The notes beneath the pieces are model-generated. The model was not told the origin of the DNA, made no database searches, and saw nothing but the letters and a program-made list of their open reading frames with translations. From positions 3,938,001 to 4,002,000 of the forward strand of contig NZ_CP054840.1 of NCBI RefSeq assembly GCF_013363755.1: a stretch of DNA of 64,000 bases. The letters are read 5' to 3'. The DNA comes from Comamonas antarctica. Lineage in GTDB: Bacteria; Pseudomonadota; Gammaproteobacteria; Burkholderiales; Burkholderiaceae_C. Below are positions 1 to 64,000 of this stretch, piece by piece; positions within the stretch are counted from its first letter, which is position 1; every line of letters starts with the position of its first letter. A program made the translations under genes and the position numbers.

Positions 1-331
1 CGCCGATCCAGGCCAGCGGGCGCAGGTAGCAGGACTTGAGCTGGTTGGCGCGCACCACCTCGATCTGCGCCTGGTTCACCTCGTCCTGCGTGAACGGCAT
101 GCTCATGCGCAGGATCTTGGCGCTGTTGAACAGGCGTTTCGTGTGGTCCTCGAGGCGGAAGATGGCCGTGCCCTGGTCCGTCTCGTAGGCGCGCACGCCC
201 TCGAACGCGCCGCAGCCGTAATGCAGCGTATGCGTCAGCACATGGACCTTGGCATCGCGCCACTCGACCAGTTGGCCGTCCATCCAGATCTTGCCGTCAC
301 GGTCGGCCATCGAAGGAACTGCGGAGCTCAT
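1..331 (-). CDS. ilvE: Branched-chain amino acid aminotransferase, N-terminal part
   Basis: The minus strand from the ATG at 329-331 reads as the start of a class IV PLP-dependent aminotransferase, with IWMDGQLVEWRDAKVHVLTH followed by HYGCGAFEGVRAYET, the hallmark of IlvE. The enzyme transfers amino groups between glutamate and the branched-chain 2-oxo acids in the cytoplasm. Only about 110 residues lie inside the window, and the catalytic lysine is beyond its left edge. The start was chosen because the family motif begins within 20 residues of it; an internal ATG eight residues later is also possible. Confidence 0.9.
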   Translation of the reverse strand, partial: MSSAVPSMADRDGKIWMDGQLVEWRDAKVHVLTHTLHYGCGAFEGVRAYETDQGTAIFRLEDHTKRLFNSAKILRMSMPFTQDEVNQAQIEVVRANQLKSCYLRPLAWIG

Positions 332-366
332 GGGAATCCTTTGTGCATGATCGCAAAAAGGAGATT

Positions 367-801
367 CTACGGCGTGGGCGTGTGTTCGATCGCGGGCGCG
401 GGGGCTTCTTCCTGCCTGGGGCGGTAAAGCTCCCAGGAGACCAGGCGGCCATGGTTGAAGGTGCAGGTCACATGGGACTGCGAACCGTCGGTCCAGCGGA
501 AGATCTCGGGCTGCTCGCCTTGGGGCGACAGCTGCTTGCCCAGCGCACGCGTCATGGCCACGACATGCATCATGTTCACGCCCGCACGCAGCTTGGCATT
601 GAGCATGACGGCGCTGGCGACATAGCCGATCGGCATGTTCGAGGCCTTGCGCACCACGGCCATCAGCCGGTTGAAGTGCAGCAGCAGCCACATGACGATA
701 CCGCCGCCGACGCCGGCCACACCCAGCCAGCCATAGCTTGTATAGGCAGCGTACAACAGCACTGCCAGTCCCACGGGGACCCAGATTTTGCGCAAATTCA
801 T
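367..801 (-). CDS. Conserved hypothetical inner-membrane protein
   Basis: A 144-residue protein of unknown function. Residues about 5-22 and 27-45 are hydrophobic and likely form two membrane helices around a short glycine-rich turn (GVAGVGGG). The remaining hundred residues are soluble, contain a WTDGSQSHVTCTF segment, and end in a proline-rich tail. It lies 70 bp downstream of radA on the same strand and could share its transcript. I do not recognise a named domain; the membrane topology is inferred from the hydrophobic pattern only. Confidence 0.7.
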   Translation of the reverse strand: MNLRKIWVPVGLAVLLYAAYTSYGWLGVAGVGGGIVMWLLLHFNRLMAVVRKASNMPIGYVASAVMLNAKLRAGVNMMHVVAMTRALGKQLSPQGEQPEIFRWTDGSQSHVTCTFNHGRLVSWELYRPRQEEAPAPAIEHTPTP

Positions 802-871
802 GGCCTAGATTGTCTTATGGACGCCATACCCCGCGGTTGTGGTGAGTGCGTATAACCCTGAAACCCTTGCT

Positions 872-2257
872 TCAGCTGATGCCGCGCACGATGTTCATGG
901 CCTCATCGACGCGCTCGACGGCATGGATGGTCAGCCCGGGAATCGCCTTTTTGGGCGCGTTGGCCTTGGGCACGACCGCCATGGTGAAGCCGAGCTTCGC
1001 GGCTTCCTTGAGCCGCTCCTGGCCGCGCGGCGCGGGCCGCACCTCGCCGGCCAGGCCGACTTCGCCAAACGCGATGAAGCCGCGCGGCAGCGCCTTGCCG
1101 CGCAGGCTCGAAGTGATTGCCAACATCACGGCCAGGTCGGCCGCCGGTTCGTTGATGCGCACGCCGCCGACCGCGTTGACGAACACGTCCTGGTCGGCGC
1201 AGGCCACGCCCGCATGGCGGTTGAGCACGGCCAGCAGCATCGCCAGCCGGTCCTTGTCCAGACCGACCGACAGCCGGCGCGGGCTCGGGCCGCCTTGGTC
1301 GACCAGGGCCTGGATTTCGACCAGCATTGGGCGCGTGCCTTCGAGCGTGACCAGCACGCAGCTGCCGGGCACGGGTTCGGTATGCTGGCTCAGGAAGATC
1401 GCGCTCGGGTTGGTCACGCCCTTGAGGCCCTTTTCGGTCATGGCGAACACGCCGATCTCGTTGACGGCGCCAAAGCGGTTCTTGATCGCGCGCACCAGCC
1501 GGAAGTTGCTGTGCGTGTCGCCCTCGAAGTACAGCACGGTGTCGACCATGTGCTCGAGCACGCGCGGGCCGGCCAGCGCGCCTTCCTTGGTCACATGGCC
1601 GATCAGGATCACGCAGATGCCCGTGGTCTTGGCGGCGCGCGTGAGATGCGCCGCGCACTCGCGCACCTGGGCCACCGAGCCCGGCGCGGACGACAGCTGG
1701 TCGGAATAGACCGTCTGGATGGAGTCGACCACGACCACCATCGGCTGCGTGGCCTCCACCGTGGCGAGGATCTTCTCGAGCTGGATCTCGGCCAGCACCT
1801 GCACCTGGCTGTTGTCCAGCCCCAGGCGGCGCGAACGCAGCGCGATCTGCGCGCCGCTTTCCTCGCCCGTCACATACAGCGTGGGCAGGCCCTTGCGGTG
1901 CAGCGCATCCATGGCCTGCAGCAGCAGCGTCGACTTGCCGATGCCGGGGTCGCCGCCGATCAGCACCACGCCGCCTTCGACGATGCCGCCGCCGAGCACG
2001 CGGTCCAGCTCCTCGATGCCGCTGGGCGTGCGCGCCACATCGGTGGCTTCGATGGCCGACAGCGGCGTCACCGGCTGGGCATTGGCCAGCCCGGCATAGC
2101 CCTGGGGCGCGCTCAGCCGGTTCTTGCCGCCGCTGGCCGATTCGGGCACCGATTCAATCAGCGAATTCCAGGCCCCGCAGGACGGGCACTTGCCCAGCCA
2201 GCGCGGGCTGGTCGCGCCGCAGGCATTGCAGACATATTGGGTTTTCTCTTTGGCCAT
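872..2257 (-). CDS. radA: DNA repair protein RadA
   Basis: A 461-residue RadA/Sms, the usual length for the family. The order is an N-terminal four-cysteine zinc finger (CNACG to CPSCG, residues 10-28), a RecA-like ATPase core with Walker A GGDPGIGKST at 101-110, the RadA-specific KNRFG motif near residue 260, and a C-terminal Lon-protease-like domain. RadA is a DnaB-type helicase or branch-migration motor used in recombination and, in competent bacteria, in processing transforming DNA. That is of interest here because comM, a second transformation helicase, is disrupted about 27 kb away. Confidence 0.97.
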   Translation of the reverse strand: MAKEKTQYVCNACGATSPRWLGKCPSCGAWNSLIESVPESASGGKNRLSAPQGYAGLANAQPVTPLSAIEATDVARTPSGIEELDRVLGGGIVEGGVVLIGGDPGIGKSTLLLQAMDALHRKGLPTLYVTGEESGAQIALRSRRLGLDNSQVQVLAEIQLEKILATVEATQPMVVVVDSIQTVYSDQLSSAPGSVAQVRECAAHLTRAAKTTGICVILIGHVTKEGALAGPRVLEHMVDTVLYFEGDTHSNFRLVRAIKNRFGAVNEIGVFAMTEKGLKGVTNPSAIFLSQHTEPVPGSCVLVTLEGTRPMLVEIQALVDQGGPSPRRLSVGLDKDRLAMLLAVLNRHAGVACADQDVFVNAVGGVRINEPAADLAVMLAITSSLRGKALPRGFIAFGEVGLAGEVRPAPRGQERLKEAAKLGFTMAVVPKANAPKKAIPGLTIHAVERVDEAMNIVRGIS

Positions 2258-2342
2258 GGAGCGAGCATATCGTGGCGCAGCAGAGTCCCAGGCTGGGCCG
2301 CGGAGTTCCCCCCCTGGCCTCGCATCTGGAGCACAGGCCCTT

Positions 2343-2388
2343 CATCCTTCGACGCGGCCGGCGAGGCAAGCTCAGGACGAACGGTTTT
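2343..2388 (+). repeat. Dispersed REP-like repeat, long variant, copy 1
   Basis: CATCCTTCGACG followed by GCGGCCGGCGAGGCAAGC and TCAGGACGAACGGTTTT. It is the common repeat TTCGACAGGCTCAGGACGAACGG with about 15 extra bases in the middle. The same long variant recurs at 3967-4012. It sits in the radA to SIP intergenic space. Confidence 0.75.
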
Positions 2389-2438
2389 CACTTGGAGCCC
2401 TGCGCCTGGCGAAGGGCCGAAGTGTCGAAGGGTGGGAC

Positions 2439-3233
2439 TCAACCCTCGTTGAGTTCAGCGTGGTGCGCCACCTCGCCGCGCTTCCAATAGGCCGCAATGC
2501 GCATGCGCTTGGCGTCGACGCCGGGCTTGGCCAGCACCACGCGGCGCAGCGCCGCCATGTCGTTGTGCTCGCCTGCGGCCCAGATGAAACCGTCGCCCTC
2601 GGGCAGCTCGAGCTGCTCGGCGGCTTGCGTGAGCGAATCCACCCACTGCAGGTCCACCTGGGCGGCGCTGGGCAGCGGGCGCTGGTCGCGCGCATCGGCC
2701 ACCTGGATGCGCACCGTGGCCCTGGCCGTGGCCGGCAGCTCGGCCAGGCGGCGCTCGATGGCCGGCAGCGCGCTTTCATCGCCCAGCAGCCAGTGCCATG
2801 CAAAGGCCTTGGGAATCACCAGGCTGCCGCGCGGGCCGGCCACGCCCACCCACTGCCCCAGCGGCGCATTGACTGCCCAGTCGGCCGCGGGGCCGGTGTT
2901 GTGCAGCGCGAATTCGATCTCCAGTTCGTTGCGCTCGGGGTCGTAGCGCAGCGGGGTGTAGTCGCGCGTGGTCGGACGCTCGCCCTCGAAGCTCGGGCGG
3001 CCGTCGACGATCTTCGGCAGATGGGGCCGCTCCAGGCCGGGCTGGGGCAGGATGAATTTCAGATGGTCGTCGAAACCGGTGCTGACAAAGCCGGCCAGCT
3101 CCGGCCCGCCCAGCGTGACGCGCACAAAGCCTGGCGTGGTGGCTTCGCGCCGGAGCAATTGCACGTGGCGCGCGGCAAATGGATGGCGTTCGCGCTCGAC
3201 GCGCAGGGTGGTCTCGGAAGAAGAAGTGCTCAT
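2439..3233 (-). CDS. Siderophore-interacting protein (FAD-dependent ferric reductase)
   Basis: A 264-residue member of the SIP/ViuB family, which uses FAD and NAD(P)H to reduce ferric siderophores in the cytoplasm and release iron. The flavin-binding RDYTPLRYDP motif lies near residue 90, followed by the SIP C-terminal lobe (GDESALPAIERRL near 150, and WAAGEHNDMAALR near 220). The gene is divergent from the MarR regulator at 3320, and the shared intergenic region carries two matching palindromes. Control by that MarR protein is therefore likely. Length and motifs are typical. Confidence 0.92.
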   Translation of the reverse strand: MSTSSSETTLRVERERHPFAARHVQLLRREATTPGFVRVTLGGPELAGFVSTGFDDHLKFILPQPGLERPHLPKIVDGRPSFEGERPTTRDYTPLRYDPERNELEIEFALHNTGPAADWAVNAPLGQWVGVAGPRGSLVIPKAFAWHWLLGDESALPAIERRLAELPATARATVRIQVADARDQRPLPSAAQVDLQWVDSLTQAAEQLELPEGDGFIWAAGEHNDMAALRRVVLAKPGVDAKRMRIAAYWKRGEVAHHAELNEG

Positions 3234-3254
3234 GCAGGCCTCTGGCGTTAAAAT

Positions 3255-3301
3255 GTTGATTTAGTCAACGAAATATCCGCGACCTCGTTGATTTTGTCAA
3301 C
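3255..3301. promoter_or_regulatory. Twin MarR-type operators between SIP and marR
   Basis: Two near-identical imperfect palindromes, GTTGATTTAGTCAAC at 3255-3269 and GTTGATTTTGTCAAC at 3287-3301. Their start-to-start spacing is 32 bp, about three helical turns, so both would lie on one DNA face. They fill most of the gap between the divergent SIP and MarR genes. Shape and size fit MarR-family operators, so autoregulation plus repression of the reductase is the simplest reading. Confidence 0.75.
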
Positions 3302-3319
3302 TATAAAATCCCCACTGCG

Positions 3320-3748
3320 ATGACTGACAAGACCCCCGCCGACGTGTTTGACGCCATGCATGACCTGATGCATGCCTACCGCCACCGCATGCGCGCAGCG
3401 ATGCAGACCGAGCTCACGGCCAATGAAATGCGCGCCCTGATGTTCGTCGGCCGCCATCCCATGCGCACGCAGAAGGAGCTGGTCCAGCACAGCGGTGCCG
3501 ACAAGGCGCAGATCGCGCGCATGCTCGGCACGCTGGAGGAAAAAGGCTGGCTCGAGCGACTGCCCCACCCCCGGGATGCGCGCAGCCGCTGCCTCACGCT
3601 GAGCCGCGCCGGTCAGGCGGTGTTCGAGCGCATGCGTGAACGCCGGCGCGGGATCACGGTGCAGCTGCTGCAGGGCTTGTCCGAGGACGAACAGTTGCTG
3701 CTGCAGGGGCTGCTGGAGCGGATGCTGGGGGACCTGGCGGGGGCTTGA
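3320..3748 (+). CDS. MarR family transcriptional regulator
   Basis: A 142-residue winged-helix regulator of normal MarR length. The recognition region is KELVQHSGADKAQIARMLGTLEEKGWLER (residues about 53-81 contain it), followed by the wing with the PRDARS motif near 85-90. It is transcribed away from the siderophore reductase with twin palindromes between them, so that reductase is the obvious target. The ligand cannot be read from sequence. The ATG at 3320 lies directly after the second palindrome. Confidence 0.93.
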   Translation: MTDKTPADVFDAMHDLMHAYRHRMRAAMQTELTANEMRALMFVGRHPMRTQKELVQHSGADKAQIARMLGTLEEKGWLERLPHPRDARSRCLTLSRAGQAVFERMRERRRGITVQLLQGLSEDEQLLLQGLLERMLGDLAGA

Positions 3749-3828
3749 GTGGCGGTCGATGTCTTCGACCGGGCCACGCAGGCAGGCTCAGGAAGACCGG
3801 CTCTTAGCGCACCGTTGGGTGGTAGCAG

Positions 3829-3926
3829 CCGTTCGTGGTGAGCGTGTCATCCACCGTTCGTGGTGAGCCTGTCATCCACCGTTCGGGGTGAGCCTGTCAT
3901 CCACCGTTCGTGGTGAGCCTGTCGAA
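3829..3926 (+). repeat. Four tandem 25-bp units of the REP-like family (inverse orientation)
   Basis: Units begin at 3829, 3854, 3879 and 3904 with the consensus CCGTTCGTGGTGAGCCTGTC plus ATCCA. Read on the other strand, each resembles the dispersed TTCGACAGGCTCA...GAACGG repeat. The 3749-4113 gap between marR and alr holds only these units and the repeat at 3967; no gene is visible in it. Confidence 0.8.
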
Positions 3927-3966
3927 CCATGAACGTCCCGTCCTCATGAGTCGAGCGCCGGCCATC

Positions 3967-4012
3967 CATCCTTCGACGCGGCCGGCGAGGCAAGCTCAGG
4001 ACGAACGGTTTT
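3967..4012 (+). repeat. Dispersed REP-like repeat, long variant, copy 2
   Basis: Same sequence as 2343-2388 over about 45 bases, including the inserted GCGGCCGGCGAGGCA segment. It lies between the four tandem units and the 3' end of alr. Confidence 0.75.
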
Positions 4013-4113
4013 TCGCTCTCAGTTGAATGGTATCGACGTTCGTGGTGGGCCCTGAGCAGGCGCGTCAGGCGCGTCGGTCGCGTCCAAGGGTTGAACCATG
4101 AACGGCCCTGCCC

Positions 4114-5208
4114 TCAATCCACCACCACCGGCACCCGCGGCGCCACGGCGCACATCAATTCGTAGCCCAGCGTGCCGCCCGCGTGCGCGACCTCGTCGAT
4201 CGACAGCCGCGCGCCGTTGGAGGCATTGCCCCAGAGCGTGACCTCGCTGCCCACGCCCGCGCCGTCGATCGATGTCAGGTCGACATTGAGCATGTCCATG
4301 CTGATGCGCCCCAGCACGCGCGTGCGCTGGCCGTCGACCAGGACCGGTGTCCCCGTGCTGCACGAGCGCGGATAGCCGTCGGCATAGCCGCAGGCCACCA
4401 CGCCCACGGTCATCGGCGCGTCGGCGGTGAAAATCGAGCCGTAGCCCAGCGTGTCGCCGGCACGCATCTGCTGCACGCCGATCACGCGCGTCGACAGCGT
4501 CATGGCGGGCTGCAGCCCCCAGTCCTGGTCGCTGTGCAGCGGATAGTCGGGCGAGCTGCCGTACAGCACGATGCCCGGGCGCACCCAGTCGCAGCGCACC
4601 TGCGCGTCATGCGCCAGCGCCAGCGTCGCGGCGCTGTTGCACAGGCTGCGCTCGCCGGGCAGGTCCTGCGTCGCCGCGTGGAACACCTGCAGCTGGTGGC
4701 CGACGCCGCGCGGGCCGTCGGCATCGCTGAAATGGCTGATGAAGGAGATCTCGTCGACCTGCGGCAGCGCATTGAGCCGCGCCCAGGCCGAGCGATAGCG
4801 CTCGGGTGGAAAACCCAGGCGGTTCATGCCCGAGTTCATCTTCAGGAACACGCGGTGGCCGACCTGGGTCTTGTGCGCTGCCAGCCAGTCGATCTGCTCG
4901 TCGCAATGCACGACATGCCACAGCCCGAGGCGCGAGCACAGCTCCAGGTCGCGCGCCTCGAACACGCCTTCGATCAGCAGGATCGGCCCGCGCCAGCCGA
5001 GCTGGCGCACGCGTTCGGCTTCGGCCAGGTCGAGCAGCGCGAAACCGTCGGCGCCGCGCAGCGCGTCAAACGCGCGTTCGATCCCGTGCCCATAGGCATT
5101 GGCTTTGATGACCGCCCACAGTTTGGCATCGGGCACGGCCTGGCGCACGCGCTCGAGGTTGTGGCGCAGGGCGCTGGAATGGATGGTGGCGAGGATGGGA
5201 CGCGGCAT
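4114..5208 (-). CDS. alr: Alanine racemase
   Basis: A 364-residue fold-type III PLP enzyme that interconverts L- and D-alanine for peptidoglycan synthesis. The PLP lysine is K35 in [11 protein letters not shown]. The motifs [11 protein letters not shown] near 125 and the active-site tyrosine segment DTLGYGSIF near 255 are present, and [10 protein letters not shown] supplies the C-terminal domain. It is divergent from lplT with about 130 bp between them. Whether it is the biosynthetic Alr or the catabolic DadX cannot be decided here, since no dadA is adjacent. Confidence 0.95.
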
Positions 5209-5341
5209 GGTTCAGAAGCAAACGGAGACAGGGAATTCTGGCATTGCCGGGCCGAAGCTGCGTGTTATAACCAGCGCTCACTGCGTTTGCGTCCCCCATT
5301 ACCCCGGCAAAGGCCTTGCTGATGCCCGTTCCAGCCATTTC

Positions 5342-6634
5342 ATGAAGCGCGGTTTCTACACCATCATGTCGGCGCAGTTTTTCAGCTCGCTGGCCGACAA
5401 CGCCTTGTTTGTGGCCGCCGTGGAGCTGCTGCGCACCGGTGGCGCACCCGAGTGGCAGCGTGCCGCATTGGTGCCCATGTTCGCGTTGTTCTACGTGATC
5501 CTGGCACCGTTTGTCGGAGCCTTCGCGGACGCATTGCCCAAGGGGCGCGTGATGTTCTTCAGCAACGCGATCAAGGTGGTCGGTTGCCTGATGATGCTGT
5601 TCGGCCACCATCCGCTGGTGGCCTATGCCGTGGTCGGGCTGGGCGCGGCTGCCTATTCCCCGGCCAAATACGGCATCCTGACCGAGCTGCTGCCCGCGTC
5701 GCAACTGGTCAAGGCCAACGGCTGGATCGAGGGCCTGACCATCACCTCGATCATCCTGGGTGTGCTGCTGGGCGGCCAACTGGTCGGCCCCGTGCTGTCG
5801 TCCTATCTGCTGGCATTGAATCTGCCGGGCGTCGAGAACGCGGCCGAAGCCTCGATTGCCGCGCTGGTGCTGATCTATGTGCTGGCCGCGTGGATCAACA
5901 CCCGCATTCCGCATACCGGCGTGGCCATGCGCCCGCTGCGCCAGGACCCGGGCAAGAGCCTGCTGAGCAACACGCTGGCGCTGCTGCCCGATTTCTGGAA
6001 CTGCAGCCAGCGCCTGTGGAGCGACAAGCTGGGCCAGATCTCGCTGTCGACCACCACGCTGTTCTGGGGCGTCTCGGGCAACCTGCGCTACATCGTGCTG
6101 GCCTGGAGCGCCGCGGCGCTGGGCTACAGCACCACGCAGGCGTCCTCGCTGGTGGGCGTCGTGGCCATCGGCACCGCCGTGGGCGCGGTCGCGGCCTCGA
6201 GCTACATGAAGCTGGAAACCGCGACCCGCGTGATTCCGCTGGGCATCGCCATGGGCGTGCTGGTGATCTGCATGAACTTCATCGACACCATCTGGATTGC
6301 CGTGCCCTTCCTGATCGTGCTGGGCGGCCTCGGCGGTTTCCTGGTCGTGCCGATGAACGCGCTGCTCCAGCACCGCGGCCACAACCTGATGGGCGCGGGC
6401 CGCTCGATCGCGGTGCAGAACTTCAACGAGCAGGCCTGCATCCTGCTGCTGGGCGCGTTCTACAGCCTGTCGACCAAGCTGGGCCTGTCGGCGTTTGGCG
6501 CGATCACGCTGTTCGGCCTGGCCGTGGCCGGCATCATGCTGTGCATCGGCCGCTGGCATGCGTACAACGTGCGCCGCTATCCGCGCGAAGTGGTGCGGCT
6601 GCGCAAAATCGCCCGCCAGGACGATTCCCACTGA
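5342..6634 (+). CDS. lplT: Lysophospholipid transporter (MFS)
   Basis: A 430-residue protein of the LplT branch of the major facilitator superfamily, which flips lysophospholipids across the inner membrane for re-acylation. It opens with GFYTIMSAQFFSSLADNALF, characteristic of the family, and has about twelve hydrophobic segments. The open frame extends further upstream, but the ATG at 5342 places the first helix normally; the upstream part overlaps alr on the other strand and is not protein-like. The usual partner, an acyltransferase/ACP synthetase (aas), is not in the window. Confidence 0.9.
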   Translation: MKRGFYTIMSAQFFSSLADNALFVAAVELLRTGGAPEWQRAALVPMFALFYVILAPFVGAFADALPKGRVMFFSNAIKVVGCLMMLFGHHPLVAYAVVGLGAAAYSPAKYGILTELLPASQLVKANGWIEGLTITSIILGVLLGGQLVGPVLSSYLLALNLPGVENAAEASIAALVLIYVLAAWINTRIPHTGVAMRPLRQDPGKSLLSNTLALLPDFWNCSQRLWSDKLGQISLSTTTLFWGVSGNLRYIVLAWSAAALGYSTTQASSLVGVVAIGTAVGAVAASSYMKLETATRVIPLGIAMGVLVICMNFIDTIWIAVPFLIVLGGLGGFLVVPMNALLQHRGHNLMGAGRSIAVQNFNEQACILLLGAFYSLSTKLGLSAFGAITLFGLAVAGIMLCIGRWHAYNVRRYPREVVRLRKIARQDDSH

Positions 6635-6731
6635 CGCGCTGCGTTGGCGTGCATCCAGCCGGGATGCCTTCGTACAGGCGCCGTGCCGGCAGCCGGCTTA
6701 AGCTGGCCGGCACGACACCCAAAGGACAACC

Positions 6732-7232
6732 ATGGCTGATGACGACACCCCCGGCTCCGTTTACGACTTCACCGCCACCGACATCCAGGGCCGCGAAGTG
6801 CCGCTGTCGCTCTACGAGGGCCAGGTGCTGCTGATCGTCAACACCGCCAGCGCCTGCGGCTTCACGCCGCAATACGCAGGCCTGCAGGCGCTGCACGAAC
6901 AATACGCAGGCCAGGGGCTCACGGTGCTGGGATTTCCATGCAACCAGTTCGGCCACCAGGAGCCCGGCAGCGCCGAGGAGATCGCGGGCTTCTGCGAACG
7001 CCATTTCGGCGTGCAGTTTCCCCTGATGGAAAAGATCGACGTCAATGGCGCCAATGCCCATCCGCTGTACCGCTGGCTCGAAGCGCAGGCACCCGGGCTG
7101 CTGGGCAGCAAGGCCATCAAGTGGAACTTCACCAAGTTCCTCGTGGACCGCGACGGCCAGGTGATTCGCCGCTATGCGCCGCAGGATGCACCGGCCAAGC
7201 TGGCCAAGGACATCGAAGCGGCCTTGGGCTGA
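6732..7232 (+). CDS. Glutathione peroxidase (cysteine type)
   Basis: A 166-residue thiol peroxidase of the glutathione peroxidase family, cytoplasmic, reducing hydroperoxides. The peroxidatic residue is Cys42 in NTASACGFTPQY (cysteine, not selenocysteine). The catalytic glutamine lies in FPCNQFGHQEP and the tryptophan-asparagine pair in KWNFTKFLVD. The second cysteine in FPCNQF suggests a thioredoxin-linked cycle as in bacterial homologues. A purine-rich ribosome site (AAAGGA) precedes the ATG. Confidence 0.95.
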   Translation: MADDDTPGSVYDFTATDIQGREVPLSLYEGQVLLIVNTASACGFTPQYAGLQALHEQYAGQGLTVLGFPCNQFGHQEPGSAEEIAGFCERHFGVQFPLMEKIDVNGANAHPLYRWLEAQAPGLLGSKAIKWNFTKFLVDRDGQVIRRYAPQDAPAKLAKDIEAALG

Positions 7233-7245
7233 TCGCGCGGCCCCA

Positions 7246-7281
7246 GGAAAAAAGCCCCGGGCGCTGGCGCGCACGGGGCTT
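7246..7281 (-). terminator. Rho-independent terminator of proQ
   Basis: On the minus strand AGCCCCG pairs with CGGGGCT around a GC-rich loop, followed by TTTTTT. It lies 34 bp beyond the proQ stop codon. On the plus strand the same hairpin follows gpx but lacks a T-tract after it. Confidence 0.85.
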
Positions 7282-7314
7282 GATGAAGCGTGGCGGCGGC
7301 TGCGCCGCCGGGCG

Positions 7315-8247
7315 TCAGGCCTGGTCGTCGGCCGCGGGCGCGGCGGCCGCCACCTGGGCCGCGAGCGCCTTGCGCCGGCGCGCGCGCTCGATGGTCTGGG
7401 CGGCGCTGCGCGCGACCATGCCATACATGTCGGCAAACGCCGCGAGGTCCTGGCCGCTGGCCTCGAAGGCGCGCAGCAGGGCTTCGTCCTTGGCGGCGCG
7501 CGTTGCGGCTTCGGCCAGCGCTTCGTCGACCAGGGCGTTGGTGGCATCATCGCGCGTCTGCACGCGCTCGGCATAGGCCTCGCGGCTCAGGCCCGAGGCG
7601 TCGAAGGCCTGGATGATGCGGTTGAGCAGCTTGGGACGCAGGTCTTCGTTGGAGCGCTGCTGGCGGCGGCGGAACACTTCGAGCAGCGCGTGGTGCACAT
7701 GCTCGGGTGCCATGGCCTCGACCGGCTGGCCCTGCAGGTCGTGGCGCGGCTGGCCCGCGGCCACGGCCGTGAGGTAGCGCGACGAACGCGTATGGATCGA
7801 CAGCGCGACCTTGAGGCCGTCGCGGTCGAAGACCTCGGGCTGGGCGTCGAGCAGGTCCTGGAAGATGCCGCGCTTCATCGGCAGCGGCGTTTCGCCGAAC
7901 AGCTGCGGATACAGCTCGGCGAGTTGCAGCAGCAGCGGGTGCTGGCTGCGCGGCGCCTGTGCCGTGCGATTGGCGGGCGCGGCGGCAGCGGGCTTGGCGC
8001 GCTGCGCGGCAGGTGCTTCGGCACCCGCACCGGCGCTGGCCTTGCGGCCGCGGCCACCGCGGCGGCGCGGCTTGCGCGCGGGATCACCCGCCGCGGAATC
8101 GGTGGCCGGGGCGCCGGCCTCCGAGGAGCCGGCTGCAGCAGAAGCCCCGGCGCCGGTGTCAGCCTGCGCGGCAGCAGCGACCGGGGCGTTCCCGGTGGCC
8201 GGGATCGCGGCATTCTGTTCTTGAGGTTCAGACACGGGTTCAGTCAT
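7315..8247 (-). CDS. proQ: ProQ/FinO family RNA-binding protein
   Basis: A 310-residue RNA chaperone. Residues 1-80 are an Ala/Pro/Glu-rich low-complexity tail with a basic RKPRRRGGRGRK patch. Residues about 90-210 hold the FinO/ProQ domain (LYPQLFGETPLPMKRGIFQD, then LKVALSIHTRSSRYL), which binds structured RNAs and 3' ends. A second helical region with repeated Arg/Ala follows. FinO-domain proteins of this layout act in sRNA regulation. The gene stands alone with its own terminator. Confidence 0.9.
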   Translation of the reverse strand: MTEPVSEPQEQNAAIPATGNAPVAAAAQADTGAGASAAAGSSEAGAPATDSAAGDPARKPRRRGGRGRKASAGAGAEAPAAQRAKPAAAAPANRTAQAPRSQHPLLLQLAELYPQLFGETPLPMKRGIFQDLLDAQPEVFDRDGLKVALSIHTRSSRYLTAVAAGQPRHDLQGQPVEAMAPEHVHHALLEVFRRRQQRSNEDLRPKLLNRIIQAFDASGLSREAYAERVQTRDDATNALVDEALAEAATRAAKDEALLRAFEASGQDLAAFADMYGMVARSAAQTIERARRRKALAAQVAAAAPAADDQA

Positions 8248-8350
8248 GGCGTAGCGCAGCTCGGCGAAATAAAAGACAACCTCACATCATGCCAGCATTG
8301 GCATACGCTGCACAGCGGCGTTGTCTCTACACGGCGCGCGGGCTGCGCGC

Positions 8351-9604
8351 TCAGCGCGCCGGCAAGGCCTCGTCCAGCACTTCCACCCAATGCCGCACCG
8401 GCACCTCGGTGCCGCTTTGCAGGTGCGTGATGCAGCCGATATTGGCCGACAGGATGGCCACGGGCGGCGCTTCGCCGCAGGCCTCGCCCAGCGCATCGAG
8501 CTTGCGCTCGCGCAGCTGCGTGGCGATTTCCGGCTGCAGCACCGAATAGGTGCCGGCCGAGCCGCAGCACAGGTGCGATTCGTTGCGCGCCACGCGCAGC
8601 GCAAAGCCCAGCTGGCCCAGATAGGTCTCGACACCGCCACGCAGCTTCTGGCCGTGCTGCAGCGTGCAGGGCGGGTGGTAGGCCATGACGCCCGCGGGCG
8701 GCACGATCTTGCCTTGCAGCCGCTGCGCCAGCTCGGGCAGCAGCTCCGGCAGCAACTCGCTCAGGTCGCGCGTGAGCGCGCTGATGCGCGCCGCCTTGGC
8801 CGCATAGACCGGGTCATTGCGCAGCGCATGGCCGTAATCCTTGACCATCGCGCCGCAGCCCGAGGCATTCATGACAATGGCTTCGACCGCGCCGCTCTCG
8901 ACCTGCGGCCACCAGGCGTCGATATTGGCACGCATCTGCGCCAGCGCGCCGTCCTCGTCATTGAGATGGAACTTGACCGCGCCGCAGCAGCCCGCCTTGG
9001 GCGCGATCACGGTCTGGATGCCGGCCGCGTCGAGCACGCGCGCCGTGGCGTAGTTGATGCGCGGCAGCATCGCCGGCTGCACGCAGCCCGCCAGCAGCAT
9101 GAGCTTGCGCGCATGTTCGCGGGCGGGCCAGGCGCCGGCCGGGCGCGGCGCCGTGACCTTGGCCTGCAGCGCCTTGGGCAGCAGCGGGCGCACGGCCTGG
9201 CCCAGCTTCATGGCCGGGGCAAACAAGGGCGAGCTCAGGCCTTCCTTCAAGGCCCAGCGCTTGGCGCGCTCGGCCAGGGGCCGCTCGACCTGAGCATCGA
9301 CCACCTTGCGGCCGATATCGACCAGATGGCCGTACTGCACGCCGCTCGGGCAGGTGCTTTCGCAGTTGCGGCAGGTCAGGCAGCGGTCGAGGTGCAGCTG
9401 GGTGGAGCGCGTCGGCGCCTGGCCTTCGAGCACCTGCTTGATGAGGTAGATGCGGCCACGCGGGCCGTCGAGCTCGTCGCCCAGCAGCTGGTAGGTCGGG
9501 CAGGTCGCGGTGCAGAAGCCGCAGTGCACGCATTTGCGCAGGATGGCTTCGGCCTCGGCGCCCTCGGGCGTGCCTTGGTAGGCGGGGGCAAGTTGGGTTT
9601 GCAT
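8351..9604 (-). CDS. glcF: Glycolate oxidase iron-sulfur subunit
   Basis: A 417-residue subunit that passes electrons from the glycolate oxidase flavoproteins to the membrane. Two 4Fe-4S motifs lie near the N-terminus (CVHCGFCTATCPTY and CLTCRNCESTCPSG). Two CCG domains follow, with GCCGAVKFH, the GCGAMVKDYG segment and HLCCGSAGTYS. The start at 9604 gives the family N-terminus. glcE lies immediately upstream on the same strand, 25 bp away. Confidence 0.95.
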   Translation of the reverse strand: MQTQLAPAYQGTPEGAEAEAILRKCVHCGFCTATCPTYQLLGDELDGPRGRIYLIKQVLEGQAPTRSTQLHLDRCLTCRNCESTCPSGVQYGHLVDIGRKVVDAQVERPLAERAKRWALKEGLSSPLFAPAMKLGQAVRPLLPKALQAKVTAPRPAGAWPAREHARKLMLLAGCVQPAMLPRINYATARVLDAAGIQTVIAPKAGCCGAVKFHLNDEDGALAQMRANIDAWWPQVESGAVEAIVMNASGCGAMVKDYGHALRNDPVYAAKAARISALTRDLSELLPELLPELAQRLQGKIVPPAGVMAYHPPCTLQHGQKLRGGVETYLGQLGFALRVARNESHLCCGSAGTYSVLQPEIATQLRERKLDALGEACGEAPPVAILSANIGCITHLQSGTEVPVRHWVEVLDEALPAR

Positions 9605-9629
9605 GGCTACTGTCTTTGGAAGACCTGGC

Positions 9630-10739
9630 TCAGGCGAGCGGCAGCAGCCGCCCGGGGTTGAAGATGCCGGCGGGATCGAAGGCCTGCTGCAGGCGCGCCT
9701 GCAGCGCGGCCAGCGCGGGCGCAAGCGCCGTAGCCGATGTGGCGGTGGCGGCGGCCGCTTCTGGCTGGAACATCTGCGCCGTGCCGCCCGCCTGCGCCGC
9801 GAGCGCCTGCAGCTGCGGGCCCAGCGCGCGCGGCGCCTGCACCCAGCGCAGCGCGCCATGCCATTCGATCAGCGGCCCGCGCGCGCCTTCGGGCAGCGCC
9901 AGCACCGGGGCATGGGCCGGCAGCGACAGCCGCCACAGCGCCAGCGCCGGGTCGGCCAGACGCTCTTTGAACCAGGGCAGTTGCTGGTCGCGGCAGGCAT
10001 CCCAGTCGGCGGCCACGCGCGCATCGTCCTGGCGCTCGCCGCCCAGCAGGCTGCAGGCTGCCTGCACCGCGGCCTTGGCGCCGCGCAGGCGCAGGAACAG
10101 CGTGCCGCGGCCCGCATCCTCGAGCCAGCAGCTGGCGTTGAGCGGCAGCGGCTGGCCGCCCCAGGTATTGAGCCATTGCAGCGCCTGCGCCTGCGTGCAC
10201 TCGAAGCGCAGCGTGGCCTCGGCCGGGGCCATGGGCAGCACCTTGAGGCTGACCTCGGTGATCAGGCCCAGCGTGCCCCTCGAGCCGGCCATGAGCCGCG
10301 AGACGTCGTAGCCGGCCACGTTCTTCATGACCTGGCCGCCAAAGCGCAGCAGCTCGGCGCGGCCATTGAGCAGCTCGACGCCCAGCATGTAGTCACGCAC
10401 CGCACCGACGCTGGCGCGCGCCGGTCCGCTCAGGCCTGCGGCCACCATGCCGCCGACGGTCGAATCCAGGGAAAAGTGTGGTGGATCAAACGGCAGGCAC
10501 TGGCCCTGCGCGGCCAGCAGCGCCTGCAACTCGGCCAGCGCGGTGCCGGCGCGCGCGGTCACGACCAGCTCGCTGGGCTCGTAGCTCACCACGCCCTGCA
10601 GCGCGCGCGTGTCGAGAATCTCGCCGGCAAGCGCGCGCGCATGGAAGTCCTTGCTGCCGCCGCCGCGCAGGCGCAGCGGGGTGCGGTCGGCAATGGCGGC
10701 GCGCACGCGCTCGGTGATCTGGCTGAGGGCTGAATCCAT
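9630..10739 (-). CDS. glcE: Glycolate oxidase FAD-binding subunit
   Basis: A 369-residue FAD-linked oxidase. The N-terminal FAD_binding_4 domain contains RLRGGGSKDF, the SYEPSELVVTARAGT segment, and the flavin loop HFSLDSTVGGMVAAGLSGP near residue 100; GGQVMKNVAGYDVSRL follows. GlcE works with GlcD and GlcF to oxidise glycolate to glyoxylate. GlcD, the larger flavoprotein, is not adjacent: the gene upstream is amtB, so glcD must be elsewhere or be replaced. Confidence 0.93.
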   Translation of the reverse strand: MDSALSQITERVRAAIADRTPLRLRGGGSKDFHARALAGEILDTRALQGVVSYEPSELVVTARAGTALAELQALLAAQGQCLPFDPPHFSLDSTVGGMVAAGLSGPARASVGAVRDYMLGVELLNGRAELLRFGGQVMKNVAGYDVSRLMAGSRGTLGLITEVSLKVLPMAPAEATLRFECTQAQALQWLNTWGGQPLPLNASCWLEDAGRGTLFLRLRGAKAAVQAACSLLGGERQDDARVAADWDACRDQQLPWFKERLADPALALWRLSLPAHAPVLALPEGARGPLIEWHGALRWVQAPRALGPQLQALAAQAGGTAQMFQPEAAAATATSATALAPALAALQARLQQAFDPAGIFNPGRLLPLA

Positions 10740-10850
10740 GCCCAGATCGTAGCGGCAGGGGGCGCCACGCGGCTGCCTGGGGCGCGTGAATTTTTTGCAC
10801 GCAGGGTGTGAAGGTTGGGCCGTTGGGGGCACCGGAGGCGAGGCCCGTCA

Positions 10851-10877
10851 TCCTTCGACAGGCTCAGGACGAACGGT
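10851..10877 (+). repeat. Dispersed REP-like repeat, standard form
   Basis: CATCCTTCGACAGG then CTCAGGACGAACGG: the short standard form of the repeat family seen at 2343, 3829, 3967 and 53011. With the amtB terminator it is the only structure seen in the 10740-11055 gap. Confidence 0.75.
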
Positions 10878-10940
10878 TGCTTCCTTTGGCACTGACCTTG
10901 GCACAAGGCATCCTGTCGAAGTGTGGAAGTTTCTCCAGGC

Positions 10941-10966
10941 CAAAAAAAGGCCCACCGAAGTGGGCC
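10941..10966 (-). terminator. Rho-independent terminator of the glnK-amtB operon
   Basis: On the minus strand GGCCCACTTCGGTGGGCC forms a seven-base-pair stem with a TTCG tetraloop and is followed by TTTTTTT. It lies about 90 bp past the amtB stop codon. Confidence 0.88.
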
Positions 10967-11055
10967 AAGTTCCAGCGTCCGAGGAGAACCTGGTATTCGC
11001 AATGCGGGGAAGCAGACGGCCCTGCCACCAGCCAGAGGCCGTCTGTTCCGGGGGC

Positions 11056-12504
11056 TTACCGGACGTAAGCGGTTTCGCCGTGGGAGCTGATGTCCAGGCC
11101 CTGGCGCTCTTCTTCCTCGCTGACGCGCAGGCCGACCAGCAGATCCGCGATCTTGTAGGAGACAAAAGCCACGACACCCGACCACACCAGGGTCACGAGC
11201 ACGCTCTTGATCTGCACCCAGACCTGGTGGCCCATGGAGTAGTTGGCCGGCTCGACACCGCCCAGGCTGGCGGCGCAGAACACGCCTGTCAGGATGGCGC
11301 CGACGATACCGCCGACACCGTGCACGCCGAACACGTCGAACGCGTCATCGGCACCCAGCATGCGCTTGAGACCACCCACGCCCCAGACGCACAGCGGGCC
11401 GACGATCAGGCCCATCACGATGGCGCCCATGGGGCCGACGAAGCCGGCGGCGGGAGTGATGGCGACCAGGCCGGCCACGGCACCCGAGATCGCGCCCAGC
11501 ATCGAGGCCTTGCCCTTGTGCAGCGCTTCGGCAGCGAGCCACGACAGGGTGGCGGCGCCGGTGGCGACGATGGTGTTGACGAAGGCCAGGCCGGCAATGC
11601 CGTTGGCCGCGCCGGCGGAGCCGGCGTTGAAGCCGAACCAGCCAACCCACAGCAGCGAGGCGCCGACCATGCTCAGCGTCAGGCTGTGCGGGGCCATCGA
11701 TTCCTTGCCGAAGCCCAGGCGCTTGCCGATCACGTAGGCGCCGATCAGGCCGGCGATACCGGCGTTGATGTGCACCACGGTGCCGCCGGCGAAGTCCAGC
11801 GCGCCGTCTTCGGCCAGCAGGCCGCCGCCCCAGACCATGTGGGCCATCGGGATGTAGCTGAAGGTGAACCACAGCACGGCGAAGATCAGCACGGCGGCGA
11901 ACTTGATGCGCTCGGCGAAGGCGCCGACGATCAGCGCCACGGTGATGGCCGCGAACGTGGCCTGGAAGGACACGAACACGTATTCGGGAATCGTCGCCAG
12001 CGCGCTCGACAGCGTGTCGGGGGTGATGCCCTTGAGGAACAGCTTGTCGAAGCCGCCGAAGAACTTGCCCGCGCCGCCGAAGGTCAGCGTATAGCCGTAG
12101 ATGGTCCACAGCACGGTGATCAGCGAGAAGATCACGAAGACCTGCATCAGCACCGACAGCATGTTCTTGGAGCGGCCCAGGCCGCCGTAGAACAGGGCCA
12201 GGCCGGGGATGATCATCAGGATCACGAGCATGGTCGAGGTCAGCATCCAGGCGGTGTCGCCGGAGTTGAGCGTGGGCGCGGCGGCTTCGGCCGCGGCAGG
12301 TGCCTCGGCAACGGGAGCCGGAGCGGCCACTGCAGCGGCCTCGGGGGCCGGGGCGGCTACGGGCGCTGCGGCTTCAGGGGCGGCAGCAGCGGGTTCCGCC
12401 GTGGTCGTCACGGCAGGGGCTTCGGCAGGCGCGGTCTGCGCCAGCGCGAAACCGCCCGACAGCAGGCCCAGGCCGAGGCACAGGGAGGCAAGCAATTTTT
12501 TCAT
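11056..12504 (-). CDS. amtB: Ammonium transporter AmtB
   Basis: A 482-residue Amt/Rh channel protein that brings ammonium into the cell. After a signal-like first helix there is an unusual Ala/Pro/Glu linker of about 60 residues, then eleven membrane helices starting at NSGDTAWMLTSTML. Amt signatures are visible: FGGFDKLFLKG, GGTVVHINAGIAGLIGAYVIGK (part), and the histidine-containing FGVHGVGGIVGAI near the end. It lies 32 bp after glnK and is inhibited by GlnK in characterised systems. The sigma-54 promoter upstream of the porin likely drives all three genes. Confidence 0.97.
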   Translation of the reverse strand: MKKLLASLCLGLGLLSGGFALAQTAPAEAPAVTTTAEPAAAAPEAAAPVAAPAPEAAAVAAPAPVAEAPAAAEAAAPTLNSGDTAWMLTSTMLVILMIIPGLALFYGGLGRSKNMLSVLMQVFVIFSLITVLWTIYGYTLTFGGAGKFFGGFDKLFLKGITPDTLSSALATIPEYVFVSFQATFAAITVALIVGAFAERIKFAAVLIFAVLWFTFSYIPMAHMVWGGGLLAEDGALDFAGGTVVHINAGIAGLIGAYVIGKRLGFGKESMAPHSLTLSMVGASLLWVGWFGFNAGSAGAANGIAGLAFVNTIVATGAATLSWLAAEALHKGKASMLGAISGAVAGLVAITPAAGFVGPMGAIVMGLIVGPLCVWGVGGLKRMLGADDAFDVFGVHGVGGIVGAILTGVFCAASLGGVEPANYSMGHQVWVQIKSVLVTLVWSGVVAFVSYKIADLLVGLRVSEEEERQGLDISSHGETAYVR

Positions 12505-12536
12505 GGCAATCTTTCTGATCGGTACGGATGCAGGCC

Positions 12537-13618
<1,082 letters not shown>

Positions 13619-13657
13619 GAGGCTCTCCAGTTGTAAAAATTTTCGACAAACGGAGAA

Positions 13658-13674
13658 AAGCATGAACTGTGCCA
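13658..13674 (-). promoter_or_regulatory. Sigma-54 (RpoN) promoter of the porin-glnK-amtB operon
   Basis: The minus strand reads TGGCACAGTTCATGCTT, matching the -24/-12 consensus TGGCAC-N5-TTGCW, with GG and GC exactly 12 bp apart. Transcription would begin near 13648, about 30 nt before the porin ATG. Two NtrC-type sites lie upstream. Confidence 0.85.
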
Positions 13675-13738
13675 GCCAATGTCGGTCGAAGCCGCCACCG
13701 TGGGCCCGCATGTCCGGCGCGGTGCGCATTCAGGAGAA

Positions 13739-13801
13739 TGCACCTTGTTGGTGCAAAAAGACCGGCGTTCCCCTGGTGGCGGGCTGCACCAAAGTGGACG
13801 G
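13739..13801 (-). promoter_or_regulatory. NtrC enhancer sites upstream of the sigma-54 promoter
   Basis: TGCACCTTGTTGGTGCA at 13739-13755 is a perfect six-base-arm palindrome matching the NtrC consensus TGCACC-N5-GGTGCA. A weaker site, TGCACCAAAGTGGACGG, starts at 13785. They sit about 70-140 bp upstream of the -24/-12 element, the normal enhancer arrangement for nitrogen-limitation control. Confidence 0.8.
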
Positions 13802-13810
13802 CGCCTGCGC

Positions 13811-14614
13811 TCAGGGATGCCAGCGGGAACCGCGCACCGCCGCGGTGCTGGGCGTGCCTGCCAGTTCATACGACAGCTGCTTGGCCGTGGCCAGCAGCGC
13901 CTGGGCCAGCGCTTCGAGCTTTTGCACCGGCAGGCGCGAGGCCGGGCCCGAAATGCAGACCGAGCCGAACAGGCGCCAGTGCATGCCGAACACCGGCGCG
14001 GACACCGTGGCCACGCCCTGCTCGCGCTCGCCAATCGAGTAGTGGTAGCCGCGTTCGCGGATTTCCTCGTAGAGCGCGCCGGGTTCGCCCGAGAACGCCA
14101 GGATCACGCGGCCCGGCGAGCCCTTGTCGAGCGGCAGTTCCTCGCCCATGCGCACGTGGTGGCGCAGCGCCTGCGGGCCCTCGACGCGCACGATGCAGGT
14201 GCGCGCATTGCCTTCGCGCACATAGAACGCCGCGCTTTCGCCGCAGGCCAGCGTCAGCGCACGCAGCGCCGGCTCGAGCACGTTCTGCATATCGAAACCC
14301 GCCTTGTAGCGTGCTCCCAGCCAGCCCGCGGCCGATCCCAGGCGCCAGTCGCCGTCCTCGCGCTGGACCATGTAGCCGGACAGCGCGAGCGTGCGCGCAA
14401 GCCGCAGCACCGTGGTCTTGTGCAGCCCGCAGCGCCGGCTCAGCTCGGCCAGCGACAGGTGCGATTCGCCCAGTGCATAGGCGTCGAGGATCTGCAGCGC
14501 GCGCGCCACCGCGGTGACCGCGCCATTGGAGCCGGCCGGCTCGGCTGCGGACGCATCGGGTTGCGCCACGGCGGCCGTGGACAAGTTCTTGGGATCGGAG
14601 GCGGATGACTTCAT
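13811..14614 (-). CDS. IclR family transcriptional regulator
   Basis: A 267-residue regulator with a 30-residue N-terminal tail, an IclR winged helix (ALQILDAYALGESHLSLAEL, then GLHKTTVLRLARTL) and a C-terminal effector domain (FYVREGNARTCIVRVEG, RVILAF). It is divergent from the Bug-led catabolic operon at 14731, with a palindrome between them, so it very likely controls that operon. Effector unknown. The start at 14614 was chosen because the upstream extension overlaps the operator. Confidence 0.93.
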   Translation of the reverse strand: MKSSASDPKNLSTAAVAQPDASAAEPAGSNGAVTAVARALQILDAYALGESHLSLAELSRRCGLHKTTVLRLARTLALSGYMVQREDGDWRLGSAAGWLGARYKAGFDMQNVLEPALRALTLACGESAAFYVREGNARTCIVRVEGPQALRHHVRMGEELPLDKGSPGRVILAFSGEPGALYEEIRERGYHYSIGEREQGVATVSAPVFGMHWRLFGSVCISGPASRLPVQKLEALAQALLATAKQLSYELAGTPSTAAVRGSRWHP

Positions 14615-14624
14615 GGCGCAACAT

Positions 14625-14641
14625 GTTTCGCTGTACGAAAC
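14625..14641. promoter_or_regulatory. IclR-type palindromic operator
   Basis: GTTTCG-CTGTA-CGAAAC, a perfect six-base-arm inverted repeat ten bases in front of the iclR start codon and about 90 bp from the divergent Bug gene. A half-site, GAAACG, occurs downstream near 14657. Size and form fit IclR-family operators. Confidence 0.7.
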
Positions 14642-14730
14642 GGCATTGTATGGGTTGAAACGTTTTTTTAAACTGCACGCAACTACCAAAGCGCATTGAG
14701 GTAGTTGACAACTAAATCAATGGAGACAAC

Positions 14731-15735
14731 ATGCCAAAGACTTTTCGCCGTCACGCGTTGTTCGCGCCGCTGTGCGCCGCCACCCTGGGCCTCGTGGCAG
14801 CCGCCCTGCCCCTGGCCAGCGCGCACGCGCAGGCCACCTATCCTGCCAAGCCGATCCGCCTGATCGTGCCCTTCCCGCCCGGTGGCGGCACGGACATGAT
14901 CGCGCGCACCGTGGCGCAAAAGCTCACCGACCTGAACAAATGGACGGTCGTGATCGACAACCGCCCCGGCGCGGGCGGCAACCTGGGTGTCGATGCCGCG
15001 GCCAAGGCCGTGCCCGATGGCTATACGCTGGTCATGGGCCAGACCAGCAACCTGGCCATCAACGCCGCGCTGTACGCCAAGCTGCCCTACAACCCGCTCA
15101 AGGACCTGACGCCGGTGGCGCTGGTGTCGTCCTCGCCCATCGTGATGGTCACGGCCGCCGGTTCGCCCTACAAGACGATTGCCGATGTCGTGGCCGCGGC
15201 CAAGGCCAAGCCCGACGGCATCACGCTGGGCTATCCCGGCAATGGCACCGTGGCCCACCTCGCGGGCGAGCTGGCCCAGAACGCCACGGGCATCAAGCTG
15301 CGCCATGTGCCCTACAAGGGCGCGGCCCAGGCACTGACCGATGTGGTCAGCGGCCAGATCGATCTCTATGTGTCGTCCATTCCCACGCTGATCGGCCAGG
15401 TGCGCAACGGCAAGATGCACGCGGTCGCGGTCACCTCGGCCAAGCGCTCGGTGCAACTGCCGCAGACGCCGACACTGGCCGAATCCGGCTACAAGAACTT
15501 CGAGGCCATCACCTGGTTCGGCGTGCTCGCGCCCGCAGGCACGCCGCCGGCCATCGTGCAGCAGCTGAACAAGGCCATCAACCAGGCGCTGCAGCAGCCC
15601 GATGCGGCCGAACGCCTGCGCTCCGAAGGCGGCGAAGTGCTGGGCGGCTCCGTCGAGAACTTCCAGCAGCTGCTGAAGGCGGAAATCCCGCGCTGGGCGC
15701 AGATCGTCAAGGACTCGGGCGCCGGTCTCGACTGA
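14731..15735 (+). CDS. Bug-family (TctC-like) periplasmic solute-binding protein 1
   Basis: A 334-residue extracytoplasmic receptor. Residues 1-33 are a signal peptide ending AHAQ. Family motifs follow: YPAKPIRLIVPFPPGGGTDM, NRPGAGGNLG, then the central FGVLAPAGTPP. Such proteins bind carboxylates and usually serve a TctAB permease, or act as sensors. No tctA or tctB lies in this window. It heads an operon-like run with an RraA-like protein, a dehydrogenase and two more Bug proteins, so the ligand is probably the hydroxy- or oxo-acid handled there. Confidence 0.93.
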   Translation: MPKTFRRHALFAPLCAATLGLVAAALPLASAHAQATYPAKPIRLIVPFPPGGGTDMIARTVAQKLTDLNKWTVVIDNRPGAGGNLGVDAAAKAVPDGYTLVMGQTSNLAINAALYAKLPYNPLKDLTPVALVSSSPIVMVTAAGSPYKTIADVVAAAKAKPDGITLGYPGNGTVAHLAGELAQNATGIKLRHVPYKGAAQALTDVVSGQIDLYVSSIPTLIGQVRNGKMHAVAVTSAKRSVQLPQTPTLAESGYKNFEAITWFGVLAPAGTPPAIVQQLNKAINQALQQPDAAERLRSEGGEVLGGSVENFQQLLKAEIPRWAQIVKDSGAGLD

Positions 15736-15791
15736 CGCCTGGCAACCCGGCGCGCCGACCCGGCGCGCCCACACCACCACCGCAGATCACA

Positions 15792-15814
15792 GGACATGCC
15801 CCGGCGGCATGTCC
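15792..15814. repeat. Nine-base-arm inverted repeat
   Basis: GGACATGCC-CCGGC-GGCATGTCC, perfect arms with a five-base loop, between Bug 1 and the RraA gene. No T-tract follows. It could be an mRNA hairpin limiting read-through or an operator. Confidence 0.5.
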
Positions 15815-15826
15815 GCGGGATGCGCA

Positions 15827-15920
15827 CGCCCATTGCCCGCGCCCATTGCCCGCGCCTGTTGCACGCGCCTGTTGCACGCGCCTGTTGCACGCGCCTGTTG
15901 CCTGCGTCCTGTTACACGCG
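15827..15920 (+). repeat. Short tandem repeat, 13-bp unit
   Basis: Four consecutive units of CGCGCCTGTTGCA run from 15851 to 15902 (the last ends in C), preceded by two CGCCCATTGCC-like units and followed by a degenerate unit. It lies in the non-coding gap between Bug 1 and the RraA gene. Confidence 0.7.
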
Positions 15921-15960
15921 TCCCACCCTGCCCATTTCATTTCAACCGGACCACAGCACC

Positions 15961-16647
15961 ATGACCCAACTCCCCGAAATCATCCGCGATATCGAACGCG
16001 TGGCCCCCGACGTCGTGCGCCAGGCCGCGAGCTTCCAGGCCGCGATCCTGGCCGACGTCGCCGGCCGCCGCGGCACCATGCACGGCCGCGTCGCGCCCGT
16101 GCACCAAAACATGAAGGTGGCCGGCCCGGCATTCACCGTCGAAGTGCGCCCCGGCGACAACCTGATGATCCATGCCGCGATCGCGCTGGCCCAGCCCGGC
16201 GACGTGCTGGTCATCGACGGCAAGGGCGACCTGGCGGCAGCGCTGATGGGCACGCTGATGCTCAGCGCCTGCAAGAAGCTGGGCCTGGCCGGCGTGATCG
16301 TCGATGCGGCGATCCGCGACAAGCTTGAAATCCTCGAACTCGACTTTCCGGTGTTCAGCGCGGGCTTCAATCCCGCGGGCCCGACCAAGTACGTGCCCGG
16401 CCGCATCAACCACCCGATCTCGGCCGGCGGCACCAGCGTGAACCCGGGCGACCTGGTGGTTGGCGATGCCGACGGCGTGGTGGTGATCGAGCGCGCCAAG
16501 GCGCCGGGCATGCTGGCGCTGGCCGACAAGAAGGTCGCTGACGAGGCCGCACGCATCGAAGCGATCGCGCGCGGCGACACCGCCTCGAAGTGGCTGCCCG
16601 CCGCGCTGCGCGCCGCCGGCGTGCTCAAGGACGGAGAGTCGCTGTGA
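15961..16647 (+). CDS. RraA family protein, likely 4-hydroxy-4-methyl-2-oxoglutarate aldolase-type
   Basis: A 228-residue protein of the RraA/HMG-aldolase fold (about 210-230 residues). The metal and pyruvate-binding regions are visible: GDNLMIHAAIALAQPGDVLV, GDLAAALMGTLM near 90, and the GVIVDAAIRD catalytic segment near 115. In catabolic operons such proteins cleave 4-carboxy-4-hydroxy-2-oxoadipate-type intermediates or decarboxylate oxaloacetate. The neighbours, a 2-hydroxyacid dehydrogenase and Bug proteins, support a catabolic role rather than RNase E inhibition. Its stop overlaps the next start (GTGA). Confidence 0.85.
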   Translation: MTQLPEIIRDIERVAPDVVRQAASFQAAILADVAGRRGTMHGRVAPVHQNMKVAGPAFTVEVRPGDNLMIHAAIALAQPGDVLVIDGKGDLAAALMGTLMLSACKKLGLAGVIVDAAIRDKLEILELDFPVFSAGFNPAGPTKYVPGRINHPISAGGTSVNPGDLVVGDADGVVVIERAKAPGMLALADKKVADEAARIEAIARGDTASKWLPAALRAAGVLKDGESL

Positions 16648-17573
16648 GCACCATTCTCATTACCGGAGCCGACCTGGCAGCGCCGGCGCTGGAACTGCTG
16701 CGCGACTACGACATCGTCTACGCCGGCAAGACGCCCACCGAGGACAGCCTGGTCGCGCTGTGCCGCGCGCATGACCCGGTGGCCATCATCGTGCGCTACG
16801 GCAAGGTCGGCGCCGCGGTGATGGACGCCGCGCCCGCGCTGAAAGTGATCTCCAAGCATGGCAGCGGCACCGACACCATCGACAAGGTCGCGGCCCAGGC
16901 GCGCGGCATCGAAGTCGTTGCCGCCGTCGGCGCCAATGCCGCCGCCGTGGCCGAGCAGGCCCTCGCACTGCTGCTGGCCTGCGCCAAGTCCGTGGTCGAA
17001 CTCAATGACCGCATGCACGACGGCCACTGGGACAAGTCCACGCACAAGAGCCTCGAACTGGGGGGCCGCACCATCGGCCTGGTCGGCCTGGGGGCGATCG
17101 GCCTGCGCTTTGCGCGCATGGCCGATGCGCTGGGCATGCGCGTGATCGGCTTCGATCCGTACGCGCGCAAGCTGCCCGACTACGTGCAGAGCGTGGACCT
17201 CGCAACGATCTGGCGCGAGTCCGATGCCATCTCGCTGCACTGTCCGCTCACGGACGACAATCGCGGCCTGCTCGATGCGCAGACGCTGGCGCAGTGCAAG
17301 CGCGGCGTGATCGTGGTGAACACCGCGCGCGGCGGCCTGGTCGACGAAGACGCGCTGCTTGCCGCCGTGCGCTCGGGCCAGGTGATGAGCGCCGGCCTCG
17401 ACAGCTTTGCGGTCGAGCCCATGACCGCCGGCCATCCGTTCCAGCACGAGCCGCACTTCGTGCTGAGCCCGCATATCGGCGGCGTGACCAGCGATGCCTA
17501 CGTGAACATGGGCGTGGGCGCGGCAAAGAACCTGCTGCAGGTGCTGGCGCGCAGCGGCGCAGCCGCGCACTGA
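16644..17573 (+). CDS. D-isomer-specific 2-hydroxyacid dehydrogenase
   Basis: A 309-residue NAD-dependent dehydrogenase, reducing a 2-oxo acid or oxidising its D-hydroxy acid. The Rossmann motif GLVGLGAIGLRFARMADALG is near residue 142. The catalytic Arg lies in NTARGGLVDEDAL, the Glu follows in the SAGLDSFAVEP segment, and the His in LSPHIGGVT. The GTG start at 16644 overlaps the RraA stop by four bases, so the two are translationally coupled. Confidence 0.92.
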   Translation: MSTILITGADLAAPALELLRDYDIVYAGKTPTEDSLVALCRAHDPVAIIVRYGKVGAAVMDAAPALKVISKHGSGTDTIDKVAAQARGIEVVAAVGANAAAVAEQALALLLACAKSVVELNDRMHDGHWDKSTHKSLELGGRTIGLVGLGAIGLRFARMADALGMRVIGFDPYARKLPDYVQSVDLATIWRESDAISLHCPLTDDNRGLLDAQTLAQCKRGVIVVNTARGGLVDEDALLAAVRSGQVMSAGLDSFAVEPMTAGHPFQHEPHFVLSPHIGGVTSDAYVNMGVGAAKNLLQVLARSGAAAH

Positions 17574-17641
17574 CGCGAGGGCCTGGCGCCGCGGCGGGGT
17601 TGCCGCGGCGCCAGGCCCGCCCGATGAACCAGGAGACAAGA

Positions 17642-18610
17642 ATGTTCAAGAAATACCACGCGCTGGCGCTGCTGGCCCTTGCGGCAACGGCGCCCGGCAT
17701 CCAGGCGCAGACCTATCCCGCCAAGCCCGTCAAGCTGGTGGTGGGCTTTGCCGCGGGCGGCCCGACCGACGTGGTGGCGCGCGCGTTTGCCGACCATGCA
17801 AGCCGCGCGCTGGGCCAGCCCTTCGTGGTGGAGAACAAGCCCGGCGCCAACACCATTCTCGCGGCCGCAGCCGTGGCCGCCGCGCCCAATGACGGCTACA
17901 CGCTGCTGTTTGCCGCCACCAACCACACGATGATTCCCGCGCTCTACGCCAGCCAGGTGAAGTTCGATGCGCAGCGCTCGTTCCGCCCGGTCTGCAGCGT
18001 CGCGACCAGCCCCACGGTGCTGGTGGTGGGCCGTTCCATGCCGATCAAGACCCTGGGCCAGTACATCGACAAGGCCAAGAAGGAACCCGGCCGCGTGACC
18101 GCGGGCAGCGCCGGCAGCGGCAGTTCGGGACATTTCGCCACCGAGATCTTCGCGCGCGCCCAGCGCATCGATCTCAACCATGTGCCCTACAAGGGCGCGG
18201 CGCCGGTCATCACCGATTTGATGGGCGGGCAGATCGACAGCTCGTTCGCGACGCTGGGCTCGGTGCTGCCGCAGATCCAGAGCGGCAAGCTGGCCGCGCT
18301 GGCCGTGGGCGCGCCGCAGCGTTCGCCACTGCTGCCCGGCGTGCCGACATTCGCCGAAGCCGGCGGCGGCAGCTATGCGGCCGACGCCTGGTATGGCGTG
18401 CTCGCCCCCGCGGGCATTCCAGCCCCGGTGGCCCAGGCCCTGGAGCGCACGGCCACCGAATTCGCCAGCAGCGAAGCCACGGTGCAGAAGCTGCGCCAGC
18501 TGGGCCTCGACACGTCCGCCACCTGCGGCGCGGCGTTTGCCACCCAGCTCGGGCGCGAAGTCACGACCTACTCGCAGATCGCCAAAGACCTGAACCTGCA
18601 AGCCAACTAG
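17642..18610 (+). CDS. Bug-family (TctC-like) periplasmic solute-binding protein 2
   Basis: A 322-residue receptor with a signal peptide (residues 1-22, ending IQA-Q), then YPAKPVKLVVGFAAGGPTDV and NKPGANTILA. It has an unusual pair of cysteines (FRPVCSVATS and TSATCGAAF) that could form a disulfide in the periplasm. It stands 68 bp after the dehydrogenase and 22 bp before a third Bug gene. Sequence divergence from Bug 1 implies a different ligand. Confidence 0.92.
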   Translation: MFKKYHALALLALAATAPGIQAQTYPAKPVKLVVGFAAGGPTDVVARAFADHASRALGQPFVVENKPGANTILAAAAVAAAPNDGYTLLFAATNHTMIPALYASQVKFDAQRSFRPVCSVATSPTVLVVGRSMPIKTLGQYIDKAKKEPGRVTAGSAGSGSSGHFATEIFARAQRIDLNHVPYKGAAPVITDLMGGQIDSSFATLGSVLPQIQSGKLAALAVGAPQRSPLLPGVPTFAEAGGGSYAADAWYGVLAPAGIPAPVAQALERTATEFASSEATVQKLRQLGLDTSATCGAAFATQLGREVTTYSQIAKDLNLQAN

Positions 18611-18632
18611 ACCCAAGAACCGGAGACATCCC

Positions 18633-19589
18633 ATGCGTGCCTTTGCCAACACCCTCATCGCCAGCCTGGCCCTTGCCGCCGCCGCCGCGCAGGCGGCCTA
18701 TCCCGACCGGCCGATCACCATCGTCGTGCCCTATGCGCCGGGTGGCGCCGCCGATGCGGTCGCGCGCCTGATCGCGACGCACATGGGCCCCAAGCTGGGC
18801 ACCAGCGTGATCGTCGAGAACCGCGCGGGCGCGAGCGGCACGATTGGCGCGAGCGCGGTGGCCAAGGCGCCGGCCGACGGCTACACCATGCTCTACGACG
18901 CGACGCCGTATTCGATCAACCCGCATCTGTTCCCCAAGATGCCGTATGCGGCAAATGCCCTGCAGCCGCTGTCGCTGGTGCTGCTGGCGCCGAACCTGCT
19001 GATCGTGCCCGCCAACTCGCCGCTCAAGAACGTCGGCGACCTGATAGCCAAGGCCAAGGCGCAGCCGGGCAAGATCAACTTCGCGTCCGGCGGCAGCGGC
19101 ACGGTGCAGCGCCTGGCCTCGGAATTGTTTCGCCAGCAACTCAAGCTCGACATGGTGCATGTGCCCTACAAGAGCGGCGGCCCGGCCATTGCCGACGTGA
19201 TGGGCGGCCAGGTGGACTTCATGTTCAGCACCGTCGCCGCGTCGTATTCGCTGGTGGCCGGCGGCAAGCTGCGCGCGCTGGCGATCTCCGCGCCCGAGCG
19301 TTCCAAGCGCCTGCCCGAGGTGCCTACCGTGGCCGAGACGGTGATCCCGGGTTACGAAGTCTATGAATGGAACGGCATGTTCCTGCCCGCGGGCACCCCC
19401 GCGCCCATTGCCGGCAAGCTCCAGCAGGCCGTGGTCGAGGTGCTCAAGGAAGACGCCGTGCAGCAGCGCCTGGCCGACATCGGCGCCAGGAGCGTGGGCT
19501 CCACGCCCGCCGAGTTCGCCAGCTTCCTGGCCAAGGAAGATGCCAAGTGGGGCGAGGTCGTGCGCAAGGGCGACATCAAGCAGGACTGA
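18633..19589 (+). CDS. Bug-family (TctC-like) periplasmic solute-binding protein 3
   Basis: A 318-residue receptor with a short signal peptide ending AQAA, then YPDRPITIVVPYAPGGAADA, NRAGASGTIG and the central VPYKSGGPAIADVMGGQVDF. It is the third Bug gene of one operon-like run. A GGAGA ribosome site lies close before the ATG. No permease genes accompany it. Confidence 0.92.
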   Translation: MRAFANTLIASLALAAAAAQAAYPDRPITIVVPYAPGGAADAVARLIATHMGPKLGTSVIVENRAGASGTIGASAVAKAPADGYTMLYDATPYSINPHLFPKMPYAANALQPLSLVLLAPNLLIVPANSPLKNVGDLIAKAKAQPGKINFASGGSGTVQRLASELFRQQLKLDMVHVPYKSGGPAIADVMGGQVDFMFSTVAASYSLVAGGKLRALAISAPERSKRLPEVPTVAETVIPGYEVYEWNGMFLPAGTPAPIAGKLQQAVVEVLKEDAVQQRLADIGARSVGSTPAEFASFLAKEDAKWGEVVRKGDIKQD

Positions 19590-19591
19590 AC

Positions 19592-20470
19592 ATGCCCGAG
19601 CTGCCCCAAGCCGTGCCGCATTCCGTGGGCCTGAACCGTCCCGCACGGCGCTTGCCCGCACTCGCCTGCGACGCCCACATGCATATCTTCGCGCCCGAGT
19701 TCGCGCCGTCGCCGCACTGGCCGCGCACGCCGCCGGTGGCGCGCGTGGGCGACTACCGCCAGCTGCAGCAGCGCCTGGGCACGGCGCGCTGCGTGGTGGT
19801 CACGCCGTCGACCTACGGCACCGACAACGCCTGCACGCTCGATGCACTGCGCCAGCTCGGCGACGGCGCGCGCGGCGTGGCGGTGGTGGACCAGGAGGTC
19901 GGCGACGCGGAACTGGCGCGGCTCGATGCGCAGCGCGTGCGCGGCCTGCGCGTGAATTTCGTCTCGCCGCAATCCTGGGGCGACACCACGCCGCAAATGC
20001 TGCAGACCCTGGCGCGCAAGATCGCGGGCTCGGGCTGGCATATCCAGTTGTTTGCCAGCCCTGAGCAGATCGTCGCGCTCGCACCCGTGCTGCAGTCGCT
20101 GCCGGTGCCGCTGGTGATCGATCACATGGGCTTGAACGATCCCGCCGTGCCGGACACGCAGGCCCAGGCGCTGGTGCTGCGGCTGCTTGAAACCGGCCAC
20201 TGCTGGGTCAAGCTTTCGGGCGCCTACATGCGCTCGGCGGTGCATGGTCCCGGCTATGCCGACACCCTGGCCTGGGGCCGCGCGCTGGTGCAAGCGTCGC
20301 CCGGGCAGCTGGTGTGGGGCAGCGACTGGCCGCACACTACCGAAACGCCGGGCACGGTCAACGACGCCGACCTGGTCGACCTGCTGCAGGCGTACTGCGA
20401 TTCGAACGCCACGATGGACCGTATCCTGGTGGACAACCCGGCGCGGCTGTATGGCTTCCCACCTGCCTGA
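19592..20470 (+). CDS. Amidohydrolase-2 family metal-dependent hydrolase
   Basis: A 292-residue TIM-barrel hydrolase. The N-terminal metal motif is DAHMHIFAPE (residues 27-36), followed by a histidine in PLVIDHMGLND and the C-terminal WGSDWPHTTE motif with its catalytic aspartate. The closest types are 2-pyrone-4,6-dicarboxylate lactonase (LigI) and related lactone hydrolases. The gene begins 3 bp after the third Bug gene and is followed by an SMP-30 lactonase-type protein, so a lactone intermediate in the pathway is plausible. Confidence 0.88.
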   Translation: MPELPQAVPHSVGLNRPARRLPALACDAHMHIFAPEFAPSPHWPRTPPVARVGDYRQLQQRLGTARCVVVTPSTYGTDNACTLDALRQLGDGARGVAVVDQEVGDAELARLDAQRVRGLRVNFVSPQSWGDTTPQMLQTLARKIAGSGWHIQLFASPEQIVALAPVLQSLPVPLVIDHMGLNDPAVPDTQAQALVLRLLETGHCWVKLSGAYMRSAVHGPGYADTLAWGRALVQASPGQLVWGSDWPHTTETPGTVNDADLVDLLQAYCDSNATMDRILVDNPARLYGFPPA

Positions 20471-20502
20471 GCCTTGCGCGCCACACCCAGAAAGTGCTTT
20501 TG

Positions 20503-21429
20503 ATGTTCCTGCTGCAAGCCCCCCAAGTCCGTGAACTGGAGTTGTTCACCTCGATGCCAGAATCGCTGCGCCGACGCGAGCGCAGCGCCTGGGCCGACGC
20601 CAACCGCGGCGGCGCGATCAGCGACTCGTTTCTCGAAGGCCCGGTGTTCGATGCGGCCGGCAATCTCTATGTGAGCGACATTCCCTGGGGCCGCATCTTG
20701 CGCATCGACGCGCAGGGCGCGTGGCATCTCGTGGCCGAGTACGACGGCGAGCCCAACGGCATGAAGTTTCTCGATGAACGCACGCTGCTGATCACCGACT
20801 ACAAGAACGGCCTGATGCGCCTCGATCTCGCCAGCGGTAAGGTCACGCCGTTTCTCGAGCGCCGCAACAGCGAGCGCTTCAAGGGCGTCAACGACCTGGT
20901 CTTCGACGCCGAAGGCAACCTGTACTTCACCGACCAGGGCCAGAGCGGCCTGCACGACCCGAGCGGCCGCCTGTACCGGCTGCGCCCGAACGGCCAGCTC
21001 GACCTGCTGCTGGCCAATGTGCCCAGCCCCAACGGTGTCGCGCTGTCGCCCGACGGCCGCGTGCTGTACCTGGCCGTGACGCGTGGCAACTGCGTCTGGC
21101 GCGTGCCGCTGCTGCCCGACGGCAGCGTGGCCAAGGTCAGCCAGTTCTTCACCTCCTACGGCCCGAGCGGCCCCGATGGCCTGGCCGTGGATGCCGAGGG
21201 CCGGCTGCTGGTGGCCAACCCCGGCCTGGGCTATGTCTGGGTGCTCAACGCGCGCGCCGAGCCGGTCGAAGTCCTGCGCGGCGCGGCCGGCAGCTCGACG
21301 ACCAATCTGGCGTTTGGCGGTGCCGACCGCAAAACGCTGTATGTGACCGATTCGACGCATGGCAGCATCCTGCGCACGCAGATGGATGCGCCGGGCCTGG
21401 CGCTGCACGCCCGGCGCAACGCGGCCTGA
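20503..21429 (+). CDS. SMP-30/gluconolactonase family protein
   Basis: A 308-residue six-bladed beta-propeller. Family motifs include EGPVFDAAGNLYVSDIPWGR near 45, GPNG-type metal segments (YDGEPNGMKF; VPSPNGVALSPDGRVLYL), and VNDLVFDAEGNLYFTDQGQ. The metal-binding Glu, Asn and Asp positions are present. Such proteins hydrolyse sugar or aromatic lactones. It ends the Bug/RraA operon, and the tandem IclR gene follows convergently 8 bp away. Confidence 0.9.
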   Translation: MFLLQAPQVRELELFTSMPESLRRRERSAWADANRGGAISDSFLEGPVFDAAGNLYVSDIPWGRILRIDAQGAWHLVAEYDGEPNGMKFLDERTLLITDYKNGLMRLDLASGKVTPFLERRNSERFKGVNDLVFDAEGNLYFTDQGQSGLHDPSGRLYRLRPNGQLDLLLANVPSPNGVALSPDGRVLYLAVTRGNCVWRVPLLPDGSVAKVSQFFTSYGPSGPDGLAVDAEGRLLVANPGLGYVWVLNARAEPVEVLRGAAGSSTTNLAFGGADRKTLYVTDSTHGSILRTQMDAPGLALHARRNAA

Positions 21430-21436
21430 GGTCCTC

Positions 21437-23032
21437 TCAGAGCCCGATGCATTTTTCCTCCAGGCCCGCGACCAGTTCCATGAGCGCGCTCCCTATGCCT
21501 GTTCTCTGAGCCGCCGACAACGGCTTGGGCGCGTGGATCCCGCAGTTCATCACGAAACGCACTCCGCCGCAGGGCCGGCTGAACGCCACGGCGATGGCCT
21601 CGATGTCCGGCCTGAAGTCCCGGGAACTGCAGTAGCCGTGCTTGTCGTACTGCTTCAAGGCCTTCGGCACTTCCGCCCCGAAGCGCGCCGCCATCGCCGG
21701 ATCGAGCACATCGATCTGGTTCAGCAATGCCTGCCGCTCGGAGGCCGCGGCCTGTGCCAGCCAGGCCCGGCCCATGGCTGTCGCCAGCATGGGCATGACG
21801 GCTCCGGTGTCCGGCGGAAGGTAGCGGCCATCGGTGCGCCATGCGGTTTCGACATAGACCATGCCCAGGCGATGCTGGAGCCCGAGCGACACGGCCCCAC
21901 CCAGTTGCTTCGACAGGGCCATCATTCCCGGCCGCGCCAACGTTCTCATCCTGAGGTTCGCCAGCATGGGATAGGCCAGGGCCACGCAGCCCACCGCCAA
22001 GCTGTATCCCGCTGCGTGCCGGCTGCGCTGCAGCAGACCGAGCTGCACCAGCGTGTAGGTCAGCCGGACCATGGTCTGCGGCGAGACGCCGGCCTGCCGG
22101 GCGAGCGCGGCGTTGCCCAGCACCGGCTGGTCTGGAGTGAAGCAGGCCAGCACATCCAGCCCCCGGCCCAGCGTCTGGGCCGAGTCAGGGGCACAGCGCA
22201 CACGGGAGGGCGGCGGCTGCACATGCCGGCTCGGGCCGCGCGCGACCACCCCAGGCTCGGTGGCTTGAGGCGCGCTGCGCCACTCCTGCTCGATCTGCGC
22301 CGCCAGTTGCCGCAGCTCGGGGCCGATCTTCCCGAGCAGACGCCCCTCCTGGGCTCGCGCCGCGGGCACGCCGCAGTTCAACACCATGCGGTGGCCGCTG
22401 AAATCGATGCCCAACGGTATGGCCACCGCATGGACGTCAGGCAGCCAGTGGCCCGGCGAAACGCAAAAGCCCTGCTTCTGCAGATCGCTGGCGGCCTGCG
22501 CCACCTGCGGCCGCCATTTGCGCAGCGCCGTGGGGGACGCAGCCTGCAACTGCGCCAGCACCTCGTCGCGTTCGGCGGCTTCGGCACTTGCCAGCCAGGC
22601 ACGCCCCGCCGCCGTCTGCAGCATGGGGAGCACCGCCCCCACGTCCGGGCGAAACGACCTGGGCCGATTCGCCCAGCAAGTCTCGACATACACCATCTGC
22701 GTGCGATCGCGCATGACCAGCGAAATGGTCCCCCCGAGTGCCGCCGCCAGGCGCGCCATCGGCAGCCGCGCGACCCGGCGCAGGCCCAGGCGCGCCAGGA
22801 ATGGATAAGCCAGGGTGAGCGCGCCCGGGCCTATCCAATAGCGCCCCGCGGCGGCATCGAAGCGCAGCATGCCGTGATCGACATGGGTCACGCAGAGCCG
22901 GGAGATGCTGGCCGTCGACAAGCCTGAGCGCTGCGCCAGCTGCTTGTTCGTCAACCCGTCGGCGGCGTCACGGAACGCGTCCAGGACCGACATGCCGTGG
23001 GCGAGGCTGGAGGCAAAGCGCGGGTCATTCAT
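21437..23032 (-). CDS. Double-length IclR regulator: two complete IclR units in one polypeptide
   Basis: A 531-residue protein, about twice the family length. Unit 1 (residues about 5-250) has the helix-turn-helix LTNKQLAQRSGLSTASISRL and an effector domain with MVYVETCWANRP and HAVAIPLGIDF. Unit 2 (about 285-531) repeats the plan with NAALARQAGVSPQTMVRLTY, MVYVETAWRTDGRY and IEAIAVAFSRP. A proline-rich linker joins them. It is divergent from the CoA-transferase gene at 23172, its likely target. One chain could carry the DNA- and ligand-binding capacity of an IclR dimer. The start at 23032 was chosen because the upstream extension is not protein-like. Confidence 0.88.
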   Translation of the reverse strand: MNDPRFASSLAHGMSVLDAFRDAADGLTNKQLAQRSGLSTASISRLCVTHVDHGMLRFDAAAGRYWIGPGALTLAYPFLARLGLRRVARLPMARLAAALGGTISLVMRDRTQMVYVETCWANRPRSFRPDVGAVLPMLQTAAGRAWLASAEAAERDEVLAQLQAASPTALRKWRPQVAQAASDLQKQGFCVSPGHWLPDVHAVAIPLGIDFSGHRMVLNCGVPAARAQEGRLLGKIGPELRQLAAQIEQEWRSAPQATEPGVVARGPSRHVQPPPSRVRCAPDSAQTLGRGLDVLACFTPDQPVLGNAALARQAGVSPQTMVRLTYTLVQLGLLQRSRHAAGYSLAVGCVALAYPMLANLRMRTLARPGMMALSKQLGGAVSLGLQHRLGMVYVETAWRTDGRYLPPDTGAVMPMLATAMGRAWLAQAAASERQALLNQIDVLDPAMAARFGAEVPKALKQYDKHGYCSSRDFRPDIEAIAVAFSRPCGGVRFVMNCGIHAPKPLSAAQRTGIGSALMELVAGLEEKCIGL

Positions 23033-23171
23033 GCGTTCAATATACCGAAACAGGTGTTGCACTGCCACCAGCCCGTCACTAACCTTGGCTGTGCTGCGCT
23101 TTGCAGCGTCACCGCGAAGTGGGAGACCAGATGAACGAGACCGATCACCCCACGGGGCGGGGAGAGGGCGC

Positions 23172-24359
23172 ATGACCAGGGCAGGACCACTGACCGGGCT
23201 CAGGGTGCTGGACATGGCCACCGTGGTGGCCGCGCCCTTTGGCGCCACGCTCTGTGCCGATGCCGGTGCGCAGGTGGTGAAGCTCGAGCTTCCCGAAGGC
23301 AATGACGCGCTGCGCGGCCTCGCTCCCACCGCGCTCTACTGGAAGGTTCTGAACCGCGGCAAAAAAGGCATTTCGCTGGATGTCCGGCAGCCTGCGGGCC
23401 GGGAGCTGTTCCTGAAGCTCATCGCCGACTTCGATGTGCTGGTGGAGAACTTCCGGCCGGGCACGTTGGACAAATGGGGGCTCGACTGGGACACCCTGCA
23501 GCGCCACAACCCCAGGCTGTCGGTGCTGCGGCTGACCGGCTTTGGCCAGACCGGGCCTTACGCGGGCCGGCCGGGCTTCGCCCGGATCTTCGAAGCCATG
23601 AGCGGCCTGGCGAACCTCACCGGCGAGTCCGGCGGCGGCCCGCTGCACATCAACTTCCCGCTGGGAGATTCGATTGCCGGCCTGTTCGCGGCGTTTGCCA
23701 TCGCCAGCCTGGCGCACGAGCGCGCCCTGTGCCCCGAGGCCCCGGGGCGGGATGTGGACCTCAGCGCCACCGAGGCCCTGCTGCGCGTGCTGGAGCCGCT
23801 GGCCGCGGAGCATGAATTCGAGGATGTGGTCCGCAGCCGTGCCGGGGCCCGGGCAACCTATACCGCGCCCTCCAACATCTACCGTACCCGCGACGAACAG
23901 TGGTTCACGCTGGTGGGATCCTCGGATGCGATCTTCCGGCGCCTGTGCGCGGCGATGGAGATGCCTGAACTGGCAACCGATGCACGCTTCACGAACAACC
24001 CCGGCCGGGTGCGGCATCTCGAGGCGCTGGACGCGATCATCGCGCAATGGAGCGCACAACGGGAATTCACGGACCTCGGCGCCTGCCTCGAGACGAACGC
24101 GGTGCCCTTCAGCAAGATTTATTCAATCGCCGACGTCATCGAGGACCCGCACTTCGTCGCCAGGCAGGCCATCGTGCGCCTGCCCGACCCGGAGCTCGGC
24201 TCCGTGCCAGCGCCGGCGGCGGTGCCCCGCTTCGGCGCCGTGGCGGCAGCGGCGCCGAGAACCGGCCCTTCCACCGGCGAGCACAACGCTGCCATCTATG
24301 GGCCGCTCGGACTCACCGCGGCCGATCTGGCCAAGCTGCGCGCTGCGCGCGTCATCTAA
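23172..24359 (+). CDS. CaiB/BaiF family CoA-transferase
   Basis: A 395-residue class III CoA-transferase, which moves CoA between carboxylic acids. The N-terminal family segment GLRVLDMATVVAAPFGATLC is at 8-27. VENFRPGTLDKWGLDW follows near 97-112, and the catalytic aspartate is expected in INFPLGDSIAGLFA near 160. It sits 12 bp before an acyl-CoA dehydrogenase and then a Bug protein: an uptake, activation and oxidation set for an unknown carboxylate. A GGAGAGGG ribosome site supports the ATG at 23172. Confidence 0.92.
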   Translation: MTRAGPLTGLRVLDMATVVAAPFGATLCADAGAQVVKLELPEGNDALRGLAPTALYWKVLNRGKKGISLDVRQPAGRELFLKLIADFDVLVENFRPGTLDKWGLDWDTLQRHNPRLSVLRLTGFGQTGPYAGRPGFARIFEAMSGLANLTGESGGGPLHINFPLGDSIAGLFAAFAIASLAHERALCPEAPGRDVDLSATEALLRVLEPLAAEHEFEDVVRSRAGARATYTAPSNIYRTRDEQWFTLVGSSDAIFRRLCAAMEMPELATDARFTNNPGRVRHLEALDAIIAQWSAQREFTDLGACLETNAVPFSKIYSIADVIEDPHFVARQAIVRLPDPELGSVPAPAAVPRFGAVAAAAPRTGPSTGEHNAAIYGPLGLTAADLAKLRAARVI

Positions 24360-24371
24360 CCCATCAAGACC

Positions 24372-25538
24372 ATGATTCGAAACCCGCAAGATTTCGCCGC
24401 TTTCCTGGCGAACGTGCGCCGCCAGGTGCACGAACGCATGATTCCGCGCGAGGCCGAGGTCGAACGCCTGGACGAGGTGCCCGCCGACCTGGTGGCGGAA
24501 CTCGCCTCGGGTGGCTACTTCGGCTGGTCGATTCCGCAGGAGTTCGGCGGCGCCGGCCTCACGACCGAAGAGCTGGTGCTGGCGGCCCTGGAACTGTCGC
24601 AGGCCTCGGTCGCCTTTCGGGCCCGCGTCGGCACCAACACCGGAATCGGCTCGGAAGCGCTGGTGGCCGACGGCACGCCCGAGCAAAAACGCCAGTACCT
24701 GCCGCGCATGGCCAGCGGGGAGATAACCGGCTGCCTGGCGCTCACCGAGCCGGAAGCCGGATCGGACGCCGTCGCCCTCAAGACCAGCGCGCTGCGGGAC
24801 GGCGATCACTTCGTGCTCAACGGCAGCAAGTGCTTCATCACCAATGCGCCGATTGCCGGCCTGTTCACCGTGCTGGCCCGCACCGACCCCGAAGACAGCA
24901 CGGCGCGCGGCATCACGGCGTTCCTGGTCGAACGGGACACACCGGGCCTGAGCACCGGAGCGCCCTACGACAAGATGGGCCAGGCCGGCTCCCCGGTGTC
25001 CGAGGTCTACTTCGACAACTGCCGCGTACCGTCCCGGCAGATCATCGGCGGTAGCGGCAACATCGGTCAGGGCTTCAAGACGACGATGAAGGTGCTGAAC
25101 AAGCAGCGCATCCACCTGGCGGCCTTGTGCATAGGCCCGGCCATCCGCATGCTCGACGAGGCCGTGGCGCATGTCACGCAGCGCCGGCAGTTTGGCCAGC
25201 CGGTGGCAGAGTTCCAGCTGGTTCAGGCCCTGATCGCCGACTGCCAGACCGACATCCATGCCGCGCGGGCATTGATCCTGGAGACGGCCCGGGCCCGCGA
25301 CGACGGCCAGGACGTGACCATGCAGGCCTCGATCTGCAAGTATTTCGCCTCGGAGGCCTGCGGACGGATCGCCGACCGCTGCGTGCAGATGCTGGGGGGC
25401 ACGGGTTTCATCCGGGGACACGCCATCGAGCGCTTCTATCGTGACGTGCGCCTGTTCCGCCTCTATGAAGGCACCAGCCAGATGCATCAGCTCAATATCG
25501 CCAAGCGCACCTTGGCGCGTGCCGGATACCGCGGCTAA
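24372..25538 (+). CDS. Acyl-CoA dehydrogenase
   Basis: A 388-residue flavoenzyme of normal length, introducing a double bond in an acyl-CoA. It has the CLALTEPEAGSD and KCFITNAPIAGLFTVLARTD segments and VYFDNCRVPS. The catalytic glutamate is in RDVRLFRLYEGTSQMHQLNI, and FIRGHAIERFYRD is just before it. It works on the product of the upstream CoA-transferase, by position. The start at 24372 follows the CaiB stop by 12 bp. Confidence 0.94.
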   Translation: MIRNPQDFAAFLANVRRQVHERMIPREAEVERLDEVPADLVAELASGGYFGWSIPQEFGGAGLTTEELVLAALELSQASVAFRARVGTNTGIGSEALVADGTPEQKRQYLPRMASGEITGCLALTEPEAGSDAVALKTSALRDGDHFVLNGSKCFITNAPIAGLFTVLARTDPEDSTARGITAFLVERDTPGLSTGAPYDKMGQAGSPVSEVYFDNCRVPSRQIIGGSGNIGQGFKTTMKVLNKQRIHLAALCIGPAIRMLDEAVAHVTQRRQFGQPVAEFQLVQALIADCQTDIHAARALILETARARDDGQDVTMQASICKYFASEACGRIADRCVQMLGGTGFIRGHAIERFYRDVRLFRLYEGTSQMHQLNIAKRTLARAGYRG

Positions 25539-25575
25539 CGCGGCCTGGTCGTAAAAACTACAGGAGACATGGCCC

Positions 25576-26571
25576 ATGTTTGACACAGATGCATCCAACC
25601 CGGCCCCGGCGCTGTCGCGCCGTTGCGTTGTCGGAATGCTGGCTCTCGGCGCGCTGCACCTGCCGGCGCAAGCCGCGGCCTACCCGGCCAAGCCGGTGCG
25701 CATCGTCGTGCCGTACGCGCCCGGCGGCGGCTCCGACACGGCGGCGCGGGCCATTGCCCAGCGCCTGGCCGAAAGCCTGGGCCAGAACTTCGTGGTGGAG
25801 AACCGCGCGGGCGCCGCCACCCAGGCGGGCACGGTCGCCGTGACGCGCGCCGCGGCCGACGGCCATACGCTGTTGCTGGGCACGGCGAACCTCGCCACCA
25901 ACGCCGCGCTGTACCAGAAGCTGCCGTACGATGCCGTGCAGGACCTGGCGCCGATTTCCCTGATCACCAAGGCGCCGGTCTATGTCGTCGTCCGTGCCGA
26001 CTCCCCGATCAAAAACCTGAAGGACCTGATTGCCCACGCCAAGGCCAGCCAGGCCGGGCTGAACTACGGCACGCCCGGCAACGGCAGCATTCCGCATCTG
26101 GCATGCGAGCTGTTCTCCTCGCTTGCCGGCGTCCGCCTCCAGCATGTTCCCTACAAGGGCAGTTCCGAGACCGTCGCGGCGCTGGTGGGCGGCCAACTGG
26201 ACCTGAGCTTCGACAATCTGACGCCGATCAGCGGCATGCTCAAAGCCGGCAAGCTGCGCGCCATCGCATTGACCGCGGCAAAGCGCAGTGCGCTGATGCC
26301 GCAAGTGCCGACGATGGGCGAACTTGGCTATGCCATGGAGGCGTTTTCGTGGTGGGGACTGCTGGCGCCCGCAGGCACACCACCGGAGGTGCTGTCCAAG
26401 GTGAACCAGGCGATGGTCGAGGCACTTGCAACGCCGCAAATGCGCGAGCAACTGGCCCGCGTCGGCATCGAGCCCGAGAGCTGCTCGCCCGCGGAATTTG
26501 CCGCCCTGATCCGGAACGAGACCGGCAAGTGGGCGGCGGTGGTGAAATCCGCGGGCATCAAGGCCGACTGA
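25576..26571 (+). CDS. Bug-family (TctC-like) periplasmic solute-binding protein 4
   Basis: A 331-residue receptor. An N-terminal signal region with SRRC before the hydrophobic VVGMLALGALHLPAQAA (possible Tat-like or Sec signal) is followed by YPAKPVRIVVPYAPGGGSDT and NRAGAATQAG. It closes the CoA-transferase/dehydrogenase operon and probably binds that pathway's carboxylate substrate. Confidence 0.92.
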   Translation: MFDTDASNPAPALSRRCVVGMLALGALHLPAQAAAYPAKPVRIVVPYAPGGGSDTAARAIAQRLAESLGQNFVVENRAGAATQAGTVAVTRAAADGHTLLLGTANLATNAALYQKLPYDAVQDLAPISLITKAPVYVVVRADSPIKNLKDLIAHAKASQAGLNYGTPGNGSIPHLACELFSSLAGVRLQHVPYKGSSETVAALVGGQLDLSFDNLTPISGMLKAGKLRAIALTAAKRSALMPQVPTMGELGYAMEAFSWWGLLAPAGTPPEVLSKVNQAMVEALATPQMREQLARVGIEPESCSPAEFAALIRNETGKWAAVVKSAGIKAD

Positions 26572-26608
26572 AGCGCCGGCCTGGCCCGGCGAAGCATGGG
26601 CTGGGGCT

Positions 26609-27013
26609 TCACGCCCGGCCCGCCTCCGGCAGCTTGGCGATCACCTTGATCTCGAACTGGAAGCCGTAAAGCCAGGTCACTCCAACGCCGGTCAGCGCCG
26701 GATACGGCGCCTGGCCCCAGAACTCGGGAACGATCTTCCAGATGGTCTCGAAATGGGCCTCGGGGTCGACCACGAACACGGTGACGTCCAGCACATCGGC
26801 AAACGTGCAGCCGGCCGCCTGCAGCACCGCATTCAGGTTGCAAAACGCCAGCCGCACCTGGGCTTCGAGTTCGGGTTCGGGCGAGCCGTCCTCGCGGCTG
26901 CCGACCTGGCCCGAGACAAACAGCAGGCCATTGGCGCGTACCGCCGGCGAATAGCGGTTGCGTTCATAGAGCGCCTGGCGGCCCGGCGGGAAAACGACAT
27001 CGCGTTGCGTCAT
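26609..27013 (-). CDS. RidA family protein
   Basis: A 134-residue RidA/YjgF-type protein. It has YSPAVRANGLLFVSGQVGSR (residues 21-40), then ALTGVGVTWLYGFQFEIKVI near the end. The arginine of archetypal RidA needed for imine hydrolysis lies in a GVxRPxVE-like context, here replaced by TGVGVTW, so it belongs to a non-archetypal subfamily. It is divergent from the LysR gene, with a palindrome between them. The start at 27013 matches the family N-terminus. Confidence 0.88.
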   Translation of the reverse strand: MTQRDVVFPPGRQALYERNRYSPAVRANGLLFVSGQVGSREDGSPEPELEAQVRLAFCNLNAVLQAAGCTFADVLDVTVFVVDPEAHFETIWKIVPEFWGQAPYPALTGVGVTWLYGFQFEIKVIAKLPEAGRA

Positions 27014-27090
27014 GGGAATCTTTCTGCAGTGGAGATGCAGCCCACTGTAGGCATCCAGGCGCGCTGGATAAACCAGCAAGCCTGTGCATC

Positions 27091-27113
27091 ATTGTTCGTA
27101 GAATCCAAACAAT
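27091..27113. promoter_or_regulatory. LysR-type operator between ridA-like and lysR genes
   Basis: ATTGTT-N11-AACAAT, a perfect six-base-arm interrupted palindrome containing a T-N11-A core, about 23 bp before the LysR start codon. It is placed for autoregulation and control of the divergent RidA gene. Confidence 0.55.
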
Positions 27114-27135
27114 CATCACAGCATCTGGAGTGCGA

Positions 27136-28062
27136 ATGGACCGCTTCGACGCCATGCAGGCGTTTGCCCGGGTGGTGGAAACCGGCAGCTTCACCAAGGC
27201 CGCCGCAACCCTGCACATGAGCAAGACCAGCGTCACGCAACTGGTGCAGCAGCTCGAGGCACGGCTGCGCGTGCGGCTGCTGCATCGCACCACGCGCAAG
27301 GTCAACGTCACCGCCGATGGCGCGGCGTATTACGAGCGCGTGCTGCGCGTGCTGGCCGATGTCGACGATGCCGAGACCAGCCTGTCGGGCGCGGCGCAAT
27401 CACCGCGTGGCCGGCTGCGCGTCGACATGCCCAGCCCGCTGGCGCGGCTGATCGTGGTGCCGGCCCTGCCGGGCTTCCATGCGCGCTATCCGGAGATCCA
27501 GCTCGATCTGGGCGTCAGCGACCGCATGGTGGACATCATTGGCGAGAACGTCGACTGCGTGGTGCGCGGCGGCCGGCTCACAGACGAGTCGCTGATGCAC
27601 CGCCATATCGCCGACCTGCCGCTGGGGGTCTACGCCGCGCCCGGCTATCTGGCGCTGGCCGGCGTGCCCGCGCACCCGCGCGAGCTGCAGGACACGCACC
27701 AGCGCATCGTCGGCTTCCACTGGGCGCGCCACGGCAAGCCCGCCGCCTATGCCATGCGGCGCGGCGAGGAGAGCCTGGAGGTGCGCGGACGCCATGCGCT
27801 TTCGGTCGACGACGGCAACGCCTATCTGGCCGCGGGCCTGGCCGGCCTGGGCGTGCTGTGGCTGCCCGAATACATGGCCAGGGCCGCCCGGCAAAGCGGC
27901 GAACTGGTGCCGCTGTTCGAAGACTGGCAGCTCGAGCCCATGCCGCTGTATCTGGCGTTCGCGCCCCACCGGCATGTGAGCGCCAAACTGCGCGTGTTCA
28001 TCGACTGGATGGTGGCGCTGATGGACGTGCATGCGCCCGTGATGCGCCGCAGCGGCGGGTAG
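27136..28062 (+). CDS. LysR family transcriptional regulator
   Basis: A 308-residue regulator with an N-terminal helix-turn-helix (AFARVVETGSFTKAAATLHM, then SKTSVTQLVQQLEARLRVRL) and a substrate-binding domain from about residue 90. It belongs to the CrgA/YafC-like branch by its pattern (RVDMPSPLARLIVVPALPGF). The ATG at 27136 has GGAG upstream; a GTG two codons earlier is also open. The probable target is the divergent RidA gene. Confidence 0.93.
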   Translation: MDRFDAMQAFARVVETGSFTKAAATLHMSKTSVTQLVQQLEARLRVRLLHRTTRKVNVTADGAAYYERVLRVLADVDDAETSLSGAAQSPRGRLRVDMPSPLARLIVVPALPGFHARYPEIQLDLGVSDRMVDIIGENVDCVVRGGRLTDESLMHRHIADLPLGVYAAPGYLALAGVPAHPRELQDTHQRIVGFHWARHGKPAAYAMRRGEESLEVRGRHALSVDDGNAYLAAGLAGLGVLWLPEYMARAARQSGELVPLFEDWQLEPMPLYLAFAPHRHVSAKLRVFIDWMVALMDVHAPVMRRSGG

Positions 28063-28173
28063 CGCCGCGCGCGGCCCGCCCTGCAACCGGCAAGGTCATG
28101 CGGGCCCGCATGCACGCGCATGGCAAACTGTTTCGCGCCCGCCTCGGCCCACTTGCCGCTGCGGCGCCATCCC

Positions 28174-29055
28174 ATGAGCCTTGCCCAAGTTCAAAGCCGC
28201 GCCCTGCTCGGGCTGCATGCGCCGCAGGTGACGGTGGAGGTGCATCTGGCCAATGGCCTGCCCTGCTTCACGCTGGTCGGGCTCGCCGATATCGAGGTCA
28301 AGGAAGCGCGCGAGCGCGTGCGCAGCGCGCTGGTCAATGCGGGGCTGGAGTTTCCCGGCAACAAGCGCATCACGGTCAATCTCGCGCCCGCCGACCTGCC
28401 CAAGGATTCGGGGCGCTTCGACCTGCCGATCGCCATCGGCATCCTGGCCGCGAGTGGCCAGCTCGATGCCGCGCGGCTCGCGGGCTGGGAGTTCGCCGGC
28501 GAGCTGTCGCTGTCGGGCGAGCTGCGGCCGGTGCGCGGCGCGCTGGCCACCAGCCTGGCATTGCACCAGCAGCGCGAGCCGGTGCTGCAGGTGCTGCCGC
28601 CGGGCAGCGCCGAGGAGGCGGCCTGGGTGCCCGAGGCGCGCGTCTTCCGCGCTCGGCATCTGCTCGATGTGGTCCAGGCCTTCATGCCCCGTCCCGAAGA
28701 CCTTGCCGAACCGGCAAATCGCGCCGGCTGGCGGCGCGTTGAAAGCGCGCCCCTGCCGGCGTGCGACAGCCGCGCCGAGATGGCCGATGTCAAGGGCCAG
28801 GCCCAGGCCAAGCGCGCGCTGGAGATCGCGGCGGCGGGTGGCCACAGCCTGCTGCTGGTCGGCCCGCCGGGCGCGGGCAAGTCGATGCTGGCGCAGCGCT
28901 TTGCCGATCTGCTGCCGCCGATGTCGGTCGATGAAGCCCTGCAGGCCGCGGCGCTGGCCAGCCTGAGCGGGCGCTTTTGCGCGCAGCGCTGGGCGCAGCG
29001 CCCCACGGCCAGCCCGCACCATACGGCCAGCGCCGTGGCGCTGGTCGGCGGGGGC
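28174..29055 (+). pseudogene. comM: comM (Mg-chelatase-like ATPase), 5' part, split by the transposon
   Basis: Encodes residues 1-294 of ComM/YifB: the N-terminal ChlI domain (LAQVQSRALLGLHAPQVTVE) and Walker A GPPGAGKS near residue 230. Reading stops at the transposon, which adds six codons (CEFSK, stop). Joined to 52261-52932 it would restore a 517-residue ComM in frame across GGC GGG GGC / TCG CCG. ComM is a hexameric helicase that promotes branch migration during natural transformation. The truncated product lacks Walker B and the C-terminal half, so it is presumably inactive. Confidence 0.93.
29051..29055 (+). repeat. Left copy of the 5-bp target-site duplication GGGGC
   Basis: GGGGC here and at 52256-52260 flank the element exactly. 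Removing the element and one copy restores comM in frame. Five-base duplications are the rule for Tn7 relatives. Confidence 0.9.
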
Positions 29056-29103
29056 TGTGAGTTTTCTAAATAAGTGAGACGATTCCGAAATAGATGCGAC
29101 TGG
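29056..29103 (+). repeat. Transposon left end with TnsB-type binding repeats
   Basis: Terminal TGTGAG, then AAATAAGTGAGACGA at 29068 and AAATAGATGCGACTGG at 29088-29103. The second matches the right-end repeat at 52151-52166 (reverse complement) at 15 of 16 bases. The 29104-29460 stretch holds no gene I can support, only the inverted repeat at 29179-29302. Confidence 0.8.
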
Positions 29104-29178
29104 CTAATTTTGCGATCGACTTGACTTGCTGCGGCTGTAGATCCTTTGGCAGTCTGAACCGCACCGGGCCGTTCATTA

Positions 29179-29302
29179 AGAGCCGCTAACACGACCCAGC
29201 AAATCGAAGATTTGCGGTTGTTGCTAGGCGCGCAGCCGCAGGCAGTGCGAGTAGCACGACAAGGCGACGCAACGACGCAGCAAGGGTTGTGTTACCGGCT
29301 CT
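29179..29302. repeat. 19-bp inverted repeat with about 86-bp spacer
   Basis: AGAGCCGCTAACACGACCC at 29179-29197 pairs with the complement of GGGTTGTGTTACCGGCTCT at 29284-29302 (17 of 19 bases). Overall size resembles an integron attC site or a large hairpin, but the outer core does not fit GTTRRRY. Function unknown. Confidence 0.5.
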
Positions 29303-29460
29303 AAAGCTGAGTTGCAGCTTCTTGTCGCACTGCAAACTGTCTCCAGTGTAGGACAGCTCGAGAGGCACCGATCTTTGAAGCTTCTGTCTATCTTGGAAAA
29401 GCCTTGTCGATTCAGTTTGGCCGTATAAAAATCTATTTCCCAATTCATACGGCCAATCTC

Positions 29461-30360
29461 ATGACAGCACTCTGCCATCAGCCCATCCCTGACAGTGCAG
29501 CCCTCCAGATCATCAACTCAACCACGATCTACGAGGAGTACCTGCGCGCGCAGCAGAAAGCTCAGCACCTCAAAGGCGGCATGTACTGGAAAAAGCAAGG
29601 ACCATACGAGTATCTTGTCCGAACTTCGGTCGACAATCTTCAGCGAAGACTCGGACCACGCACCTCGGAAACGGAAGCGATCTACAACTCATTCGTCGCT
29701 CTAAAGCAGGAAGAAAACTCACGCTTGCTTTCTTTGCGCGAAGCACTTGACGACGCGCAGCGACTCAACCGTGCCGTGCGGGCCGGGCACGTGCCTAACA
29801 TCCTCATTTCCATTCTGCGCCGACTCCAGGATGAGGGGATGATGGAACACTTTGTTGTTATCGGACCTCAAGCAATCTACGCATACGAGGCGGCAGCAGG
29901 CGTGCGCATTACTTCGGCGTCATCCGATCGCTCGCCTGAATGGCTAAGAAATATTGGCACACAGGTCAGCCTGCTAACCGATCTGCCCAAGAAGGATGAG
30001 CCGTTGATAGCTCGCATTTTTCAACGTCTCGACCCCACTTTTACTTGGAAGAAGGCAAGCCGATTAACCGCCAGAAATGCGCGAGGTTTTGAGGTGAACC
30101 TGTACCGAAGTAGGGCCATGCTGGGCGGCCAATATTCCGCTATGCGTACATGGCGCACGCCACGATTCGTAACGCCAATAATCAGCATAAATGGGATCAT
30201 GGCCATGATGCAAACGATCTCGCCTTCTGGGTTCGTAAAACTAAAAAGAGAGGAACTTGACGCGCCCGTCTGCCCAAACAATGCTGCACAAGATCAATGT
30301 CTTGTGGACGCAGTACAAAGGCTGCTCGATACCGGCACGCTTCTCGAGCAACGGTTTTAG
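29461..30360 (+). CDS. GSU2403-type nucleotidyltransferase-fold protein, probably degenerate
   Basis: A 299-residue protein resembling the GSU2403 nucleotidyltransferase-fold family: AQHLKGGMYWKKQGPYEYLV near 35-55 and the core FVVIGPQAIYAYEAAAGVRI near 138-157. In the family this core is followed by a short DxD-type metal motif. Here ITSASSDRSPEWLRN runs directly on, and the acidic pair is not apparent, so catalysis is doubtful. It is the first cargo gene at the left end. An in-frame TTG 19 codons upstream is also open; neither start has a clear ribosome site. The assignment is by motif resemblance. Confidence 0.6.
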   Translation: MTALCHQPIPDSAALQIINSTTIYEEYLRAQQKAQHLKGGMYWKKQGPYEYLVRTSVDNLQRRLGPRTSETEAIYNSFVALKQEENSRLLSLREALDDAQRLNRAVRAGHVPNILISILRRLQDEGMMEHFVVIGPQAIYAYEAAAGVRITSASSDRSPEWLRNIGTQVSLLTDLPKKDEPLIARIFQRLDPTFTWKKASRLTARNARGFEVNLYRSRAMLGGQYSAMRTWRTPRFVTPIISINGIMAMMQTISPSGFVKLKREELDAPVCPNNAAQDQCLVDAVQRLLDTGTLLEQRF

Positions 30361-30563
30361 GCAGATCATCAGATTGCATTTTTCGACCTAAGCTAGCAGT
30401 CACAAGGCGAACGCTCTGGGGTAGCGGAAGCGTTCAAAACCTTAATTATGCGGCTGAGGTCTGTCCATGCCCTCTCCGATCGCTGTCGAAAAATAGTTTG
30501 CACCATCCCTCAGCAAGGACGCTTGTCTGCCCCAATCCGCGCTATTACGCGCAATATGCGTAG

Positions 30564-30986
30564 GAGCTCGCCCGCGGTGAGATCGCCAGCGACGCCCCCA
30601 AGAGCGACGCAAAGTGGTCTTTGCTCTGTACTCGCAAGGCCACGCTGGATGGGAGCAACAACAAGACCTATGCGCCAACCCAGCTGATACTCACAACATC
30701 CGCAGGCGCATTGCCGGTCTACCTCCCGCAGAGCAGCTTTGCGGCGGGGGCTTGGACGAGTGAATTAAGCGGGGAGGCTGCCTCGCAGGTCAAGAAGATG
30801 GTCGCGTTAGTAAGTCAGTTGGCGGGGCAGAAGATCATTGCCCAGTGCGGAGGTGATGGATTCTTTCTACGCCCTGCAGCACCAGAATGCCTGGCAAACT
30901 ACAAGGACAGCGGCCAGTTCTCACATTCCGCACCAGGTGGCAAGGGTGGGTTTAGCGGTCATTGCCGCATCTGCCTAGGCAACTGA
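30564..30986 (+). pseudogene. Remnant of an unknown gene with an in-frame TAG
   Basis: The frame reads ELARGEIASDAPKSDAKW and continues through GSNNKTYAPTQLILTTSAG to a stop at 30986. Directly before it, in the same frame, RYYAQYA ends in TAG at 30561-30563, where a glutamine codon (CAG) would give a smooth reading. This suggests a nonsense mutation in a longer gene reaching back toward 30450. The protein ends GKGGFSGHCRICLGN and is not recognised. No ribosome site is visible. The 30987-31159 stretch holds only the leader of the next operon. Confidence 0.3.
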
Positions 30987-31159
30987 CCCAGATTGGCGGT
31001 ATGCGGTTGACGACCCCATAGTCGTCGCTCTTCAACCGGTAACGAAGCGTGCAACAACTTGCAGGCTACCTGGCTAGGGGCAGTCGACTTTCACCGATAA
31101 GTTTTGTAAAGGCCCCTTACACTGACGAAATAAGACTCCTGAGCGAGTGAGAGGGATGC

Positions 31160-32011
31160 ATGAAACTGTTGATCGATGCAGAGCTGAAAACGCACACTGA
31201 CAAAAATGAACTAGTGCGCGACGTGCTGCCGGAGAATGTGAAAGGCTGCACAGTCGATTTGACCATTGGCGCAATCTTCATGCCGGGAAGTGAGGCTGGC
31301 ACGCTGGGATCGGCGACCAAGCCGCGGACTCAGTTGACGCTGATGCAAGGTGCTACGGCGGTGGTCAGCACGAACGAGGCCTTTTGCTTAGACGGCAGCC
31401 ATTCGGCGGTTGTGTTTCCTGCAAGCAGTGTTTCGCTTAAAGGCCTGCTGATGACAAATCCGGGACATGTGGACCCGAACTACCACGGGAGCCTGCACTT
31501 AACCGTGATAAATATGGGCAGTGAGCCTTATCCGTTAAAGACGGGCGACCGCCTGCTGCGCACGATGGTGTTTAAGCTGGACGGCTCTACCGCGAAGAAG
31601 GTTAGCAGTGCCAGTCCGTTGACTGAGGAACTACTGGCGAGGCTTTCCCCAGATTTTTTGGATGTGAACAAGCGTGTAGATGCCGCGGCCAAGAAGGCAA
31701 TTGACGCAGCAGATCGCCGCAACTTGCTGCGACAAGCAATGATGCCGGTGATAGTTGCTATCGTAACTGCTGTGCTCACTGTTGGATCAGGCTACCTTTC
31801 GTTGAAGGATAAGTTTGAAGAACGTATCGCGCGGATGGAAATTGCGAACAAGGACTTAAATGCCATTGTGAGGTTCGAGCAACTTGACTCCAAGCTGAGG
31901 CAGATTGGCGAGCTGACCCCGCCTGTACCGCTGGCGAAGCATATCGAGGAGTTGCGCGCCGAGATTGATGCTTTAAGGAAAGCGCAAAACGCGTCCCCGA
32001 AGAAGTTATGA
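31160..32011 (+). CDS. dUTPase/dCTP-deaminase-fold protein with C-terminal membrane helix and coiled coil
   Basis: A 283-residue two-part protein. Residues 1-145 match the trimeric dUTPase/dCTP deaminase fold, with PASSVSLKGLLMTNPGHVDP and YHGSLHLTVIN up to GDRLLRTMVF. The Asp of dUTPase motif 3 (GHVDPNYHG, Asp105) is kept, but the catalytic glutamate of dCTP deaminases (LEFYN context) is replaced by Thr. Residues 194-216 form a membrane helix, and 217-275 a likely coiled coil. A GAGGG ribosome site precedes the ATG. Its stop overlaps the ThyX-like start (ATGA). It may sense or bind a nucleotide at the membrane. No close described system is known to me. Confidence 0.7.
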   Translation: MKLLIDAELKTHTDKNELVRDVLPENVKGCTVDLTIGAIFMPGSEAGTLGSATKPRTQLTLMQGATAVVSTNEAFCLDGSHSAVVFPASSVSLKGLLMTNPGHVDPNYHGSLHLTVINMGSEPYPLKTGDRLLRTMVFKLDGSTAKKVSSASPLTEELLARLSPDFLDVNKRVDAAAKKAIDAADRRNLLRQAMMPVIVAIVTAVLTVGSGYLSLKDKFEERIARMEIANKDLNAIVRFEQLDSKLRQIGELTPPVPLAKHIEELRAEIDALRKAQNASPKKL

Positions 32012-32766
32012 AAATTTACCTGATAGCTGCCCCATGCCTCACCGGTGGCATGCAAGCCTTTCTTGACAATCGCCTCGAGAGTTGGCAGTACGACGAAAGT
32101 GCGTCAGACGCTGAGTTGCTTGTCGAAGCTGCAGGGCGCGTCTGCTACATGTCTTTTGGCGAGCGTCAGTTCCGTAAGCGAACGGGCGACTACCTAGCAA
32201 ATATCATGGCGCAAGGACACGATAGCGTGCTCGAACATGCGAACTTCACGCTGCTGGCTGACGGGATTTCGCGCGCACTGAGCCACCAGCTTGTAAGGCA
32301 TCGTGCGGGCTTTGCCTATAGTCAGCTTTCTCAGCAGTATCACGACGAGTCGGGTGCTGCCTTCGTCGAGCCAGCCGGGTTAGGTACGAATTTAGACGCA
32401 CAGCGCCTGTGGCGCGCGGCTAACGCATCTGCGCTTGAGGCTTACCGCGCGCTGTTGACTGAAGCGAATGATTTGGGGGGGAGCACACTGGATCAGAAAG
32501 AGCGAAAGCGCATGTTGCGGTCGGTGGCGCGTAGCGTGCTGCCCAATGCAACAGCAACCTCGCTGGTGGTGACTGGTAATGCGCGGGCTTGGCGCCATGT
32601 GCTCGCTGTGCGTGGCTGCATAGCCGGCGATCTGGAAATGCGGGGCTACTGCGTTGAGGTTCTGCGCGTACTCGGTGGTGCAGCACCTGCGCTTTTTGCC
32701 GACTTCTACATCGAGCAAGATGCTCATGGAGAACTTGTGCGACAACACGCCGATGCCGAAGTATGA
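32008..32766 (+). CDS. ThyX-like (flavin-dependent thymidylate synthase family) protein with altered signature
   Basis: A 252-residue protein of ThyX length and plan: GHDSVLEHANFTLLADGISR (residues 70-89) and the signature region RHRAGFAYSQLSQQY (97-111). Compared with the ThyX form RHRxFSYSQLSQRY it has one extra residue, Ala where the conserved Ser stands, and Gln for the final Arg. These residues contact dUMP or FAD in ThyX, so normal dTMP synthesis is questionable. It is coupled by ATGA overlaps to the dUTPase-fold gene before it and the NTPase after it. Possible roles are a modified nucleotide methyltransferase or a nucleotide sensor. Confidence 0.75.
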   Translation: MKIYLIAAPCLTGGMQAFLDNRLESWQYDESASDAELLVEAAGRVCYMSFGERQFRKRTGDYLANIMAQGHDSVLEHANFTLLADGISRALSHQLVRHRAGFAYSQLSQQYHDESGAAFVEPAGLGTNLDAQRLWRAANASALEAYRALLTEANDLGGSTLDQKERKRMLRSVARSVLPNATATSLVVTGNARAWRHVLAVRGCIAGDLEMRGYCVEVLRVLGGAAPALFADFYIEQDAHGELVRQHADAEV

Positions 32767-33365
32767 GTTCCTTAATGCTGAGTCCAGATGAACGAGCACA
32801 ACTCGCAAATGCCGTCGCAGTGGCACGGCCTTGCCCAACTCGCTGGTGCGTAATAACTGGAGCTCCCGGCAGTGGCAAGACCACTTTGGTCCGGTTGTTG
32901 AGCGCGCAAGGTTTGCCTGTTGTGGAAGATCCAGGACGAGCTATCCTGCAAGAGCGCCTCGCGCGCGGTATAGATGTCGACCGCACAGGCTCTAGCTACA
33001 TGCGCTTCCAACAAGAGGTGCTTGAACGCGAAAATGCGATGATCGCTTGCGCTGATCCGGGGCAGCGCGTGTTCTTTGACTATGGCATTGCCGAGTCGCT
33101 TGCGTTCATGAAGCTAGCGGGACTTCCCTGGTCCATGCATTTTGTCGATGCCGCGGCCGCGCTGCGGTTTGAGCGAGTGTTCCTGCTATCTCCGTTGTCC
33201 ATACAAAACTCTTTTGACGGCATTCGTGTTGAGACTGATGCGCAGCGTCAGAAATTGTGGATGCTGATCGGCGAGGTCTATCAAGCTCTCGGCATGCAAA
33301 TCGTCGATGTGCCGAACGGATCAGTGGCGCAGCGATTGGGCATGGTGCTCGCTGCGCTGACCTAG
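32763..33365 (+). CDS. P-loop NTPase/kinase (AAA_28-like)
   Basis: A 200-residue single-domain P-loop protein. Walker A is GAPGSGKT at 33-40, followed by VVEDPGRAIL (as in the NadR/AAA_28 kinase-like group), an aspartate-containing VFFDYGIAESL as Walker B, and the lid-like LSPLSIQNSFDGIRVETDAQ. It closes the three-gene coupled operon (ATGA overlap with the ThyX-like gene) and converges on the Mrr-type gene 40 bp away. It could phosphorylate a nucleotide or nucleoside handled by its partners. Confidence 0.75.
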   Translation: MSSLMLSPDERAQLANAVAVARPCPTRWCVITGAPGSGKTTLVRLLSAQGLPVVEDPGRAILQERLARGIDVDRTGSSYMRFQQEVLERENAMIACADPGQRVFFDYGIAESLAFMKLAGLPWSMHFVDAAAALRFERVFLLSPLSIQNSFDGIRVETDAQRQKLWMLIGEVYQALGMQIVDVPNGSVAQRLGMVLAALT

Positions 33366-33404
33366 GAAATTTTTGAGATAGCCCCCTGAATCTCCGGACA
33401 TGGC

Positions 33405-34481
33405 CTAACATAGCGACTGGACGGTGTACGGAACTACGGGGGCAAGACCGGTTGTGTACAGAGACTTCAGTGCCGACAGGCGCGCCAGCGTCACTTCAAC
33501 CTTGGGCCTCATCTCAATCCATTGCTCCCGGCTCTTTTGCGGATCCGCAAGGAAGAGATAGGGGCCATCAATCAGTAGCCGCATGACCGCGGCTAGCGCA
33601 CGCCTGGGTTCGCCGCGACCGAGAGATGTCCTTAGGTCGTCCGCCGTTTTGCCTATGCGCTTCATATGAGTGAGAGCCTGTGCAAGGGATGCATCCAGTC
33701 TTTCGACGTCTGCGCCAGCGTCAAGAGCTGCCTCAGTCGCGTCAAGAAAGGACTTAACCGACGCAGTGAACTCACAAATCTTTGGTTGGACCAATAAAAG
33801 AGCACTCTGGCGTGTGCTATGAAGTTCGTCGAGGCACGCAGAGATCCGCGTAAAGCTTTGTTCTGCTCCTTCAATAAATGACGCACCGCTCTCATAGCGA
33901 CTGCCGATTGTGCCGACAATGAGTGGAAATTCGCCAGCTTGCGCGTGTGGCAACGCGATTGTCTTCAGTTCAAAAACGATGGACAGAAGGTCCAGCGGCG
34001 ACTCCTGACGCCCCACTCTTTCTGACTCGCCTGAATAGTCCGAGACGTCGAACTCATCGTAGATCCGTCGCTGAAGTAAGTGCAGTGAGCGCCCGAGTTG
34101 CGCTAGTTGCTGCTCCTCCATGTCCGGACGCGCGTGTTCGACTAGCTCGTCAAAGCTGGTGAGTGTGATGTTCGACTTCTGCGCGGCCCGAAGTGCGCCT
34201 GCCTGGAAGCCAGACTCCGACAGAAGAAAGGCACGGTCGGCGCCTACGTCGGTAGCAATCTGTGCTAATGCAAGCACTTTCTCCTTCGGGATTGCCGTAT
34301 TCCAGAGCTTGCACTCAACAATCCATAAGATTGCAACGCCGAACATCGTTCGCGTCGCGACCACGTCGACTGCGTGTACAGCTCTTGCGCCCACGACATC
34401 GCCTTCGATATGTACCGCAAACCCAAGGGCGCGAAACAGATCTGCCACCTTCTCCTGATACACGCGCCAGGGTACCGACAT
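33405..34481 (-). CDS. Mrr-type restriction endonuclease-like protein
   Basis: A 358-residue protein with an N-terminal Mrr_cat PD-(D/E)xK nuclease domain: WRVYQEKVADLFRALGFAV, the Asp in HAVDVVATR, and IVECKLW (E-x-K) near residues 53-58, then GFQAGALRAAQKSNITL. The C-terminal 230 residues are alpha-helical and not recognised, perhaps a target-sensing region. Mrr nucleases cut modified DNA in other systems; here the substrate is unknown. AAGGA lies just before the ATG. The IS66 derivative inserted only about 50 bp upstream of its start. Confidence 0.75.
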   Translation of the reverse strand: MSVPWRVYQEKVADLFRALGFAVHIEGDVVGARAVHAVDVVATRTMFGVAILWIVECKLWNTAIPKEKVLALAQIATDVGADRAFLLSESGFQAGALRAAQKSNITLTSFDELVEHARPDMEEQQLAQLGRSLHLLQRRIYDEFDVSDYSGESERVGRQESPLDLLSIVFELKTIALPHAQAGEFPLIVGTIGSRYESGASFIEGAEQSFTRISACLDELHSTRQSALLLVQPKICEFTASVKSFLDATEAALDAGADVERLDASLAQALTHMKRIGKTADDLRTSLGRGEPRRALAAVMRLLIDGPYLFLADPQKSREQWIEMRPKVEVTLARLSALKSLYTTGLAPVVPYTVQSLC

Positions 34482-34617
34482 TCCTTCTCCTTCAAGTATT
34501 TAGGTCCGATTTTCCATCGGCGTAGGTGGTCCGAGTATCGGACCCGTCCAGTAATCCCATCTTTATGCTGAACAGATCTTTGAGCAATATCGCGTCCACG
34601 AAACAACCGTGCACACG

Positions 34618-34815
34618 ATGCTCAAAGACTCTCAGTCCCCTCGCTATTCGGCGCCGCGAACGCGCCGCACCTACGCGCCACAGTTCAACGCTGAGCTGAT
34701 CGCTGCGTACCTGCAGACCGGCGCATCAATTGCCGCCACAGCGCGTGAACATGGCATGAATGCCAATCTGCTCCATCGCTGGGTCAAGGAGCATCGTCTG
34801 GGCCGGCACCAGATC
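34618..34815 (+). pseudogene. IS66 tnpA, 5' remnant
   Basis: MLKDSQSPRYSAPRTRRTYA then FNAELIAAYLQTGASIAATA and HGMNANLLHRWVKEHR: the helix-turn-helix part of the IS66 small accessory protein. The family resemblance ends near 34815, and the open frame running to 35007 is then read in the wrong frame over tnpB. Confidence 0.7.
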
Positions 34816-34892
34816 GCCTGCGATACGGCGCCCGCAGATGTGTGCGGCATCGCTGCGCACGGCGGCGATGCGGCTGCTGTGCCCCGCTGGAC

Positions 34893-35180
34893 ATGCGTGC
34901 CGGCACCAACACAGCCCTGGCCCACGTGGTCGCCGTGTGCGGCGCCGCCCATCCCCACCATGCCTATCTGTTCGCCAACAAGCGCGCCAATCGCATCAAG
35001 GTGCTAGTGCACGACGGCATCGGCATCTGGCTGGCGCCTCGGCGCCTGCATCAGGGCAAGCTCGTCTGGCCCGCACCTGGTAATAAACAGTGGCCGCTGG
35101 AGCCTGCACAGCCTGACAACCGAGTGCTGGGCCTGCCCTGGCAACGCATGGGAAACGCCGGCAACATCACCGTGGTCTGA
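34893..35180 (+). pseudogene. IS66 tnpB, truncated
   Basis: MRAGTNTALAHVVAVCGAAH then PHHAYLFANKRANRIKVLVH and DGIGIWLAPRRLHQGKLVWP: the IS66 Orf2/TnpB protein. After about residue 65 the normal sequence is lost (GNKQWPLEPAQPDNRVLG) up to the stop at 35180. Confidence 0.75.
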
Positions 35181-35287
35181 CGCTGATGCGCAATCCGTGG
35201 ATCTGCGCATGACACCGCCAAGGCGCTGGATTACAGCTGCGGCGCTGGACTGCGCTGACACGCTTCGCGGCTGACGGGCAATTGCCC

Positions 35288-35523
35288 ATGGATAACAACT
35301 GGATCAAAAACCAGACTCGCCATTGGCCGCAACAACTGGCTATTCGCCGGCAGCCTGCGCACGGGCCAACGTGCGGCTGCGGTGATGAGCCTGGTGCAGT
35401 CGGCGCGCATGAACAGGCATGACCCCTATGCCTACCTGAAGGATGTGCTCACGCGCTTCCCTACGCACCGGGCCAGCCGGATCGAAAAACTGCTGCCGCA
35501 TCGCTGGCAGGCCGCGAACTCCT
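35288..35523 (+). pseudogene. IS66 tnpC transposase, C-terminal remnant
   Basis: DNNWIKNQTR, then after a frame change NNWLFAGSLRTGQRAAAVMS and HDPYAYLKDVLTRFPTHRAS: the C-terminus of the IS66 DDE transposase. The catalytic core is absent. From 35585 to 35983 I see no gene; the last 130 bases are AT-rich and probably hold the promoter of the next gene. Confidence 0.75.
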
Positions 35524-35983
35524 GATCAGTAACAGGGTGGCCGGCGACGATCAACATGGGATCGCCGCGCGGTTACCGAGTATCGGATCCGGGCATGCAG
35601 CCTTAAGCCATGAAGGACACCATCGGAGCCCATGCTGTGGCCCGTTCACCTCAGTCTTGACCGCCCAATTTGAAGTCAGCAGCGGTCATTGCCGCCGCTG
35701 AATTTCGCATGACTGCTTTCGGTCGTGGCTGCCATCCGACTGACAGACTTGGCTGGTCGCAACCAGCCTGACGCAGACAAGCCTATCAATCTTCAGGTCT
35801 TGCGCGCACGTTGGCTTGATGTGCGTCATGCACTATTCCACACGCTAAAAGTGAAGAAATTAGATTGCCTAAGTGATTGATTTTTCTAATAAAAATCGAT
35901 TCTAACGGTTAGCAAGGCTCCGGAATCAGTGACTTTCCACACCCGCGAAGAGACCAAGACGCCTTATAGCAACGTGTCTTATC

Positions 35984-37876
35984 ATGCGAAAAAAAGCGCA
36001 TAGCGGTCTGCGACTCCATCATTGGAAATACAGGACCAAGATACCCATCAGCCTGCCAACGTTCACACTCGTGTTTCCCATTTCTCGCATTCCATCCCGC
36101 AAGACAATAGATCTCTCAAACTCCCTACCTCTACCAAGAGACACGGACTATGTAGTGCTTTGGTACGGCGCAAACGCCCGACCACGAAGTGCAGGCGATG
36201 TTCCCACCGTCTACGTGTGGTTCCGCCCTCTATATCGAGACGAGCAATTTGGGAAATGGGTGCCCCAAAGAATGGCGGCCACATTCCTAGGCCAGCTGCG
36301 AATTGGATCAATCTGGCGCAACGGGATTTCTACGCATGAGCTAGAGTTCGCCGAGTTCTGCTATACCGGCTCGTATACGCGAAGCCAGTGGGAAGACATC
36401 GTCTGGGAGCAGAAGCAGCGAGGCCTGATTCCTCCAGATCGCTATCCCCTACCTTACGCACACAATGATCAAAGTCGACTGCTGCGTTTGCATGCCGAGG
36501 GAAAAGCATTGCTCGTCCCGTGCATGGAGTTTTTCACACGCTGTTATGCGCGCTCAAGTGAAGTGAACCGGATCTTGTTGACCTATGGAGCAGAGGAACA
36601 AGACGAGCGGTTGATGCTTCGAGAGTCTATCGACAGCGTGCCTGGCGCGAGGCCGATCTGGATTCCTCCGTACACAACGGACGCAGACGCGCACTTTCTG
36701 GCTCAACTTCGCTACGACGCAGAGATGTCCAAGAAGCTCAAGGATTTTTCTGCACAGCTTGATCAAGAGCTCCTAGCCTCGAAAAATAATGTGGCCTTTT
36801 TGGCGTTCGGCCCTTGGTACTACGGGCCAGCAAAACTCAAAGTTCAGGGGGTACCCCTGAACAATGGCGACTTCTTAGCTCTGCGTATCGTGGGTTATTC
36901 GCTACCCGAAGACTATCCTGTTCATGCGCTGCGTGTACACAAGGAAACAGACACCGAAGGTGAGCTTTCTCGCTTTCCAAGGCCGCGCCGCGAGGTTCAT
37001 GAGATTGCCGAAGGCCAAACCATTGCAGCTACTCAGGAGTTGGGAGCGGACCAGGATACCGACATCCATGTGGTCAACGATCCAGGCATAGAAATTCTGA
37101 ACACGCCTGCGCCAGTGACCACGGAAACCGTCAGACGGGATCGCAATGGCAGAACAATTCGAACACCGTCCGCCCCCAGCAGTTGCAGCGCTCCAGGCGA
37201 GGCTGGCGGCACGGGAAAGGGCGTGGCTAGCTTACAGGTGAAATCGGAGGTGAGCTCCCCTTCAGAAGGCGCAGTTCATGCACTTTGGGCCGGTTTGGTT
37301 TACTTGCAAGAAGCCAACCTAGGGCTTATTCGCTCAGTAGCCTGGTGCACGCCAAGCTATACATTCCGGAGTCCACCCGACCCTCCAGAAACCGGCTTTA
37401 GGCTACCTAATCTCAAGTCACCCAGACGGCTGCAAGAGATTCGCAAGACACGTGCATGGCTCCATCGATCCGGACTCTCTTCCGCCAGGTCAGTTTTTGT
37501 CTTTCGCATCCAAACACCGCGTTTCACAGGCTATTTTTTTGAAGTGCAGCGCGCCGTGCGCGAGGGAAAAAAAGACAACGGAGCGACAGAATTCGTAGAA
37601 GACAGTTACTGCGGCTTGGTGGCAATCCCAAAGGATAACGGTGATCTCTCGAGATGGTTAGACGCCATTTTCGAAGCTATCAGCTGGCAATGCGGAATAA
37701 TGAAAAATGTTTTGCCTCACATCAAAAGCATAACTTCCTATCAGGCCTATTACCAGAGAACCAAGCGCGACGGGGACACGCTAGAAGGCCAAGCAACGGC
37801 CTTCAATGCGCTGAGCAAGTTGGGAATAATTAATTTGAAATATTCAAAAATAGATGGTATACACGATGTTGGATAA
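35984..37876 (+). CDS. Large hypothetical protein with TnsE-like features (tentative)
   Basis: A 630-residue protein without an assigned domain. Several segments recall TnsE of Tn7 in the same order: VPTVYVWFRPLYRDEQFGKW near 75 (TnsE has a comparable VWFNP...RKW), a mid region FLAFGPWYYGPAKLKVQG near 280, a variable linker of about 100 residues rich in Thr/Pro/Glu, and a C-terminal FTGYFFEVQRAVREG with GDLSRWLDAIFEAI. TnsE steers Tn7 to replicating DNA and beta clamp. The gene is far from tnsABC and on the other strand. The resemblance was judged by eye, so an unrelated cargo protein is possible. No ribosome site supports the start at 35984. Confidence 0.4.
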   Translation: MRKKAHSGLRLHHWKYRTKIPISLPTFTLVFPISRIPSRKTIDLSNSLPLPRDTDYVVLWYGANARPRSAGDVPTVYVWFRPLYRDEQFGKWVPQRMAATFLGQLRIGSIWRNGISTHELEFAEFCYTGSYTRSQWEDIVWEQKQRGLIPPDRYPLPYAHNDQSRLLRLHAEGKALLVPCMEFFTRCYARSSEVNRILLTYGAEEQDERLMLRESIDSVPGARPIWIPPYTTDADAHFLAQLRYDAEMSKKLKDFSAQLDQELLASKNNVAFLAFGPWYYGPAKLKVQGVPLNNGDFLALRIVGYSLPEDYPVHALRVHKETDTEGELSRFPRPRREVHEIAEGQTIAATQELGADQDTDIHVVNDPGIEILNTPAPVTTETVRRDRNGRTIRTPSAPSSCSAPGEAGGTGKGVASLQVKSEVSSPSEGAVHALWAGLVYLQEANLGLIRSVAWCTPSYTFRSPPDPPETGFRLPNLKSPRRLQEIRKTRAWLHRSGLSSARSVFVFRIQTPRFTGYFFEVQRAVREGKKDNGATEFVEDSYCGLVAIPKDNGDLSRWLDAIFEAISWQCGIMKNVLPHIKSITSYQAYYQRTKRDGDTLEGQATAFNALSKLGIINLKYSKIDGIHDVG

Positions 37877-37964
37877 ATGTTATCCGCACATCGGATCGTA
37901 GAATTTTCGTCAACACAAACCACTCGAAACAAGCTAGTATCAGAACATTACAAAGGAGATAAAT

Positions 37965-38294
37965 ATGTCTGGCTCTAGTGGTGGTGGTGGTGGCAGCATA
38001 GTGGACGATGATCAAATCGCCTGCCATTTGTTGAAGTTTGAAACGCGCATTACGTCTCCGAATGCGGTAGTACTCGTAATGTTGTCTGTAGGAAAGCAGT
38101 TGAACATTCAAATCGCTGCAGGATCCACGGCTCAGGAAATCCAGGTTGTGACCTCCGAGGGGCAGATCGTTGGTGGTTTGCTGCACAACAAGGCGCAGCG
38201 TTTGCGTGAATGTCTGCTCGCTCAAACGAGCTACAAAGCGACGGTACGATCGATCAACAATGGTCAAGTAGACGTGTTCGTGGAGCCCGTCTGA
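37965..38294 (+). CDS. Small protein with glycine-rich N-terminus, first gene of the QueC-like operon
   Basis: A 109-residue protein beginning MSGSSGGGGGSIVDDDQIA, followed by about 85 residues with a beta-rich pattern (VVLVMLSVGKQLNIQI, EIQVVTSEGQIVGGLL, KATVRSINNGQVDVFVE). An excellent ribosome site (AAGGAG, 6 bp spacing) shows that it is strongly translated. Its TGA overlaps the next ATG (TGATG). A flexible glycine/serine tail on a small folded domain next to a QueC-like enzyme recalls QatB-type partners, whose N-termini I recall being modified by the QueC homologue. The protein itself is not recognised. Confidence 0.75.
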   Translation: MSGSSGGGGGSIVDDDQIACHLLKFETRITSPNAVVLVMLSVGKQLNIQIAAGSTAQEIQVVTSEGQIVGGLLHNKAQRLRECLLAQTSYKATVRSINNGQVDVFVEPV

Positions 38295-39517
38295 TGGCCA
38301 TTCATGTTGTCGGGGGCTTTTACGAAGAGCGATGCACGCGGCCTGCATGGAGTCACACGTTTGGTTCTGGTGGGCGCGCGGCGGCTGCCATTGCAACCTA
38401 TGGCACCGAGGTGATTTTTCACACCTACACCAGTCCTAAGTCCCAGCGCTATCTCGAGATGGTTGCGGCGGCATACAAGCTGGATATCCAAACCAACAGC
38501 ATCGAACGGGCGGTCGCGTTCTCCTACCTGCACGATTTAGCGAACCCTCACATCGCCCATGTTCCGCCTGCCCCATCGAGGGCAGCGCCACTGCAGATCC
38601 AGCAAGACAACGTGGTGCGCTTCGGCATGCTGGAAGGCAATGCGATCGTGCAGGCACAGTGGGCCGTATATGACCCCCAGAACCAGGAAGCACCTGTGGC
38701 GTTTGGCGCCAATGGCTCCCACGCAAAGCACCTAGCCCTCGTGCTCAATAGCTGGGAAGCCCAGCAGATGGCAGGGCTTCCAGAAGGCGATGCTCAGACT
38801 TGTGCTTGCAAGATCGCGCAAGAGCAACATGCCGAAGTCGTGATTATCAAACAGGGCGCGCAAGGCGCCCTGGTGTGGGCAAATCAACGCGCTACCCAGG
38901 TCCCCGCCTACCGCACCCAGAATGTGTGGAAGATCGGCTCTGGCGACTGCTTTGTGGCCTACTTTGCACAGGCATGGATGGAGCAAAAACTCGCTCCCAC
39001 GGTTGCCGCCGACTTCGCCTCTCGCGCAACGGCCTACTACGTCGATACCAAGGGGTTCGCCACACCTGAGACCCTGGAGACAGCGCATTACCCGCCGATC
39101 TCACCCAAAAATCGCCAACTACCCGTCGTACCTAAGAAGGTGTATCTGGCAGGACCATTTTTTCACCTCGGCCAGATTTGGTTGATCGAACAGGCGCGCA
39201 CGCTGCTGCAAAGCACTGGCTTGCAGGTGATCTCCCCCTTTCACGACATCGGTCTGGGAACTGCAGAAGATGTGGTCCCTCTGGACATCCAGGCCATCAA
39301 AGACTGCGACCTGGTGTTTGCAGCCGTCGATGGATTAGACCCCGGGACAATCTTCGAGCTCGGCTATGCTCGCAGCCTCGACAAGCCCGTCGTGATCTAC
39401 AGCGAGGTCCAGGTCGGCACCGAAAGCCTCAAGATGATGCAAGGCACCGGATGCGAGATCTACGCGAACTTCACCACCGCAATTTACGCCACCCGCTGGA
39501 GGGCCGTGGAATCATGA
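38294..39517 (+). CDS. Fusion of PfkB-type kinase and nucleoside 2-deoxyribosyltransferase domains
   Basis: A 407-residue two-domain protein. Residues 1-265 follow the PfkB/ribokinase plan, beginning AIHVVGGFYEE, with KQGAQGALVW near 187 and the anion-hole motif IGSGDCFVAYFAQA (GSGD at 215-218). Residues 280-407 are a nucleoside 2-deoxyribosyltransferase (KVYLAGPFFHLGQIWLIEQA, catalytic Glu355 in GTIFELGYAR). It could phosphorylate a nucleoside and split or exchange its base. The start overlaps the small protein's stop by one base, and its end overlaps queC-like by four, so all are translated together. Both catalytic signatures look intact. Confidence 0.85.
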   Translation: MAIHVVGGFYEERCTRPAWSHTFGSGGRAAAAIATYGTEVIFHTYTSPKSQRYLEMVAAAYKLDIQTNSIERAVAFSYLHDLANPHIAHVPPAPSRAAPLQIQQDNVVRFGMLEGNAIVQAQWAVYDPQNQEAPVAFGANGSHAKHLALVLNSWEAQQMAGLPEGDAQTCACKIAQEQHAEVVIIKQGAQGALVWANQRATQVPAYRTQNVWKIGSGDCFVAYFAQAWMEQKLAPTVAADFASRATAYYVDTKGFATPETLETAHYPPISPKNRQLPVVPKKVYLAGPFFHLGQIWLIEQARTLLQSTGLQVISPFHDIGLGTAEDVVPLDIQAIKDCDLVFAAVDGLDPGTIFELGYARSLDKPVVIYSEVQVGTESLKMMQGTGCEIYANFTTAIYATRWRAVES

Positions 39518-40110
39518 AAACTGCACTGCTACTGTCTGGCGGCATGGACTCCCTGGCGATTGCATGGTGGAAGCGACCAGACGTCGCGATCACCCTTGAC
39601 TACGGCCAGAAGGCCGCAGAGGCTGAGAAAAGGGCATCTGCTGCTGTGTGCACTCAACTGGGCATTGAGCACCACATCGTGCGCATCGACTGCAGCTCCC
39701 TGGGTTCTGGCGATATGGCGAATGCAGCACCGGATGCCGCAGCGCCGGCCAGCGACTGGTGGCCGTACCGCAACCAGATGCTGCTCACCTTCGTCGCGAT
39801 GAAGTGCATTGGGCTTGGGGTCAAAAAATTGCTTATAGGCACGGTGCGCTCCGATGGCAGCCACATCGACGGTACACCTGAATTCGTCCACCTGATGGAT
39901 CAGTTGCTGAGCATGCAAGAAGGTGGACTGCGGGTCGAGGCCCCGGCCATTGACCTGTCGACAGCAGAACTCATCCAGCAATCGGCATTGCCTGCTGACA
40001 TGCTCGCCTGGGCGCACAGCTGCCATAAGGCCAACACGCCGTGCTGGAACTGCCGGGGGTGCAACAAGTATCGGGAGACCTATGACGAGGTCAGTGCCAG
40101 CATGGCTTGA
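39514..40110 (+). CDS. QueC-like 7-cyano-7-deazaguanine synthase family enzyme
   Basis: A 198-residue PP-loop ATP pyrophosphatase. The PP-loop is LLSGGMDS (6-13), the substrate-site loop is WWPYRNQ (82-88; QueC proper has a PGRN loop), and four zinc cysteines lie at 170, 177, 180 and 183 (SCHKANTPCWNCRGCNKY). QueC makes preQ0 for queuosine, but no queD, queE or folE is near. QueC-like enzymes of type IV CBASS and Qat are reported to join a deazaguanine base to the N-terminus of a partner protein. Operon position suggests such a role here with the glycine-rich protein. Confidence 0.85.
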   Translation: MKTALLLSGGMDSLAIAWWKRPDVAITLDYGQKAAEAEKRASAAVCTQLGIEHHIVRIDCSSLGSGDMANAAPDAAAPASDWWPYRNQMLLTFVAMKCIGLGVKKLLIGTVRSDGSHIDGTPEFVHLMDQLLSMQEGGLRVEAPAIDLSTAELIQQSALPADMLAWAHSCHKANTPCWNCRGCNKYRETYDEVSASMA

Positions 40111-40780
40111 TCTAGGCAATCCACAGCCCAAGCAGCAACTGACGGCTTACACACCCATCCAATGGTTCGGCCAGCGCATTGCGCTGCCAGCCACGGGGAC
40201 TGCCAGGGCCCCCCATCTGGCCGCCGTGCTTGCAGCCCGGCGTTCGCGCAGAGACTTCGCAGCACCTGCCACATTGGACGACCTGGCGGCCATGCTCGAG
40301 CTGTGTTGCCGAACGCGCGAACTACAAGCCAGCGATCTAGGCTTTGATCTAGAGTTCCGTCCGCACCCCTCGGCTGGGGCCATCCACAGCGTACACACCC
40401 TGGTCCAGCGCGAGATCGACGAAGACTGGATGTACTACGACGCGCAAGCTCATCAGTTAGTGTCGCTGCCCGGTACATCCGCCGTAGCCAACGTTGCCCG
40501 CAATGCAGCCGATGAACTCGTGCCTGCCACCAACGCTTCCCTGATCGCCCTGGTGGCAGAACCGGACAAGGCCGCGGCAAAGTACAAGAGCCCAGGCAGC
40601 CTGATCTGGCGAGACGCCGGCGTGCTCTTGGGCTACTTCAGCATCTGCGCCGAAGCGCTGGCTCTCTCATTTTGCCCACTGGGAATCACTGGGCAACCTA
40701 TGCTTGGTCGAGACTTAGATGAGCAGGGACGTTTGTGCGGGGTTGGCATGGCGCTGCTTGGGCGCACGCACCTTGGTTGA
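40082..40780 (+). CDS. SagB-type/nitroreductase-family flavoprotein
   Basis: A 232-residue FMN-binding nitroreductase-fold protein: LAAVLAARRSRRDFAAPATL near 48-67, HPSAGAIHSVHTLVQ near 108, and IWRDAGVLLGYFSICAEALA near 176, the usual dimer-interface helix. It overlaps the QueC-like gene by 29 bp, so it belongs to the same operon. It may oxidise or reduce the intermediate made by its partners, by analogy with azoline oxidases or nitrile reduction. Its 3' end overlaps the convergent OGG-type gene by 66 bp. Confidence 0.75.
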   Translation: MTRSVPAWLDLGNPQPKQQLTAYTPIQWFGQRIALPATGTARAPHLAAVLAARRSRRDFAAPATLDDLAAMLELCCRTRELQASDLGFDLEFRPHPSAGAIHSVHTLVQREIDEDWMYYDAQAHQLVSLPGTSAVANVARNAADELVPATNASLIALVAEPDKAAAKYKSPGSLIWRDAGVLLGYFSICAEALALSFCPLGITGQPMLGRDLDEQGRLCGVGMALLGRTHLG

Positions 40781-41551
40781 CCCGCTCGTCGCTGGCAGTT
40801 TGTTGCCCAACATCACCTGTATGGACAGCGGCGATCGGGCCATCTCGAACCAGATCACAGCATCCAGCTCGGAGGCACGCACACCCATACGTTTACTGAG
40901 CGCGAGGAACAGCTCTTCCAGAGCAAAGTAATGGCGCTCGACGGTCAGGTTCTTGGGGAAAAGGCCAATCGCCACGCCCACTCGCAGGATGTGAATATCC
41001 AGGATAGCGACATCGTCGGCGCGCAGCCAGTTGCGCGCCACCCAAGAGGCGGTCTTAGGCCCAATCCCGTTAAGCTCCAGCAACCAATCGCGCAGGGCTC
41101 TGCCTGACTGTAAAGGTGCGTCGCCCTTTGCCAACCGCTGGAGCGCTTCGCTGACATAGCGAGCTTTTTGCTTAGCAAAACGATACCGCACCGCACGCCC
41201 ATGGACGGTTAGCGGCTCTTCGAGCAATGTCAACAGCTCCCCTTCGGTAGGCGTGTCGGCCAGCACATCTCGCTCGCGCATACGCTCAAACGCGGCAATG
41301 CCCACAGCAGCCGGAATGCCATGCCCTCCCAGCAAGCAAGCCGCCACCTCCTCGGCCAGCGTATGCCCGAGCTTGTACTCTGGTGGGCCGCCCAACACAC
41401 GCTTGGACATCACCTGGTACGCCCAATAGGCAGGGGTAGGGAAGCCCTCCACGCGTCCCCAAGGCACGCCTGGCAGCAGCAATTCGCTTGCGGGCGGTAG
41501 CTCCAATTGCATGACCCCGACGGGGCCCAATATCGCGGCTGTTTGCATCAC
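40715..41551 (-). CDS. OGG-type HhH-GPD DNA glycosylase
   Basis: A 278-residue base-excision glycosylase of the OGG group. The helix-hairpin-helix is LNGIGPKTASWVARNWL (160-176) with the likely catalytic Lys166, and the essential aspartate is Asp185 in VAILDIHILRVG. The N-terminal 110 residues are divergent from housekeeping Ogg proteins. OGG-like proteins of this sort occur beside QueC- and TGT-like genes in type IV CBASS. It is coupled to the methylase upstream (ATGA overlap) and converges on the nitroreductase with overlapping ends. Confidence 0.8.
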   Translation of the reverse strand: MMQTAAILGPVGVMQLELPPASELLLPGVPWGRVEGFPTPAYWAYQVMSKRVLGGPPEYKLGHTLAEEVAACLLGGHGIPAAVGIAAFERMRERDVLADTPTEGELLTLLEEPLTVHGRAVRYRFAKQKARYVSEALQRLAKGDAPLQSGRALRDWLLELNGIGPKTASWVARNWLRADDVAILDIHILRVGVAIGLFPKNLTVERHYFALEELFLALSKRMGVRASELDAVIWFEMARSPLSIQVMLGNKLPATSGSTKVRAPKQRHANPAQTSLLI

Positions 41552-42240
41552 GCCACCTCGCCTGTGTTAAACGAATACTCTTCGCGCAGCCACTGCATGA
41601 ATGCGGCGCGCTCCACCGCATTCATGGAGATCACCTTGGACTGCAAACGTTGCAGCCGCCGCTTGGTGGTCTGGCGCTCCCGGAAGTTGTCCCCCAGATA
41701 CCTTGCATCATGCAGTTCAGTGGGCGGCTCGTAGTTGAACCATAGGCATTCCTCGCGAATGCCGCGGTGGGTCGCAGCCTCAAATTTCTTGCAGTTCCAG
41801 CCCTCAAGCATCTCATCGTACATAGGATGCGCATAGCCGGAAATGAGCACTTTGCAGGACAGATTTTTGAGCACCTTGAGCAGCTGAACGTGGTCATCCT
41901 GGGTGTAGTCATGGCGGTACACCCGCGACTGCCGACGCGTAGCGGGGTGGTAGGGAGGATCGCAGTACACGAGCTCTTCCCCAGTGAACGCATAGCTGCG
42001 CAGAAAGTCCTCGGCCTTGCCCTGCACCAGCTCGGCCGGCATTTGCGGCGAGTCCTTCCAAGCAGCAATCACGTGCTCATCCAGTTCGATGGCAATGCTG
42101 CGTTGCGCCGGCCTTTTGTTGCGTAGCACCGCACCGCCGCCCAGGTGCGTCTCGATATAAACGTTGTGCGGAGGCATGAGATTGAGCACGTGCTGGAATG
42201 TGCGGCCTTTGCCACCTGGATACTTCATGCGCCAAATCAT
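41548..42240 (-). CDS. Dam-type (D12 class) DNA adenine N6-methyltransferase
   Basis: A 230-residue class D12 methylase: MKYPGGKG near the N-terminus (SAM-binding motif I region), IETHLGGGAVL, the acidic AIELDEHVIAAW, and the catalytic YCDPPYHPATRR near 98-110. It is shorter than Dam (278 residues) because the target-recognition part is reduced. An in-frame TTG lies eight codons upstream. It is coupled to the OGG gene. A miniature IS66 derivative lies about 100 bp upstream and may affect its promoter. It could mark host DNA or supply the substrate for the adjacent glycosylase. Confidence 0.85.
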   Translation of the reverse strand: MIWRMKYPGGKGRTFQHVLNLMPPHNVYIETHLGGGAVLRNKRPAQRSIAIELDEHVIAAWKDSPQMPAELVQGKAEDFLRSYAFTGEELVYCDPPYHPATRRQSRVYRHDYTQDDHVQLLKVLKNLSCKVLISGYAHPMYDEMLEGWNCKKFEAATHRGIREECLWFNYEPPTELHDARYLGDNFRERQTTKRRLQRLQSKVISMNAVERAAFMQWLREEYSFNTGEVA

Positions 42241-42341
42241 CGTCAAATCTGACGATGAAGTCAAATGCTTTCAACGCGCGGCCACCCCAGTTGTTGCTCA
42301 GATGCCCGCGTCATTGGGTTACATCGCCAAATCGAACGTGC

Positions 42342-42463
42342 GTATCCGTACGGTAATCCCATCTTTGTGCGGAACAGATCTTTGAGCACTATCGCGTCCA
42401 CGAAACAACCGTGCACACGATGCTCAAAGACTCTCAATCAACATGGGATCGCCGCGCGGTTAC
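42342..42463 (+). mobile_element. 122-bp miniature (MITE-like) IS66 derivative
   Basis: It is flanked by a perfect 8-bp duplication GAACGTGC (42334-42341 and 42464-42471). The left 95 bp match the left end of the 34540 element (TAATCCCATCTTT..., CGTCCACGAAACAACCGTGC, then ATGCTCAAAGACTCTCA), fused directly to the last 25 bp of the right end (CAACATGGGATCGCCGCGCG). Inverted ends match at 16 of 21 positions. The junction lies at TC micro-homology. From 42472 to 42626 I see no gene. Confidence 0.85.
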
Positions 42464-42626
42464 GAACGTGCAACCGAACGCTGCTGGCCACCACCAACAA
42501 ACGCTGTCACCAGCGCAGGTGGTCAGCCGGCCGGAAAACGCAAAGGAACCGTGCCACAAACACGATCCCCCTCTTTAGTCGACAGACAGACGCCAGGGCT
42601 CTATGCCTTAGGAGCTACCAGTGACC

Positions 42627-44042
42627 TTATATTGGAACGAATAACGATGCAGCACTGCCAAACAGCCGGTTGTAGAACTCAACCGCATAGCGGTCTGTCA
42701 TCCCTGCTACGAAGTCGCAAATTACGCGCTTCTGCTCTTTTTCCGTCTTGAGAAGTTCAACCACGGTCTTGACGTCTTGTGGCAGAAGGTTGTGGTTTTT
42801 AGCCAGCGTATCAAAGAGCTTCGTGACGATCTCCTCGCCGCGATGCTCAACGACCTTCAAACGCGGCGACATGATCATCGACAGATACGTAAGGTGCTTA
42901 AGAGCCTCAATCTTCAGACGAATGTCCCTCCTCACTTCGATTTTCGCCATCGCCATGTTTGCATCAGCCTTCACGCTGATGCCCATCATGAACTCATGCA
43001 CCAAACGCGAAGACATCTGCGTACGAACATGGGAGTTTTCAGCCACTCGGCAAGAAAGCTGATAAGTGTCGATATCACGATCCTGCGCGCCCTCGGACAC
43101 AGGTGGGGAGTAGCCCACAGCCTCCATCAAAGCCCTCAAAATTTCCTGCTCGGTTACATCGTTGATGACGTGCTTGATCTTCTCGTGGAGCTTGCGCAGG
43201 AAAAGACTCTGGTGAGCTCGACTGATCATGTCCAACGGAGTGGTGAATCCTGCCTTCATCGCATCTTCTAGGTCATAAGTCGAATATGCGATGTCATCCG
43301 CGATGTCCATGATCTGGCATTCAAGGGTCTTGAACTCTCCTTCAAAGCCAAGCGCGACATGCTTCTTGATGTTGGCAACGATGTCCGCCTCTGAGTCGTA
43401 GTATCCCTTGCACAACTTGTCTTCAACTGCACGCTCTGGTGGGATCTTGCTGTCGTACTTCAAGATCGACGCGAGCGAGCGATACGTCAAATTGAGCCCT
43501 AGCCTTCCGTCCGATCCATCTTCGTCTATCCCAAGGACAAAGGCCGGATTGAGGTTTTCTTTGTAGACCTTGCGCTCCACCTTGGTCAGGATCCGAAGGG
43601 TTTGTGCATTTCCCTCGAAACCGCCAAACGGCTTCATGCATGCATCGAGCGCACGTTCTCCGTTGTGCCCGAAAGGGGGATGCCCCAGGTCATGAGCCAA
43701 GCCGGCAAACTCCACCAGATCCACGTCAATTGCACCGTGCTGCCGAATGACTACGTCATTAGCATTCAGGTACTGCGCAATACCTTTGGCAATCTGAGCA
43801 ACTTCCAGAGAATGAGTCAGACGGTTTCGGAAAAAATCAGACTCCGAACCAGGAAACAGTTGTGTTTTTCCTTGCAACCGGCGGAACGATGGGGAGTGCA
43901 GCAAACGTCCGTAGTCACGCCGATACGGCGTTCTCCCCAACATTTCTTTTTCCTCTTCTGGCCGAAGTCGTGCGGTATCTTTCTCTGTATACATGTAAGG
44001 CAGAAACAAAAAAGCCACCCTTCGGATGGCTTGTTGGGACAT
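42627..44042 (-). CDS. dgt: dGTP triphosphohydrolase (HD family)
   Basis: A 471-residue HD-domain enzyme that splits dGTP to deoxyguanosine and triphosphate. The hallmarks are YRRDYGRLLHSPSFRRLQGK then QLFPGSESDFFRNRLTHSLE, the metal set with FAGLAHDLGHPPFGHNGERA, and the distal Asp in IMDIADDIAYSTYDLED. The start at 44042 overlaps the 65-residue gene's stop (TGATG), implying coupling. The family usually begins at MYTEKDTARL, i.e. at the ATG at 43994. dGTPases act as anti-phage dNTP-depletion enzymes in other bacteria, and this copy is cargo of a transposon. Confidence 0.88.
   Translation of the reverse strand: MSQQAIRRVAFLFLPYMYTEKDTARLRPEEEKEMLGRTPYRRDYGRLLHSPSFRRLQGKTQLFPGSESDFFRNRLTHSLEVAQIAKGIAQYLNANDVVIRQHGAIDVDLVEFAGLAHDLGHPPFGHNGERALDACMKPFGGFEGNAQTLRILTKVERKVYKENLNPAFVLGIDEDGSDGRLGLNLTYRSLASILKYDSKIPPERAVEDKLCKGYYDSEADIVANIKKHVALGFEGEFKTLECQIMDIADDIAYSTYDLEDAMKAGFTTPLDMISRAHQSLFLRKLHEKIKHVINDVTEQEILRALMEAVGYSPPVSEGAQDRDIDTYQLSCRVAENSHVRTQMSSRLVHEFMMGISVKADANMAMAKIEVRRDIRLKIEALKHLTYLSMIMSPRLKVVEHRGEEIVTKLFDTLAKNHNLLPQDVKTVVELLKTEKEQKRVICDFVAGMTDRYAVEFYNRLFGSAASLFVPI
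44005..44032 (-). terminator. Terminator-like hairpin inside the dgt leader
   Basis: On the minus strand AAGCCATCC-GAAG-GGTGGCTT followed by TTTTTGTTT. It begins 10 nt after the stop of the 65-residue gene and ends just before the dgt ATG at 43994. Ribosomes re-initiating at TGATG would cover it, so it may be an attenuator. Confidence 0.65.
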
Positions 44043-44239
44043 CAAGCCGTTGCGGGCGCACGCGCGCGGGCTTGGACTGTTGCGCTAGTTCGTCGGTTCT
44101 TTGTCTCGGGCTGCGGCAGCTGACCACGAGCGTCTTGGAAAGTACGCTGCAGCTCCACGTTGACTGTGACTTGACCGTTGTACATGTCGCGCTTAACAGC
44201 GGCTCGTACTTCAGCAAAGATGACTTGGTCAAACGGCAT
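44042..44239 (-). CDS. 65-residue hypothetical protein coupled to dgt
   Basis: MPFDQVIFAEVRAAVKRDMY followed by NGQVTVNVELQRTFQDARGQ and a basic, Ala/Thr-rich tail. AGGAG lies 6 bp upstream of the ATG, which makes real translation likely. Its stop overlaps a start for dgt (TGATG), and a terminator-like hairpin follows at once. It could be a leader or regulator of dgt, or a small partner. The 44240-44481 stretch between it and the divergent gene is the shared promoter region. Confidence 0.6.
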   Translation of the reverse strand: MPFDQVIFAEVRAAVKRDMYNGQVTVNVELQRTFQDARGQLPQPETKNRRTSATVQARARAPATA

Positions 44240-44481
44240 AACAGGCTCCTGATCCTATGGACATTGAACTTAGATGCTACCTCGGTAGCATCAGCGCGAG
44301 ATTGTACTTTTCAATGTCACGTTTAGTTGCACTTGTACTTGCAAAATGTCGAACTGCCACTTCCCAGCAGACGGAAGAAGTAGCTGCCAGTGGAATGCGC
44401 GCACCAATCCGACACCCTGTATCTGAAGCCAGGCAGTTTGAACGGCAACACTAACCATTGAACGCAGACAAATTTCACACC

Positions 44482-45777
44482 ATGATCAAGAACGCATCAG
44501 ATCTTCTAACCGCCTTTATCGCCAAGGAGAAAGAAAAGGTCGAGGCCATCTCGATGCAGCATATGCCGACGCTCGGCAGCGCGTACGAAGCGATCACAAG
44601 GGAAGGCATCGACCAACAATTTGTTCTGCCCCCCGGCTTGGATCTGCGCGTCGTCTCTGGGTTCATTGATGGTCTCTCCAAACAGATAGATTGCATGCTC
44701 GTTCAGGGAGAGGGACAGCGCTACGGCCTAACTGATCAGTACATCTATCCGGCACGTCAGGTTCTGTGCGTGCTCGAAGTAAAGAAGACCCTAAACAGCA
44801 CAGCTTTAGCCGAAGGCATCACGCATCTGGCAAACATCCTGCGCCATTGCGATACAGATCTCCGCGCCAGACTCCATGCTGATGGGGACTTCGACTTAAG
44901 GTCGGCACGAGCGTCGTACGAGAAGCTCACTGGCCGCACCGGACCTCTCAGTAAATGGGCCGCTCTCAACCTCCCAGAGCCGGATCGGATCAATTTTTCC
45001 ACCCTTCTCCGTCAAACCTACGCTCCGGTAGCTGTGCTTCTGGGATTTGACGGTTACACCACAGAGCATGGCCTTCGCTCGGCAATGCTCAACTTCACCC
45101 AGTCCAACATAAGTGCATTGGCAAAAAATTTGCCAGAAGTCTTACCGGCGCTCATCACCGCCGGCACCTTCAGTCTGGTGAAGTGCACTGGGCAACCGTA
45201 CCTGTGTCGCGCTCCAAATGGGGGTTGGGTCCTTCTGGCATCAGGCCGGGACAATGTCGCGCGCATACTCCTGGAATTTCTTTGGACCAAAATTGAGGTT
45301 ATCTGTGGCGTCCCGATGCCGTTTGGTTCGGATCTGGATCATGAGAATCTTAGGGAGCTAATAGTCGCGCGAGGCGAATCCGTAAACGGACAGGGTGTCT
45401 TCAAGCTTACTACGCATGAGCTCTCAGAGAAGGCCCTGGTGCGCCCTGCGCGTACGGATTGGGAGCCGAGAAGGCTCTCTGCGGCAGCCATCGACGTGAC
45501 CAAGTACCTTGCGGCGCAAACCGGCCCCCTAAAGCTGGACCCGTCGCTCTCCAAGATTATTCACAAGAAACATGGCGTAATTCTTGACGACGTGGTCGCG
45601 GAGCTCGTCAACACTCACGCCTACTGCAGGTCTGACACCGAGCTACGCCCAATCGGAAGCAGCCTCGCCATCGTTGTATGTGAAGACGGCACCGGCTACT
45701 CGGCCCTGGACACCGGTCGATTGAATGCCTGGTGCGAAAAGCAGGGGTTTGTAATGACCCCAGTCATGGGCAACTAG
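44482..45777 (+). CDS. DUF6602-like protein with probable PD-(D/E)xK nuclease core
   Basis: A 431-residue protein (an in-frame TTG eight codons earlier is open). Residues about 1-130 look like a restriction-type fold: GSAYEAITREGIDQQFVLPP near 30, SKQIDCMLVQGEGQRYGLTD with Asp near 72, and RQVLCVLEVKKTLNS (E-x-K, near 97). This resembles the DUF6602 family. The C-terminal 300 residues are unassigned. It is divergent from the dgt unit and convergent with the transposition operon. It may be the nuclease part of a defence unit, but its partner is unknown. Confidence 0.55.
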   Translation: MIKNASDLLTAFIAKEKEKVEAISMQHMPTLGSAYEAITREGIDQQFVLPPGLDLRVVSGFIDGLSKQIDCMLVQGEGQRYGLTDQYIYPARQVLCVLEVKKTLNSTALAEGITHLANILRHCDTDLRARLHADGDFDLRSARASYEKLTGRTGPLSKWAALNLPEPDRINFSTLLRQTYAPVAVLLGFDGYTTEHGLRSAMLNFTQSNISALAKNLPEVLPALITAGTFSLVKCTGQPYLCRAPNGGWVLLASGRDNVARILLEFLWTKIEVICGVPMPFGSDLDHENLRELIVARGESVNGQGVFKLTTHELSEKALVRPARTDWEPRRLSAAAIDVTKYLAAQTGPLKLDPSLSKIIHKKHGVILDDVVAELVNTHAYCRSDTELRPIGSSLAIVVCEDGTGYSALDTGRLNAWCEKQGFVMTPVMGN

Positions 45778-45879
45778 ATCTGCGGCGGTCACCCGCCACA
45801 CGGCGGTAGCCACCGCATTCATCGGACACGGGCCCCTAGACGCCCATCTCGGCTGCTGCTGGGCCTGTGGCCCCATCTA

Positions 45880-45927
45880 GAAAAAAGAAAAGTAGAGCGA
45901 CGCCGCACGAAAGTGCGGTGGCGTTCG
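45880..45927 (-). terminator. Terminator at the end of the tns operon
   Basis: On the minus strand CGAACGCCACCGCAC-TTTC-GTGCGGCGTCG forms a long stem and is followed by CTACTTTTCTTTTTT. It lies between the convergent DUF6602-like gene and the transposition operon and probably stops the latter. Confidence 0.8.
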
Positions 45928-45930
45928 ACA

Positions 45931-46218
45931 TTAGCTTTCACGAGGGATATGGCGCATATCTGGTAAAGCACCTGCCAGGGCTACCAGTCGCTTGCCGGCT
46001 TCGACTCGAATGAAGGTCTCCGGGGCTAGTCGCACCAGTGCGGAGACCGAAATGCTAGGAACGGTCAAAGCAAGGGAGCACATCAGCACTTTATCATCGA
46101 TCGCAAAAAATCGTATACATTGAGCCTCCTTTACATCATGGCTGGTGGGATAGCGTGACACTTTTTTGGTGGGTAGGTCTTCTAAGAAGCTACTGTCCAC
46201 GGTGGGTGAGGTACCCAA
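45931..46218 (-). CDS. Possible small protein at the end of the tns operon
   Basis: A 95-codon open frame starting at TTG inside the last 37 bp of tniE and ending 4 bp before the terminator. The sequence (YPTSHDVKEAQCIRFFAIDD then KVLMCSLALTVPSISVSALV) looks protein-like and fills the space up to the terminator. No ribosome site or homologue is recognised. It may be chance. Confidence 0.3.
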   Translation of the reverse strand: MGTSPTVDSSFLEDLPTKKVSRYPTSHDVKEAQCIRFFAIDDKVLMCSLALTVPSISVSALVRLAPETFIRVEAGKRLVALAGALPDMRHIPRES

Positions 46219-47615
46219 AAAACCTGCCCTCCCATGTGTAGCTCATCTCCACTTGGCAACAGGGCCCGCTTCGCAGTTTTAATAATCTCCTGTGCCTGGC
46301 GTTTGCTTAGACGATGGAAGTACCGCAATGCGGCTACGTCCCACTGCATCCGGCTCTTGGGGTCACGCCGACTGGAATTTGCGATTTCGGAAAGCTGGGT
46401 CCCTAGCTTTTCCCGGGCGTCCGCCACTGCATGCGATGGAATTTGGCGCGCCAGGAGCTCGATGGCATAGCGGGCTTTTAAAAATCCAAGGAACGTTGAT
46501 GTCGCTGCTCGTTGACCAGGCGCGCGACGGAGCATGTCGTTCAACGCGGCTTGGTTGGGCATCGCCGCTCCCTCGGGCGATGTAGCAAACAACAAGCTGA
46601 CAGCAGGGCGTAGCGCCATTCGCATGGTCCGAGGCTTGATCTTTCCAGCCTTCATACGTGCATGGAGCTCATCGAAGAAGGCATGGAGCACAGCCTCTGC
46701 CACCGAGCCTGCAGGTAGGCTTTGCATAAGCTTCCGCGATGTCTGGATCTCCGCATTGGCTTGCTTTGCCTCCGGTGTCAACGCCAGCGCATGTTGGTCT
46801 TGCAACCACCGCATTGGTAACTCGTACTTGCGCAGCCTGGCAGTCCCGAACACCCGCAGCACAAAGGCATCGTCCCAGACGGCATTGGGGTGCTGGTCCA
46901 GCGTGGTGAAAAACTCCGCATGCCGGACCAATGCCAAGCACAGTCGCTTGGCATTAGTGTGTACAACTGCCCAACGCACATACGAGGAAAAGGCCTGATG
47001 CACGAGCTCACAGCTAAACAACTCCGTCAGCTGCCCCCCATTGAGCTCGCATCGCCCCTTCCAGTAGCAGGCCTCGCAACGGCCATTACGTCCAGGCTCA
47101 ACCGGTGCTTGGCACACATGGCAGGCGGTATAGGGCTCGCTTTCGCATTTACGGCAAATCCAGGCGCCATCACTGCGCGCCGTACAGGGTCGGTGACGAC
47201 GACACACACCACAGGTCTTGTTGTTGAAGCCTTTACACTGCAGGCAGACGACCGCTTGGTCTGGTGCCGAGCGCGAATACTTGCGGACGAGGTTGTTGCA
47301 TATGCTGCAGCGCTGCGACTCTCGGAAGTACACGTAGCAGGAGTTGCAAACGGGTCCCTGAGGCAACATCAACCCCAGCGCACGCCCGCTGCGGTGGCAT
47401 CGAACACACGGGCGCGCAGCTGCGCATTTGCGGCATTGGGCCGCAGGATCGCTTGCAAGCAAACGGCTTGGGATTCCGCATCCTGGGCATGGTCCTTTTT
47501 TGAAGCAGCGTGCATAGCAAGTCGAGCAGTAGTGCCGGCCGTTTTCTATCCGAGAGAATTTGGACACAAGGCGTCCGCACTCATTGCACTCGTACTGTGC
47601 ACTCTCCAATTCCAT
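46182..47615 (-). CDS. TniE-position protein with six tandem zinc ribbons
   Basis: A 477-residue protein. Residues about 8-195 carry twelve CxxC pairs (CNEC, CSTC, CPGC, CRKC, CVRC, CNSC, CSIC, CLQC, CGVC, CRKC, CHVC, CEAC), which fit six zinc ribbons in a row. The C-terminal 280 residues are alpha-helical, basic and unassigned. The ATG at 47615 overlaps the tniQ stop (TGATG). By position it corresponds to tniE of the AbaR/Tn6022 group. Likely role: DNA binding at the target or at transposon ends; this is inference. Confidence 0.7.
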   Translation of the reverse strand: MELESAQYECNECGRLVSKFSRIENGRHYCSTCYARCFKKGPCPGCGIPSRLLASDPAAQCRKCAAARPCVRCHRSGRALGLMLPQGPVCNSCYVYFRESQRCSICNNLVRKYSRSAPDQAVVCLQCKGFNNKTCGVCRRHRPCTARSDGAWICRKCESEPYTACHVCQAPVEPGRNGRCEACYWKGRCELNGGQLTELFSCELVHQAFSSYVRWAVVHTNAKRLCLALVRHAEFFTTLDQHPNAVWDDAFVLRVFGTARLRKYELPMRWLQDQHALALTPEAKQANAEIQTSRKLMQSLPAGSVAEAVLHAFFDELHARMKAGKIKPRTMRMALRPAVSLLFATSPEGAAMPNQAALNDMLRRAPGQRAATSTFLGFLKARYAIELLARQIPSHAVADAREKLGTQLSEIANSSRRDPKSRMQWDVAALRYFHRLSKRQAQEIIKTAKRALLPSGDELHMGGQVFWVPHPPWTVAS

Positions 47616-48574
47616 CACCACCGGCGATTCCTTCGCAGCCAACGTTCCCAGTCTGCCTGAACAAGCTCTTTAGAAACCGGAATGGGCGATTCTCCTGCCT
47701 TTCTCGATGCACGGACCGCGCCTGGTAGCCCAGCTGCACCGGCCGACTTTGAAGCCGCATCTACCCGCAGTATCGTGATGAAGCTGCACAGCCGCGCCTC
47801 ACGCTCGCGGGGCGATTGCATCTCCAGCAGCAAGTTATTCGGCCGAAGTGCAGGCTCCTGAAAATCTGCGCGTACGACTATGCAGCGCGAAGGCGCCAAC
47901 ATACCGCGCATGCGGCGAAACCAATCCACGCCAGAAACGGCACCGCCGTCCCATAACCCCTCACCGACGGACAACACTTCCATCGCCCTCCGCTGAAATG
48001 CCATGGCATCCACCTCCGCCAAGGGAGGCACATACCTGCGCATGTCCCGCCCACAGGCCGAACACCGTGCCAAGTTTGGCAGCTTGCTGATGCAGAGATG
48101 AGGTGCAATCAGCGCGTGGCAGTAGGGGCATCGGTCGATCAGACGTGTGCCATGGACCTCGCAGCCCACGACAAAGGCCAAGCGCCAGGCACGCCGAAAA
48201 AACGGCTCTGGATCGCTGGCAAGGCACTGGGGACAGCACGGCAAGCCTGCGTAGCGCTGCCGGTTGCGGTTGCCCAAGGCAGTGATCCAAGGCACGACTG
48301 GACGGCTCCGCGCGGAAACTCCAGCAAGACGATCTACCAGCCCCCCAAGCGTAGCCGCATGCACGGCATCAGGTTCACATCCAAACCACGCGGCGGCGTG
48401 CATTGCCCGCGATGCGGTCAGCCCACGGTCCGCATCGATCGTCCACATCCGCCATTTGGGCCAAATCGCCCCGGTCAATGTCAGGGGGTCACACCCGCTA
48501 TGCAAAGCAACTCTAGCCAGCCAAGACGAAAGCAGTTCGTCCTTATAGGGCTGTTGCCAGGAAGCATTGCTCAT
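47615..48574 (-). CDS. tniQ: TniQ/TnsD family target-selection protein
   Basis: A 319-residue TniQ-domain protein: the N-terminal YKDELLSSWLARVALHSGCD, then zinc-binding clusters CCPQC, GCEVHGTRLIDRCPYC and CSACG. The C-terminal third has no clear DNA-binding domain, so it is a short TniQ rather than a full TnsD. In Tn7 relatives this protein binds the attachment site and recruits TnsC; here the site would be comM. It overlaps tnsC by four bases. Confidence 0.88.
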   Translation of the reverse strand: MSNASWQQPYKDELLSSWLARVALHSGCDPLTLTGAIWPKWRMWTIDADRGLTASRAMHAAAWFGCEPDAVHAATLGGLVDRLAGVSARSRPVVPWITALGNRNRQRYAGLPCCPQCLASDPEPFFRRAWRLAFVVGCEVHGTRLIDRCPYCHALIAPHLCISKLPNLARCSACGRDMRRYVPPLAEVDAMAFQRRAMEVLSVGEGLWDGGAVSGVDWFRRMRGMLAPSRCIVVRADFQEPALRPNNLLLEMQSPREREARLCSFITILRVDAASKSAGAAGLPGAVRASRKAGESPIPVSKELVQADWERWLRRNRRW

Positions 48575-49491
48575 GGCTGGACTTCACGAATGCCTTTGGT
48601 CGGTTTGACCCACACCTTAGAGGCCACGATCTCCCGTGTGATGCACTCTTGCCCAGACTGGATGGCGACCTTGCTGCACTCGATAAGCAGTCGGTGCAGA
48701 TCCCCAAGATTGCCTTCGCTGATGTCATACAAAAGTGTGGCTATCTCTGGGCTCGCGAGACCTGAGGGTTTTTTCAATGGAAGCACGCTTTCAAATCCAG
48801 CCAACAACGTCTGGAACTCAGGATCAAGCTTCCACAGCGGGAGCGAATACACATCGAACCGACTGGCATGCTGCGGATCTGAATGCAGCACGCGCACCGC
48901 GTCTCTAGTGCCCACACAAACAATCGGAATGCGCAGTTCATTGCATAGCATCTTGATCGTGTTCATCACGGCTCGCAGCTTGGCCGATGGTCCCACCAAT
49001 AGCGAGTGGATTTCGTCGATGATCAGTATTTCGGCGTGGCATAGGCGCAAGCGCGAGATGGCGTCGTACCGCAGTTCCGTCACGGTGCCATTCTTTTTGT
49101 ATGGTGACCAGAACTGGCTGAGGATGGACACATACAGCCCTTTTTCATCGGCCGACGGGGGTGACTCGGCAATGATGACTGGGCGAATGCTGTGCGAATC
49201 CTCGCTGACGTAGCCCTCACCGTGCAGCTCCATGAAACGCTCGATGATTTTGGTTTTCCCGTTGTTGGAGTCGCCCACAACCAGCATATTGCGCATGCGA
49301 GGGACCTTGGGCATACGCATGAGGGCGGCCATATCATCGAGGATCAGCTTGGCACGTGCGTAACCAATCCAGCGGGGTTCGAGCAAGAAACGAATCCGCT
49401 CCTCCGGGCCCAAGTCCAGCGCCGTGCGAAAGCTCTCATGGATGTGCGTGGCCTCAGGCGCGGCGCTTGGCTCTAATTCCATCTTGGTCAT
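48571..49491 (-). CDS. tnsC: TnsC/TniB AAA+ ATPase
   Basis: A 306-residue transposition regulator of the TniB type. Walker A is VVGDSNNGKT (71-80), Walker B is ILIIDEIHSLL near 145, followed by sensor motifs CVGTRDAVRVL and the FDVYSLPLWKLDPEF region of TniB. TnsC polymerises on target DNA with ATP and passes the choice of site to TnsA/TnsB. It is joined to tnsB and tniQ by ATGA overlaps on both sides. Confidence 0.93.
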   Translation of the reverse strand: MTKMELEPSAAPEATHIHESFRTALDLGPEERIRFLLEPRWIGYARAKLILDDMAALMRMPKVPRMRNMLVVGDSNNGKTKIIERFMELHGEGYVSEDSHSIRPVIIAESPPSADEKGLYVSILSQFWSPYKKNGTVTELRYDAISRLRLCHAEILIIDEIHSLLVGPSAKLRAVMNTIKMLCNELRIPIVCVGTRDAVRVLHSDPQHASRFDVYSLPLWKLDPEFQTLLAGFESVLPLKKPSGLASPEIATLLYDISEGNLGDLHRLLIECSKVAIQSGQECITREIVASKVWVKPTKGIREVQP

Positions 49492-51455
49492 GCGATATCG
49501 CTCCCGCGTACAACGTCTGTGAGCAAACTTGCGGCGGGCAGCAATGCTGTTATGCGCGATGCTGCCGTGGGCCGCGGAGCGATGTCACGGTCTGCGCTTG
49601 CCCGTACCTTGGGTGCCTGTACTGGCGCAGGCCCCTCGTCGGCCACTCTTTGGTGATCCGCCTGGCGCTGAGCGGCCTTGCGAGCCTGCTTGGTCTTTGC
49701 AGCGCTGTCTTTGGTCAGCTGACGCCGCTCAGTAATGGACCGCAGAACCGCCGTGGAATCCGATGGGTCAAACCCCGCATCTTTAAGCTCTTGCTTAGCC
49801 CGCTTCAGCTCCCAAATACTGCAACTTGGGAAGTTGGGGTCTGCCAGAGGAATCTTGAAATATTCCTTGAGCTCGGGATCGAAGAACCAGATCGCGCTGA
49901 TGTCGCGCGGGTCACGGCGGAAGGGGTGCTTCAACCCCTTGCCAGTCTCAGGATCGATGACACCAATCCAGGGGCGCAAAACGTCGGCGTAGTAGCGCTT
50001 ATCGATATCCACCCCATCGTTTTGCACCGTGCGCCAAATGATCGGCAGAAAGTCGATGTAGATCGACAGATAGTCAGTCGGTCGGGGTGGCATACCAGTT
50101 CCGAGCTGCCCACCGTGGCCAAAGATGCCAAGCTCGAATCGCCGCAACGGCGGCATATCCAAAGATCGATGATTTCTGCGGTGGTACTCGTTGCAAATGA
50201 TCTTGAGCAACTGCTTTTCCAGCTCAGACTTTGTGAATATGGCCCGGCCTTCCGAGTCGTATTCCTGGCGCTCCTGTACAGATGAAAACGTGGTGCCTGG
50301 CAGATCGTGCAGCTCTCGCAGCAAGGTGCCCTGTAACCGTTCGATGTGGCCGCCATAACGAGGCACCTTCACGGGTCGAAACTCTGCATCAATCGCATAG
50401 AGGTTGCACACATCGCGGACGCTGTCCGAACGGAAGTCAGGCCCGTTGTCCCAACGCACTTTTTTGGGTCGTCCCCAAATAGGCCATTCTGCATCGACAC
50501 CATGCTTGAGCAGCCACATGTCCTTTGGGATCAGGGCGTGTGCCAGACACATGCCGACCGAGACAACCGAGGGCGCGTCAAAGCTTATGTAGTAGCCCGC
50601 GACCATGCGGGAATACTCATCAATGGCAATTGTCAGCCATGGTCGACCAACAGGCTTACGATGTTCGTCATCCACAACGATCACATCGATGGGCGTGTGA
50701 TCGATCTGATAAATCGCGAGGGGATAGTCGCCTCCTGGCGTAGTACCGGGAGTAGGCAAAAACTTGTTCTTGGCCCGCTCACGCTGACCACGCCGACGAA
50801 GCCGCTCCACCTCCGGAATACGGTCGATACGCTGACGCACTGCCGTAGCGCTCGGGGCCTGCACATTCTGCTCCTCACAAATACGCAGCACCTCACGCAC
50901 GACCTTCTCCGCAGTGGGCCGCTCCGGAGTCAGGTAGTAATTGTTGATTACGTCCTCGATGAGCAATTGGACGCTCTTGGAAATCCGGCCCTTTCCGTAC
51001 TGCCAGCCACGCTTCAAAGGAACCAGCCCCGACACTGCATCCAGCGACCGATATCGGCTGATCCAGCGATACAGCGTGGCTATGCCAACCCCCAGCTCTT
51101 GCGCACGTGCCTGAACTGCGGCTCGGGTTGGACTTTTGGTCGTCAGCAGCGGTTCGATCGCCGCAAAACGCGTCTGCGCAACGCGCCAGTCATCCTCAAC
51201 GATCGCGTTGATATCGATGTCAGAAGGAGACCCAGGATCTTGATCAACATTCTCCAAATCACTGACCAGCAACACGCTGGTTCTGCCGGTCTGCATGCTG
51301 GTCGCGGTGACGGTGTTGAAGTCCAGCACCTCGGCAATTCGAAAGACTCCGTCGCGATGACGGACCAAGGCGCCGCTGCGAACGTCAATGCGCCTGCGCT
51401 TTATGACCACCGAAGGCGTTTCCTCGAAATAGTCTCCGTAGTCCTTGTCAATCAT
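49488..51455 (-). CDS. tnsB: TnsB DDE transposase
   Basis: A 655-residue transposase/integrase. N-terminal helix-turn-helix domains (RAQELGVGIATLYRWISRYR) precede the rve core with the catalytic triad Asp252 (YQIDHTPIDV), Asp336 (RWDNGPDF) and Glu372 (GGHIERLQGTL). A Mu-type C-terminal barrel and a basic tail follow. TnsB binds the end repeats and joins 3' ends to the target. The ATG at 51455 overlaps the tnsA stop by 8 bp; an earlier in-frame start (51509) is open but less likely. Confidence 0.94.
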   Translation of the reverse strand: MIDKDYGDYFEETPSVVIKRRRIDVRSGALVRHRDGVFRIAEVLDFNTVTATSMQTGRTSVLLVSDLENVDQDPGSPSDIDINAIVEDDWRVAQTRFAAIEPLLTTKSPTRAAVQARAQELGVGIATLYRWISRYRSLDAVSGLVPLKRGWQYGKGRISKSVQLLIEDVINNYYLTPERPTAEKVVREVLRICEEQNVQAPSATAVRQRIDRIPEVERLRRRGQRERAKNKFLPTPGTTPGGDYPLAIYQIDHTPIDVIVVDDEHRKPVGRPWLTIAIDEYSRMVAGYYISFDAPSVVSVGMCLAHALIPKDMWLLKHGVDAEWPIWGRPKKVRWDNGPDFRSDSVRDVCNLYAIDAEFRPVKVPRYGGHIERLQGTLLRELHDLPGTTFSSVQERQEYDSEGRAIFTKSELEKQLLKIICNEYHRRNHRSLDMPPLRRFELGIFGHGGQLGTGMPPRPTDYLSIYIDFLPIIWRTVQNDGVDIDKRYYADVLRPWIGVIDPETGKGLKHPFRRDPRDISAIWFFDPELKEYFKIPLADPNFPSCSIWELKRAKQELKDAGFDPSDSTAVLRSITERRQLTKDSAAKTKQARKAAQRQADHQRVADEGPAPVQAPKVRASADRDIAPRPTAASRITALLPAASLLTDVVRGSDIA

Positions 51456-52140
51456 AGGCTGCCCAGATGAGGGTGTCTTCGTTGAGCGGATCGCAGATAT
51501 CGCAGTCAAGCTGCCGGGTCGCTAGCAGATGCCATAGGTGTGCAATGCCTTGAGCACGGAAGCTTCCGGCGAAATGCTTGGCCAGGATGTAGTCAATGGA
51601 AACTGAACCAAGTTCACGCATGTCTTCCACGACGGCTGCACTTTGGTGTGGGCACACATCCAAATCGTCGTAGCGGCGCAGGAACATGATGTTGTCGAAG
51701 GCTGGTGTGCGGATGCGGGTCTCGTCCATCACTCGAAAAAGCCACCCTTGCTCACGTGCATAGCGACGGGTGGCGACCCATTTGGGGAGCCACTCCCGCC
51801 AGTGCTTCAGCCACTCCTTGCGTTCCTTCACCTCGACCAGCATGGGCTTGAACTCCATGCCAATCGCATCGTCCCGAACCTTGTAATAGACAAGGTAGTC
51901 CGGAGTGGCAATTGACTTCGTCCCCGAGCGGGTCATGAAAGGAACCTCACACGGTTGCGAGACCACAGACGCCACCCCCAGGTTGAATGCCTGGCGTAGA
52001 ACAAAGTCTCGTTCCAATGTGGACTCGTACGGGATAGAACTCTGCGCGCGCCAGCTTACGAAGCCCGTGACGCTACGGCGATTGGTCGGAATCTTGCGCA
52101 CCGACCGCACAACGGTGGGGTTGTCTCTTCTATTTAGCAA
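51448..52140 (-). CDS. tnsA: TnsA endonuclease
   Basis: A 230-residue restriction-like nuclease that cuts the 5' ends, so the element moves by cut-and-paste. The N-terminal nuclease domain has SSIPYESTLERDF (Glu near 39-43), TPDYLVYY (Asp81) and LVEVKERKEW (Glu103, Lys105). The C-terminal half is the TnsA_C part that contacts TnsC. The start is TTG at 52140, immediately inside the right-end repeats; no ATG gives the conserved N-terminus. Confidence 0.88.
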   Translation of the reverse strand: MLNRRDNPTVVRSVRKIPTNRRSVTGFVSWRAQSSIPYESTLERDFVLRQAFNLGVASVVSQPCEVPFMTRSGTKSIATPDYLVYYKVRDDAIGMEFKPMLVEVKERKEWLKHWREWLPKWVATRRYAREQGWLFRVMDETRIRTPAFDNIMFLRRYDDLDVCPHQSAAVVEDMRELGSVSIDYILAKHFAGSFRAQGIAHLWHLLATRQLDCDICDPLNEDTLIWAAYD

Positions 52141-52150
52141 AGTCCTCTCT

Positions 52151-52255
52151 CCAGTCTCATCTATTTGACATGAAACAGTCTCATCAATTCATGAAAAAAT
52201 CAGCTAACCCTTTGTGGCGCAACGGAATCAGTCTCATCAATTACATCATCTCACA
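52151..52255 (-). repeat. Transposon right end with three TnsB-type repeats
   Basis: Copies of CAGTCTCATC(A/T)ATT at 52152-52166, 52176-52189 and 52229-52242, all in one orientation, then the terminal TCATCTCACA, i.e. TGTGAG read inwards. The end faces tnsA, as the right end does in Tn7 relatives. Confidence 0.85.
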
Positions 52256-52932
52256 GGGGCTCGCCGCCGCGCCCGGGCGAGATCTCGCTGGCGCACCATG
52301 GCGTGCTGTTTCTCGACGAGTTCCCGGAGTTCAGCCGCGCCGCGCTCGAGGCGCTGCGCGAGCCGCTCGAGACCGGCCGCATCACCATTGCGCGCGCCGC
52401 GCAGCGCGCCGAATTTCCGGCACGCTTCCAGCTGATCGCCGCGATGAACCCCTGCCCCTGCGGCTTCTGGGGCTCGGCGCAGCAGCGCTGCCGCTGCACG
52501 CCCGACCAGGTGGCGCGCTACCAGCGCAAGCTCAGCGGGCCGCTGCTCGACCGCATCGACCTGCATGTCGAAGTGCCGGCGCTGCCCGCGGCGCAGTTGC
52601 TGGCCGCCAGCCGCGCCGATGCGACCCAGGCAGAGTCGACGGCCCAGATCCGCGCCCGCGTGGTGCGCGCGCATGCGCTGGCGTGCGAACGCCAGGGCAT
52701 CCCCAACCAGGGCCTGCAGGGCCCGGCCATCGACCGCCACCTGCAGCTCGCGCCCGCGGCCAAGACGCTGGTGCAATCGGCGGCCGCGCGCCTGGGCTGG
52801 TCGGGCCGCAGCCTGCACCGCGTGCTCAAGGTGGCGCGCACCATTGCCGATCTTGCCGACAGCGCGCACACCGAGACGCCGCATGTGGCCGAGGCAGTGC
52901 AGTACCGGCGCGCGCTGCTGGCGCCGCAGTAG
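52256..52932 (+). pseudogene. comM: comM, 3' part
   Basis: Starts with the second GGGGC copy and continues at 52261 with SPPRPGEISLAHHGVLFLDE, the Walker B region, then PARFQLIAAMNPCPCGFWGS, the ChlI-C domain and a stop at 52932. No start codon or promoter is evident at its beginning. From 52933 to 53200 only the repeat cluster is seen. Confidence 0.92.
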
Positions 52933-53010
52933 CCGCATTAGCCGCATTAGCCGGCTTCGCGCTTCGATTTCCTTCGATCGCCGCCAGCCGGGCGGTGGCG
53001 GAAACTCCCA

Positions 53011-53118
53011 CCCTTCGACAGGCTCAGGGCGAACGGTGGGGTCGACAGGCTCAGGACGAACGGGAGGTCGGCAGGGCCAGGACGGACGGGGGTCGACAGA
53101 CTCAGCGTGAACGGTGGG
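53011..53118 (+). repeat. Four diverging tandem units of the REP-like family
   Basis: TTCGACAGGCTCAGGGCGAACGG-type units beginning near 53013, 53042, 53068 and 53092, spaced about 25-30 bp and increasingly degenerate (third unit GTCGGCAGGGCCAGGACGGACGG). They fill the space between comM and the MarR gene. Confidence 0.75.
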
Positions 53119-53200
53119 CGCATCGACAGGTCACGCAGGTAGGCCACGCCCGGTGGAAACCAGCTATTGCGCGCTTGCCCTGGCGCGGCACAATCGCCGC

Positions 53201-53674
53201 ATGCCAAGCGCCAAAACCCTTTCTCCCGCGGTAGCGATCGACATCGTGGATGCCGTCAACACCGACTTCCTGCGCACGCTGGTCGGCTACAACGCGCGGC
53301 GTGCATCGCTGTCGATCATCGAGGTCTTCACCGAGCGCATGGCGGTCTACGGGCTCAAGGTCGTGGATTTCTCGCTGCTCAACCTGGTGGCGCACAACGC
53401 CGGCATCACCTCGCGCCAGGTCTGCGCCAGCCTCAACATCCTGCCGCCGAACCTGGTGAGCCTGGTGGGCGTGCTGGAAAAGCGCAGCCTGCTGGTGCGC
53501 CGCCCCCATCCCTACGATGGGCGTGCCATGGGCCTGTACCTGACCGAGGAAGGCCAGGCGCTGAACGCGCAGGCCGAGCAGACCGTCAGTGCGCTCGAGA
53601 TCGACGCCACCGACCGGCTCACGGCGCAGGAACGCAAGACGCTGATCCGGCTGCTGCAGAAAATCTACGACTGA
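53201..53674 (+). CDS. MarR family regulator of the hydroxycinnamate cluster
   Basis: A 157-residue winged-helix protein: GITSRQVCASLNILPPNLVS (recognition region near residues 68-87) and wing KRSLLVRRPHPYDGRAMGLY. It stands directly before the crotonase/feruloyl-CoA synthase operon, with a perfect palindrome at 53723-53741. MarR proteins in this position (FerR, HcaR, CouR types) sense hydroxycinnamoyl-CoA thioesters; the same is inferred here. The start at 53201 removes an upstream extension that overlaps the repeats. Confidence 0.9.
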   Translation: MPSAKTLSPAVAIDIVDAVNTDFLRTLVGYNARRASLSIIEVFTERMAVYGLKVVDFSLLNLVAHNAGITSRQVCASLNILPPNLVSLVGVLEKRSLLVRRPHPYDGRAMGLYLTEEGQALNAQAEQTVSALEIDATDRLTAQERKTLIRLLQKIYD

Positions 53675-53722
53675 CCCGGCGCGGGTATATCCCAGGTCCA
53701 AAGCTGCTTTTCTCGCTTGATA

Positions 53723-53741
53723 TGGTTATGAAAGATAACCA
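53723..53741. promoter_or_regulatory. Palindromic MarR-type operator before the feruloyl-CoA cluster
   Basis: TGGTTAT-GAAAG-ATAACCA, perfect seven-base arms, 24 bp before the crotonase ATG. It sits in the core promoter zone, fitting repression until a CoA-ester inducer binds. Confidence 0.8.
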
Positions 53742-53764
53742 AAATCAAACGCCAGGAGAGCCCC

Positions 53765-54547
53765 ATGACCCACCCTGACATCCATTTCGAGCTGCGTGGC
53801 GACGCGCAGGAGATTGCCGTGATCCGGCTGGCGCGCGACGCCAAGCGCAATGCGCTGAGCGACGGCCTGATCCTGGCCTTGCGCGATATCTTCGAGACCC
53901 TGCCGGCCAGCGTGCGCGCCGCGGTGATCGATGGCGAAGGCCCGCATTTCTGCGCCGGGCTGGATCTTGCCGAGCTGCAGGAGCGCGATGCGGCCCAGGG
54001 CCTGCACCATTCGCGCATGTGGCATGCGGCGCTCGAGCGCGTGCAGTTCGGGCCGGTGCCGGTGATTGCGGCGCTGCATGGCGCCGTGGTCGGCGGCGGC
54101 CTGGAACTTGCCAGCGCCTGCCATATCCGCGTCGCCGATGCCACGACCTTCTATGCACTGCCCGAGGGCTCGCGCGGCATCTTCGTCGGCGGCGGCGGCT
54201 CGGTGCGCATCCCGAAGCTGATCGGCGCGGCGCGCATGGCCGACATGATGCTCACCGGCCGTGTCTATGACGCGCAGGAGGGCGAGCGCATCGGCATGGC
54301 GCAGTACCTGGTGCCCGAAGGCCAGGCCTTCGACAAGGCCTGCGCGCTCGCTCTGCGCGTGGCGCAGAACGCGCCGCTGACCAATTACGCGCTGGTCCAG
54401 GCGCTGCCGCGCATCGCCGAGCAGCCCGCGGACCAGGGCTATTTCACCGAGGCCATGATGGCCGCGATCGCGCAGAGCGCGCCCGAGGCCAAGCAGCGCC
54501 TGGGCGACTTTCTCGCGGGCCACGCAGCCAAGGTCGGCAAGTCTTGA
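53765..54547 (+). CDS. Enoyl-CoA hydratase/isomerase family protein (crotonase)
   Basis: A 260-residue crotonase: RDAKRNALSDGLILALRDI near 25, oxyanion-hole segments HFCAGLDLAELQ and GAVVGGGLELASACHIRVAD, and GIFVGGGGSVRIPKLIGAAR near 140. It lacks the signature of the hydratase-lyase Ech (WGIPPGN context) and so is more likely a hydratase feeding the SDR dehydrogenase downstream. The gap to the feruloyl-CoA synthase is 9 bp. Confidence 0.9.
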   Translation: MTHPDIHFELRGDAQEIAVIRLARDAKRNALSDGLILALRDIFETLPASVRAAVIDGEGPHFCAGLDLAELQERDAAQGLHHSRMWHAALERVQFGPVPVIAALHGAVVGGGLELASACHIRVADATTFYALPEGSRGIFVGGGGSVRIPKLIGAARMADMMLTGRVYDAQEGERIGMAQYLVPEGQAFDKACALALRVAQNAPLTNYALVQALPRIAEQPADQGYFTEAMMAAIAQSAPEAKQRLGDFLAGHAAKVGKS

Positions 54548-54556
54548 GGAGGCGCC

Positions 54557-56440
54557 ATGTCCGCTCTTGCCCTGCCCCGTGAAACCACTGCCGTGCGCTA
54601 CCGTCCCATGGCCTTTGGCGTGACGCGCGTCACGCTGCGCGAAGGTGCGCCAGGCGTGCGCTATCTCGATGCCGAACTGCCGCTGGGCGACTATGCGCTG
54701 CGCGTCACCGACTACCTGCGCCACTGGGCCGCGGCCACGCCCGAAGCCAGCTTTCTCGCGCGCCGCCGCCGGCGCCCCGACGGCAGCAGCGGCGAATGGC
54801 AGCATCTGCGCTATGGCGAAGCGCTGGCGGCCGCGCGCCGCATCGGCCAGGCGCTGCTCGATCGCGGCCTCGATGCCGAGCGCCCCGTACTGATCCTGAG
54901 CGAGAACAGCCTTGAACACGGCTTGATGGCGCTGGGTTGCATGTATGCGGGCGTGCCCTATTGCCCGGTGTCGACGGCCTATGCCACGGCGAGCCAGGAT
55001 TTCGCCAAGCTGCAGCATGTGCTGCAGACGCTCACGCCGGGCCTGGTGCTGGCGGCCGACGGCGCGCGCTTCGGCGCGGCCATTGCAGCGACCGTGCCGC
55101 GCGATGTCGAAGTGGTGCTGGTCGAAGGACGGCTCGAAGGCCGCGAAACCACGGCATTTGCGCAGCTGCTGGCCACCGAGGCCACGCCGGCCATCGATGC
55201 CGCGATGCAGGCCACGGGCCCCGACACCATCGTCAAGTTCCTGTTCACCTCGGGCTCGACCAAGCTGCCCAAGTCGGTGATCAACACCCAGCGCATGTGG
55301 TGCGCGAACCTGCAGCAGATCACGCTGTCGCTGCCGGCGCTGGCCGAGGCGCCGCCGGTGCTGGTCGACTGGCTGCCGTGGAACCACACCTTTGGCGGCA
55401 ACCACAATGTCGGCCTGGTGCTGCAGCATGGCGGCACGCTCTACATCGACGACGGCAAGCCCACGCCGGCGCTGATGTACGAGACGCTGCGCAACCTGCG
55501 CGAGATCGCGCCCACGGTGTACTTCAACGTGCCCACGGGCTTCGAGCAGATCGCGCATGCGCTGCAGACCGATGCGCAGCTGCGCGCGACGCTGCTGTCG
55601 CGCGTGCGCTTTTTCTTCTACTCGGGCGCGGGCCTGGCGCAGCCGGTGTGGGACAGCCTGCATGCGACGCAGGAAGCCGCGCTGGGCGAACGCATCATCA
55701 TGGCCACGGGCCTGGGCATGACCGAGTCGGCGCCGTCGGCGCTGTTCGTCAACAGCCACGACGTCACGGCCGGCGACATCGGCAGCCCGGTGCCGGGCAC
55801 GACGGTGAAGCTGGTCGAGACCGAGGGCAAGACCGAGGTGCGCTACCGCGGCCCCAACATCACGCCCGGCTACTGGCGCAATGCCGAGGCCACGCGCGCC
55901 GCGTTCGACGACGAAGGCTTTCTGTGCACCGGCGACGCGGTGCGCTGGATCGATCCGGACAACCTGCACCGCGGCCTGCGCTTCGACGGCCGCATCGCCG
56001 AGGATTTCAAGCTGGCCACGGGCACCTTCGTGAGCGTCGGGCCGCTGCGCGCCAGGGTGCTGGCCGCGGGCGCGCCCTATCTGCAGGACGTGGTCGTCAC
56101 CGGCCTGAACCGCAACGAAGTCGGGCTGCTGATGTTTGCCGCGCCGCGCTGCCGCGAACTGAGCGGGCTGGGCGCCGACGCGCCCTGGGCCGAGGTGCTG
56201 GCCAGCGCCGGCGTGCGCGGGCAGATGCAGTCCCTGCTCGATCAGCTCGCGCGCCAGGCGACCGGCAGCGCCAGCCGCGTGGCGCGCGCGCTGCTGCTGG
56301 CCGAGCCACCGTCGCTGGACCGCGGCGAGATCACCGACAAGGGTTCAGTCAACCAGCGCGCGGTGCTGAGCCACCGCGCGGCGGTCGTCGACGCGCTGCA
56401 TGAGGGCAGCGCCGGCGGCATTCTTTTCCCGCAAACCTGA
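54557..56440 (+). CDS. fcs: Feruloyl-CoA synthase
   Basis: A 627-residue acyl-activating enzyme that ligates ferulate or related hydroxycinnamates to CoA using ATP. AMP-binding motifs are LFTSGSTKLPKSVINT near 228-243, the family-specific VDWLPWNHTFGGNHNVGLV near 275, TGLGMTESAPSALF near 388 and GDAVRWIDPDN near 455. The distal GEITDKGSVNQRAVL ends the C-terminal domain. It is in one operon with the crotonase and the SDR enzyme. Confidence 0.92.
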   Translation: MSALALPRETTAVRYRPMAFGVTRVTLREGAPGVRYLDAELPLGDYALRVTDYLRHWAAATPEASFLARRRRRPDGSSGEWQHLRYGEALAAARRIGQALLDRGLDAERPVLILSENSLEHGLMALGCMYAGVPYCPVSTAYATASQDFAKLQHVLQTLTPGLVLAADGARFGAAIAATVPRDVEVVLVEGRLEGRETTAFAQLLATEATPAIDAAMQATGPDTIVKFLFTSGSTKLPKSVINTQRMWCANLQQITLSLPALAEAPPVLVDWLPWNHTFGGNHNVGLVLQHGGTLYIDDGKPTPALMYETLRNLREIAPTVYFNVPTGFEQIAHALQTDAQLRATLLSRVRFFFYSGAGLAQPVWDSLHATQEAALGERIIMATGLGMTESAPSALFVNSHDVTAGDIGSPVPGTTVKLVETEGKTEVRYRGPNITPGYWRNAEATRAAFDDEGFLCTGDAVRWIDPDNLHRGLRFDGRIAEDFKLATGTFVSVGPLRARVLAAGAPYLQDVVVTGLNRNEVGLLMFAAPRCRELSGLGADAPWAEVLASAGVRGQMQSLLDQLARQATGSASRVARALLLAEPPSLDRGEITDKGSVNQRAVLSHRAAVVDALHEGSAGGILFPQT

Positions 56441-56452
56441 GGCAAGCACAGC

Positions 56453-57238
56453 ATGCAGATCCAAGGACATACCGCACTCGTCACCGGCGGCGCTTCGGGC
56501 CTGGGCGAAGCCACGGCACGCGAACTCGCGCGCCTGGGCGCCAAGGTCGCGATTCTCGACCGCAACCTCGAAGCCGCCGAACGCGTGGCCGCCGGGATCA
56601 ACGCCGCGCATGGCAGCGGCCGCGCCCTCGCCTGCGCCTGCGACATCACAGACACCGCCAGCGTCACGGCCGCGCTGGCCGTGGCCGAGGCGGCGCTGGG
56701 CGCGGCGCGCATGCTCATGAACGTGGCCGGCATCGGCAGCGCCAAGCGCATCGTGCAGCGCGACGGCAGCGCCGCGCCGCTCGAGGATTTCACGCGCGTG
56801 ATCAATGTCAACCTGATCGGCGCCTACAACGTGAGCCGGCTGTTTGCCGCGGCCTGCGCCAGGCTCGCGCCGCTGGACGGCGGCGAACGCGGGGTGATGC
56901 TGTTCACGGCCTCGGTCGCGGCCTTCGACGGCCAGGTGGGCCAGCAGGCCTACAGCGCCTCCAAGGCCGGACTGGCGGGCATGACGCTGCCCATGGCGCG
57001 CGATCTGGCGCAGCACGGCATCCGTGTCTGCACCATCGCGCCCGGGCTGTTCGCCACGCCGCTGATGCAGGAGTTGCCCGAAAGCGTGCAGCAGTCGCTG
57101 GCGGCGAGCATTCCGTTCCCGCCACGCCTGGGCAAGCCCGAGGAGTTCGCGCAGCTCGCCACCCAGGTCGTGACCAACGGCCACCTGAATGGAGAAGTGA
57201 TACGCCTCGATGGCGCGCTGCGCATGGCGCCGCGCTGA
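56453..57238 (+). CDS. SDR-type 3-hydroxyacyl-CoA dehydrogenase
   Basis: A 261-residue short-chain dehydrogenase: [20 protein letters not shown] near 10-30, Asn in NVAGIG, Ser in [11 protein letters not shown] and catalytic YSASKAG. The closest type is the HSD17B10-like 3-hydroxyacyl-CoA dehydrogenase ([25 protein letters not shown]). With fcs and a hydratase it would oxidise the 3-hydroxyacyl-CoA, i.e. a beta-oxidative, CoA-dependent side-chain cleavage; the thiolase is not in the window. Confidence 0.9.
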
Positions 57239-57282
57239 GCCCCCGTTCCCGCCCGTCAATGACAAGCACAAGAGGAGACAAC

Positions 57283-58272
57283 ATGACGACACGACGCGAG
57301 TTCATCCACACCCTGGGCGCCGGCGCGGCGCTGGCCGCGCTGCAGCCGCTGGCGGCGCAGGCCCAGGCCGTGGAGCAGGTGAAGATCTACTACGGCTTTC
57401 CCGCGGGCAGCGCGGGCGACAACGTGGCGCGGCGCGTGGGCGAGAAGCTCGCGGGCACGGCCTATTCGCGGCATGCCGGCATCGTCGAGAACAAGCCCGG
57501 CGCGGGCGGGCGCATTGCGCTGGAGACGCTGAAAACCGCGCCGGCCGACGGCTCGGTGCTGGCGCTGGCCCAGGTCTCGGCGCTCGCCAACTACCCGCAC
57601 ATCTACAGCAAGCTGAACTACAGCGCGCAGGACTTCGCGCCGGTATCGATCGGCGCGATCATGCACCACGGCCTGGCCGTCGGGCCGCTGGTGCCGGCCG
57701 GCGTCAAGAGCGTCAAGGACTATCTGGCCTGGGCCAAGGCGCACCCCGATCTGGCCAACTACGGCTCGCCCGGCGCGGGCACCACACCGCACTTCCTCGG
57801 CGCGCTGCTGGGCATCAACAGCGGCGTGGCGCTCAAGCATGTGCCCTACCGCGGCACCGTGCCGGCCGTGACCGATACCGTGGCCGGGCAGATCGCCTCG
57901 GTGGTCGGCCCCTGCGGCGACTTCCTCGCCAACGCCAAGGCCGGCAAGATGCGCATTCTCGCCACCTCGGGCCCGCAGCGCTTCCCCTCGCTGCCCGACG
58001 TGCCGACGTTTGCCGAAGCCGGCTTCCCCGAACTCACGACCGAGGAATGGTTCGGCTTCTACGCGCCCGCCAAGACGCCGGCCAGGGTGCTGGCCGAAGC
58101 CAATGCCGCGATCAACGCCGCGCTCAAGGAAAAGAGCGTGACCGACAGCCTGGCCATCATGGGCTTGATCCCGCACGGCACCACGGCGGCCGAGATGGAG
58201 CGCTGGCAGAAGGCGGAATATGCGCACTGGGGGCCGATCATCAAGAAGATCGGCTTCACCGCCGATTCCTGA
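57283..58272 (+). CDS. Bug-family (TctC-like) periplasmic solute-binding protein 5
   Basis: A 329-residue receptor with a twin-arginine-like signal (TTRREFIHTLGAGAALAAL), then QVKIYYGFPAGSAGDNVARR and NKPGAGGRIA. The usual YPxKPI start is replaced by VEQVKIYYGFP. It is the last gene of the hydroxycinnamate operon and may capture an aromatic acid. AGGAGA precedes the ATG at 57283; an earlier in-frame ATG (57259) is less well placed. Confidence 0.9.
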   Translation: MTTRREFIHTLGAGAALAALQPLAAQAQAVEQVKIYYGFPAGSAGDNVARRVGEKLAGTAYSRHAGIVENKPGAGGRIALETLKTAPADGSVLALAQVSALANYPHIYSKLNYSAQDFAPVSIGAIMHHGLAVGPLVPAGVKSVKDYLAWAKAHPDLANYGSPGAGTTPHFLGALLGINSGVALKHVPYRGTVPAVTDTVAGQIASVVGPCGDFLANAKAGKMRILATSGPQRFPSLPDVPTFAEAGFPELTTEEWFGFYAPAKTPARVLAEANAAINAALKEKSVTDSLAIMGLIPHGTTAAEMERWQKAEYAHWGPIIKKIGFTADS

Positions 58273-58290
58273 GGCCCCGAATGCCGTGCG

Positions 58291-60252
58291 TTACTGCACG
58301 CGCAGGCCCATGCCGCCGGCCTCATAGACCGGGCTGGCGTTCACGCCCGCGGGCAGCTCGATGCGGCCGAACCGGCCCAGCAGCGCGCCGGCCTGGATCA
58401 CCGGGATGACCTGGCCCGCGCTGGTGCCGGCGCCGAAGTGCACGCGAAGCAGGCTGCCCGTGCCCAGCGTGGCCTTGCCGGCGACCTGCAGCGCCGCGGC
58501 GTTGCCGGCCGTGACTTCAAGCACCGCGTCGCCGGCCTGGGTGAAGTCGGCGCCGGCCTTGGCGGCGGTGCCCGCGGCGATCTTCAAGGTGCCCGTGCCA
58601 TCGAGATGGACCACACCCTGTCCCAGCGCGCCGGCGCTGGCGGCCACCAGCGTGCCGGCCTGGACCTGGGTGCCGCCGCTGTAGGCATTGCTGCCGGCCA
58701 GTGTCAGGCTGCCCGTGCCCAGCTTGGTCAGCTTGCCCGCGCCGCCAATGGCATTGCGCCAGGTGTCGGCCGCGTGGAAGCCGCCGCGGCTCGCGTCCAT
58801 GGTCACGGCCACGTCGCCGTTGAAGGCGCCAAAGCCGTCGGCCGCGGCAAACAGGTTCAGGCGGCCGAAGCCTTCGGCGTCATCCATGGCCGGATAGCCC
58901 GACGCAATGGCCGTGGTCTTGAGCACCACGCGGCGCTGCTCGGGGCTCAGATAGGGCAGGCGCGTCTCCAGCAGCACTTCGGCGCCCTTGGGCACCACGG
59001 CGGCCTTGCCGGCGGCACCGGTCTGCGCGAAGTCAAAGGTCAGGCGGTGGCGGTAGCTGGCCGCGGCCGCGGCGTGGTCGATACCCGGCACCTGCGCCGC
59101 GGCGAGGAATTCGGCGTCCGTCTTCGCGCTGGCTTCGGCGCGCAGCGCCTGCTGCGCCTGCGCGTAGGCGGCAGCGCGCGACTCGGGCGTGGCGGCGTAG
59201 ATATTGCCCAGCGCCGAAGCCTGGCCCAGCACGCGGCCGCCCATCACGTCCAGCGGCGAGTGCATGCCGGCGACGATGCGGTTCTCGCCCAGCTCCAGCC
59301 CGCGCGCCAGCATTTCCTGGAAGCGCTCGGGCACCACGTAGGCCATGGCAATCGCATTGCGCACCGATTCGGCCGTGTGGCCGCTGGGAAAGCCGCCATC
59401 GGTGGCGGGCGTGCCGCTGCGCGCGGGCAGCAGCGTCGGCTGGACCACCACGCCGTTGCTCCAGCGCCAGGGCCGCGCGTACTTGTAGAAGCGCTTAGCG
59501 GGCTCGGTCGAGGCGTTGCTGCCCATGCTCTGCACGAAGGCAATCACCTGGCCGAACTCGGGGTTGGCCGCGCCGGCCACGCCGGTGTTGTTGCCGCCGT
59601 CGTTGTAGACCTGGGTGCTCGCATCCGTGGGGATGTCGTTGATGGTCGTGGTCTGGCGCGCCAGCTTGCGCCAGGCGCCGGTGAACGGGCCCATGCCGTC
59701 GGTCACGCTGTAGTTCTTGCCGCGGCGGTCGTCGTAGTAGGCGGCAATCGCCTGCTCGGCCGTGCGCTGCACGGTGATGCGCGTCGAGAAGGCGATGTTT
59801 TCCGCGTGCGCGACGGCGTTCACCACCGTGCCGTCGGGCGATGTGCCGGGCACGCCGCTCCAGGCCGAAGCGGTCACGGCGGGGCAGCCATTGGCGGCCG
59901 CGAGGTTCACGCCGGCATCGACGATCTGCGTGCTGGGGGTCCAGATGTCGAGAAAGCCGGAGAGCACGCGCACGCCCGCATTCGTCGCCACGCCGACCAT
60001 GCAGGGGTTGTCGCGCTGGTTGGTGTGGGCGTAGTCGACGAAGGCCGGCACGTCGGGCAGGGGAGCACTGTCGGTATAGCCCAGGCCCGCGGGCGCGGCG
60101 GGGATCACCACGGGCGCGGTCTCGACGACGTCTTCGGCCACCGGGGCGTTGTCGCCACCGCAGGCGGAAAGGGCAAGAAGCGTGGCCAGCACGGACGCGC
60201 GCAGGGTCCAGACGGCAGGCGCCGCGGCGCCGGAGAAGCTGCTGTGAAGCAT
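58291..60252 (-). CDS. Secreted class A acid phosphatase-like (PAP2) lipoprotein with an autotransporter-type beta repeat
   Basis: A 653-residue envelope protein. The signal peptide ends in a lipobox LSAC (Cys31). The PAP2 phosphatase motifs are complete: K-x6-RP (Lys253 to Pro261), PSGH (289-292) and R-x5-H-x3-D (Arg325, His331, Asp335). The C-terminal part (about 490-640) contains an autotransporter-associated beta-strand repeat (GGAGKLTKLGTGSLTLAGSN, SGGTQVQAGTLVA). No membrane beta-barrel follows, so it is not an autotransporter in itself. It probably removes phosphate from organic phosphates at the cell surface. Confidence 0.88.
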   Translation of the reverse strand: MLHSSFSGAAAPAVWTLRASVLATLLALSACGGDNAPVAEDVVETAPVVIPAAPAGLGYTDSAPLPDVPAFVDYAHTNQRDNPCMVGVATNAGVRVLSGFLDIWTPSTQIVDAGVNLAAANGCPAVTASAWSGVPGTSPDGTVVNAVAHAENIAFSTRITVQRTAEQAIAAYYDDRRGKNYSVTDGMGPFTGAWRKLARQTTTINDIPTDASTQVYNDGGNNTGVAGAANPEFGQVIAFVQSMGSNASTEPAKRFYKYARPWRWSNGVVVQPTLLPARSGTPATDGGFPSGHTAESVRNAIAMAYVVPERFQEMLARGLELGENRIVAGMHSPLDVMGGRVLGQASALGNIYAATPESRAAAYAQAQQALRAEASAKTDAEFLAAAQVPGIDHAAAAASYRHRLTFDFAQTGAAGKAAVVPKGAEVLLETRLPYLSPEQRRVVLKTTAIASGYPAMDDAEGFGRLNLFAAADGFGAFNGDVAVTMDASRGGFHAADTWRNAIGGAGKLTKLGTGSLTLAGSNAYSGGTQVQAGTLVAASAGALGQGVVHLDGTGTLKIAAGTAAKAGADFTQAGDAVLEVTAGNAAALQVAGKATLGTGSLLRVHFGAGTSAGQVIPVIQAGALLGRFGRIELPAGVNASPVYEAGGMGLRVQ

Positions 60253-60428
60253 TTGATAGGGGTCGCTGACGATGGAAGTGCCGCCACCCTAAGGCGCTTG
60301 CATGAAAATTTCATGACGTCCCGTTGGCGCATGTGGGCGCCCAGGCGACAGCCAAGGCTTGCCATTGCGCGCCGGCACGCGCAAGCTTCCACCGCGGCGC
60401 CGTACCGCGCATCATCCAGACCCGCCCT

Positions 60429-61646
60429 GTGATCCAACGCCACGAACTCCCCCTGCTTCTCACCGGCCTGATGGCCACGCTGTGCGGCGTCGGCCTGAGC
60501 CGCATGGCCTTCACCGCGCTGATGCCGGCGCTGGTGCAGGCCCACTGGTTCAGTCCCGACCAGGCGGCCTATCTGGGCGCGGCCACGCTGCTGGGCTATC
60601 TGGTGGGCGCGCTTGGCGCGCATGGGCTCACCGAGCGCTGGAGCGTGCCGCGCGTGCTGCTGGGCAGCTTCATGGCGGTGACGCTGAGCTTTGCGCTGTC
60701 GGCCGTGCCGCAGCCGTTTGCGCTGTTCTTTGCCTGGCGCTGCCTGGCCGGCATGGCTGCGGCGGTGCTGATGGTCATCGGCCCGTCGGCGGCGATGGCG
60801 GCGCTGCCGACGGCACGGCGCGCGGCGCTGGGGCCGGTGCTGTTCGCGGGCGTGGGCATGGGCGCGCTGATGTCGGCCACGCTGGTGCCGGCACTGGTGC
60901 GGCTCGACCTGTTCTGGACCTGGGTGGCGCTGGCGCTGGTGTCGGCGCTGTGCGGCTGGTGGGGCTGGCGCAGCAGCCAGCGGATTCCCGCAGCGGCCGC
61001 GCGGCTGGCCCGGCAGCAGCCCGCGGTGGCGGCGCCGCTGCCCAATGCCGCACCCGGCAAGGCCTGGCTGCTGCCGGTGCTGTGGCTGCTCGCGGCCTAT
61101 GCCTGCGATGCCGCGGGCTTTGTGCCGCATACCGTGTTCTGGGTCGACTATCTCGCGCGCGAACGCCAGCTGGGCACGGCCTTCGGCGCGCTGCAGTGGG
61201 GGCTGTTCGGCCTGGGCGCGCTGCTCGGGCCGATCGCCACGGCCGCCTGCGCCGCGCGCTGGGACTGGCACCGCGCCGTGGTCGGCGGCATGGCGCTCAA
61301 GACCCTCGCCGTCTGCATCCCCGTGGTGCTGCCGTGGGCGCTGCTGCACGGGCCAGCGCCCACGCTGCAGCTGGTTGCCTATGGAGTGTCATCGTTCATC
61401 GTCGGCGCGCTGTCGCCGGGCATGGCCGCACTGACTTCAGGACGCCTGCTGCAGCTGGTCGGGCCGCTCGCGCACAAGCGCATCTGGGGCTATGCGACGG
61501 CAGCGTTCGCGCTGGCCCAGGCGCTGTCGGGCACGGGCATGGCCTGGCTCTACGCGCAGTCGCACATTTACCAGCCGCTGTTCGCGCTGGCCGCGGGCGT
61601 GCTGGCGCTGGGTACGCTGCTGGCCTGGGCCAGCCGCTCGCGCTAG
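60429..61646 (+). CDS. MFS transporter, YbfB/YjiJ type
   Basis: A 405-residue twelve-helix transporter: LLLTGLMATLCGVGLSRMAF (family start), MPALVQAHWFSPDQAAYLGA, and loop VFWVDYLARERQLGTAFGAL. The GTG at 60429 gives the usual family N-terminus; the open frame extends to 60324, but that part is not membrane-like. Substrate unknown. It converges on livF with a 4-bp overlap. Confidence 0.82.
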   Translation: MIQRHELPLLLTGLMATLCGVGLSRMAFTALMPALVQAHWFSPDQAAYLGAATLLGYLVGALGAHGLTERWSVPRVLLGSFMAVTLSFALSAVPQPFALFFAWRCLAGMAAAVLMVIGPSAAMAALPTARRAALGPVLFAGVGMGALMSATLVPALVRLDLFWTWVALALVSALCGWWGWRSSQRIPAAAARLARQQPAVAAPLPNAAPGKAWLLPVLWLLAAYACDAAGFVPHTVFWVDYLARERQLGTAFGALQWGLFGLGALLGPIATAACAARWDWHRAVVGGMALKTLAVCIPVVLPWALLHGPAPTLQLVAYGVSSFIVGALSPGMAALTSGRLLQLVGPLAHKRIWGYATAAFALAQALSGTGMAWLYAQSHIYQPLFALAAGVLALGTLLAWASRSR

Positions 61647-62371
61647 ATGCCTAGGTAAGCCTTGCGCACCGCCAGGTTGCCCTGCAGCTCCTGCATGCTG
61701 CTGGCGTAGCGGATCTGGCCTTTTTCCAGCACATAGGCGCGGTCGGCCACGGCTTCGCAAAACGGCAGGTTCTGCTCCGACAGCAGGATGCCGATGCCCT
61801 CGGCCTTGAGCGCCAGGATGGTCTGCGCCATCTGCTCGACGATCAGCGGCGCCACGCCTTCCGAGGGCTCGTCGAGCAGCACCAGCAGCGGCTGGCCCAT
61901 CAGCGTGCGCGCCACCGACAGCATCTGCTGCTCGCCGCCGCTCATGCGCCCGCCCGCGCGGTCGGGCATTTCGCCGAGGTTGGGAAACAGCGTGAACAGG
62001 CGCTCGGGCGTCCAGTGTGGCGCGGCGCGGCCGTCGGGCCAGTGGCGCGGCGCCTGGCGGCCGACCTCGAGGTTCTCGCGCACCGTGAGATCGGTGAAGA
62101 TGCGCCGGTCCTCGGGCACATAGCCCAGGCCCAGCCGTGCGATGCGGTAGGCCGGCCAGCCGTCGATGGACTGACCCATGCAGCGCACCTGGCCGCTGCG
62201 CCGCGCCAGCAGGCCGGCAATGGCCTTGAGCGTGGTCGACTTGCCCGCGCCATTGCGGCCCATCAGCGCCACGACCTCGCCCGGCCCGACATCGAGCGCG
62301 ATGTCCTGCAGGATCTGCGCCGCGCCATACCAGCCGCCCAGGCCGCTGACTTCGAGAAGCGGTGCCGTCAT
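61643..62371 (-). CDS. livF: Branched-chain amino acid-type ABC transporter ATP-binding protein LivF
   Basis: A 242-residue ATPase of LivF type: Walker A GRNGAGKS near 38-45, AYRIARLGLGYVPEDRRIF, signature MSGGEQQMLSVARTL and Walker B LLVLLDEPSEG. It forms a dimer with LivG below the LivHM permease. The gene overlaps livG by 4 bp. In this setting, after an aromatic-acid cluster, the transported compound could be an aromatic or amino acid. Confidence 0.93.
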   Translation of the reverse strand: MTAPLLEVSGLGGWYGAAQILQDIALDVGPGEVVALMGRNGAGKSTTLKAIAGLLARRSGQVRCMGQSIDGWPAYRIARLGLGYVPEDRRIFTDLTVRENLEVGRQAPRHWPDGRAAPHWTPERLFTLFPNLGEMPDRAGGRMSGGEQQMLSVARTLMGQPLLVLLDEPSEGVAPLIVEQMAQTILALKAEGIGILLSEQNLPFCEAVADRAYVLEKGQIRYASSMQELQGNLAVRKAYLGI

Positions 62372-63132
62372 TGCCTGCGCCTTCCAAGAATCTGTCCATT
62401 GCCCAGATAGGCCTGCTGCACGCGCGCATCGCGCTGGATCGCTTCGGGCGTGCCCTCGGCCAGCAGCCGGCCGCGCACCAGCACCAGCACGCGGTCGGCC
62501 TGGCCGAATACCACGTCCATGCTGTGCTCGGTGAACAGCACGCCCATCTGCCGCTCCTTGGCCAGCGCGCGCGTGAGCGCCATCAGCGCCAGCCGCTCGG
62601 CCGGCGCCATGCCGGCCGTGGGTTCATCCATCAGCAGCAGTTGCGGACCATGCGCCAGCGCCATCGCCAGCTCCACGCGCTTGACGTCGCCATAGGCCAG
62701 CGCGCTGCAGGGCCGGTCGGCTTGGTTCCCCATGCCCACGCGCTCGAGCAGCGCCAGCGCATCACCACGCCGGTGGCCCGCGGCGCGGCGCCAGAACGCA
62801 AACACCTTGCGGTCGGCCGACAGCAGCGCCATCTGCACGTTCTCGACCACGCTCAGCGAGGCAAACGTCGCGGCGATCTGGAAGGTGCGGCCCACGTCGC
62901 GGCGCCAGATCGCGCGCGGCGACAGGCCCGCGATCTCCTGGCCGGCGAGCCGCACCGAACCGCTGTCGGGCGCGAGCTGGCCGCCGACCAGGTTGAAGGT
63001 GGTCGACTTGCCCGCGCCGTTCGGCCCGATCAGCGCCAGCAGCTCGCCCTTGCCCAGCGTGAAATCCACGCCGTCGACGGCCTTGACGCCGCCAAAGGCC
63101 TTGTTCAGCCCCGTGACCTGCAGCAGGCTCAT
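62368..63132 (-). CDS. livG: Branched-chain amino acid-type ABC transporter ATP-binding protein LivG
   Basis: A 254-residue ATPase: Walker A GPNGAGKST near 38-46, RTFQIAATFASLSVVENVQM, signature ALAYGDVKRVELAMAL (an altered LSGGQ) and Walker B LLLMDEPTAGM. Its start overlaps the livM stop and its end overlaps livF, each by 4 bp, so livM-livG-livF are one coupled unit. Confidence 0.93.
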   Translation of the reverse strand: MSLLQVTGLNKAFGGVKAVDGVDFTLGKGELLALIGPNGAGKSTTFNLVGGQLAPDSGSVRLAGQEIAGLSPRAIWRRDVGRTFQIAATFASLSVVENVQMALLSADRKVFAFWRRAAGHRRGDALALLERVGMGNQADRPCSALAYGDVKRVELAMALAHGPQLLLMDEPTAGMAPAERLALMALTRALAKERQMGVLFTEHSMDVVFGQADRVLVLVRGRLLAEGTPEAIQRDARVQQAYLGNGQILGRRRQ

Positions 63133-64000
63133 GCGCGCGCCCTCCGGCGCTGCCACGCACTCTGCAGCTGCTGCGCGAAGCCGGCAAGGCCCTGCGGAAA
63201 CAGCAGCACCAGCGCCAGCATGACCGCGCCCAGCAGCGCGCGCCAGTAATCGGTCTCGCGCGCAATGGTGTCGTGCAGCCAGGTGAACACGCCCGCGCCG
63301 ACCAGCGGCCCGGCCAGCGCCTGCACGCCGCCCAGCAGCACCATCACCAGCGCATCGACGGATTTCGTCACCGACAGGCTGTCGGGCGAGATGCTGCCCT
63401 TGGAGAACACGAACAGCGCGCCCGCGAGTCCGGCAAACAGCCCGGCGATCACGAAGCCCGCCCACTGCACGCGGCGTACGTCGATGCCTATGGCCTCGGC
63501 GCGCAGCGCCGAGTCGCGCGCCGCGCGCAGCGCCAGGCCCAGCGGCGCGAACAGCATGCGCCACAGCGCGAAGACGCCCGCCGCGACCAGCGCCAGCGTG
63601 AGCCAGTAATAGGCCGCGCCCTGGCTGGCCCAGTCGCTGGGCCAGACGCCGGTCAGGCCGTTGCTGCCGCCCGTGAGCGCATCCCACTGGAAGCAGATGG
63701 CCCAGGTGATCTGCGCGAACGCCAGCGTGAGCATGGTCAGGTAGACACCCGACAGCCGCACGCAGAACCAGCCGAACAGCAGGGCGCCGCCGGCCGCGGC
63801 CAGCGGTGCGAGCAGCAGCGCGGCTTCCATGGACAGGCCGCTGCTGCGCACCAGCAGCGCCGCCGCATACGCGCCCAGGCCGAAGTAGGCCGCGTGGCCG
63901 AACGAATGCATGCCGCCGGGCCCGAGAATCGCATGCAGGCTCGCGGCAAACAGCGCCATGATCAGGATGTCGGTCAGCAGCACCAGCGCATAGCTGCCCG
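63129..64000 (-). CDS. livM: ABC transporter permease LivM, partial at its N-terminus
   Basis: At least 290 residues of a LivM permease with multiple membrane helices: LHAILGPGGMHSFGHAAYFG, LTLAFAQITWAICFQWDALT and the EAA-like region ALRAARDSALRAEAIGIDVR. The reading frame continues through the window edge (GSYALVLLTD), so the true start is outside; the GTG at 63983 is internal. Confidence 0.92.
   Translation of the reverse strand, partial: GSYALVLLTDILIMALFAASLHAILGPGGMHSFGHAAYFGLGAYAAALLVRSSGLSMEAALLLAPLAAAGGALLFGWFCVRLSGVYLTMLTLAFAQITWAICFQWDALTGGSNGLTGVWPSDWASQGAAYYWLTLALVAAGVFALWRMLFAPLGLALRAARDSALRAEAIGIDVRRVQWAGFVIAGLFAGLAGALFVFSKGSISPDSLSVTKSVDALVMVLLGGVQALAGPLVGAGVFTWLHDTIARETDYWRALLGAVMLALVLLFPQGLAGFAQQLQSAWQRRRARA

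Follow-up and report, generated by a model that had tools for sequence, protein, structure and literature searches.

A conserved three-gene core in Comamonas antarctica, predicted to join a nucleobase to a small tailed protein and probably acting in defence

What is a QueC-like enzyme doing between a fused PfkB kinase-deoxyribosyltransferase and an oxidase homologue, in a gene cluster that opens with a small Gly/Ser-rich protein? A first-pass annotation of this stretch of Comamonas antarctica DNA (64,000 nucleotides, hereafter the window) had proposed an undescribed QueC-type system in which a modified base is linked to the small protein and acts in defence together with a methylase and a DNA-base sensor. 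The features on which our argument draws are the following.

37952-37958, plus strand: AAAGGAG, a Shine-Dalgarno-like sequence ahead of B
37965-38294, plus strand: B, 109 aa, a tail and a predicted HIRAN fold; proposed conjugation substrate
37968-38024, plus strand: residues 2-20 of B, a Gly/Ser-rich, low-confidence tail with Ser2-Gly3-Ser4
38025-38291, plus strand: residues 21-109 of B, the predicted HIRAN fold
38294-39517, plus strand: C, PfkB kinase-nucleoside 2-deoxyribosyltransferase fusion
38945-38947, plus strand: Asp218 of C, in the PfkB G[ST]GD motif
39356-39358, plus strand: Glu355 of C, at the place of the deoxyribosyltransferase nucleophile
39514-40110, plus strand: D, QueC-like PP-loop enzyme of PF06508 cluster 4, 198 aa
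39862-39870, plus strand: His117-Ile118-Asp119 of D, aligned with Cap9 Tyr115/Asp117
40082-40780, plus strand: E, ThcOx-like FMN oxidase homologue
40715-41551, minus strand: F, OGG-type glycosylase/AP-lyase homologue
41548-42264, minus strand: G, D12/Dam-type adenine methylase, accessory
42627-44045, minus strand: dGTPase homologue, a recurrent neighbour and possible partner, unmentioned in the first-pass annotation

The coordinates bear out the tight packing described earlier: B and C meet at TGATG (38294), C and D overlap by 4 bp (ATGA, 39514), D and E by 29 bp (E starting at 40082), the 3' ends of E (40780) and F (40715) by 66 bp, and F and G by 4 bp (41548-41551). The TTG start of G is perhaps too early, as relatives begin near MKYPGGKG. 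Neither Rfam families nor tRNAs were matched in the window, and no convincing inverted repeats were found as transposon ends.

With C as the sole selection criterion, 100 distinct loci were compared: B and D each accompany C in 100/100, F in 89/100, E in 82/100 and G in 42/100, and the order B-C-D never varies among these 100 stretches of microbial DNA. None of 40 background windows contained any of the genes B to G, a dGTPase or Mrr. The earlier reading would have failed had its genes not co-occurred; judged by sequence comparison, B, C and D are a conserved three-gene core. The methylase, which had been counted as part of the set (MethyltransfD12, 3e-10; DPPY in 42/42), belongs to a sub-clade and was rejected as a core part. 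The catalytic motifs thought intact (PP-loop, PfkB, deoxyribosyltransferase, HhH-GPD, D12) hold across loci at 88/89 to 100/100, those of F (Ogg-HhH, 3e-15) including the hairpin Lys in 88/89 and the catalytic-Asp motif in 89/89 (85, plus four with Ile). A 630-aa upstream gene (35984-37876) was also rejected as a system part: it stands in only 2/100 loci (the window and L083), none of the 15 listed of the 16 plasmid records with a relative is among the 37 plasmid records in which C was matched, and the one other genome that has the gene (G158) is absent from the C-matching genomes.

D is a QueC-family protein (5e-24) with SGGxDS in 100/100 loci, HxDG in 96/100 and CH(x)5CxxCxGCxK in the window and 97/100 loci overall. 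It belongs to PF06508 cluster 4, for which PMC13329287 reported in July 2026 a pairing with a PfkB-deoxyribosyltransferase, and both motif and neighbour are found in the window; since the 100 loci were selected on C, they are no test of that pairing. A further motif, YG[QH](x)5E, occurs in 99/100 loci with a spacing of five, against YGQ(x)6E as printed for the cluster. Of the whole set, no published description was found among the literature matches listed (subscription papers lying mostly outside their scope); the claim that the system is undescribed needs correction for the pairing of QueC cluster and PfkB-deoxyribosyltransferase. The main text of PMC13329287 makes no mention of nitroreductase, HIRAN, SagB or DNA glycosylase. 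Of the Cap9 catalytic core (SGGxDS, RN, the guanine-reading Tyr and Asp, the zinc Cys), D retains everything except the Tyr, which is His; in Cap9, Tyr115 and Asp117 read guanine, the Tyr by stacking (PMC13279940). D is not the queuosine enzyme of its host, whose genome carries a separate canonical QueC, a QueD-type gene and QueE, and the earlier worry that a queuosine pathway elsewhere might use this QueC is thereby removed. Among 46 host genomes, QueC over the cut-off is missing in eight, and four of these eight (a MAG, a 2.9-Mb draft, a Ramlibacter and a Microvirga) also lack a QueE match; a Vut_1 gene is present in two of these last four genomes and absent from the other two. The base may therefore be imported, or be other than carboxydeazaguanine.

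PMC13329287 suggests purine or deazapurine salvage for cluster 4, with D making a base that C turns into a nucleotide. PfkB and deoxyribosyltransferase chemistry suits base salvage, and in two lineages the system lies beside Vut_1 transporter genes. Yet C was matched in only 3/369 genomes of the class, counting that of the window; the settings are plasmids, prophage-like loci and one Tn7-like element; the partners include AriA-AriB, Mrr, FRG and OGG; and B is left unexplained, so that we regard a salvage operon as quite improbable. Phage records searched with C gave no match.

B is the probable conjugation target, as had been proposed, and it accompanies D in 100/100 loci. Gly and Ser make up 59% of residues 2-15 against 16% of the last 80 (108 B entries, among them duplicates and a few with doubtful starts). 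The window's B has no Pfam match, and a sequence-profile search against solved structures returned none, the HIRAN likeness being seen by fold comparison only: the AF2 model (mean pLDDT 87.9) matches HIRAN folds at 12-14% identity, which predicts a DNA-binding HIRAN fold. The sole sequence-level signal is a Halorubrum B (Pfam HIRAN, E 0.011, below cut-off). According to PMC7804152, HIRAN binding of DNA 3' ends is known for HLTF and not for Rad5. B starts mostly with MSG, with Ser rather than Gly at position 2 in the majority of loci. Ser2 does not depend on E, since ten loci have it and lack E. Six E-less loci carry Gly or Cys there, a pattern that needs about two origins; a link between residue 2 and E is only suggestive (Fisher 8e-6), the independent-pairs test being unable to reach significance.

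E had been labelled a nitroreductase, and it matches Pfam Nitroreductase (3e-4, just below the Pfam cut-off) and the NCBIfam SagB-family dehydrogenase (1e-12, also below cut-off). It is closest to ThcOx, with BmdC and McbC lower in the match list; the label gives way to a predicted azoline-oxidase fold. A Lys-Tyr pair is a feature of SagB/ThcOx azoline oxidases; the Tyr is conserved in 89/89 E, and the Lys is not universal, missing in many alphaproteobacterial E. In L037 and L110 E stands with a second copy upstream, not adjoining the main D. These proteins would also fit a modification of the RiPP kind, free of any nucleobase, in which D cyclodehydrates Ser/Thr-Gly in the tail and E oxidises the products to azoles: the tail of B is rich in these residues, E resembles azole-forming enzymes, and azoline dehydrogenases act after ATP-dependent cyclodehydratases, as PMC4603692 states. 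We nevertheless think this account has a small chance of being right, as D retains both the zinc site and the Asp that reads guanine, E is missing in 18/100 loci (two of them cut by a contig end), and neither Pfam nor NCBIfam gave a match to the YcaO cyclodehydratase of such pathways among the ten genes scanned between 32763 and 44045.

C matches PfkB (6e-11) and Nuc_deoxyrib_tr (8e-17). The G[ST]GD motif, whose Asp218 we take to be the PfkB catalytic base, is present in 100/100 loci (91, plus nine with Leu before the motif), as is the Glu motif by which Glu355 presumably occupies the nucleophile position; the latter is absent in 4/4 TIR-type loci. With motifs so intact, and a dGTPase near 16/100 loci, C and its neighbour could simply be working enzymes, C stripping or swapping phage deoxynucleoside bases and the dGTPase draining dGTP under regulation by B and D; deoxyribosyltransferase domains fused to Abi-type domains are described in PMC3710099. 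Such a role seems unlikely to us, though: no dGTPase was found near 84/100 loci, and it would make superfluous both the QueC-like D and the tailed, substrate-like B, which accompany C in 100/100.

How, then, does a system built on conjugation of B compare with known ones? Scans of the same ten genes found no CD-NTase, Cap10-type TGT, QatA ATPase, QatD TatD nuclease or AriA-AriB, in agreement with the claimed lack of the first, third and fourth. OGG-like proteins are accessory genes in type IV CBASS. Like that system, the locus combines a QueC-type enzyme, whose ATP site and guanine-reading Asp match those of the ligase Cap9, with an OGG-type protein, a partner of the transglycosylase type and a protein partner whose Gly/Ser N-terminus is flexible; unlike it, B is a predicted HIRAN protein with a mostly MSG start, a deoxyribosyltransferase-kinase replaces the TGT (Cap10), which is present in related TIR-type loci (L013), and an azoline-oxidase-like E is added. 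In Qat, too, a small protein with an N-terminal motif adjoins a QueC-family enzyme; however, D has 198 aa and HxDG, without the extensions of QatC (about 400 aa) or its Thr pair (PMC13329287, PMC13279940), and retains the Asp lost in QatC, and B is predicted HIRAN whereas QatB is helical (PMC13279940). Azole-forming RiPP systems (ThcOx, McbC) share a SagB-type FMN oxidase and a Gly/Ser-rich polypeptide, but here the ATP enzyme is a QueC and B is apparently not a secreted peptide. What survives of the earlier proposal is a QueC-type system that is conserved and separate from both Qat and type IV CBASS, with defence the probable role from context.

We think it rather likely that B-C-D is anti-phage and that D, using ATP, joins 7-deazaguanine to the N-terminus of the flexible tail of B. 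First, D would adenylate 7-carboxy-7-deazaguanine, which the amino group at the N-terminus of des-Met B would then attack, as in Cap9. Second, in loci that have E and a Ser or Thr as residue 2, D could activate the amide a second time, like QueC en route to the nitrile; the side-chain hydroxyl would attack to give an oxazoline, which E would oxidise to an oxazole. dGTPase releases deoxyguanosine. Third, through the deoxyribosyltransferase half of C, the tethered base would receive a 2'-deoxyribose from a deoxynucleoside donor, such as deoxyguanosine so released, and the kinase half would phosphorylate it, leaving B ending in a deoxynucleotide. The tagged HIRAN protein might then bind phage DNA ends or stalled replication intermediates and signal to partner genes. 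Our belief falls from tail conjugation by D, through defence, to transglycosylation and last the oxazole. A more specific version, which we hold to be speculative and unlikely, makes the N-terminus itself a nucleotide: D would ligate 7-deazaguanine to Ser2/Thr2 and cyclodehydrate, E make the oxazole and C build a 5'-phosphorylated 2'-deoxynucleoside, so that B would carry, covalently attached, a mimic of a DNA 3' end. A HIRAN pocket, belonging to B itself or to a neighbour, would hold this mimic until ends of phage DNA displace it and release the effector module.

The system is likely a third nucleobase-tagging phage defence. If so, nucleobase-protein conjugation would be a modular principle of prokaryotic immunity and not a CBASS oddity, with CD-NTase, QatB, TIR and HIRAN proteins each paired with a ligase. 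The unassigned QueC cluster 4 would gain a testable function, a nucleobase-azole-protein linkage a possible route without YcaO, and three nucleotide enzymes found in defence islands (deoxyribosyltransferase, dGTPase, OGG-type glycosylase) would share a link to a single tagged protein, whose fold is predicted to bind DNA. Ser/Thr2 with the oxidase and Gly2 without it offer a natural contrast.

The neighbours of the core are exchangeable: E/F/G, AriA-AriB, dGTPase, Mrr or FRG, any of which tagged B might signal to. Since effector-like genes fill its place elsewhere, E itself may act as an effector and not in tailoring. Neighbour families in at least five loci, assigned by position or by reading, comprise HTH, transposition and recombination genes and one found mostly in TIR-type loci. 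PARIS occurs without B-C-D; two Bacteroidota loci have homologues of its AriA-AriB after the core, and in L112 a dGTPase homologue is the last gene of a B-C-D-AriA-AriB operon.

The gene set is a real system, built around a gene pair that has already been partly described, and by the features tested it lies outside both CBASS and Qat, as the first-pass annotation had proposed. No description of the whole set was found in the literature searched. The six genes and their overlaps reported from the window are confirmed on its sequence. Family searches find PfkB and nucleoside 2-deoxyribosyltransferase domains in C and identify D as QueC-like, F as an OGG-type glycosylase homologue and G as a D12-type methylase; for E, first called a nitroreductase, the best-scoring model is the NCBIfam SagB dehydrogenase, with a score below cut-off. 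The small protein B matches neither Pfam nor PADLOC. B and the gene that follows the six are placed as follows.

37965-38294, plus strand, B
42627-44045, minus strand, dGTPase, next after the six genes

Loci were fetched with C as the sole query: 20 from plasmids (of 37 records matching C), 8 from viral contigs, 80 genome loci kept from at least 305 relatives, and 2 further from whole genomes. With the window this made 111, and 100 after removal of 7 duplicates and 4 distinct TIR-type loci. Profiles built from few loci, with one iteration, were run on the 100, and this tabulation of conserved neighbours, a check that the annotation had called for, found B and D in every locus (100/100 each, in loci chosen on C). 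The six-gene set it had put forward thus holds for B-C-D and largely for F (89/100) and E (82/100), but not for G, present in just 42/100; dGTPase occurs in 16/100 and Mrr in 6/100. The same profiles gave zero matches in 40 control windows of 15.2 kb, taken away from the system in carrier genomes. Hosts include Pseudomonadota, Bacteroidota, Verrucomicrobiota, Myxococcota, Thermodesulfobacteriota, Spirochaetota, Melainabacteria, one cyanobacterium and, among Archaea, haloarchaea, and the system is rare (3/369 genomes of the class, counting that of the window).

When present, E lies 3' of D, together with F and sometimes G; in L037 and L110 it is present but placed with a second copy upstream. 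Two of the 18 E-less loci (L032, L079) end too near a contig edge, and 8 of the other 16, which have enough sequence after D, carry another candidate partner.

L010: dGTPase
L011, L015: Mrr; F kept
L100: AriA-AriB homologues at 8810-10722, inside the B-C-D operon
L112: AriA-AriB by homology, then a dGTPase homologue, same operon, 8794-12024
L031, L104, L106: D followed by another, diverged B-C pair and then FRG; F kept

No recognised partner was found in the remaining 8/16, of which L029 and L030 adjoin a phage CI repressor. Judged from gene content, this swapping of partners around the B-C-D core is what defence systems show. In L100 and L112 the module upstream of the PARIS-type genes is a different one, and in L031 a predicted pPIWI-associating nuclease gene, like FRG, follows the diverged B-C pair.

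The CH(x)5CxxCxGCxK motif of D (97/100 loci) and its PfkB-deoxyribosyltransferase neighbour place it in QueC-family cluster 4, as defined in the available portion of PMC13329287. That text proposes purine salvage for the cluster and mentions helix-turn-helix neighbours; near our loci, one HTH-like family occurs in 19 (HTH annotation in L017) and another in 6 (assigned by reading sequences). The D profile matches QueC (2pg3) and Cap9 (9nto) nearly equally. According to the accessible part of PMC13279940, Tyr115 and Asp117 of Cap9 stack on and read deazaguanine, and the protein partners of the two known defence QueC enzymes start with MGGS and MGTS. In our alignment the two Cap9 residues correspond to His117 and Asp119 of D, which thus retains the Asp with His in place of Tyr, whereas QatC retains neither. 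B mostly begins with MSGS or MSGG, with Gly3 in 80/81. By analogy, the system's chemistry probably resembles type IV CBASS conjugation. The haloarchaeal B proteins (L012, L018, L020) are long, at 211-362 aa; judged by eye, the L012 protein appears to carry two HIRAN-like units behind an acidic linker.

The window's host has separate QueC, QueD-type and QueE genes, encoded elsewhere, and on this ground D is rejected as its queuosine enzyme. Canonical QueC exceeded the cut-off in 38 of 46 carrier genomes taken from the 80. In a search of 16 genomes, made up of the 8 that lack QueC and 8 that have it, QueE matched in 4/8 without QueC versus 8/8 with it, and QueD-type genes in 7/8 versus 7/8. Two of the four genomes lacking both QueC and QueE have a Vut_1 transporter gene (G391, G406), which in Microvirga (L102, G406) lies directly upstream of the system. 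We take E. coli YhhQ to be a Vut_1-family member. YhhQ has been linked to preQ0 transport (PMC5372724, in the portion available). In G369 and G372 no Vut_1 gene was found either, nor any source of the base, which counts against use of a deazaguanine.

The deoxyribosyltransferase motifs of C are lost in all four TIR-type loci (0/4; L013, L021, L022, L034), which keep F and D and have a TIR-TGT fusion (4/4, single-sequence profile; in L013, Pfam TGT 0.0014, below cut-off, and PADLOC TGT 1.8e-22). Their operon reads PfkB, TIR-TGT, OGG, QueC, TIR. The TGT-family protein Cap10 of type IV CBASS binds the N-terminus in its modified form (PMC11996544, available portion). Deoxyribosyltransferase and TGT would then be alternative partners for a tethered base. 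Since the last TIR protein, ThsB-like in L013, has a start giving MGG in 4/4, it may be an effector switched by N-terminal deazaguanylation.

To the right of the system the window carries a Tn7-like set.

47615-48574, TniQ
48571-49491, TniB
49488-51509, transposase (rve and Mu C-terminal matches, both weak)
51448-52140, TnsA

Since these genes lie close by, and relatives of TniB and of the transposase occur near 9 and 8 loci (window counted in both), the system may spread as transposon cargo. Elsewhere in the window, dCTP deaminase-like, ThyX and AAA_28 genes stand in a row at 31160-33365 and make up another nucleotide-metabolism set next to the system. A 630-aa protein without family match (35984-37876) has a relative upstream of B in L083, and plasmids of Acinetobacter, Halomonas, Methylobacter and Pseudomonas carry further relatives. 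An Mrr-type nuclease (33405-34481) is similar to the Mrr gene 3' of D in L011 and L015.
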